Positions 1 to 29,486 of a DNA stretch of 29,486 nucleotides are shown here, piece after piece. The DNA is from a virus, in IMG/VR virus record IMGVR_UViG_3300048032_000044, positions 1 to 29,486 of that record; one strand, given 5' to 3'. Position 1 is the first letter of the stretch. Each line of letters begins with the position of its first letter. Position numbers and translations under genes: made by a program. Under the pieces are notes generated by a model. The model did no database searches. It saw nothing but the letters and a program-made list of their open reading frames with translations, and was not told where the DNA came from.

Positions 1-1177
1 GTGGTATAGATGTTCTATGACATTCAATGCTACTAATAACAACTTGATTTATTTCTATTGTGCAGGTGCTAATGGAGATGTAGGAATTACTACAACAGGC
101 GATAACATCTACATCCAAGATGCCCAACTTGAGCAGGGACTTGTAGCAAGAGATGTTATCACTACAACTACTGCTGCCGTATACGGAGGTATTACAGACA
201 ATACTCCAAGATTAGATTATACGGATAGTTCGTGTCCTGCACTATTGTTAGAGCCATTGAGGACTAACAATGTTCCTCATTCCGAATACCATCAAGGAAC
301 TATTGCTGCGGTAACAAGAACCTACAATACATCTGACACTCTTTCTCCAGAGGGAGTTTATAATGCAGTAAAATATGAGGTAAACGCAAACAATAGCGAC
401 CCTTATTTAAGAGTATTTAATATACCGACATCGGGGAATAGTGCTACATTTTCATTGTATGTTAAGGGAGCAAGTGGTCAATTATTCTCTATGATTTTAG
501 GGAGAGATGGCTATAATGAATTAGAGTATGAGGCTTTTAGTTTAGATGGTACTTGGCAAAGACTTGATATTTCAAAGACATTCACTACAACACCAACTAC
601 ATTGACTATTGGAGCAGAGTTTAGTCATAGTTCCGATGATGGTGTGTTAGGTCAAGAATACTATTTGTATGGTCTACAAGTAGAAGCAGCATCCTACGCA
701 ACATCCTACATACCTACCTATGGGAGTAGTGTGAGTCGTGTATTAGATTCATTAGGTTCTAATGACCTTCAAGCAAGTGGTGTAACCAATAATTCAACAG
801 GTTGGACTTACATTGTAAAGGGAACATTCAACGGAAACGGAGCAGCAGGAAACAACATATTAGTGCAAAGAGATGAGGGTGGATTCTTCTATCGTTATGG
901 TTCATCTTTTGGTTTTAGCGGAGCAACTAAAGGATATTGGACTGAATTTAATCCTAATGGTGGCTTTGCTTATATATGGGATGGTACTCAATTAAGAGTT
1001 CGTAGAGGCGGTTCGGATATTAGAACTATATCTGCTGCCGACATTGGATGGAGTGCAGGAGGTACTTCTAATTGGACTATCAATTATGTCTCTATTGCTC
1101 GTGTATCATTTGAGTTAGAGAACGCATTTATATTCAATCAAGCATTAACAAACGAAGAAATTGACTCATTAGTATAA
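1..1177 (+). CDS. Receptor-binding tail fibre, C-terminal part (5' end outside window)
   Basis: Open from the first bases: codons before the first ATG (position 17) read W-Y-R-C-S and align with W-Y-R-V-W in the fibre at 27707, so the real start lies upstream. Visible parts, in order: the end of a jelly-roll-like module with IYIQDAQLEQG (about 110-142), a PRLDY...CPALLLEP linker (about 210-256), a second module ending YGLQVEAASYATSYIPTYG (about 670-726), then a concanavalin/LamG-like domain ending in the usual ALTNEEIDSL. Such modules bind sugars in phage fibres; receptor binding at the tail tip is inferred. No GATC occurs in it. A paralogue starts at 27707. Confidence 0.75.
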   Translation, partial: WYRCSMTFNATNNNLIYFYCAGANGDVGITTTGDNIYIQDAQLEQGLVARDVITTTTAAVYGGITDNTPRLDYTDSSCPALLLEPLRTNNVPHSEYHQGTIAAVTRTYNTSDTLSPEGVYNAVKYEVNANNSDPYLRVFNIPTSGNSATFSLYVKGASGQLFSMILGRDGYNELEYEAFSLDGTWQRLDISKTFTTTPTTLTIGAEFSHSSDDGVLGQEYYLYGLQVEAASYATSYIPTYGSSVSRVLDSLGSNDLQASGVTNNSTGWTYIVKGTFNGNGAAGNNILVQRDEGGFFYRYGSSFGFSGATKGYWTEFNPNGGFAYIWDGTQLRVRRGGSDIRTISAADIGWSAGGTSNWTINYVSIARVSFELENAFIFNQALTNEEIDSLV

Positions 1178-1179
1178 CT

Positions 1180-1551
1180 ATGAAAACATTTAGAAAATAC
1201 TCATTCGGCTCTAAAGGAGCAGCAACAACTAAAATCAACGCATTAGGATTAGACGAGGATTCTAACCCTACGCACTCTCACGCCATTGTTCATCTTGGAC
1301 ACTTGGTAGAGACTGAAGGTACATACGATGACGAAGGAAACGAACTCACCGCACCTGTACTATCTTCTACCTACCATATAGATGTTCTATGGGATGGTGA
1401 GCCTGTTGAGTCTTGGGATAGTGCTATGGTATGGTGTGCGCCATTAGGCGTTCATACTTTCGGTTCATCTTCTGCTATTGCGGAATGGACAGAGGCTTGT
1501 AAGGAGTTGCATCCTGAATACTTCCCTGAACCTGAGGAGGAGTTAGTATAA
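1180..1551 (+). CDS. Small fibre-associated protein of unknown function
   Basis: A 123-residue soluble protein starting three bases after the fibre stop, so probably translated with it. It is acidic, especially at the C-terminus (PEPEEELV), and rich in Ser, His and Trp, with no signal peptide or membrane helix. The compact mixed sequence with VLWDGEP and VWCAPLGVHTFG suggests a small beta-rich fold. Position directly behind a receptor-binding protein suggests a fibre chaperone or cap, but nothing in the sequence proves this. It shares the GATC-free composition of the fibre. Confidence 0.6.
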   Translation: MKTFRKYSFGSKGAATTKINALGLDEDSNPTHSHAIVHLGHLVETEGTYDDEGNELTAPVLSSTYHIDVLWDGEPVESWDSAMVWCAPLGVHTFGSSSAIAEWTEACKELHPEYFPEPEEELV

Positions 1552-1694
1552 TGGGTAAGGACAGATACAATGTCCCACAGGACAAGAGGAGAGGATGCCT
1601 GTGCAAAGATGGGAAGAGATATTCCAGAGAATGTTGCGAAGGTGATTACATGAATCAGGGTATAGGTAACATCACAAAAAATGAAGCTGAGTAA
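1551..1694 (+). CDS. Cysteine-rich 47-residue protein
   Basis: ATG overlaps the TAA of the preceding gene (TAATG) and the end overlaps the endolysin start by 14 bases, so it is tightly coupled on both sides. It contains RRGCLCKDGKRYSRECCEG, four cysteines in a C-x-C...C-C pattern that could bind metal or form disulfides, then NQGIGNIT. Small proteins of this pattern are, to my recollection, common next to fibre and lysis genes in flavobacterial phages. Function unknown. Confidence 0.6.
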   Translation: MGKDRYNVPQDKRRGCLCKDGKRYSRECCEGDYMNQGIGNITKNEAE

Positions 1695-2139
1695 AAACTT
1701 GACATTGGCTGAGGTTACAAAATCAGCAACTGCGGTGCGTAAGGGTATCTCTAACGAGCCTACTATTGAGCATATGCAGAATCTTAAAGAGGTAGCAGAG
1801 AACATCTTTCAACCTTTAAGAGATAAGTTTGCGGTGCCTATTGCTATTACTAGTGGTTATCGTTCGGCTGATCTTAATAAAGCCATTGGCGGTAGTATTA
1901 CCTCTCAGCATTGTAAAGGTCAAGCACTTGATATTGATGCAGATGTATATGGTGGTATAACAAATAAGGAGATCTTTAATTATATTAAGGACTCGCTAGA
2001 CTTTGATCAACTGATTTGGGAGTTTGGTAATAAAAACAACCCATCATGGGTACATTGTAGTTTTATAAGTAACGGCAATCGCAGACAGATCTTACGAGCC
2101 ATTAAAAAAAACGGAAGAACAAGCTATGAACTTTATTAA
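1681..2139 (+). CDS. Endolysin, peptidase M15 family (zinc D,D-/L,D-carboxypeptidase type)
   Basis: A 152-residue single-domain protein of the M15 peptidase family (M15_3-like), which cleaves peptide cross-links in peptidoglycan. Visible motifs: ITSGYRS (about 56-62), the zinc-binding SQHCKGQALDID with His77 and Asp84, and WVHCSF supplying His125. All three expected zinc ligands are present and the length is usual for the stand-alone domain. There is no signal peptide, so it would need the holin-like product downstream (overlapping by 14 bases) to reach the periplasm. A structural role at the tail tip is the alternative, but the neighbours favour lysis. Confidence 0.85.
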   Translation: MKLSKNLTLAEVTKSATAVRKGISNEPTIEHMQNLKEVAENIFQPLRDKFAVPIAITSGYRSADLNKAIGGSITSQHCKGQALDIDADVYGGITNKEIFNYIKDSLDFDQLIWEFGNKNNPSWVHCSFISNGNRRQILRAIKKNGRTSYELY

Positions 2140-2347
2140 GATATTTAAAGACACTAACGACTGGAACGAGAAAACCATCATAGGTTTCTTATCGTTTGCT
2201 GTTATGGTGTTGGTTATGGTAGCCGATGTAGTTACAGGTTGGTTAGGCAAAGATCTACTCGTAAACGAGTTTATCTACAACTCATTTGTATTTATAACAT
2301 TAGGCAGCTTTGGTATTGCAGGTCTAGAAAAGTTTGCTAAGAAATGA
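2126..2347 (+). CDS. Holin-like protein with two membrane helices
   Basis: A 73-residue protein overlapping the endolysin end. Two hydrophobic stretches are visible: about residues 18-38 (IIGFLSFAVMVLVMVADVV) and 50-68 (IYNSFVFITLGSFGIAGL), with a polar linker and a Lys-rich C-terminal tail. Size, helix number and position behind the endolysin fit a class II-like holin that opens the inner membrane. The next gene starts at an ATGA overlap. Family membership cannot be named from sequence alone. Confidence 0.65.
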   Translation: MNFIKIFKDTNDWNEKTIIGFLSFAVMVLVMVADVVTGWLGKDLLVNEFIYNSFVFITLGSFGIAGLEKFAKK

Positions 2348-2508
2348 CAGAGGCAGATATAAAACTGATATTGCTTAACGCAAGTACATTTGCTATTAGC
2401 TTTGCTCATATAGAAATGGCTCTAAAGATTGCGTTGCTATTGGTCTCTATTGGATATACAGCGCAGCGTTGGTATATAATGTACAAGAATAATGGCTCAG
2501 GAGAGTAA
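2344..2508 (+). CDS. Small membrane protein in the lysis cassette
   Basis: A 54-residue protein starting at an ATGA overlap with the holin-like gene. Residues about 6-22 are moderately hydrophobic and about 25-38 (MALKIALLLVSIGY) form a likely membrane helix, followed by a Trp/Tyr-rich and basic end. Could be a holin partner or antiholin; function unknown. Its 3' end overlaps the next gene by 17 bases. Confidence 0.5.
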   Translation: MTEADIKLILLNASTFAISFAHIEMALKIALLLVSIGYTAQRWYIMYKNNGSGE

Positions 2509-2743
2509 ATCTTTTTTAAAGGAGAATTGGTCAATGTTGATATGGCTTGTTGCAGCAGTGTTTGCAGCAGGTGGTATTTATGCTGAATTCTCATCATTAA
2601 AGATGGAGTTAAATGTAGTGCATGAAAGATTAGATAAAAAGATTCTAGTCATAGAGAATTTGGAGGGAAGAATTTACGATATTGAAAAACACTTAGAATA
2701 CGAAAAAGGATATAATGACTCACAAAGAAATAAACCAAGATAG
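2492..2743 (+). CDS. Single-pass membrane protein with coiled coil (possible inner-membrane spanin)
   Basis: An 83-residue protein with a short polar N-terminus, one membrane helix (about residues 15-32, MLIWLVAAVFAAGGIYAEF) and then a long charged helix with heptad spacing (about 34-72) before a basic tail. N-in membrane anchor plus periplasmic coiled coil is the layout of Rz-type inner-membrane spanins. It sits between the holin-like gene and a lipoprotein gene, as expected for that role. However the lipoprotein may itself be a complete one-piece spanin, so this could be another lysis accessory. Confidence 0.5.
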   Translation: MAQESKSFLKENWSMLIWLVAAVFAAGGIYAEFSSLKMELNVVHERLDKKILVIENLEGRIYDIEKHLEYEKGYNDSQRNKPR

Positions 2744-2834
2744 TTTTGAAGACTTTATTGATGAACTAACAGACCAAGAGCAACCTAGTTGCAACATTGA
2801 TAACCCTGAAGATTGCGAAGCATGTGGGTCGTAA
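2715..2834 (+). CDS. Small acidic protein with three cysteines
   Basis: A 39-residue ORF that overlaps the preceding gene by 29 bases and the following lipoprotein gene by 13. The product is very acidic and ends in SCNIDNPEDCEACGS, three Cys in its last 14 residues. Coupling to its neighbours supports translation; function is unknown. Confidence 0.4.
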   Translation: MTHKEINQDSFEDFIDELTDQEQPSCNIDNPEDCEACGS

Positions 2835-3235
2835 GAGGAGCAGTTCTAATAGGGCTGCTTTTTTTGGCTCAGGGATGTGGTGCGAAGTGGCACCTAAATC
2901 GTGCGATTGCAAAAGATCCAACGATGCTAGATTCAGTTGTTCTGAAAGTGGATACAATGATCGTAACAGAAAATAAGAGCATTAGGGACACGATAATTCT
3001 TCAAGAGTATGATACCATCACTTTAGAAAGAAATGCCGTTAGAGTTAAGATACAGCGTATTAATGATACAATAAGAATAGATGCTGAGTGTCTATCAGAC
3101 ACGATAAGAATACAAGAAGAGATTAGAGTACCTCAGATTATATATCAAGAAAAAAAATTTAACTCTAAGTATTTATGGATTTTGCTTGTTTCAATAATAA
3201 TATATACATTAGTATTATTAAGACTTACTAAGTAA
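2822..3235 (+). CDS. Lipoprotein with C-terminal membrane helix, candidate unimolecular spanin
   Basis: I chose ATG 2822; an in-frame TTG at 2813 adds only three residues. The product (137 aa) begins with a hydrophobic signal ending LFLAQGCG, giving a lipid-modified Cys19, although the -3 residue is Ala rather than the usual Leu. A long polar stretch rich in DTI repeats follows, and residues about 116-132 (YLWILLVSIIIYTLVLL) form a membrane helix with a short basic tail. An N-terminal outer-membrane lipid anchor plus a C-terminal inner-membrane helix is the architecture of u-spanins such as phage T1 gp11, which fuse the two membranes in the last lysis step. Topology is inferred. Confidence 0.6.
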   Translation: MWVVRGAVLIGLLFLAQGCGAKWHLNRAIAKDPTMLDSVVLKVDTMIVTENKSIRDTIILQEYDTITLERNAVRVKIQRINDTIRIDAECLSDTIRIQEEIRVPQIIYQEKKFNSKYLWILLVSIIIYTLVLLRLTK

Positions 3236-3236
3236 G

Positions 3237-3273
3237 TATATATATTATATATATATTATTATTATATTATAAT
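3237..3273 (+). repeat. 37-base A/T-only tract
   Basis: Every base from 3237 to 3273 is A or T, made of short TA and TAT repeats, filling the gap between the lysis lipoprotein and the next small gene. It may be a promoter region, an easily unwound element or simple low-complexity spacer. No hairpin with a T-run was seen here. Confidence 0.5.
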
Positions 3274-3424
3274 GACAAGGAGACAACACAGCTTATCCAT
3301 TGAAAATGGAAATATCAAAGATGACTACCATAACCACTTCTTATCTCACTTTGGATTTTATGATGAAGTAAGATCTAATCACAATACTTTTTGGAAGTAT
3401 TACCAAACAGAGCAGAGCATATGA
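3272..3424 (+). CDS. 50-residue ORF, unknown
   Basis: First of a chain of tiny overlapping ORFs leading into the resolvase gene. The product is rich in His, Asn and aromatic residues (HFLSHFGFYDEVRSNHNTFW) with a basic start (MTRRQ). Its stop overlaps the next ATG (ATGA). No recognised domain. Confidence 0.4.
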   Translation: MTRRQHSLSIENGNIKDDYHNHFLSHFGFYDEVRSNHNTFWKYYQTEQSI

Positions 3425-3561
3425 CAATGAGAGATGCACAGACTTTAGCAGTTAGCCTTAATGACAAGGGATATACTGCTTGGGCAGTTCAAGGCTTTAG
3501 CGTTAAGCTAATGATTAATGGAGTATTATACGAAATAAAAGAAGCAGATGAGAGATCCTAA
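3421..3561 (+). CDS. 46-residue ORF, unknown
   Basis: Begins at an ATGA overlap and overlaps the next start by 14 bases. The sequence alternates like a small alpha-beta fold (GYTAWAVQGFSVKLMINGVLYEIK). No family recognised; support comes from coupled starts on both sides. Confidence 0.4.
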   Translation: MTMRDAQTLAVSLNDKGYTAWAVQGFSVKLMINGVLYEIKEADERS

Positions 3562-3721
3562 CATTGATAGATACCTTCATAAGATGGCTATGCTATTTCA
3601 GAACTTAGGATCAGAATCAACTCCTGAAGAAAGGATCTATGCCAAGGAAGAAGAAAGAAGATATTTAGGTAGAATAGCAGAGATTGATTTGGAGTATGCT
3701 CAGAGATTAGGATATGACTGA
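3548..3721 (+). CDS. 57-residue charged helical ORF, unknown
   Basis: A strongly charged, helix-forming protein with EERIYAKEEERRYLGRIAEI in its middle. It overlaps the preceding ORF by 14 bases and the resolvase gene by 8, so it probably belongs to the same transcript. Function unknown. Confidence 0.4.
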   Translation: MRDPNIDRYLHKMAMLFQNLGSESTPEERIYAKEEERRYLGRIAEIDLEYAQRLGYD

Positions 3722-4082
3722 TCACACTAAAATAGAGATTGTACTAGGTAAGATTCCTAGCTTAAATAAGTTCTATTCATCTCCTCATTGGACATTTAGA
3801 TCTAAAGAGAAAACCAAATGGAAGCAGATCGTTACCGATCAACTAGACTACGACTTTCAGTTTGAAAGCTGTGTTATTACAGCAAAGGTTAATTACAGAT
3901 ACGATTTAGACAATTGTATTATGGCTATCAAGTTCACTCAAGATGCATTGGTAGATGCAGGTATGATAGCAGATGACAATAAGAAATTCATAAGGGCAGT
4001 TCGTATAGAACCTGCTACCGATATTCCTAAGAATACATCAGTGATTCAGATAGAGGGAAAAATAATTAACAAACTTTTTTAA
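3714..4082 (+). CDS. RusA-like Holliday junction resolvase
   Basis: A 122-residue protein matching the RusA endonuclease pattern: an N-terminal strand with GKIPSLNKFYSS, then YRYDLDNCIMAIKFTQDALVD and MIADDNK. Acidic residues at Asp64, Asp66, Asp77 and Asp87/88 fall where RusA places its magnesium-binding aspartates. RusA enzymes cut four-way DNA junctions and clear branched DNA before packaging. Length is typical. It closes the small-ORF cluster and lies just before a promoter-like gap and the SSB-like gene. Confidence 0.8.
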   Translation: MTDHTKIEIVLGKIPSLNKFYSSPHWTFRSKEKTKWKQIVTDQLDYDFQFESCVITAKVNYRYDLDNCIMAIKFTQDALVDAGMIADDNKKFIRAVRIEPATDIPKNTSVIQIEGKIINKLF

Positions 4083-4141
4083 TAATCCCTTTTCCAATTC
4101 AACTTTTCTTGTTTTCTTTACAATGTAAAAGAACAAGAGAT
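4083..4141 (+). promoter_or_regulatory. Promoter-like gap before the SSB-like gene unit
   Basis: A 59-base gap holding TTTACAATGTAA (4117-4128) followed by AAGAACAAGAGAT and the ATG at 4142. The same twelve bases occur at 8633-8644 before another gene with a similar AACAAGAGAG leader, so they are probably part of a promoter with a short leader. The match to the flavobacterial TAnnTTTG box is weak here. Confidence 0.4.
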
Positions 4142-4339
4142 ATGAAATCAACTAAGATTACAAAAGGGTATTACCAAGTAAATCATTCAAGAGGTATAAT
4201 TAATTTAGCTTTTGATAAAGATCTAGAAGGAGAGAATAAATGGAATGTTTGGAGTGAAGACTTTGAAATTTTAGAATTTATGGATGGCCTTTGGTATACC
4301 AAGAAAGAAGCCTTAGATATGATTCAATCAGAATTATAA
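4142..4339 (+). CDS. 65-residue protein, unknown
   Basis: Start chosen at ATG 4142 because an AAGAGA leader and promoter-like box lie just upstream; an in-frame TTG at 4109 would run through that box. The sequence (ITKGYYQVNH..., WNVWSEDFEILEFMDGLWYTKKEALDMI) looks like a small alpha-beta protein ending in a helix. No family recognised. First gene of the unit that ends at the terminator near 5027. Confidence 0.6.
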   Translation: MKSTKITKGYYQVNHSRGIINLAFDKDLEGENKWNVWSEDFEILEFMDGLWYTKKEALDMIQSEL

Positions 4340-4352
4340 ATAAAAGAGAGAT

Positions 4353-4493
4353 ATGCAAACACAAACTATTTATCAGGTCTTGGATGATCTAACTGCATTC
4401 GCAGAGAACTTAGGAAGCGAATGGATGGAAGAGCGGTTAGCAATGCTAGAGGCTCATATTGGAGTATTAGAAATTAATCAATCAACTAAATAA
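4353..4493 (+). CDS. 46-residue helical protein, unknown
   Basis: Preceded by AAAAGAGAGAT, the same purine leader seen before several genes here. The product is acidic and helix-forming (VLDDLTAFAENLGSEW...LAMLEAHIGVLE). It ends two bases before the SSB-like gene and so is likely cotranslated. Function unknown. Confidence 0.5.
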   Translation: MQTQTIYQVLDDLTAFAENLGSEWMEERLAMLEAHIGVLEINQSTK

Positions 4494-4495
4494 TT

Positions 4496-5005
4496 ATGAA
4501 GAAAGGAAAAGTTGTTAGTGTAACTCCACAAGGAGATTACCAACTAAGAGATGGAAAGACATTGTACAAATTTCAAGTATCGTTTGACAATGGCGATTCG
4601 GGAGAGTATTCATCAGTCAAGCCTGATCAAAGTAAATTTGTTGCAGGTACAGAAGCAGAGTACGAGATTAACTCAACTCAATATGGTAATCGCATTAAGC
4701 CTGTATATAATCAAGGTGGTGGTTTCTCAGGCGGATCTTCTAACTACTCCTCTAAGGGTAGCGATACTCAAGAGATGATAGTACGACAGACTGCTTTAAA
4801 AGCGGCGGTAGACTTTCTAAAAGAGAAACAAGCCAAGAGTACAGATGTGCTTAAAGTAGCAGACTCATTTGTGGAATGGGTACTAAAGTCTAATGAGAAA
4901 GAAGAAACCACATACAATACACACTTCTCATCAAGAGAAGAAAAAATTGAGGTAGCAAACGCTATTGTAAACGGACAAGCAGCAGATGATGATTTACCAT
5001 TCTAG
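4496..5005 (+). CDS. Single-stranded DNA-binding protein-like (OB fold with acidic tail)
   Basis: A 169-residue protein. Residues 1-70 look like a small OB-type barrel (GKVVSVTPQGDYQLRDGKTLYKFQVSFDNG); a Gly/Ser-rich linker follows (GGGFSGGSSNYSS), then a helical section (about 90-130), and the last six residues are DDDLPF. That terminal acidic peptide closely resembles the SSB tip (DDDIPF in many bacteria) that recruits replication and repair partners. The N-terminal half is not a textbook SSB, so a divergent phage SSB or related recombination protein is the best reading. It is followed directly by a terminator. Confidence 0.65.
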   Translation: MKKGKVVSVTPQGDYQLRDGKTLYKFQVSFDNGDSGEYSSVKPDQSKFVAGTEAEYEINSTQYGNRIKPVYNQGGGFSGGSSNYSSKGSDTQEMIVRQTALKAAVDFLKEKQAKSTDVLKVADSFVEWVLKSNEKEETTYNTHFSSREEKIEVANAIVNGQAADDDLPF

Positions 5006-5026
5006 TTGATTGATTGTGTTAGGCAG

Positions 5027-5056
5027 AGAGGGGTAGAAATACTCCTCTTTTTTTTT
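5027..5056 (+). terminator. Intrinsic terminator after the SSB-like gene
   Basis: AGAGGGGTA (5027-5035) pairs with TACTCCTCT (5040-5048) across a GAAA tetraloop, with one G-T wobble, and runs into nine T (5048-5056). A clear factor-independent terminator separating this unit from the helicase operon. Confidence 0.85.
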
Positions 5057-5099
5057 ATCAATATCAGAGATGTTAAAATTCTTTGTTTAAATTAGAGTG
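5057..5099 (+). promoter_or_regulatory. Possible promoter region before the helicase gene
   Basis: The only gap between the terminator and the helicase operon. It contains TTGTTTAAATTAGA (5083-5096), nearly the same as TTGTTTAATTAGA at 22371-22383 before the scaffold and capsid genes. A new transcript must begin about here, but the box does not fit TAnnTTTG well. Confidence 0.35.
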
Positions 5100-6023
5100 A
5101 TGATACACAAACACATAATACAATCAAATAAAACCCTTCGCTACTTAGAGATGGCAAGGGAGGGTAAGATCTCACAAGCATCAAGATTTGGTGTAAATCA
5201 AATAGATGACTTTCTAAGATTTAAAAAAGGAAACTTTATTGTGGTTACAGGACACGCAAATGTTGGTAAGACACATACGATGACCTATCTACAATTGCTA
5301 CATACCTTAGAGAACGGCACACGATGGTTAATCTACTCATCAGAGAATGAAGTACAATCATTACAGCGTAAGCTAATAGAGTTTCTAGCAGGTAAACCAA
5401 TTAATCAGATAGATGAAGCAACATTTTGGAGACATCACGCTTTTGTTGAGGGACATTGGGCATTTTTAGATAGTGAGTTAATCGTTAATGCTTTTGAACT
5501 TTTAGATATAGCAAGAGAGATCTATGATGCGTGGGAGTTTCAAGGAATGATGATAGATCCTTATAATTCACTAACCATTAGAAAAGAAGATCTCAAGGGA
5601 ATCTCTACACACGAATACCACTACGAAGTTACATCGCATATAAGAAAGTTTTGTAAGGAGTATGGTATAACCACAATACTAAATACCCACCCTGCAACAC
5701 AAGCCTTAAGACAGATTCATAAGGGATCACACGAATACACAGGACATACAATGCCACCTATGGCTTCAGATGTAGAGGGCGGTGGTAAGTTTGTAAATAG
5801 ATCAGATGAGTTTTTTGTAATACATAGGTACACGCAACACAATACAGATTGGATCTATACAGATATTCATGTAAGAAAAGTAAAGGAACTTGAAAGCGGT
5901 GGTAGACCAACGCCCTTAGATAGCCCTATTAGAATGGAATCTACAAAGGGAAATAGTGGGTTTAGAATTAATGGTTTAGATTTGATAACTAAAGAAACGA
6001 TAATTGATGGATCTCCATTTTGA
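5100..6023 (+). CDS. DnaB-like replicative helicase (SF4, RecA-type core)
   Basis: Start set at ATG 5100; a GTG lies immediately before it. The 307-residue product is a RecA-type core only: Walker A GHANVGKT (51-58), a Glu in SSENE (about 82), Walker B MMIDPYN with Asp153, LNTHPA (about 200) in the usual polar motif, and a late DIHVRKVKELESGGRP stretch typical of DnaB and Twinkle helicases. The N-terminal primase-interacting domain of full DnaB (about 450 aa) is missing, so it is either a minimal helicase or relies on host DnaB/DnaG. It heads the replication operon behind a terminator. Confidence 0.8.
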   Translation: MIHKHIIQSNKTLRYLEMAREGKISQASRFGVNQIDDFLRFKKGNFIVVTGHANVGKTHTMTYLQLLHTLENGTRWLIYSSENEVQSLQRKLIEFLAGKPINQIDEATFWRHHAFVEGHWAFLDSELIVNAFELLDIAREIYDAWEFQGMMIDPYNSLTIRKEDLKGISTHEYHYEVTSHIRKFCKEYGITTILNTHPATQALRQIHKGSHEYTGHTMPPMASDVEGGGKFVNRSDEFFVIHRYTQHNTDWIYTDIHVRKVKELESGGRPTPLDSPIRMESTKGNSGFRINGLDLITKETIIDGSPF

Positions 6024-6321
6024 GGGTAATAGGCTATATTATATGGAAAAGGAAGCCGAACTATATAAATGTTTGGACTACCTAAGTAAAGAATTAAGTG
6101 AGCAGGAGAAGATGACCACAGAGAATATGTGGGAAGTCTTTCAGATCTGTGCAGATACAGCAGCAGTTTACAGACATATTACAGATTACTTTACTACTCT
6201 AGATAAACTCATTCTAGATGCTAGAATTAAGAATGGTAAACTCAAGCAAGATCTTTACGATATAAAAAAAGAAAACGAACGGCTTACAGAAGCACTAAGC
6301 AGATACATGGATGAATTTTAA
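6007..6321 (+). CDS. Coiled-coil protein, unknown
   Basis: ATG 6007 overlaps the helicase end by 17 bases; ATG 6043 is an alternative start. The product is helical throughout, with a C-terminal heptad-rich segment (about residues 70-98, KNGKLKQDLYDIKKENERL). Position between helicase and DnaA-like genes suggests a replication accessory or helicase-loading partner, but no motif supports this directly. Its end overlaps the next gene by 11 bases. Confidence 0.5.
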   Translation: MDLHFEGNRLYYMEKEAELYKCLDYLSKELSEQEKMTTENMWEVFQICADTAAVYRHITDYFTTLDKLILDARIKNGKLKQDLYDIKKENERLTEALSRYMDEF

Positions 6322-6541
6322 GAGAAAGATGCTTAATGGTCAAAGATTTGAGATTAGCGGTATGGAGTTTATATGTATTGAAACTCACGCATACTTTCAA
6401 ACTAGAACTGATGGTGAAGAATCAGATATTGATGTAGGAAGTAGCTACTACATCGTTAGAAATACCTCAACAGGTAAGCTGCACAGAATACCATTTCAAA
6501 AAATAATTGACAAAGAAAACGAGATCAAATGGAAGATTTAA
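6311..6541 (+). CDS. 76-residue protein, unknown
   Basis: Basic N-terminus (MNFKRKMLNGQRF) then a beta-rich sequence with MEFICIETHAYFQTR and SYYIVRNTSTGKLHRIPF. It resembles small modulator-type folds but no family is recognised. It overlaps both neighbours (11 bases before, 13 after). Confidence 0.5.
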   Translation: MNFKRKMLNGQRFEISGMEFICIETHAYFQTRTDGEESDIDVGSSYYIVRNTSTGKLHRIPFQKIIDKENEIKWKI

Positions 6542-6969
6542 GCATTTTATTAAAAACATACTACGAAGAAATAGGTGTAATACCAAACAACACAAGACAA
6601 GTGGATCAGGTATTTGCTAGAAGTGCTATGATGGTAGCAATGAGAAAGTATATGACTTTAAAGCAGATTGGTAGGATTTTTGGTAAAGATCACAGCAGCG
6701 TATGCCACGCTAAGAAGAAACACGAAGAAAATTTTGATTGGAGCGAAATGTATAGGTTCTACTATTCTATCGCTAAACAGATCTTATTAGAATGCCCAAT
6801 AAAAAGCATACAGAACGACAATAAACTTCAGGCTCAGTTTACTAGACAGAAGATGCGTATTGTAGAATTGGAGCACGAGGTTAATAAATTAACACAAAAG
6901 TGTGAAGAATTGGTTGCCAATTACACTATATTACAAAAACAAAATAAAGAACTACGCAATGCAGATTGA
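6529..6969 (+). CDS. DnaA domain IV-like DNA-binding protein with coiled coil
   Basis: A 146-residue protein. Residues about 26-65 match the C-terminal DNA-binding domain of DnaA: RSAMMVAMRKYMTLKQIG followed by GRIFGKDHSSVCHAKKKHE, the signature helix-turn-helix where IG.xFG.(R/K)DHSTVxHA is usual. No AAA+ ATPase precedes it. The C-terminal 50 residues form a coiled coil (about 92-140). It probably binds DnaA-box-like sites, either as a phage initiator that recruits the host or as a competitor of host DnaA. It lies in the helicase operon, which fits replication control. Confidence 0.7.
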   Translation: MEDLSILLKTYYEEIGVIPNNTRQVDQVFARSAMMVAMRKYMTLKQIGRIFGKDHSSVCHAKKKHEENFDWSEMYRFYYSIAKQILLECPIKSIQNDNKLQAQFTRQKMRIVELEHEVNKLTQKCEELVANYTILQKQNKELRNAD

Positions 6970-7102
6970 GTTTAGCCCTTTATATGGATTTATGTTAGGA
7001 TGTAATTACGCTTATTATCCTGCTGAGGAAGAAATTTCTCCTATGCATTTATTGCAGATTGCGGTTGGCTTAGTTATGATCCAAATAGCATGGGAAGGAT
7101 AG
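6959..7102 (+). CDS. Small protein with C-terminal hydrophobic helix
   Basis: Start chosen at ATG 6959, which overlaps the preceding gene by 11 bases; an in-frame ATG at 6902 lies deep in that gene. The 47-residue product has aromatic FSPLYGFMLGCNYAYY then HLLQIAVGLVMIQIAWEG, a possible membrane helix. Small proteins with an LYGFMLG start sit just before the sigma factor in related flavobacterial phages, as far as I recall. Function unknown. Confidence 0.5.
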   Translation: MQIEFSPLYGFMLGCNYAYYPAEEEISPMHLLQIAVGLVMIQIAWEG

Positions 7103-7635
7103 AAAATTTTTATCGTATAAACTTTAAACGATTAACAGGATTCATTAAGCAATATACCGATGGATCTTACGAGATCGCCTCTGACATAGTTCAGATGGTA
7201 TTTTTACGGCTGTTAGAATTAGAAAGCGAAGGGAGGACCAACTTTTACGAGGAGGACTCCCTTAACTTTTTTTATGTCTATCGTAGCTGTATAAACACAG
7301 CCCTTAAATATCAAAGAGCAAAGAGAAAGATCAATAAGGTATCGCTAGAGGATTTACATTTTGACTATCATTTAGATCAGCCATATCCTGAAGAAAAAGC
7401 AGCACTTGAGAAACTCATAGGACTAATGGAAGATGAAATGAAAGATCTACATTGGTACGATGAAAAGATGGTAAGAATACATATGGAGGGAACAAGTATG
7501 AATCAGATCCATAGAGATACAGATATAGGTTTAACAAGCATAAAGAATACTATCAAAAATGGCAAAGCGAAAATCCACGAAAGGCTTAAAGAAGATTGGC
7601 AAGACTACCAAAACGGAGATTACGACAAAATCTAA
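7090..7635 (+). CDS. ECF-like RNA polymerase sigma factor
   Basis: A 181-residue protein with the two-domain layout of small sigma-70 factors. Residues about 8-45 resemble region 2 (FKRLTGFIKQYTDGSYEIASDIVQMVFLRLLE, with the usual D-x-VQ-x-xFLRL pattern), and about 120-165 resemble region 4, a helix-turn-helix with SMNQIHRDTDIGLTSIKNTI. Length is typical of ECF sigmas. It would direct host RNA polymerase to phage promoters. It overlaps the preceding gene by 13 bases and the next by 77. A DNA-binding protein derived from a sigma factor is the alternative. Confidence 0.7.
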   Translation: MGRIENFYRINFKRLTGFIKQYTDGSYEIASDIVQMVFLRLLELESEGRTNFYEEDSLNFFYVYRSCINTALKYQRAKRKINKVSLEDLHFDYHLDQPYPEEKAALEKLIGLMEDEMKDLHWYDEKMVRIHMEGTSMNQIHRDTDIGLTSIKNTIKNGKAKIHERLKEDWQDYQNGDYDKI

Positions 7636-7981
7636 GGGCTTAGGAGATACCATTGAGAAGATTACCACAGCCACAGGTATTAAGAAAGTGGTAAAGGCGG
7701 TAGTGGGTGAAGACTGCGGATGTGATGATCGTAGGAATTTACTTAACGACTTATTTCCTTACAAGAAGATAAAGCCTGAGTGCTTAGAGCCTGATGAAAT
7801 AGAATACTTGTTAAGTGGTGTTTTAAGAAAGTCCACATTAAAGTACCAAGATCGCGAGAGAATCGCAACGATACACGCTAGAGTATTTAACCATAAGTTT
7901 GATATACCCTGTACTTGCAGTCCTAAGATATGGATGCAATGGGTAAGAGAATTACAAGAACTTCTAGATGTCTCTAGATAA
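7559..7981 (+). CDS. Conserved phage protein with paired cysteines, unknown
   Basis: A 140-residue protein whose first 26 codons are read in another frame from the sigma factor gene. The N-terminus is very Lys/Thr-rich, followed by GLGDTIEKITTATGIKKVVK, an EDCGCDDRRN motif and, near the C-terminus, a second pair in IPCTCSPKIW. Two C-x-C pairs could form one metal site. No closer ATG downstream exists before the conserved GLGDTIEKIT stretch, so the long overlap seems real. Function unknown. Confidence 0.6.
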   Translation: MAKRKSTKGLKKIGKTTKTEITTKSKGLGDTIEKITTATGIKKVVKAVVGEDCGCDDRRNLLNDLFPYKKIKPECLEPDEIEYLLSGVLRKSTLKYQDRERIATIHARVFNHKFDIPCTCSPKIWMQWVRELQELLDVSR

Positions 7982-8483
7982 TTATTTAAAGAAGGGACTG
8001 CAGCAGTCAGACAATAGAGCCAAGCATTGTATTTCCATAGGAAAAGATGGAGAGGCATTGTTTAAAGAACTAACAGGTGCTATTAAATCAAATCTTGCAG
8101 ATGATAAGAAGCATATTGACTTCTATTGGGAAGGTAAGTGTATTGATGTTAAAGGTCTAAAGCCTATGCATAAATACGGATTTATTCTTTTAGAGTTTCT
8201 TAATGTATGGGGTTATCACGGATGGTGTGCTAAAGATTCCAAAGCAGACTACATAGCTTTTCAATTCCCTAATACATTCTATGTGTTTAAGAAAGATGAT
8301 CTAAGACAGAGGGTAATTGATAAGTGTGAGAAATACAGCCCTGAGGTTGTACTAAGAAAGAATAAGGTAAAGCCATCTCAAGGCTTATACAAGTGGATAG
8401 GTAGATTCGGTAAGCAAGATGTGTTTACCTATTTAAGAATAGAAGATGTACAAGACTTGCTTATACAAGAGATTAAATACTAA
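7968..8483 (+). CDS. Putative PD-(D/E)XK nuclease
   Basis: A 171-residue protein. The arrangement E29 (in GEALFKELTG), D51 (HIDFYWEGK) and D60-V-K62 (CIDVKGLK) matches the active-site order of PD-(D/E)XK nucleases such as archaeal junction resolvases and repair nucleases. A helix-strand pattern follows (ADYIAFQFPNTFYVFKKDDL), similar to the end of that core. Lying among replication and recombination genes, it likely processes DNA. Substrate and polarity cannot be told; loss of activity is possible. Confidence 0.5.
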   Translation: MSLDNYLKKGLQQSDNRAKHCISIGKDGEALFKELTGAIKSNLADDKKHIDFYWEGKCIDVKGLKPMHKYGFILLEFLNVWGYHGWCAKDSKADYIAFQFPNTFYVFKKDDLRQRVIDKCEKYSPEVVLRKNKVKPSQGLYKWIGRFGKQDVFTYLRIEDVQDLLIQEIKY

Positions 8484-8487
8484 AGAG

Positions 8488-8607
8488 ATGATATTAATAT
8501 TGTTTGGAATAGGTTTAGGCATAGCACTAAATCAAGTTAGATCTTTACAGAAGAGGGTTAATGATTTAGAGGAATTTATAGGCAGAACATTTTTTGACGA
8601 AGATTAG
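8488..8607 (+). CDS. 39-residue membrane-anchored coiled-coil ORF
   Basis: Preceded by AAAGAG directly at the ATG. Residues 1-14 (MILILFGIGLGIAL) are hydrophobic, followed by NQVRSLQKRVNDLEEFIG, a heptad-like helix. Likely a small membrane protein; function unknown. Last gene before a promoter-like gap. Confidence 0.45.
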   Translation: MILILFGIGLGIALNQVRSLQKRVNDLEEFIGRTFFDED

Positions 8608-8610
8608 TAG

Positions 8611-8661
8611 TTATTAAAAAATAATGTTTATATTTACAATGTAATCATAACAAGAGAGAAC
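8611..8661 (+). promoter_or_regulatory. Promoter-like element (copy A)
   Basis: Positions 8611-8634 match 14653-14676 at 23 of 24 bases, starting TTATTAAAAAATA. A TATATTTA box (8629-8636) fits the flavobacterial TAnnTTTG consensus except the last base, with T/A-rich TTATT 18 bases upstream. A leader ending AACAAGAGAGAAC leads to ATG 8662. Sits in a true intergenic gap. Confidence 0.6.
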
Positions 8662-8862
8662 ATGAAAGCAAACAAAATTCTTTATTTTCTAGAGAAAGAT
8701 TCAAAAGGTAAGTGGGTACAGAACCACGCATTTGCAGTTTACGCAGAAACATCAGAGATCTTACAAGATCTTATCAAAGAGCATATTACCGATAAGGGTA
8801 GAAAGTCTATGGGTGTAGCTAATTGCCGCCACGACTTTAATCATTTAACTCTAATAGGATAA
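8662..8862 (+). CDS. 66-residue protein, unknown
   Basis: First gene after promoter-like copy A. It begins MKANKILYFLEKDSKGKW, a strand-rich start, and ends with CRHDFNHLTLIG. No recognised family. An early role would fit a dedicated host-type promoter, but that is inference. Confidence 0.55.
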   Translation: MKANKILYFLEKDSKGKWVQNHAFAVYAETSEILQDLIKEHITDKGRKSMGVANCRHDFNHLTLIG

Positions 8863-8865
8863 GCT

Positions 8866-8991
8866 ATGAAAAAGATTGATTGGAATAAGGTAGCGGTAGT
8901 TGCATTCTTGCAGACTATGGTCATTCTAGGAATGATTGCTATGATAGCAGTATATGAATTAGTGGAAATCTTAACTTGTGTACAATGTTAA
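8866..8991 (+). CDS. Small single-pass membrane protein
   Basis: A 41-residue ORF three bases after the preceding gene. Residues about 9-35 (VAVVAFLQTMVILGMIAMIA and beyond) form a membrane helix, and the product ends TCVQC. The stop overlaps the next ATG (TAATG), indicating coupling to the exonuclease gene. Function unknown. Confidence 0.5.
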   Translation: MKKIDWNKVAVVAFLQTMVILGMIAMIAVYELVEILTCVQC

Positions 8992-9758
8992 TGTTAGATG
9001 GCTCAGATTATGATCAGCAATGGCTGATTGATAAAGCAAGAGGCGATGAGTTCTATTACGGAGCACTAAATAAGTTAGCGTTATCATCTTCTAGCTGTAA
9101 GATGCTATTGGATAGTCCTAAGACATTCCATAATGTTATGAAGTACGGATCTAATGATTCAAGCCCTGCTCTTTTAATGGGTAGGGTAATTCATGTCATG
9201 GTTCTAGAGCCTGAAAACTTTGATAAGATCTTTGAGGTTGTAGATGTCGCTTCTAAGAATACTAAGGCCTTTAAAGAGGCTCAGCTAGATAATCCTAAGA
9301 CTTGTATCACTAGAAAAGATCTACAAGCAGGAGAGCGTATGGCTGATGCTTTTAATCGTAACGAAGCAGCATTAAGTTACTTAGCAGATGCAGAGTGCGA
9401 AGTACCTATGGTAGATTTAGTAGGCGGCTTTCCGTTTAGAGGCAAAGCAGATATATATAGACAAGGGGAAGTAATAGATCTTAAAACAACAACCGATTTA
9501 AAAGCATTTAAATATAGTGCTGATAAATACGGCTATGATCTACAAGCATACATATACTGCAATCTATTTAAGACCTCTTACAAGGACTTTACATTTATAG
9601 CTTTAGACAAGGGCAGTTGTGATGTTGGTATTTACGACATATCAGAGGAGTTCTACAAGAGAGGAGAGGCTAAATTTAACAGAGCCATTTCTATGTACAG
9701 GGATTTCTTTGTTAGAGGAGAAGACCTAGATACCTATACAATTAGAGGAACATTGTGA
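8991..9758 (+). CDS. RecE-like PD-(D/E)XK exonuclease
   Basis: Start taken at ATG 8991, at the coupled TAATG; ATG 8985 is possible. The 255-residue product matches the RecE/exonuclease VIII-type nuclease family: LLMGRVIHVMVLEP (about 61-74, with the conserved His68), FRGKADIYR with Asp154, VIDLKTTTD with Asp163 and Lys165, and YDLQAYIY with Gln185. These are the expected active-site residues. It would resect double-stranded ends to make 3' tails for annealing. No separate RecT-type annealing protein was recognised; the SSB-like protein may help. Confidence 0.75.
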   Translation: MLDGSDYDQQWLIDKARGDEFYYGALNKLALSSSSCKMLLDSPKTFHNVMKYGSNDSSPALLMGRVIHVMVLEPENFDKIFEVVDVASKNTKAFKEAQLDNPKTCITRKDLQAGERMADAFNRNEAALSYLADAECEVPMVDLVGGFPFRGKADIYRQGEVIDLKTTTDLKAFKYSADKYGYDLQAYIYCNLFKTSYKDFTFIALDKGSCDVGIYDISEEFYKRGEAKFNRAISMYRDFFVRGEDLDTYTIRGTL

Positions 9759-10000
9759 AGAAGCATACCAAGATCTATATGAAGCACTTTAATTATGTGC
9801 TAGATGACTTTATACCTTGCGAGATCTGCGGAAGCAGAGCAGTAGACATACATCATATAGAGAACAGAGGATCAGGAGGTGCTAAAGACAAAGACAGAAT
9901 AGAGAACTTAATGGCTGTATGTAGACCTTGCCATCTAATGTATGGTGATGTACCAAGTAAGGTAGAATGGTTACAGCAAATCCACGATAGATTGTTATGA
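9755..10000 (+). CDS. HNH-type endonuclease/zinc-finger protein
   Basis: The GTG start at 9755 overlaps the exonuclease stop (GTGA); ATG 9779 would remove eight residues and keep all motifs. The 81-residue product has CEIC (Cys22, Cys25), VDIHHIENRG (His33/34), ENLMAVC and CRPCH (Cys56, Cys59, His60), the two zinc-binding pairs and His core of HNH nucleases. Lying next to the RecE-like gene it probably acts in recombination or nicking. HNH proteins that aid packaging usually sit beside terminase genes, unlike here. Confidence 0.7.
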   Translation: MKKHTKIYMKHFNYVLDDFIPCEICGSRAVDIHHIENRGSGGAKDKDRIENLMAVCRPCHLMYGDVPSKVEWLQQIHDRLL

Positions 10001-10221
10001 GAAAGATGAATCACTTAGTTCAGCAGAGATCGGGAAGTATTAATAGCACACTAACAAACCGAAAGCCTCAAGCACCATTTAGAGAACTAGATGATGTAAT
10101 GCGAGTAGGTAAATATAAGGGTAGAAAGATTCAAACGCTACCTAAGACTTATATCAAGTGGATGCTAGATAACTTTGACCTTAATAATGGTAGAAAAGAA
10201 AAACTAAGAGAATTGTTATGA
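9997..10221 (+). CDS. DUF3820-like small protein
   Basis: A 74-residue protein whose C-terminal half reads VGKYKGRKIQTLPKTYIKWM then LDNF, the pattern of the DUF3820 family (FGKYKGK...LP..YL.WL..N). These short domains are widespread near exonuclease genes and may be nuclease-associated. It begins in an ATGA overlap with the HNH gene and ends in one with the next gene. Confidence 0.6.
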   Translation: MRKMNHLVQQRSGSINSTLTNRKPQAPFRELDDVMRVGKYKGRKIQTLPKTYIKWMLDNFDLNNGRKEKLRELL

Positions 10222-10358
10222 ATAAGATGAATCAATTCCTACGCATAGCAAATGCGAGGCTAAAGAAGGTGTATCCTAACAAGATGCAGAGAAAGGCTTG
10301 GGCTGCTAATATGTGGCGCAGGTATATTGAGAGACAGAATGTAGAACACGACCTTTAA
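10218..10358 (+). CDS. 46-residue basic protein, unknown
   Basis: Starts at an ATGA overlap. The product is strongly basic with many Arg, Lys and Asn (IANARLKKVYPNKMQRKAWA, then NMWRRYIERQ) and likely helical, so it could bind nucleic acid. No family recognised. Confidence 0.45.
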   Translation: MNKMNQFLRIANARLKKVYPNKMQRKAWAANMWRRYIERQNVEHDL

Positions 10359-10370
10359 CACCAAAGAGAG

Positions 10371-10433
10371 ATGAAAGACATTGTAGACCTGTGTAACCGA
10401 GACAAAGATGAGAACGGAATTGAAAACGATTAA
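10371..10433 (+). CDS. Possible 20-residue ORF
   Basis: A very short ORF whose ATG directly follows CCAAAGAGAG, the purine leader seen before other starts. The product would be acidic (MKDIVDLCNRDKDENG...). It fills most of the gap between neighbours; translation is uncertain. Confidence 0.2.
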   Translation: MKDIVDLCNRDKDENGIEND

Positions 10434-10435
10434 CT

Positions 10436-10609
10436 ATGCATAAGTATTTTGACATTGAACTATTCGGATGGAATAGAATACAGGAGAAGTGGTGGAATAT
10501 TACAATCCTAAGAGTGGCTTCAGGTAATTGGAGTTGGCATTTGTTTATGATAGAAGAGAATCTTGATGAGTGTTTTGTGCAATGGTTTACTTTTAGAATA
10601 AATAAATAA
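10436..10609 (+). CDS. 57-residue Trp-rich protein, unknown
   Basis: Contains seven tryptophans in 57 residues (GWNRIQEKWWN, GNWSWHLF, VQWFTF) and alternating strands, suggesting a tiny beta-sheet protein. It overlaps the next ATG by one base (TAATG). No family recognised. Confidence 0.45.
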   Translation: MHKYFDIELFGWNRIQEKWWNITILRVASGNWSWHLFMIEENLDECFVQWFTFRINK

Positions 10610-10842
10610 TGAGCAAGAGCGAACAGATCCTAGTAAATAGAAACAACCTAGAAATGTTTATTAGCATTCTAACACAAGTACACCTACGAGGACAGCTATC
10701 AGCAGATGAACAAGCATTCTTAGGTAAGTTTGTAGATTTGCCTGAAGCACCCACACAACCTAATAGATCTCAACGAAGATTGAATCAGAAGATGATCAAT
10801 CAGATTATTAGAGAGAACCGCAAACGCAAAATAAACGAATAA
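10609..10842 (+). CDS. 77-residue helical protein, unknown
   Basis: Mostly helical and basic towards the C-terminus (RSQRRLNQKMINQIIRENRK). An LSADEQAFLGKFVDL segment precedes a proline-rich hinge. Possibly nucleic-acid binding; no family recognised. Last gene before the ParB-domain gene. Confidence 0.5.
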   Translation: MSKSEQILVNRNNLEMFISILTQVHLRGQLSADEQAFLGKFVDLPEAPTQPNRSQRRLNQKMINQIIRENRKRKINE

Positions 10843-10854
10843 GGTTTTATAATT

Positions 10855-11592
10855 ATGGAAAGAGTAGATATTAAACAGGTACGCAGAAATCCTGACAATC
10901 CAAGAATCATTAAGGATTATAAGTTTAACAAGTTAGTAAAGTCCATTAAGGAGTTTCCACAGATGTTAGATCTTAGACCAATTGTGGTTAATAAAGATAT
11001 GATTGTTTTAGGTGGTAATATGAGATTGAAGGCTTGTGAAGCCGCAGGTCTTAAAGAAGTGCCTGTAATTTTTGCTGATAACCTTACAGAAGAACAACAG
11101 AAAGAATTTATCATAAAAGACAACTCATCTTTTGGGGAGTGGGATTGGGATATACTTGCTAACGAATGGGATGTAGACTTAATACAAGAATGGGGATTAG
11201 ATCTTCCTGTGCTGTTTGAAGACGAAGAAGCAACAACCGAAGATGAACCATATACAAAAAAAGTTGATGCGCCTACATACACACCAAGCGATGAAGCACC
11301 TGATCTTTCAGACCTATATGATGACACAAAAGCAAAGAAATTTATATCAAAGATTAAGCAGTCGGATGTTGATCCAAACATTAAAGACTTCTTAATGAGT
11401 GCTGCTCTACGACATATGGTGTTTAACTACAATAAGATTGCAGACTTTTACGCTCACGCAGATAAAGATGTGCAAGAGTTAATGGAGGATATTGCCTTAA
11501 TTATTATAGACTTTGAAAAAGCTATTGAATTAGGGTATGTAAACATTAACGAACAGATTGCAGAACAATACCTAGATGAACATGCAGAATAA
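10855..11592 (+). CDS. ParB/sulfiredoxin-fold domain protein linked to DNA modification
   Basis: A 245-residue protein. Residues about 5-90 form a ParB N-terminal-type domain: NPDNPRIIK, a KSIKEF helix, RPIVVNKDMIVLGGNMRLKA with GGNMR at 53-57, and KEVPVIFAD. Such domains bind nucleotides and, in phages, often accompany DNA methyltransferases or base-modifying enzymes rather than plasmid partition. The linker (about 125-165) is acidic, and the C-terminal part has AALRHMVFNYNKIADFYAHA and later helices. No parA or parS-like context exists. It overlaps the glycosyltransferase gene by 17 bases, suggesting joint function. Confidence 0.65.
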   Translation: MERVDIKQVRRNPDNPRIIKDYKFNKLVKSIKEFPQMLDLRPIVVNKDMIVLGGNMRLKACEAAGLKEVPVIFADNLTEEQQKEFIIKDNSSFGEWDWDILANEWDVDLIQEWGLDLPVLFEDEEATTEDEPYTKKVDAPTYTPSDEAPDLSDLYDDTKAKKFISKIKQSDVDPNIKDFLMSAALRHMVFNYNKIADFYAHADKDVQELMEDIALIIIDFEKAIELGYVNINEQIAEQYLDEHAE

Positions 11593-12439
11593 TAACGAAG
11601 CGGTAGTATTTATATTATCTTATGGTAGATCTGAAAAGGTATACACATACAACAGCCTAAAGAAACAAGGCTACACAGGCAGAATATGCTTTATATGCTC
11701 TGACGATGATAAAGAGTTGCCAAACTACAAGAAGCTATATCAAGAAGATGTCTTTGTATTTAGCAAAGAAGCGTATAAGGATAAGTTTGACATAGGAGAT
11801 AACTTTGATGACAACAGGGTTGTTGTGTTTGCTCGTAATGCAGTATTTGATATTGCTGAGAAAAATGGTATTGAGTATTTTATAGTTTTAGATGATGATT
11901 ACACGCAGTTTAGATATACCGCAGATGAGTATGGTACATATTTAACCAAGAGCCGAAGCATAAAAGATCTAGACAAATCCTTTAAGTTACTTCTTGACTT
12001 CTATAAGAAAACAAACGCAAAGACTTTATGTATTGCTCAAGGTGGCGATTTTATAGGTGGCGAAAACTCTAGTGTATTTAAAAAGAAGCTATCAAGAAAG
12101 GCAATGAACTTCTTTGTATGCTCTACGAAACGAAGATTTGAATTTATAGGTAGAATAAATGAAGATGTAAATACTTATGTAAGATACGGCACAACAGGTG
12201 ATATATTTCTTACCATATGTGATCTAAGGTTAGAGCAGTTAGATACGCAGAGCAATTCAGGCGGTCTTACAGAGTTCTATTTAGATGGCGGAACATATGT
12301 AAAATCATTTTATACATTGCTTTTTTCTCCTTCTTGTACAAAGATTACATTAATGGGAAACAAGAACAAAAGACTACATCATCAGATTAGATGGAACAAT
12401 GCAGTTCCTAAGATTATAGATGAAAAACACAAGAAATAA
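11576..12439 (+). CDS. Glycosyltransferase, resembling TET-associated (phage DNA-modifying) type
   Basis: A 287-residue protein with a GT-A-like layout: VVFILSYGRSEKVYT strand and helix at the N-terminus, YTGRICFICSDDDKE, a conserved VVVFARNAVFDIA (about 82-94), then YFIVLDDDYTQFRY with the metal- and sugar-nucleotide-binding DDD at 106-108. The order GRS...ARN...DDD fits TET-associated glycosyltransferases, which decorate hydroxymethylated pyrimidines in phage DNA. Coupling to a ParB-domain gene supports DNA as substrate. No TET/JBP, hydroxymethylase or methyltransferase lies in the window, so the acceptor is unknown; protein or surface-sugar targets remain possible. Confidence 0.55.
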   Translation: MNMQNNNEAVVFILSYGRSEKVYTYNSLKKQGYTGRICFICSDDDKELPNYKKLYQEDVFVFSKEAYKDKFDIGDNFDDNRVVVFARNAVFDIAEKNGIEYFIVLDDDYTQFRYTADEYGTYLTKSRSIKDLDKSFKLLLDFYKKTNAKTLCIAQGGDFIGGENSSVFKKKLSRKAMNFFVCSTKRRFEFIGRINEDVNTYVRYGTTGDIFLTICDLRLEQLDTQSNSGGLTEFYLDGGTYVKSFYTLLFSPSCTKITLMGNKNKRLHHQIRWNNAVPKIIDEKHKK

Positions 12440-12440
12440 T

Positions 12441-12788
12441 ATGACAAATAGTGACATAAGTAAAAAGGCAATGTTAGAAGCCCTTGAGAAATCTCTAGGT
12501 GTGGTTACATCGGCTTGTAGAGCAGTAGACATATCAAGGGAAACTCATTACAGATGGATGCGTCAAGATGCTGATTACAAACAAGCAGTAGATGATCTAT
12601 CCAATGTTGCACTAGACTTTGCTGAATCACAATTACATCAACAGATAAAGAAGGGTGTTCCTACATCTACAATCTTCTATTTAAAGACTAAGGGCAAACG
12701 AAGAGGGTATGTAGAAAGACAAGAGATAGCCCATGAAGGGCTAAAGACCTTTGAGATAGAAGAAGTGGATGAGCAAGATCCAAGTTAA
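12441..12788 (+). CDS. terS: Terminase small subunit
   Basis: ATG 12441 chosen because it follows the glycosyltransferase stop by one base; ATG 12420 would overlap that gene. The 115-residue product has an N-terminal helix-turn-helix (MLEALEKSLGVVTSACRAVD then ISRETHYRWMRQD) that would recognise the packaging site, a helical middle, and GVPTSTIFYLKTKGKRRGYV, a segment typical of small terminase subunits in this phage group. The acidic tail may contact the large subunit. It lies directly before terL, overlapping by 20 bases. Confidence 0.8.
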   Translation: MTNSDISKKAMLEALEKSLGVVTSACRAVDISRETHYRWMRQDADYKQAVDDLSNVALDFAESQLHQQIKKGVPTSTIFYLKTKGKRRGYVERQEIAHEGLKTFEIEEVDEQDPS

Positions 12789-13923
12789 TAAGGTATATGG
12801 TCATCTAAAGAGATCAGACAAAAAAATCATAGTAGAGCAAGGTGGTACTCGTAGTGGTAAGACCTACAACATTCTGCTTTGGATCATATTCTACTATTGC
12901 GGTAAGAATATAGGTAAAACCATTACCATTACTAGAAAGACATTTCCTGCTGTAAGATCTTCTGTAATGAGGGACTTTATAGAGATCCTAAAAGGATCTA
13001 ATCTATACAAAGAGGAGAACCATAACAAGTCCAACCACGAGTATATGCTTAATGGTAATATGATTGAATTCATATCTATGGATCAGCCTCAGAAGATCAG
13101 AGGTAGAAAAAGGGATCTTGCTTTCTTAAATGAGGCTAACGAATTGACTTTTGAAGATTGGCAGCAAATCGTATTTCGTACTAATGGCAGAATCATACTT
13201 GACTATAACCCTTCAGATACCTTTCATTGGATTTACGATAGAGTAATACCAAGAGATGATGCTGACTTCTATCAAACAACATATAGGGACAATCCATTTC
13301 TTGACCAAACTATCATAGATGAGATTGAAAGGCTAAAGCAAACAGATGAGCATTATTGGAGAGTTTATGGATTAGGGGAAAGAGGTACTAATAGGGCACA
13401 GGTATTTCAATTTACAACCATTCAGCAGATTCCTGAAACTGCAAAGTTTCTATCGTTTGGTCTTGACTTTGGTTTTACAAATGATCCTAGTGCATTGGTT
13501 GGCTGCTATCAAGAGGGTGATAACCTTTATTTTAAAGAACTACTATACAGCACTAATCTTACCAATCAAGATCTATCTAGAGAGTTCAGTAAACTAGAGA
13601 TAGGAAGGTATGATGAGATCTTTGGCGATTCATCAGAGCCTAAGAGTATAGAAGAACTGCACAGAATGGGTTGGAATGTAAAGCCTACTCAGAAGGGCGC
13701 AGATTCTGTAAACGCAGGTATTGATATGCTTAAACGATACAAGATTCATATAATAGGATCCAACTTAATGAAAGAGATGGAGAACTATAAATGGCTTGAA
13801 GATAAAAATGGTAACTTGCTAAACAAGCCTGAAGATAAATACAACCACCTTATAGATGCATTAAGATATGGGGTATACAATAAACTAAGCAAACCGAATT
13901 ATGGTAGATACACAATCCGTTAG
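12769..13923 (+). CDS. terL: Terminase large subunit (ATPase and nuclease)
   Basis: A 384-residue protein of the PBSX/Terminase_3-like group. ATPase motifs: Walker A GGTRSGKT (25-32), ITITRKTFPA, Walker B RDLAFLNEANEL, and LDYNPSDTFHW. Nuclease motifs: FGLDFGFTNDP (about 230), FGDSSEPKS (about 285) and HLIDALRYG (about 360), each bearing the metal-binding Asp expected of the RNase H-like nuclease. It drives DNA into proheads at the portal and cuts it. Complete and of usual length for the compact members. The C-terminal codons overlap the tail chaperone gene by 23 bases. Confidence 0.92.
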   Translation: MSKIQVNKVYGHLKRSDKKIIVEQGGTRSGKTYNILLWIIFYYCGKNIGKTITITRKTFPAVRSSVMRDFIEILKGSNLYKEENHNKSNHEYMLNGNMIEFISMDQPQKIRGRKRDLAFLNEANELTFEDWQQIVFRTNGRIILDYNPSDTFHWIYDRVIPRDDADFYQTTYRDNPFLDQTIIDEIERLKQTDEHYWRVYGLGERGTNRAQVFQFTTIQQIPETAKFLSFGLDFGFTNDPSALVGCYQEGDNLYFKELLYSTNLTNQDLSREFSKLEIGRYDEIFGDSSEPKSIEELHRMGWNVKPTQKGADSVNAGIDMLKRYKIHIIGSNLMKEMENYKWLEDKNGNLLNKPEDKYNHLIDALRYGVYNKLSKPNYGRYTIR

Positions 13924-14551
13924 CATAGAGATTCCTGAGAATCTATCAGATGTAAAACTAAGTACATACAAAAGGTTTATTCTATTAGCCAATGAAGAGA
14001 ATGGCGATGAGATGGCTTTGTTTCAGTTCTGTGGTTTAACCCCTGCACAGCAGGAGGGTATGAAGAAAAAAGATCTTGATGAAATTAGAAATCAGATAGG
14101 TAATGTATTAGCTGAGAAACCTAACCTAGTAAAGTCATTTACATTTAAGGGTAAGGAGTATGGCTTTCATCCTAAGATAGAAGATATATCAATGGGGGAA
14201 TATGTAGACCTAGATACATACCTAAAAGACCCATACAAGAACGCTGAGAAGGTTTTAGGTATATTATATAGACCTATTACCAAGAAGATATTTGGAAGGC
14301 ATAGCATAGAGAATTATGATCCTGATATACATGATGGCTTAGGCTTTCAAGATCTATCTGCTGACATCTTTCTAGGTTGTCTGCTTTTTTTTTATCGTAT
14401 CGCAACCAACTTACAGATAACTTTCCTACAATCTTTGGAGAAGGAGGGGAAGAGGGATATGATGCTCAATCTAACTTCTCAAGAAAGTGGGGATGGTATG
14501 GAGCAGTACATCAAATTGCTAAAGGAGATCTCCTACAATTTGAAAAGATAA
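13901..14551 (+). CDS. Tail assembly chaperone, short form (gpG-like)
   Basis: A 216-residue protein beginning VSIEIPENLSDVKLSTYKRF, with a central helical section and an ending SGDGMEQYIKLLKEISYNLK that looks like genuine protein. A run of nine T (14385-14393) lies in its codons 162-165 and allows a -1 shift into the reading frame ending at 14646. Paired short and long products are the conserved arrangement of tail assembly chaperones (lambda G and GT), which coat the tape measure before the tube forms. In most siphophages the gene lies just before the tape measure; here it follows terL directly. Confidence 0.65.
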   Translation: MVDTQSVSIEIPENLSDVKLSTYKRFILLANEENGDEMALFQFCGLTPAQQEGMKKKDLDEIRNQIGNVLAEKPNLVKSFTFKGKEYGFHPKIEDISMGEYVDLDTYLKDPYKNAEKVLGILYRPITKKIFGRHSIENYDPDIHDGLGFQDLSADIFLGCLLFFYRIATNLQITFLQSLEKEGKRDMMLNLTSQESGDGMEQYIKLLKEISYNLKR

Positions 14552-14646
14552 CCGAACTACCACTTCGTACCTGTCTTACATTCTTAGAGTATGAGATTGA
14601 CAAGGCTGAGGTAGAGAAATCTATAATGAAAAAAAATTCGCAATAA
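13901..14646 (+). CDS. Tail assembly chaperone, long form by -1 frameshift (gpGT-like)
   Basis: Slippage on T-TTT-TTT (14386-14392) joins residues 1-164 of the short form to 84 residues read one base back, starting LSYRNQLTDN, for about 248 aa. The extension contains NFSRKWGWYGAVHQIAKGD, LLQFEKITELPLRTCLTFLE and a charged tail. That looks like real folded protein, and no good start codon exists for it as a separate gene; only TTG/CTG codons lie ahead of the T run. Expression through a -1 shift is therefore the natural reading. The level of shifting cannot be told from sequence. Confidence 0.7.
14386..14392 (+). promoter_or_regulatory. -1 ribosomal frameshift slippery heptamer
   Basis: In the frame of the short chaperone the codons read CTG-CTT-TTT-TTT-TAT, so the heptamer is T TTT TTT in the X XXY YYZ form. 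Both tRNAs can re-pair after slipping one base. Downstream purine-rich sequence (14431-14460) could form structure, but no clear stem was worked out. Confidence 0.7.
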
Positions 14647-14652
14647 CCTCTG

Positions 14653-14701
14653 TTATTAAAAAATAGTGTTTATATTAGCACTATAATTAACAAAGAGAGA
14701 T
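14653..14701 (+). promoter_or_regulatory. Promoter-like element (copy B)
   Basis: Positions 14653-14676 repeat 8611-8634 with one difference. The box TATATTAG (14671-14678) partly fits TAnnTTTG, and a leader ending AACAAAGAGAGAT runs into ATG 14702. It starts the small accessory unit between tail genes. Confidence 0.6.
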
Positions 14702-14965
14702 ATGGCAAATTTTAACAAGTACGATTATTTAGAAGATTTAAAAGACACTATTGAGCAGAGTGATTCTGGAGATGTTTGGGATCTAATCCACCAAGAGATT
14801 GACAGAGAATGTATCTACTACGCAGACTGCTTTGAGATCGTAAGAGCATTACACATTACTGATTGGAAGGATAACGAGTTCGGAGAGATTACGAGCATAA
14901 CGCAACTTGCGTATGTTTCTTTGTATGAGTTCGTTTCTGAGAACCTAGAAATACCTGCAGAATGA
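14702..14965 (+). CDS. Accessory protein of unknown function (87 aa)
   Basis: An acidic, helical 87-residue protein with VWDLIHQEIDRECIYYADCF, ALHITDW and SITQLAYVSLYEFV. Proteins of this pattern occur as hypothetical accessory genes in many phages; no activity is known to me. It is the first gene after promoter-like copy B and is coupled to the next gene by an ATGA overlap. Placement in its own unit within the tail region suggests a function in the infected cell rather than in the virion. Confidence 0.6.
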   Translation: MANFNKYDYLEDLKDTIEQSDSGDVWDLIHQEIDRECIYYADCFEIVRALHITDWKDNEFGEITSITQLAYVSLYEFVSENLEIPAE

Positions 14966-15168
14966 ATTTGTACGAAAAATTAAGCCCAGAAGCGATTAAG
15001 GTATTGGATCAGGAAATGATCCTCTACCCAATCTCAACAACTACATTAATCAATGCATTACAAAAGAACAGATACTGCTTAGATCTTACTCTGAATGAAT
15101 CTTCAAGAGTAGCATCGGTATTCGGCTTTGAATGTACATTGACTAACATTATAAACTTCTTTGAGTAA
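14962..15168 (+). CDS. Accessory protein of unknown function (68 aa)
   Basis: A 68-residue protein (LYEKLSPEAIKVLDQEMI, YPISTTTLINALQKNRYCLD) predicted to be mainly helical, coupled to the genes on both sides by start-stop overlaps. No family recognised. Part of the promoter-to-terminator unit 14653-15365. Confidence 0.55.
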   Translation: MNLYEKLSPEAIKVLDQEMILYPISTTTLINALQKNRYCLDLTLNESSRVASVFGFECTLTNIINFFE

Positions 15169-15308
15169 TGGGATATCTAGACTGGGAATTAGAAAGCCAT
15201 CAGTATTACCAAGACACTACCTGTGGCGTTTGTGGAGAGTGTACAGATCCTGATTACTTTGATTGTAGATGTGAAGAAGAAGAAGATGAGATACATTTAG
15301 GTATCTAG
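15168..15308 (+). CDS. Small cysteine-rich acidic protein (46 aa)
   Basis: Starts at TAATG overlapping the preceding stop. It carries TCGVCGECTDPDYFDCRCEE: five Cys in 17 residues, suitable for one zinc site, followed by an acidic stretch. It is the last gene of the accessory unit and lies 25 bases before a terminator stem. Function unknown. Confidence 0.5.
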   Translation: MGYLDWELESHQYYQDTTCGVCGECTDPDYFDCRCEEEEDEIHLGI

Positions 15309-15333
15309 TGGTGGTTCGCTAGATGGTTTGGTT

Positions 15334-15365
15334 GAGGAGGTCTGTGGTGGATCTCCTCTTTTTTT
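15334..15365 (+). terminator. Intrinsic terminator closing the accessory unit
   Basis: GAGGAGGTC (15334-15342) pairs with GATCTCCTC (15350-15358), with one G-T wobble, followed by seven T (15359-15365). Confidence 0.8.
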
Positions 15366-15367
15366 AT

Positions 15368-15393
15368 CCCTATTTTAGCGAATAGGGTTTTTT
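15368..15393 (+). terminator. Second hairpin plus T-run just before a start codon
   Basis: CCCTATT (15368-15374) pairs perfectly with AATAGGG (15381-15387) over a six-base loop, followed by six T (15388-15393). It ends six bases before the ATG at 15400, so it may act as a backup terminator or fold in the leader of the next gene. Confidence 0.6.
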
Positions 15394-15399
15394 AATTGT

Positions 15400-15855
15400 A
15401 TGAAGAAAGGATATTACCAAATAACAGAGGCACTTGAGAGTGCAGCATCAGCAAACGACCAAATAAACCAAGTAACTTGGGGGGACATATTTGATCTTGA
15501 CTTTAGGAAAATGGATATGTTTCCTATTGCTCATATAATGACAGGTACAGCGACACTAAGTGAGCGTACTATTACATATGAGTTTGATTTGTTAGCGATG
15601 GACATAGTGGATTACAGCAAAGATCCTAAAGACTTATACGAGGGTAATATGACCAAACAAGATATTTACCACAGAACCCTTGCAGCAATCTCTGAGATCT
15701 TAGCAACTTTTAGAAGAGGTACTGAGTATGATGCGTATTTTAGATTGATTAATGATCCTATTGCAGAGCCGTTTGACGAGGATATGGAGGCTAATATCTG
15801 TGGTTGGAAAGCTACACTACAAATAGAAGCAATAAACCCTAATAACATCTGCTAG
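15400..15855 (+). CDS. Probable tail terminator / tail-completion protein
   Basis: A 151-residue protein: ITEALESAASANDQINQVTW, then GDIFDLDFRKMDMFPIAHIM, TYEFDLLAMDIVDYS, and a C-terminal half ending GWKATLQIEAINPNN. This resembles the structural family found next to the gp10-like protein in Bacteroidota siphophages, where a tail terminator or completion protein is expected. It begins the second tail block, right behind two hairpins. Assignment rests on order and general pattern, not on a diagnostic motif. Confidence 0.5.
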   Translation: MKKGYYQITEALESAASANDQINQVTWGDIFDLDFRKMDMFPIAHIMTGTATLSERTITYEFDLLAMDIVDYSKDPKDLYEGNMTKQDIYHRTLAAISEILATFRRGTEYDAYFRLINDPIAEPFDEDMEANICGWKATLQIEAINPNNIC

Positions 15856-16353
15856 ATGAAGGGAGAGAATACACAAGCCGCATTAAATAAGTTTGGTAAA
15901 TACTTAGTTAAAGAATCTAGAAAGAACCTAACAAGGTTAAAGAAAAGAAACTCTAACGGCTTATATGATTCCCTTAATTACGATATAAAGGCAATGCCTA
16001 ACTCTTTTGAGTTTGACTTCTTAATGAAGGAATATGGTGAGTGGGTAGATAAAGGGCGAAAGCCAGGCAAGAACCCACCTTTCTCAGCAATTAGAAAATG
16101 GGTAGAGCAGCGTAGGATTCAATTTAGAAGTAATAAAGGCAAGTTTGTAACATACGATTCAACAGCTTGGGCGATAACCAAGAGTATTGGTAAAAAAGGA
16201 ATTAAGCCTACAAACTTTTACAGCAGACCATTTAAGCTAGGTTATGCTAAATTGCCTAATGAAATCGTAGAGGCTTACGCTCTAGATGTAGAAGAATTTT
16301 TGGAGTTTACAATAGATAAATTAAACGAACAATACAAAGATGGCAGTAATTAG
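15856..16353 (+). CDS. HK97 gp10-like tail-completion/neck protein
   Basis: A 165-residue protein abutting the preceding gene. Basic N-terminal helix (KYLVKESRKNLTRLKKR), strands around YDIKAMPNSFEFDF, then YGEWVDKGRKPGKNPPFSAI and ITKSIGKKGIKPTNFYSRPF. The pattern of a Y.xxVxxGxxP core, a P-rich turn and a GIxPxxFY end is common to gp10-like neck and minor tail proteins that join head and tail. Reaction none; structural role inferred. Confidence 0.6.
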   Translation: MKGENTQAALNKFGKYLVKESRKNLTRLKKRNSNGLYDSLNYDIKAMPNSFEFDFLMKEYGEWVDKGRKPGKNPPFSAIRKWVEQRRIQFRSNKGKFVTYDSTAWAITKSIGKKGIKPTNFYSRPFKLGYAKLPNEIVEAYALDVEEFLEFTIDKLNEQYKDGSN

Positions 16354-17650
16354 TCCTAGTGGTTTAGTAGCAGCAAGATCACCTTTGTTCTTTACTTGGG
16401 ATGGCTCAAATAGAGACAGACTTGATGGTATGGAATTAAAGATCTATGCATGGAGTGGTGAAAAGACCGCAAAACCTGCAACACCTGTATATACAATAAA
16501 CAGAACAACAGGCTTTGTAGATTTCTATCCTACTGCTGATATAGCACCTTTGCTAGAGAATGAATTTATCAATCGTATTAGCAAACTGCATACAGATACA
16601 ATTACTTTTAACTCTCCTGATTCGCAGTTATTTGTCCAGATAGATTATACCTTAGATTGGTTTAATACAGAATCTTCTCCATTAGGAGCAGGAACTGACA
16701 CAGGATCATCAGAAGTGTTTATCGTAACCTATGGTTATGGTAAGTTCGTAGAGGGAGCAAATCACAAGATACAAGGTCCATTCTTACAAGAGAAATCAAG
16801 ATATGCTTACGAGAAGGATGCGTTTATGTTACCTATCTATCTAGGTCTACAAGGAGAGGGCTTGGATATTATCTATGGTTATCGTGATCGTGTGGTAGCT
16901 GATGGAGGGGTTGTAGAAGCGTTATCGTGTGCAAACATAGGTTTAGCTACCATTAAGATATTAAACGATGATGGCACTAGCTATCAGTACGCAGTAACAG
17001 AAGGTAATGTCTACGAAACAAAAGCAGAAGAAAGAGTATTACTTTTCCCTTCAGGAATTGCTAACCTTTCAAATTGGAAAGCAAATAATGGTCTTTCAGG
17101 AACCGCTCCTTATAACACAGATTATTATGATGTTCAGTTATTGGATGGATCTAATAACATAATTGATTCTGTAAGAATCTACAATGAGTGTGAGCCTAAA
17201 TACGATCCTATTTCTCTATACTTTGTAAATAGGTATGGTACTTGGGATTATGTAACATTCTTAAAGAGATCGGATGTTGATTTATCTAGTAGCAAGGAAA
17301 CATACAGATCCACAATAGGTAATGCTTCAGCATCAGGCTACACTTGGGGTAATCAAGCAAGAGGTCTAAGATCTTACAACCACGAGGTTACTCATAGAAT
17401 GACTTTAAATACAGGCTTTGTTTCTGAAGATTATAGTGAAGTGATGGAGCAACTTCTAATGAGCGAGTATGTATTAATGGTATATGATCGTACAACTACA
17501 AGATCAGGAACTGAATACGACATATCTCAATCTCAGAGAGCAGTAAACATACAGACAGAATCATTAAGACTTCAGAAGCATATCAATGACAAGACTATTA
17601 ATTACACGATAGATATTGAGATGGCTAACCCTGAGAATGCAATGTTATGA
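16340..17650 (+). CDS. Tail structural protein (conserved Bacteroidota phage type)
   Basis: A 436-residue beta-rich protein that overlaps its predecessor by 14 bases and the next gene by 4. It starts SPSGLVAARSPLFFTWDG, contains GFVDFYPTADIAPLLE, and has a distinctive CEPKYDPISLYFVNRYGTWD followed by YVTFLKRSD and a C-terminal DISQSQRAVNIQTESLRLQK region. The CxY.PxxxxFxNRYG.WD motif recurs, as I recall, in tail proteins of flavobacterial phages. Likely a distal tail or baseplate component, since it precedes another tail protein and the tape measure. Confidence 0.55.
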   Translation: MAVISPSGLVAARSPLFFTWDGSNRDRLDGMELKIYAWSGEKTAKPATPVYTINRTTGFVDFYPTADIAPLLENEFINRISKLHTDTITFNSPDSQLFVQIDYTLDWFNTESSPLGAGTDTGSSEVFIVTYGYGKFVEGANHKIQGPFLQEKSRYAYEKDAFMLPIYLGLQGEGLDIIYGYRDRVVADGGVVEALSCANIGLATIKILNDDGTSYQYAVTEGNVYETKAEERVLLFPSGIANLSNWKANNGLSGTAPYNTDYYDVQLLDGSNNIIDSVRIYNECEPKYDPISLYFVNRYGTWDYVTFLKRSDVDLSSSKETYRSTIGNASASGYTWGNQARGLRSYNHEVTHRMTLNTGFVSEDYSEVMEQLLMSEYVLMVYDRTTTRSGTEYDISQSQRAVNIQTESLRLQKHINDKTINYTIDIEMANPENAML

Positions 17651-19638
17651 TAGAGATCTACATTGGATCAAGCAAGTTAGATACATTTAAAGATGAGGAT
17701 GTAAATATTAACCTAAGCGTTCAGAATGTAAGGGATATTAGCAAACTATTTACAGACTACACACAGAACTTTCAGGTACCTGCTTCTAAGACCAATAACG
17801 CAGTATTTAAGCATTACTACAATGCGGATATATCAGGAGGCTTTCAAGCTTCGTTAAGGCAAGATGCTACAATATTTGTAAACAAAGAAGTATTTAGAGA
17901 GGGTAGTATTCAGTTGATTTCTGTTGAAATGAATAATAACAAGGCATCTGCCTATGAAATAGTATTCTTTAGTGCAGGGGTAAACCTAAAAGACTTATTT
18001 GGCGAAGATGAATTAACAGATCTTGATTTATCAGCATATGATCACAATTACGAAGGCGGAATAATAAGAGGGGCAATGGAGGGAACTACTCCTCTTTATT
18101 CTGGGAATGTTATATACCCTCTTATATCTCCTGTTGGAGATTGGCATTATAACTCTTCACCAAGTGATCACATAGCACATAACATAGCATATCATACTAC
18201 TAATGATGATCATGGTGTAAGCTACTATGAATTAAAACCTGCGTTAAAGATCTCCAAGATCGTAGATGCTATTGAAGCAAAATATGGTATAACCTTTACA
18301 TCCACCTTCTTTACAGATAGCAAATTTACAGACCTATTTATGTGGTGCCACCGCAGAGAGGGGTATATGTTTAAAGATCAAGCAAATGGATTTACAGCTC
18401 AAAAGATAAACTTTACCTCAGCCACAGGCTTGTTTGATGCTACCACAGATCTGTATACTAATGGGCCTTTGACAACAAGTTTAATCTGGAAATACACTAT
18501 TGCATCTACTAATGACTACCAAGTGCATTGGTATGTAAATGGAGTATATGTGATGAGCAGACAACATTCAGGAAATGTTACTAATCAGGAGGTATATTTA
18601 AATGCTTGGCTTAAAGGTGGTGATCAGGTTCAGATGAGGTTCTCACCGCCAATAGATTGGGGAGGAGAGACAATAACAATTACATCTAGTAATATATCAG
18701 GTAGACCTTCAGAATTAGCCACAGATCTATTTACCGCTACTACTAGCACATCGCAGTCGTTTAATACTGATGTAATAATGAGCGATCAAATGCCTGAGCA
18801 GAAGATTTATGACTTTATTTTAGGTTTGGTAAAAATGTTTAATCTAGTAATTGAGCCAACAAGCAGAACCAAGTTTAATATTGAGCCTTTAGATGATTGG
18901 TATGCGTTAGGATCTAGTTATGATATTACAGAGCATGTAGACATAAGCACACAGAAGATAACAAGACCTGAGTTACATAGAAGAATATCATTTAACTACC
19001 AAGAATCTGACACATACCCTATGAGATCGTATAGGGAAACAAATGGCGGTCAATCATACGGAGACCTTAGAGCAGATTTTCTATTTGATGGTTCTGACTT
19101 GTCTACGGAATCTACATTTGAAATAATGAGATATCAGAAACTAGATGACTTAAATAATGGCGTTACCAATTTCTTGGTAGGTAAGAGCATTGACAAGGAA
19201 GTAGATCCATATATAGGACAGCCTGTTATCTTCTATTCACCTGCTACATTAAACATCTCTGCCTATCCAATAGGCTTCTTAGATGAAACAGGATTAACAA
19301 CCACAGCATCTAACCAAGTATACCTATGTGCTAATATAAATAACAGAGTTGCAGCAAGTGTAACACAAATGCTAACCTATGGACTTGAAGTTGATCCTCT
19401 TCACGAACAAAGTTTCGTACAGACCTTATACAATCAATTCTGGGAAGATTATATCACAGATTTGTACTCAACTAGCCGTAGGGTCTACTCAATAAAAGCT
19501 GTAATACCTTTTAAGATAGCAGCAACATTAAGAATGAATGACAAGCTAGATATAGCAGGTAGGAGATATGTAATTAATCAGATTCAAATAAACCTTAGAA
19601 CAGAAGAGGCTACTTTGGAACTTCTAAACGATGTGTGA
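17647..19638 (+). CDS. Large tail/baseplate protein (663 aa)
   Basis: Begins at an ATGA overlap. The N-terminus reads IYIGSSKLDTFKDEDVNINL, DISKLFTDYTQNFQVPASKT and GSIQLISVEMNN, a start widely seen in Bacteroidota phage tail proteins. The middle has a beta-sandwich-like insert (about residues 250-350, LIWKYTIASTNDYQVHWYV) and the last third contains YDFILGLVKMFNLVIEPTSR and KLDIAGRRYVINQIQINL, reminiscent of hub-like proteins. Most likely a baseplate hub or tail-associated adhesin scaffold. No enzymatic motif was seen. Confidence 0.55.
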   Translation: MIEIYIGSSKLDTFKDEDVNINLSVQNVRDISKLFTDYTQNFQVPASKTNNAVFKHYYNADISGGFQASLRQDATIFVNKEVFREGSIQLISVEMNNNKASAYEIVFFSAGVNLKDLFGEDELTDLDLSAYDHNYEGGIIRGAMEGTTPLYSGNVIYPLISPVGDWHYNSSPSDHIAHNIAYHTTNDDHGVSYYELKPALKISKIVDAIEAKYGITFTSTFFTDSKFTDLFMWCHRREGYMFKDQANGFTAQKINFTSATGLFDATTDLYTNGPLTTSLIWKYTIASTNDYQVHWYVNGVYVMSRQHSGNVTNQEVYLNAWLKGGDQVQMRFSPPIDWGGETITITSSNISGRPSELATDLFTATTSTSQSFNTDVIMSDQMPEQKIYDFILGLVKMFNLVIEPTSRTKFNIEPLDDWYALGSSYDITEHVDISTQKITRPELHRRISFNYQESDTYPMRSYRETNGGQSYGDLRADFLFDGSDLSTESTFEIMRYQKLDDLNNGVTNFLVGKSIDKEVDPYIGQPVIFYSPATLNISAYPIGFLDETGLTTTASNQVYLCANINNRVAASVTQMLTYGLEVDPLHEQSFVQTLYNQFWEDYITDLYSTSRRVYSIKAVIPFKIAATLRMNDKLDIAGRRYVINQIQINLRTEEATLELLNDV

Positions 19639-19781
19639 TGGACTTGGGTTTTATAATTGAGCAACTTCAGAAACAGAAGGCTACCGATCAGGATCTGATG
19701 ATAGCTAAAGGGGAATGGAAGATCATTACTAAATGGAGTGAAGCAAAAGAACAGATTAGATGTCAGTTAAGAAAGAAATAG
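19638..19781 (+). CDS. 47-residue ORF before the tape measure
   Basis: ATG overlaps the preceding TGA, and the end overlaps the tape measure start by 22 bases. The product is charged and helical (GFIIEQLQKQKATDQDLMIA, KWSEAKEQIRCQLRKK). Coupling on both sides supports translation; it could help tape-measure assembly but nothing proves it. Confidence 0.45.
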   Translation: MDLGFIIEQLQKQKATDQDLMIAKGEWKIITKWSEAKEQIRCQLRKK

Positions 19782-21385
19782 AAATAAATGTAAATACTAC
19801 TAATGCCGAGAAGAATGTAGACAATCTTGAGGGTGGTCTTACAGGCGTTAGTGCTCAAGCTGATAAACTTACAGGAGGTTTAGTATCGGGCTTTAGGAGT
19901 GGAGTTGCAGGTATCAAGAAAGGTATTACTGCAATGAAGTCCCTGAGGGTTGCGGTAGCCGCCACAGGTATAGGTCTTTTATTAATTGCTATTACAGCCC
20001 TTACATCTTACTTTACCAAAACCCAAAGAGGTGCTGATAAACTTAGTCAAGCCCTAAAGGGTATAGGTGCAGTTGTAGATGTTCTTGTAGATCGTATATC
20101 AACATTTGGAGAAGGTTTATTTAAGATCTTATCAGGAGACTTCTCAGAAGGTGTAGACATACTGAAAGGAACATTATCGGGATTAGGAGAGGAGATTAGA
20201 AACGAGGCGAAAGCAGCAATAGATCTTGAAAAAGCACAACAAGCATTAGAGGACAGACAGATCTCATTAATTAAAGTTAATGCTCAACGAAGAGCATCTA
20301 TTGAAAAGTTAAGGTTAGCAGCAGAAGACACTACCAAGACTGACAAAGAAAGAGCGGATGCATTAAGATCAGCAGCCAAGTTACAAAATGAGATTGCTGA
20401 TGATGAAATATCTATCGCTAAGGAAAGAGCGAGAATTGTAAGAGAGAGAGTTGCATTAGGAGAATCTAGCAGAGATGATCTTCAAGAACAAGCAGAGGCT
20501 GAGGCTAGAGTAATTGAATTGGAAGCTGAAAGAGATAGAAGATTAAAATCCTTACAGACTAGGTTAAATGCTTTTACTAAGGGTACAGAAGAGAATACAG
20601 ATGCAACAGATGCTAATGCTGAGGCTCTAAAGAAGCTAAATGAAGAGATCGCAAAGCGTGATGAGAGATTATTACAGGAATCTGCTCAGTTACAGGAGAA
20701 GTTAGCGAGTGAATACGATGCTATTTTACAAGCACAGAATGATGCTCAGACAAATGAAATAAACGCAGTAGAGGACAAGTACAATAGACTTTTAGAGAAT
20801 GCAGAGCAGTTTGGCTTTGATGAGATTGAATTAGAGAGGCTAAAGAATGAAGAGTTGTCTAAGGTTAATAAGAAGTATAGGGATGAACAACATAAGGCAG
20901 ATCAGACTGCTGCTGATAATAAGAAAGCAGTAAATGAAGCTACTTTAGGTGCGATAGCAGGAACCTTAGGTTCACTAAGTCAATTAGCAGGTAGAGAGGC
21001 AGCGAGTGGTAAAGCACTTAGTGCAGCACAGGCAATTATTAATACTTACGCAGGGGCCACTAAAGCACTTGCTCAAGGTGGTATAGCAGGTCCAATTGCG
21101 GCAGCAGGTGTAATCGCTAGTGGTATTGCAAGTGTAAGACAAATTTATGCTACTCAGCTTCCTGCAACAGCAGGTGGTGGTGGAGTAGGATCAACACCTA
21201 GACCACAGATCTCAGCACCTAGCATAAGCCCTAGATTGTCATTAGATACACAAGCATCTGATCTTGGTAACCAAATATCTAAATCATTAGCGGCATCACC
21301 TGTAAAGGCTTATGTTGTAAGTCAAGAGGTACAGACTGCTGAGAAGATGGACAGAAAAATTAGAGAAACAGCAACAATAGGATAA
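19760..21385 (+). CDS. Tape measure protein
   Basis: A 541-residue protein with the usual tape measure layout: a charged N-terminus, a hydrophobic stretch (about residues 62-85, LRVAVAATGIGLLLIAITAL), a very long coiled-coil region rich in Ala, Glu, Lys and Arg (about 150-400), a Gly/Ala-rich hydrophobic segment (QAIINTYAGATKALAQGG, then IAGPIAAAGVIASGIASVRQ) and a low-complexity end. At about 1.5 angstroms per residue it would set a tail near 80 nm, short for a siphovirus. Unusually, the frameshifted chaperones are 5 kb upstream rather than next to it. Confidence 0.8.
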   Translation: MSVKKEIEINVNTTNAEKNVDNLEGGLTGVSAQADKLTGGLVSGFRSGVAGIKKGITAMKSLRVAVAATGIGLLLIAITALTSYFTKTQRGADKLSQALKGIGAVVDVLVDRISTFGEGLFKILSGDFSEGVDILKGTLSGLGEEIRNEAKAAIDLEKAQQALEDRQISLIKVNAQRRASIEKLRLAAEDTTKTDKERADALRSAAKLQNEIADDEISIAKERARIVRERVALGESSRDDLQEQAEAEARVIELEAERDRRLKSLQTRLNAFTKGTEENTDATDANAEALKKLNEEIAKRDERLLQESAQLQEKLASEYDAILQAQNDAQTNEINAVEDKYNRLLENAEQFGFDEIELERLKNEELSKVNKKYRDEQHKADQTAADNKKAVNEATLGAIAGTLGSLSQLAGREAASGKALSAAQAIINTYAGATKALAQGGIAGPIAAAGVIASGIASVRQIYATQLPATAGGGGVGSTPRPQISAPSISPRLSLDTQASDLGNQISKSLAASPVKAYVVSQEVQTAEKMDRKIRETATIG

Positions 21386-21387
21386 AT

Positions 21388-22344
21388 ATGAAGTTTTTTG
21401 AATTAGTATTAGACGAGGAAAAACTGCTACATGGCATAGATGCTATTAGTATTGTAGAGCATCCTGCGATAGAGGAGGATTTTATTACAATGAGCAAAGA
21501 CCATAAGTTTGAGTTTAAAGAAGTAGACCAAGAGAAAAAAATACTAATGGGTGCTGCTATGATTCCTGAAAAGCCTATCTACCGAGTAGATGGTGGAGAG
21601 GAGTATTATGTATTCTTTACTAAGGATACAATTCGCAGAGCATCTGAATTGTACTTAATGAATGGTAAGCAAAGCAATGCTACATTAGAGCATCAAGAGA
21701 AGATCTCAGGCTTGTCTTTAGTTGAGAGTTGGATCATAGAAGATCCTGAAAAAGACAAGAGCAGAGCCTATGGCTTGGAATACCCTGTGGGAACATGGAT
21801 GGTTTCAATGAAAGTTAATAACGAAGATATTTGGAACGAATATGTCAAGAGCGGTAAAGTCAAAGGCTTTAGCATTGAAGGATGGTTCTTACAGCGAGAA
21901 TCAGCTATTGAAATCAATACAGAACTATCAAGAATTGAGCAAGAAGAAGGAGAGCACCTACTTTCACTTTATCTATTGGGACTGACCAAAGGTGTTATTA
22001 AAAACGATAAGAGGTACAAGAATGGAAAAAAATTGGACCTTGAATCATACAGAGATTATCCTGATTCAGTATCTAACAATGCAAAAAAGGGAATTGCCCT
22101 TAATGAGAAGCAAGGCAACAAGTGTGCTACTCAAGTGGGTAAAGTTAGAGCACAGCAGTTAGCACAGAAACAGCCTGTATCAGTATCTACCATTAAGCGT
22201 ATGTATAGTTACCTAAGCAGAGCGCAAGAGTATTACGATGAAGGAGATACCACTTCTTGTGGTTATATTAGCTATATGCTGTGGGGTGGTTTAAGTGCTA
22301 AGAGATGGGCAGAGAGTAAATTAAAGGAATTGGATCAGATTTGA
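21388..22344 (+). CDS. Prohead maturation protease (S78-type, XkdF-like) with extra C-terminal domain
   Basis: A 318-residue protein. The N-terminal two thirds match the Peptidase_S78_2/XkdF-like family: LMGAAMIPEKPIYRVDGGEE, FFTKDTIRRASELY, a catalytic His102 in TLEHQEK, LVESWIIEDPEKDKS, GTWMVSMKV and Ser162 in VKGFSIEGW. The protease would cut scaffold and capsid subunits in the prohead. After about residue 205 comes a second domain with YRDYPDSVSNNAKKGIALNE, GNKCATQVGKVRAQQLA, TIKRMYSYLSRA and SCGYISYMLWGG, a conserved module of unknown role found fused to phage proteins. Scaffold and capsid genes follow. Confidence 0.75.
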   Translation: MKFFELVLDEEKLLHGIDAISIVEHPAIEEDFITMSKDHKFEFKEVDQEKKILMGAAMIPEKPIYRVDGGEEYYVFFTKDTIRRASELYLMNGKQSNATLEHQEKISGLSLVESWIIEDPEKDKSRAYGLEYPVGTWMVSMKVNNEDIWNEYVKSGKVKGFSIEGWFLQRESAIEINTELSRIEQEEGEHLLSLYLLGLTKGVIKNDKRYKNGKKLDLESYRDYPDSVSNNAKKGIALNEKQGNKCATQVGKVRAQQLAQKQPVSVSTIKRMYSYLSRAQEYYDEGDTTSCGYISYMLWGGLSAKRWAESKLKELDQI

Positions 22345-22396
22345 AAATGACCCAAAATTGTAATAAATCGTTGTTTAATTAGAAAAGTTCAGAAAA
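22345..22396 (+). promoter_or_regulatory. Possible late promoter before scaffold and capsid genes
   Basis: A 52-base gap, rare in this region. It contains TTGTTTAATTAGA (22371-22383), almost the same as the box at 5083-5096, followed by an A-rich leader up to ATG 22397. A separate promoter for the abundant scaffold and capsid proteins is plausible, but it has no good TAnnTTTG box. Confidence 0.35.
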
Positions 22397-23032
22397 ATGA
22401 ATCTACAAGAAGTATTCAAAAAGATTGAGATGGCTCTTACACCTAGTGAAGATGCTACTCCTGAAGTTCAGGCAGAAGTGCAAGAAGAAGTAAAAGTTGA
22501 AATGGCTACAATGAAACTCGTAGGAGGCGTTGTAGTAGAAGCAGAATCGTTTGAAGCAGGTGAGAATGTATTCCTACTTGGTGAAGATGATGAGAAAGTT
22601 GCAGCACCTGTTGGTGAGCATGAGCTAGAGGATGGTCGTATTCTTGTTATTGCCGAAGAAGGCGTAATCGCTGAGATTCGCGAAGCAGGATCTGAAGAAG
22701 AAGTCGTTGAAGAAGAATCAACTGAAGAAGCTATGGCTGAAGAAGAAGAAATGGCTTATGTAACTAAAGAGGAATTTGAATCAGCAGTAAGTGAGATCAA
22801 AGAAATGATCGCAGGTATGATGCCTAAAGAAGAGCAATCTGCTGATGAAGTTTCTGAAGAAGTTGAAATGAGTACTGAGGAAGAAGTAGTTGAGGTAGAA
22901 ATGAGTGCTGATGAAGCACCTGCTGCTAAGAAAGTTGCTGCTGCTCCTGTAGAAAAGAAACAAGATATGGTACAATTCAGCAAGAAAGCTGGATCTACAA
23001 CCTTATCTCGTGTAATGAGTAAATTATCCTAA
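22397..23032 (+). CDS. Capsid scaffold protein
   Basis: A 211-residue, extremely acidic protein between the prohead protease and the major capsid gene, where the scaffold is expected. It has an N-terminal helix, a compact domain (about residues 35-98, MKLVGGVVVEAESFEAGENV and ELEDGRILVIAEEGVIAEIRE), a Glu-rich middle, one predicted helix (EEFESAVSEIKEMIAGMM) and a basic C-terminus (VQFSKKAGSTTLSRVMSKLS) that probably binds capsid subunits. Three repeats of VEM(A/S)T or VEMSA may be protease sites. Low sequence complexity is usual for scaffolds. Confidence 0.7.
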   Translation: MNLQEVFKKIEMALTPSEDATPEVQAEVQEEVKVEMATMKLVGGVVVEAESFEAGENVFLLGEDDEKVAAPVGEHELEDGRILVIAEEGVIAEIREAGSEEEVVEEESTEEAMAEEEEMAYVTKEEFESAVSEIKEMIAGMMPKEEQSADEVSEEVEMSTEEEVVEVEMSADEAPAAKKVAAAPVEKKQDMVQFSKKAGSTTLSRVMSKLS

Positions 23033-23050
23033 TTTAAATAAAGAAGAAAA

Positions 23051-23977
23051 ATGGCTACAACCACTTCAATTACTACCACATATGCTGGTGAATTTGCGGG
23101 GAAATATGTTTCTGCTGCATTATTGAGTGCCGACACTATTGAGGGTGGCGGTATTACTATTAAACCAAATGTTAAGTTTAAGGAAGTCCTTAAGACAATG
23201 AACTTAGATGCTATCACTAAAGATGGTACTTGTGATTTCTCTGATACTTCTACGCTTACTTTGGCTGAGAAAATTCTTACTCCAAAAGAATTACAAGTAA
23301 ACCTTGAATTATGTAAGTCTGATTTTGTATCAGATTGGGAAGCAATCTCAATGGGTTACTCTGCATTTGACGAGTTACCTGCTAACTTCTCTGACTATAT
23401 GATCGGATATGTTGCTTCTAAGGTTGCTGCTAAGAATGAGCAAAACATTTGGGCAGGTGCTGATGCTAACGAAGGTGAGTATGATGGCTTCACTGCTTTA
23501 TTGGCTGCTGATGGTGATGTAGTAGATGTAACAGGTACAACTGTTACTGCTGCTAATGTTATTGACGAGTTGGGTAAAGTAGTTGATGCTATTCCTGCTG
23601 CAATATATGGTAAGGAAGATCTTTACATCTATGTATCTCAGTCTATCGCTCGTGCTTATGTTCGTGCATTAGGTGGATTCGGTGCAAACGGCCTTGGTGC
23701 TAATGGTGTAAATAACGCAGGTACTACTTGGTTCAATGGCGGAGATCTTGCTTTTGATGGTGTTAAATTGTTCGTTTGTTCAGGTATGCCTACTAACGAT
23801 ATGGTAGCTGCACAGAAATCAAACTTGTTCTTCGGTACAGGGTTGTTGAGCGACCACCAAGAAGTGAAATTACTAGACATGGCTGATCTTGATGGTTCGC
23901 AAAATGTTCGTGTAGTAATGCGCTTTACTGCAGGTGTTCAGATCGGTATTGGTGCTGACATTGTATACTACACTTAA
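23051..23977 (+). CDS. Major capsid protein (HK97-like fold)
   Basis: A 308-residue protein following protease and scaffold genes. Features: Ser/Thr-rich N-terminal arm, IKPNVKFKEVLKTMNLDAIT, LNLELCKSDFVSDWEA-like stretch (about 82-98), VIDELGKVVDAIPAAIYGKE (spine-helix-like region), YVSQSIARAYVRALGG, and a C-terminal RVVMRFTAGVQIGIGADIVY strand typical of HK97-type capsids in this group. No classical N-terminal delta domain is evident; a separate scaffold is present instead. A strong terminator follows directly, consistent with a highly expressed unit. Confidence 0.75.
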   Translation: MATTTSITTTYAGEFAGKYVSAALLSADTIEGGGITIKPNVKFKEVLKTMNLDAITKDGTCDFSDTSTLTLAEKILTPKELQVNLELCKSDFVSDWEAISMGYSAFDELPANFSDYMIGYVASKVAAKNEQNIWAGADANEGEYDGFTALLAADGDVVDVTGTTVTAANVIDELGKVVDAIPAAIYGKEDLYIYVSQSIARAYVRALGGFGANGLGANGVNNAGTTWFNGGDLAFDGVKLFVCSGMPTNDMVAAQKSNLFFGTGLLSDHQEVKLLDMADLDGSQNVRVVMRFTAGVQIGIGADIVYYT

Positions 23978-24001
23978 AAAGTAGTTAATTAATAATTAAA
24001 G

Positions 24002-24036
24002 GGGCAGGTAGGCTAGTGCTTGTCTGCCCTTTTTTT
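24002..24036 (+). terminator. Intrinsic terminator after the capsid gene
   Basis: GGGCAGGTAGGC (24002-24013) pairs with GCTTGTCTGCCC (24018-24029) including three G-T wobbles, with loop TAGT, then seven T (24030-24036). Confidence 0.85.
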
Positions 24037-24048
24037 AATATATAATAT

Positions 24049-24573
24049 ATGGCTTGTCTATTAACAAAAGGAAGAAACGAACCTTGTAAAGATGTAGTTG
24101 GTGGTATTACTGCTGTATACTTTGCAGACTTCGGGACATTAGGTGCTATTACCTATGATGGAACAGATACAGATGCTATTGATGCATTTGGCGGTACTCC
24201 TGATTGGTTTAAGTTTGAAGTAAAGGGCAACTCCAGCTTTGAGCAAACGATTACATCTAGCCGTGAGAACGGAACAACATTTTTTGACCAAACTCTAAGT
24301 TTGACATTTAAGAAAATGAGTAAGCAGACTCATAATGAGTTAAAATTAATTTCTTATGCTCGTCCTCATGTAGTTGTAGAGGATAACAACGGCAATAAGT
24401 TCTTAATGGGCTTAGATTATGGTGCTGAGGTAAATGGCGGAACTATCGTTACAGGTGCTGCAATGGCTGATTTATCAGGTTACACTTTAACTATGAATGC
24501 TCAGGAGAAAATTCCTGCTAACTTTGTAGATGCTGCGATTGCTGCTAATGCTTCTGTAATCAACGACATCTAA
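24049..24573 (+). CDS. Major tail tube protein
   Basis: A 174-residue protein isolated between two terminators, as expected for an abundant structural protein. It starts with a short Cys-containing arm (MACLLTKGRNEPCKD), then GGITAVYFADFGTLGAITYD, WFKFEVKGNSSFEQTITSSR, TFFDQTLSLTFKKMSKQTHN and late strands NNGNKFLMGLDYGAEVNGGT, ADLSGYTLTMNAQEK. The alternation of long strands and the aromatic-rich loops fit a tail tube fold (gpV-like) in Bacteroidota phages. It lies downstream of the capsid and far from the tape measure. AT-rich sequence upstream (24037-24048) could supply a promoter. Confidence 0.7.
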   Translation: MACLLTKGRNEPCKDVVGGITAVYFADFGTLGAITYDGTDTDAIDAFGGTPDWFKFEVKGNSSFEQTITSSRENGTTFFDQTLSLTFKKMSKQTHNELKLISYARPHVVVEDNNGNKFLMGLDYGAEVNGGTIVTGAAMADLSGYTLTMNAQEKIPANFVDAAIAANASVINDI

Positions 24574-24598
24574 GATCTAATATTTACAGAATCAAAAA

Positions 24599-24629
24599 AG
24601 CCCTTCCATTACGGAGGGGCTTCTTTTTT
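24599..24629 (+). terminator. Intrinsic terminator after the tail tube gene
   Basis: GCCCTTCC (24600-24607) pairs with GGAGGGGC (24613-24620) with one wobble over ATTAC, flanked by an A-run before and TTCTTTTTT after, so it may work in both directions. Confidence 0.8.
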
Positions 24630-24652
24630 GGTAGCAATGCTACCTAAGAGAG

Positions 24653-24706
24653 ATGAACAGGGCAAATATAACCATTATATTTCTTTTGGGTTTTATAATT
24701 AGATGA
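24653..24706 (+). CDS. Possible 17-residue hydrophobic leader peptide
   Basis: ATG follows AAGAGAG directly, the leader seen before other genes. The product MNRANITIIFLLGFIIR is mainly hydrophobic, and its TGA overlaps the ATG of the next gene (ATGA), suggesting coupling. Too short to be sure; it may be only the leader of the downstream unit. Confidence 0.25.
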   Translation: MNRANITIIFLLGFIIR

Positions 24707-25059
24707 TAATTGTAGAAGAAAATACAACTCCACAGATAAAGATGTACCTAAGGGATTTCACAACGGAATCTTTTGAGATAGAAATTATATCTGAGGATCA
24801 AAGAGTAGAGAAGGTTGATCAAGCTATATCGGGAACATATAATGATTTCAGAAAGCTATTGACATTTTCTTATGATGTTTCTGCTTTAGTGGCGGAAAGT
24901 TTTTATGTGGTAAAGATTTGGGAAGTAGGCAAGATCAAATTACTTTCACAAGATCGTATGTATATTATGCCGATAGGATCTAACATAAGCACATATCAGC
25001 CTAAGTTAGCTACAACAGAAAAAACAATGGATAACGAGTTTAAGATTTATGGAGAATAG
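24703..25059 (+). CDS. Structural protein preceding the portal, unknown
   Basis: A 118-residue beta-rich protein: MIIVEENTTPQIKMYLRDFT, FEIEIISEDQRVEKVDQAIS, and FYVVKIWEVGKIKLLSQDRM, which looks like an immunoglobulin-like or BppU-like small sandwich (an end pattern FYxxKI...GK.LLxxDRxY). It overlaps the portal start by 11 bases, so it likely acts in head or fibre assembly. No family named with confidence. Confidence 0.5.
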   Translation: MIIVEENTTPQIKMYLRDFTTESFEIEIISEDQRVEKVDQAISGTYNDFRKLLTFSYDVSALVAESFYVVKIWEVGKIKLLSQDRMYIMPIGSNISTYQPKLATTEKTMDNEFKIYGE

Positions 25060-26842
25060 TCAATTCAAGTTTGTTCAATTATCTAGTTACACTAGCCCTG
25101 TAATCTCTGAAAACTCTCGTAAGGGTTGGGTAGAGTATGGAGATGATAATGATTATTTTCAGTACCTAATAGATCGTTACAACGGATCGCCTACTAATAA
25201 CGCAGTCGTTTCAGGGATCATTGATATGATCTTTGGTCAAGGTATAGATGCTACCGATTCAGGTAAAAACCCTGAGGGTTACCTACAACTTCGTAAGTTA
25301 ATTAAGGATAGCGAACTTAAAAAAGTCATTAACGACTATTACATGCTAGGTAATGGTGCGTTTCAGTTAATCTATAATCAGAACAAGACTAAGATCGTAG
25401 AGGTATATCACATGCCTGTTGAAACCCTTAGAGCAGAGAAATGTAATGCAGAAGGCGAAGTTGAAGCCTACTACTATGCTTATGATTGGGATCAAGTAAG
25501 ATCTAAGAAGGGTGTAGAGCGTATTCCTGCGTTTGGATTTGGTGAGCAAGGGGATAAGGTAGAGATACTATACTTCCGCCCTTACAGATCGGGTAGCTAC
25601 TATTACAGCCCTGTTGATTATCAAGGTGCGTTACCATATGCTGAATTAGAGGGAGAGGTAGCAAACTACCACATTAACAATATTAAGAATGGACTTGCTC
25701 CTTCTATGATCGTTAATTTTAACAACGGAGTTCCGCCTGAAGAAGAAAGAGACAACATTGAATCTCAGATCAAGCAGAAATGGGGAGGTACTTCTAACGC
25801 AGGTAAATTTATACTTTCGTTTAACGATTCAGCAGACACCGCTGCTTCTATTGAGCCTGTTCAGTTATCAGATGCTCATAATCAGTACGAGTTTCTTTCT
25901 AGAGAATCACAGCAGAAGGTATTGGTAGGTCATAGAATTACTAGCCCTATGTTGTTTGGTGTTAAAGATCAGACAGGCTTAGGTAATAATGCCGATGAAA
26001 TAAAGACTGCATTTATATTATTTGACAATACGGTAATACAGCCAAAACAGAATCAAGTAATTGCTGCATTAGATCAGATATTGGCTTTTAACAATGTTTC
26101 ATTAAATCTATACTTTAAGACATTAACTCCTTTAGAGTTTACAGAGATTGAAGAAATAGATGATCAAGAAACGATAGAAGAAGAAACAGGAATCAAGATG
26201 GCTGCAGATCCTGACTTTACAAAAGATGATGAATCTCAGTGGCTAGAATACCTATCAGATAAAGGTGAAGATGTTAATGAAGAAGAGTGGGAACTAACTG
26301 CTGTACAAGATGTCTTAGATCCTGATAACGAAGATGAGATTGTAGATGCTATTACTTCTGTAAGTATGGCTGCTGTAAGTTCATATGGTGATGCTGACGA
26401 GAGATCTTCAGGCGATGCAGGTATGTTTAAGGTTCGTTATAGATACTCAGGTAATTTAAAAGATAACTCAAGAACATTCTGCGTAGAGATGGTAGGTTTA
26501 TCTGATAGCGGTAAAGTATATCGCAAAGAAGATATTAATCAAATGAGTTTCGCAGGTGTAAATGGTGGTCTTGCGCCAAAGGGTAGATCTACATACAGCA
26601 TCTTTAAATATAAAGGAGGGGCATATTGCCACCATAAGTGGGAACGCCTTATATATACAAGAAAGAGATCAGGAGGCAAATTCTTACCTAAGAGTAAAAC
26701 AGAGGCTTTAGAGAATGACAAGAGGGTAAGCCCTAGTGCTGCTGCAAGTGCAGGAGTTTCTAGTAGTAAGATCAATCCTAAAGATTACGATACGGCAAAT
26801 ACTCGCCCTATTGATATGCCCAACAGAGGAAAATTGAACTAA
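25049..26842 (+). CDS. Portal protein with long C-terminal extension
   Basis: A 597-residue protein. Residues about 1-370 follow the portal pattern: WVEYGDDNDYFQYLIDRYNG, NAVVSGIIDMIFGQGID, DYYMLGNGAFQLIYNQNKTK, VYHMPVETLRAEKC, YAELEGEVANYHINNIKNGL, and RITSPMLFGVKDQTGLGNNA with an EIKTAF helix, which resembles the stem and channel section of portals. After an acidic linker the C-terminus (about 450-545) holds MFKVRYRYSGNLKDNSRTFC, YRKEDINQMS and YKGGAYCHHKWERLIYTRK, probably a separate Cys/His domain not usual in portals. It forms the DNA channel at one capsid vertex. Confidence 0.8.
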   Translation: MENSQFKFVQLSSYTSPVISENSRKGWVEYGDDNDYFQYLIDRYNGSPTNNAVVSGIIDMIFGQGIDATDSGKNPEGYLQLRKLIKDSELKKVINDYYMLGNGAFQLIYNQNKTKIVEVYHMPVETLRAEKCNAEGEVEAYYYAYDWDQVRSKKGVERIPAFGFGEQGDKVEILYFRPYRSGSYYYSPVDYQGALPYAELEGEVANYHINNIKNGLAPSMIVNFNNGVPPEEERDNIESQIKQKWGGTSNAGKFILSFNDSADTAASIEPVQLSDAHNQYEFLSRESQQKVLVGHRITSPMLFGVKDQTGLGNNADEIKTAFILFDNTVIQPKQNQVIAALDQILAFNNVSLNLYFKTLTPLEFTEIEEIDDQETIEEETGIKMAADPDFTKDDESQWLEYLSDKGEDVNEEEWELTAVQDVLDPDNEDEIVDAITSVSMAAVSSYGDADERSSGDAGMFKVRYRYSGNLKDNSRTFCVEMVGLSDSGKVYRKEDINQMSFAGVNGGLAPKGRSTYSIFKYKGGAYCHHKWERLIYTRKRSGGKFLPKSKTEALENDKRVSPSAAASAGVSSSKINPKDYDTANTRPIDMPNRGKLN

Positions 26843-26843
26843 T

Positions 26844-27344
26844 ATGGCTCAGATACTATTTGTCAGCCCTGCTGATGTTATAAAAAGAACAGGAATCAAT
26901 GGGAATGTAGATCGTGATCAGATGATTCAGTTCATTAAGATTGCTCAGGATATTCATATTCAGAATATATTAGGTACAAAGCTATTTAATAAGATCTCAA
27001 GTGATATTAATGGCGATACCTTGACAGGCGATTATTTAACGCTTTTCACGAACTATATTCAGGATATGGTAATACACTACTCCGCGATAGAGATACTGCC
27101 TTACATACACTTTAAAGTAGCAAATGGAGGTATATACACTAAAGGTGCAGAGAATGGTCAGAGTGTAACAAAGGAAGATCTTGATTACTTAGTCCAAAAG
27201 GAAAGAGATATTGCAGAACACTACGCAAGAAGGTTTGTAGATCACATGGCTTATTATAGTTCTAAATATCCTGAGTACAATACATCATCAAATGATGATA
27301 TGTACCCTAGTAAAAATCAAAACTTTAATGGATGGGTTTTATAG
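26844..27344 (+). CDS. Head-tail connector (adaptor, DUF6712/gp6-like)
   Basis: A 166-residue helical protein that starts one base after the portal stop. It begins LFVSPADVIKRTGINGNVDR, with helices DQMIQFIKIAQDIHIQNILG, FTNYIQDMVIHYSAIEILPY and LVQKERDIAEHYARRFVDHM, the layout of gp6-like head completion adaptors that sit under the portal. The Asn/Ser/Pro-rich tail (YPEYNTSSNDDMYPSKNQNF) may contact the neck. Confidence 0.65.
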   Translation: MAQILFVSPADVIKRTGINGNVDRDQMIQFIKIAQDIHIQNILGTKLFNKISSDINGDTLTGDYLTLFTNYIQDMVIHYSAIEILPYIHFKVANGGIYTKGAENGQSVTKEDLDYLVQKERDIAEHYARRFVDHMAYYSSKYPEYNTSSNDDMYPSKNQNFNGWVL

Positions 27345-27424
27345 TTAAGAAGATCTATAAGCCAAAGGCTTCTAATATTAAGAAGTTAAAGGTGTATCTA
27401 AAAAAACAGAATAAGAATGGGTAA
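27332..27424 (+). CDS. 30-residue Lys-rich ORF
   Basis: Overlaps the connector end by 13 bases and the next gene by 8. The product (MGFIVKKIYKPKASNIKKLK, then VYLKKQNKNG) has eleven Lys in 30 residues. Position and overlaps support translation; function unknown. Confidence 0.4.
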   Translation: MGFIVKKIYKPKASNIKKLKVYLKKQNKNG

Positions 27425-27710
27425 CGGCTACGGAGCAATATATGGAAGCACTTGGTGGGGTTCACAGAACACTATCAACTTCAATGAGATTAGCTACTAC
27501 ATCTATGCGGTAGATGAGTTAAAGACACGAGCATTAGCTGATGGTGCTATTATGGAGGGCTTTGGATGTGCGAGTGAGGCTATCCGTACTATGGGTGAGA
27601 GAGATTCAGCAGAGGCGTTGTTTGATGCTTACAGCGTTAGGGTAGTTGCCGATAGCGGAGCTACGGAGGCAAGAATCTGTACTATTAAAGAAATAAGTTT
27701 ACTACGATGA
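27417..27710 (+). CDS. Small virion-associated protein, unknown
   Basis: A 97-residue protein with a Gly/Trp-rich start (MGNGYGAIYGSTWWGSQNTI), then NFNEISYYIYAVDELKTRAL and a CASEAIRTMGERDSAEALFD helix. Similar MGNGYG..Y..WWG proteins occur before fibres in flavobacterial phages, as I recall, and may link the baseplate to a fibre. Ends at an ATGA overlap with the fibre gene. Confidence 0.5.
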   Translation: MGNGYGAIYGSTWWGSQNTINFNEISYYIYAVDELKTRALADGAIMEGFGCASEAIRTMGERDSAEALFDAYSVRVVADSGATEARICTIKEISLLR

Positions 27711-29486
27711 GTATATACAAGTCAAGCAGTTTAGCAATGCTTCCTACTGCGTATAAGGATGGGAAGTTGTATAGTGTACGCCCTACTCCCGAATATGGAG
27801 CAGAGTCAGTAACTAACGGAACTTTTAATAGTGATTTAAGCGGTTGGACAATAAATAATGCAAATGCAGGAAATGTTGTAGAATGGTCAGCAGGTCAAGC
27901 GCATTTAAAAAGAACTGCGTCAGCAGCAACTGAATTAAGACAATCAACTTTAGTAGTTGGAAAAAAGTATTATGTCAATGTAGATGTAAATATCATAGGT
28001 GACTCAACAGGTGGAGCATTAGAGTATAATGGGAGTGCAAGATTTATTTTTAATCAAGGTGTCAACTCTTTCAAGTTTACTGCTTCTACGACTTTGTTTT
28101 CATTTATCTGTTTAAGCAATACTACCGAATACTACATTGACAATATATCAATTAAAGAGGTGCTTGTTGAGGATGGGGATTTTACATTTAGTAGGGGTTC
28201 AAATCTTGCTGCTACAAGGGTAGATGTTAATGGTCTTATTGAGAAGGGTAGAGAGAATCTCTTGCTGCAATCAAATCAGTTTGATACTACTTGGAGTCAA
28301 TCAGGAGTTACACTTACAGGAGGTCAAACAGGATATGATGGTTCAAGCGATGCTTGGGAAATGGAGAAAGGTGCTTCTTCATATCGTAGAGTTAGCCAAT
28401 CCGTTTCTTTGAGCGGTGTTCAAACATTAAGCGTATATGCAAAAGCGAATACTCAAGATGTTGTTTCATTGTGGTGTGATGGTACATCAACTGACCCTGC
28501 GGTTGCCTTTAATTTAACAACTCTTTCTTGGGTTTATGGTTCATCTAACTACATAGAAAGAGGATACGAATCAGTAGGCAATGGATGGTATAGAGTATGG
28601 ATGTCTTATACAAACACCATTAGTCAAGTTAGAATTTATGTAGGATGGAATGATAGTGATGCAGGTAGCATCTACATCCAAGACGCTCAATTAGAGCAAG
28701 GCTTGGTTGCTACTGACTACATTGAGACAGGAGCATCTACTGCACAAGCAGGTATATTAGAGGACTTACCGAGATTAGATTATAGTGGTGGTGCTTCGTG
28801 TCCTGCTCTTTTACTTGAGCCTCAAAGAACGAATATATTTAGTCATAGTGAATACTTTGGAGGAATGCCATATCAAACTCGTGTAATAATTACCGACAAT
28901 GCTATAGTATCTCCAGAGGGTGTATCTAATGCTGCAAAATTAGTAGCAACAACTGCTAATGGTAGTCACGGAGTTGATTACATACCAAATGTGATAGCAG
29001 CATCTTATTCTATGAGTGTCTATGCTAAAGCAGGGGAAACAAGTAAATTTGTTTTATTAACAAACAATAGAGGCTCTAATGTAGCAAGAGGTTTTGATGT
29101 TAGTAACGGAACTACTTTCGCAAGTGATTTAGGAGGATATGGTGAACCAACTTCATATTCAATCACGGAGGTAGGGAATGATTGGTACTATTGCACTATT
29201 CAATTTAGCAAGACATCTTCAGGTGGTTCAGGTAATGGTATTACATTAACAAATGCTGATGGGCAACACTCATTTACAGGGAATGGAACTGATGGAATGT
29301 ATTTCTATGGGTGGCAGATGGAGCAAGGAAGTTACCCTACAAGTTACATACCTACATATGGTTCTGCGGTTACGAGGTCTTTTGATGAATGTATTGATGC
29401 AGGAGATAATGCAGTAATAGAATCTACGCAAGGAACAATATATGGAGAGCAAAAATCATTAGAGACTGATTTTACTTACAACTACT
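27707..29486 (+). CDS. Receptor-binding tail fibre, N-terminal part (3' end outside window)
   Basis: Open to the last base: 593 complete codons, no stop. N-terminus MSIYKSSSLAMLPTAYKDGK is a likely attachment segment. Then a jelly-roll-like carbohydrate-binding module (NGTFNSDLSGWTIN to YYIDNISIKEV, about residues 42-150), a module ending SIYIQDAQLEQGLVATDYI (nt about 28670-28725), the PRLDY...CPALLLEP linker, and a second module ending MYFYGWQMEQGSYPTSYIPT (about 29300-29355), after which a LamG-like domain appears to begin. Domain order matches the truncated fibre at the window start, so the two are paralogues. No GATC occurs in it. Confidence 0.75.
   Translation, partial: MSIYKSSSLAMLPTAYKDGKLYSVRPTPEYGAESVTNGTFNSDLSGWTINNANAGNVVEWSAGQAHLKRTASAATELRQSTLVVGKKYYVNVDVNIIGDSTGGALEYNGSARFIFNQGVNSFKFTASTTLFSFICLSNTTEYYIDNISIKEVLVEDGDFTFSRGSNLAATRVDVNGLIEKGRENLLLQSNQFDTTWSQSGVTLTGGQTGYDGSSDAWEMEKGASSYRRVSQSVSLSGVQTLSVYAKANTQDVVSLWCDGTSTDPAVAFNLTTLSWVYGSSNYIERGYESVGNGWYRVWMSYTNTISQVRIYVGWNDSDAGSIYIQDAQLEQGLVATDYIETGASTAQAGILEDLPRLDYSGGASCPALLLEPQRTNIFSHSEYFGGMPYQTRVIITDNAIVSPEGVSNAAKLVATTANGSHGVDYIPNVIAASYSMSVYAKAGETSKFVLLTNNRGSNVARGFDVSNGTTFASDLGGYGEPTSYSITEVGNDWYYCTIQFSKTSSGGSGNGITLTNADGQHSFTGNGTDGMYFYGWQMEQGSYPTSYIPTYGSAVTRSFDECIDAGDNAVIESTQGTIYGEQKSLETDFTYNY

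Follow-up and report, generated by a model that had tools for sequence, protein, structure and literature searches.

Introduction

Tail-fibre and receptor-binding genes are swapped between otherwise divergent phages, with their flanks conserved. What distinguishes the case described here from known fibre mosaicism is that the exchanged block is visible by restriction-site content alone, with a purge of several words. Double-stranded DNA phages eliminate short Type II palindromes, sometimes completely (Rusinov et al. 2018, PMC6286503); avoidance is described there per genome, whereas here the set avoided by one module differs sharply from that of the rest of the genome and is common to many phages. 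Plasmids with a broader host range avoid restriction targets more strongly (Shaw et al. 2023, PMC10359461), and our case would be alike in that more hosts go with more avoidance, although the whole plasmid is the unit there and a few-gene phage cassette would be the unit here. According to excerpts of a study of mycobacteriophages, tetranucleotide usage reveals outlier regions, and GATC is over-represented genome-wide in subcluster B3 (Siranosian et al. 2015, PMC4841201); unlike the present case, a fibre-specific or multi-palindrome desert is not reported in those excerpts. Fibre-specific site avoidance was likewise not found reported in the literature that we searched, the coverage of which was incomplete, so novelty is unproven. 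Site avoidance and fibre mosaicism are each known, but we found no description in that literature of the two combined, as a module that has a multi-word avoidance of its own. The GATC desert presented below is real and is general among these uncultured, probably marine phages; cassette exchange is its main explanation.

A fibre block without GATC

The window is the whole of IMG/VR record IMGVR_UViG_3300048032_000044, 29,486 bases classed as linear. Its 181 GATC sites have start positions that run from 1870 to 27352, and the GATC-free ends (1869 and 2134 bases) are its two longest GATC-free stretches, the third longest being 663 bases. A preliminary description of this DNA had reported that 1-1869 and 27356-29486 lack GATC, and a direct count agrees; its hand count of 16 sites in 12781-14640 was exact on recount.

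The right half of the desert (27356..29486) starts after the last GATC (27352-27355), 8 bases past the stop of the last core gene ahead of it (26844..27344, + strand, phrog_35048). It contains a small gene that precedes the fibre gene (27417..27710, +) and is 96.6% identical at the nucleotide level to its copy in G016, a phage of another lineage (cores about 77%), followed by a tail-fibre gene (27707..29485, +; phrog_5939, tail protein) that is open at the record end. The left half (1..1869) begins with a second phrog_5939 tail-fibre gene (2..1177, +), open at the record start, of which 143-741 is 98.3% identical to a fibre gene of G023. Both fibre genes contain none of six words: GATC, CTAG, CATG, TCGA, ACGT and CCGG. 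Next comes a small gene that moves with the fibre (1180..1551, +); phages that otherwise have unrelated or distant genes carry homologues 76-97% identical to it in amino acid sequence. The endolysin gene (1681..2139, +; phrog_894, Peptidase_M15_3) is the first gene beyond the cassette and has both GATC and CTAG. The left half of the desert runs into it as far as the first GATC, and the true cassette edge on this side lies between the end of the 1180-1551 ORF and position 1870.

In G003, G006, G016, G019, G023 and G037 this block runs unbroken from the 26844-type gene to the endolysin, and judging by this gene order the window's two ends very probably adjoin in the genome. In-frame circular closure of the record was not obtained: the two open fibre ORFs are out of frame across the record ends, and the record therefore probably breaks inside a repeated fibre domain.

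We compared the GATC counts with several expectations. The fibre block has none against 11.8 expected from its own trinucleotides, and against a mean of 8.6 (minimum 1) in synonymous-codon shuffles of its four ORFs; re-encoding the block proteins with interior codon usage gives a mean of 7.9. None of the 20,000 shuffles reached zero, and the interior, with 168 sites against 103 in the synonymous shuffle (Markov O/E 1.27), exceeded rather than equalled its expectation; these were the two points on which the preliminary description had staked its contrast. Its remark on aspartate codons also held, although the counts are small: ahead of a C, GAT is used 0 times and GAC 3 times in the fibre, against 69 and 13 times in the core. 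An artefact of protein composition, codon usage or chance would draw on the fibre being poorer than the core in GAT and ATC trinucleotides, and the raw density does overstate the contrast for that reason; the zero itself is not so explained. Against an artefact stand the shuffles and the re-encoding, the repetition of the pattern in 108 fibre ORFs (below), and a distant fibre homologue in Nonlabens phage P12024S, which has 5 GATC and 7 CTAG, so that the family permits both words; the core of this phage is much less purged. We consider this explanation almost certainly wrong.

The avoidance is not confined to GATC. In synonymous shuffles the fibre block genes are expected to hold 10.8 CTAG and 5.5 CATG and hold neither, while CTAG in the core is at expectation (80 versus 80). 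ACGT, TCGA and CCGG are missing from the whole window (44, 46 and 11 expected), and CATG, AGCT and GGCC are depleted in it. The phage core (1870..27355) accordingly combines all 181 GATC sites (7.1 per kb) and near-expected CTAG with the complete loss of three words. Thus, the window phage avoids many short palindromes throughout, and the fibre block adds two, GATC and CTAG. The earlier reading of the avoidance as GATC-specific has to be given up, the wider fibre pool being depleted of all six words together. Two other words stood out across the window: ACAGT, expected 20.5 times, does not occur, and CCAG/CTGG is strongly depleted (15 versus about 125, Markov); these are a hint that non-palindromic or interrupted words are avoided too.

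Could GATC instead have a positive role in the core (packaging, methylation or replication) that the fibre does not need? In the window's lineage, core GATC is more frequent than synonymous shuffling predicts, whichever of the three codon phases is taken (77/60, 36/17 and 47/22 in G000; also seen in G001 and G004). Against such a role, two relatives (G027 and G028) lack GATC altogether, CTAG and CATG are missing from the block as well, and CTAG is not enriched in the core. A functional need for GATC, which the preliminary description had offered in terms of packaging, methylation or modification, is thus unsupported and in our estimate very improbable; the GATC-free ~32 kb of G027 and G028 are not proof for the window's own lineage.

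Fibre genes of related phages share the purge

A megablast of window positions 12001-29486 against known phages gave no match, nor did a back-translated pattern search with the second fibre ORF by itself turn up a relative. When eight fibre proteins were aligned and the alignment was used to search IMG/VR, over 500 relatives came back; from the loci covered we assembled a pool of 108 non-redundant fibre ORFs (185 kb) and compared it with the other ORFs on the same contigs. Observed over expected counts in the pool were 15/435 for GATC, 41/645 for CTAG and 5/241 for CATG, while the control palindromes TGCA, AATT and TTAA lay at 0.88-1.01 of expectation in the fibre ORFs of both contig groups. 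On contigs that share core genes with the window, GATC was 8/212 in fibres and 2393/2244 in other ORFs; on contigs without window-type core genes it was 7/223 and 291/757. Of the 46 fibre ORFs that accompany a GATC-tolerant core, 41 were free of the word (10/189 overall). The desert is therefore not a one-off event in the window's phage: it is present in nearly all relatives examined. The palindromes fall below a codon-preserving expectation, as in restriction-site avoidance, and six to nine words are purged in fibres, with TGCA, AATT, TTAA, ATAT and TATA near normal, so that not every palindrome is avoided. The purged words are known 4-bp Type II specificities.

The edges of the desert follow genes. 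Across 42 GATC-rich contigs the fibre block held 11 GATC in 84 kb, compared with about 6.6 per kb outside, and a non-fibre ORF flanked by two fibre genes accounts for 4 of these 11. In G003 (4801-5331) and G006 (12658-13191), fibre genes free of GATC are separated by non-fibre ORFs that contain 4-5 sites. These ORFs bear on a positional explanation, in which the fibre slot would be the leading part of the DNA on entry into the cell, arriving when no modification or anti-restriction proteins have yet been made, and would for that reason alone have to be site-free. The constant location of the slot in the window's phage family, always between the 26844-type gene and the endolysin, is what one would expect from a positional effect, but GATC-bearing ORFs within the slot are not, and the 27417-type gene occurs both in a GATC-free form (window, G016) and in a GATC-rich form (7 sites in G010). 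The same fibre genes are also purged in other gene contexts, and we regard a positional cause as very improbable.

Core profiles differ by lineage

We surveyed the cores of 80 terminase relatives and 18 longer contigs, and found that their word content varies by lineage. Cores of the window's group keep GATC and CTAG and miss ACGT, TCGA and CCGG. G020 and several short contigs lack GATC; G019, L077 and L080 have lost nearly all CATG, with ACGT kept in L077 and L080. Two phages are purged throughout, G027 (31.9 kb) with zero of the six words and G028 (31.6 kb) with a single ACGT. At the other extreme, G032 (30.9 kb), the terminase of which is about as distant from the window's as those of G027 and G028, has a core rich in GATC, CTAG, TCGA, ACGT and CCGG and lacking CATG, and its two fibre ORFs hold one GATC. 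Fibre depletion of the six words holds regardless of core profile: the 25 large fibre ORFs on terminase-relative contigs (37 kb) gave GATC 3/86, CTAG 7/120, CATG 0/45, TCGA 1/76, ACGT 0/101 and CCGG 0/38.

Two further patterns were seen in the cores. CTAG and AGCT are lost jointly in one lineage (G010, G012, L027, L028, L032, L036 and L040), nearly all copies being gone from the cores of G010 and G012 (0/37 and 0/81 in G012), which suggests that two specificities were met at once. In the 16-kb G018 (L186), GATC is confined to the ends, with counts of 11 and 4 over the first 2 kb and of 1 and 1 at the opposite end; here an internal GATC boundary of another kind, located outside the fibre, is seen.

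The fibre module is exchanged as a cassette

A single large near-identical transfer could be mapped end to end. G016 15366-19556 matches L193 5269-9459 at 99.05% over 4191 nucleotides, between flanks whose core matches are 67-73% identical at the nucleotide level, as expected of an exchanged fibre module. The GATC desert of G016 (15372-19658) coincides with the L193-matching block, and CTAG sites at 15327 and 19570 bound the block too; the only copy of any of the six words in L193 itself (10.6 kb) is one GATC. The limits of this one desert are, then, those of a transferred cassette. There are further partial matches, for example between the window and G023. Identity of the 1180-type gene showed no correlation with portal identity (rho -0.19, p 0.19, n 50), compared with rho of 0.65 for the MCP and 0.76 for the terminase; module relatedness does not mirror core relatedness, as in a horizontally exchanged module. 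The direction of cassette transfer we infer from parsimony.

The preliminary description had proposed a recently exchanged fibre cassette from a phage under GATC-specific restriction. The sharp-edged exchanged cassette stands, as the G016/L193 pair demonstrates; the GATC specificity does not, six words being avoided; and restriction would be the agent only by the reasoning given below.

Sites are slowly regained after transfer. With the six words pooled, fibres hold 129 of 997 expected in word-tolerant carriers and 7 of 917 in purged carriers (p = 3e-28, a test that counts related ORFs as independent, so that the true p is larger). Slow regain in tolerant phages fits relaxed selection after arrival.

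Origin of the purged cassettes

We consider it likely that the desert is a tail-fibre cassette which moves between phages faster than the remaining genome and bears the restriction-site profile of another phage population. The cassette would consist of the fibre gene or genes with a small gene on each side, swapped between phages. Its pool lacks six words beyond any effect of protein and codon usage, while carrier cores lack lineage-specific subsets only. Type II restriction in hosts of that source population would have removed the words, and probable sources are phages like G027, G028 and L193, in which the six words are missing genome-wide. A clean cassette in a tolerant recipient would then be a slowly fading imprint, the desert decaying after arrival, and the window's phage would be such a recipient for GATC and CTAG. 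Given how consistent the purging is, a purely passive imprint requires fast cassette turnover, and ongoing selection on the cassettes is possible.

An alternative without any special donor lineage is that cassettes visiting many hosts are purged by the restriction specificities of each carrier, their profile being the sum of these bans. Over 16 palindromes, fibre O/E tracks the lineage minimum of core O/E (rho 0.85, p 2e-5) rather than the median (0.47, p 0.06), as such a filter predicts, but 16 words are few for a rank test and several of them are banned everywhere. The purge extends to the fibres of phages with hardly purged cores (G032), and the stronger target avoidance of broader-host-range plasmids (Shaw et al. 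2023, PMC10359461) also speaks for it. Regain of sites in tolerant carriers implies that selection is relaxed there, however, and a source among the fully purged G027, G028 and L193 is simpler. Our data do not separate the two models. We lean towards the fully purged source because of L193 and the decay, and hold accumulation over many carriers to be rather unlikely. A related and somewhat more plausible idea, which we advance tentatively, is that receptor-binding cassettes are their own units of selection and collect the restriction bans of the whole network, a "restriction passport" acceptable in any host; if this is true, the site content of a cassette records the exchange history of the network and its direction.

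Under either the source model or the filter, restriction would be the selective agent. We base this on the type of word avoided, on known avoidance in phages and broad-host-range plasmids, and on the presence of the DpnII, MjaI and HpaII families. Among 295 genomes sampled, 9 scored above the cut-off for PF04556 (DpnII), 17 for PF09568 (RE_MjaI) and 14 for PF09561 (RE_HpaII), specificity being read from the family name. The genomes belong to the class of G045, a Bacteroidetes MAG holding a distant terminase relative, and this class is tied to our phages by inference, from the occurrence of terminase relatives in Flavobacterium and Bacteroides phages.

Restriction-site content is usually treated as a whole-genome property; in these phages it varies by gene with sharp edges, and it flags imported genes. 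This gives an alignment-free view of fibre exchange, in which the direction of flow and, via slow regain, a rough recency can be asked. It also offers a testable tie between receptor specificity and restriction: a phage with a newly gained fibre may meet the enzymes of a new host with that fibre clean and its core unclean.

Other loci

At 10855-12439 the window carries a ParB_N-domain gene followed by a TET-associated glycosyltransferase gene (PF20691). At the same locus in G001, G003, G004, G006, G010, G018 and G020, interchangeable DNA-modification genes stand behind a ParB_N gene: Mom (PF25680) in G001, Tet_JBP with an amidotransferase, ADDT and a kinase in G004, and, in G010, an N6_N4 methylase fused to ParB_N; in G006 a C5-cytosine methylase (PF00145) lies near the locus. 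By its gene content, the ParB_N locus is a predicted swap site for anti-restriction chemistry. We considered whether swapped DNA-modification genes set the tolerance of GATC, and found no simple relation, since Mom-type genes occur in the GATC-rich G001 and the GATC-free G020 alike. Finally, a small HNH endonuclease gene (PF01844) lies at 9755-10000 of the window and is about 80% identical in amino acid sequence in many relatives.
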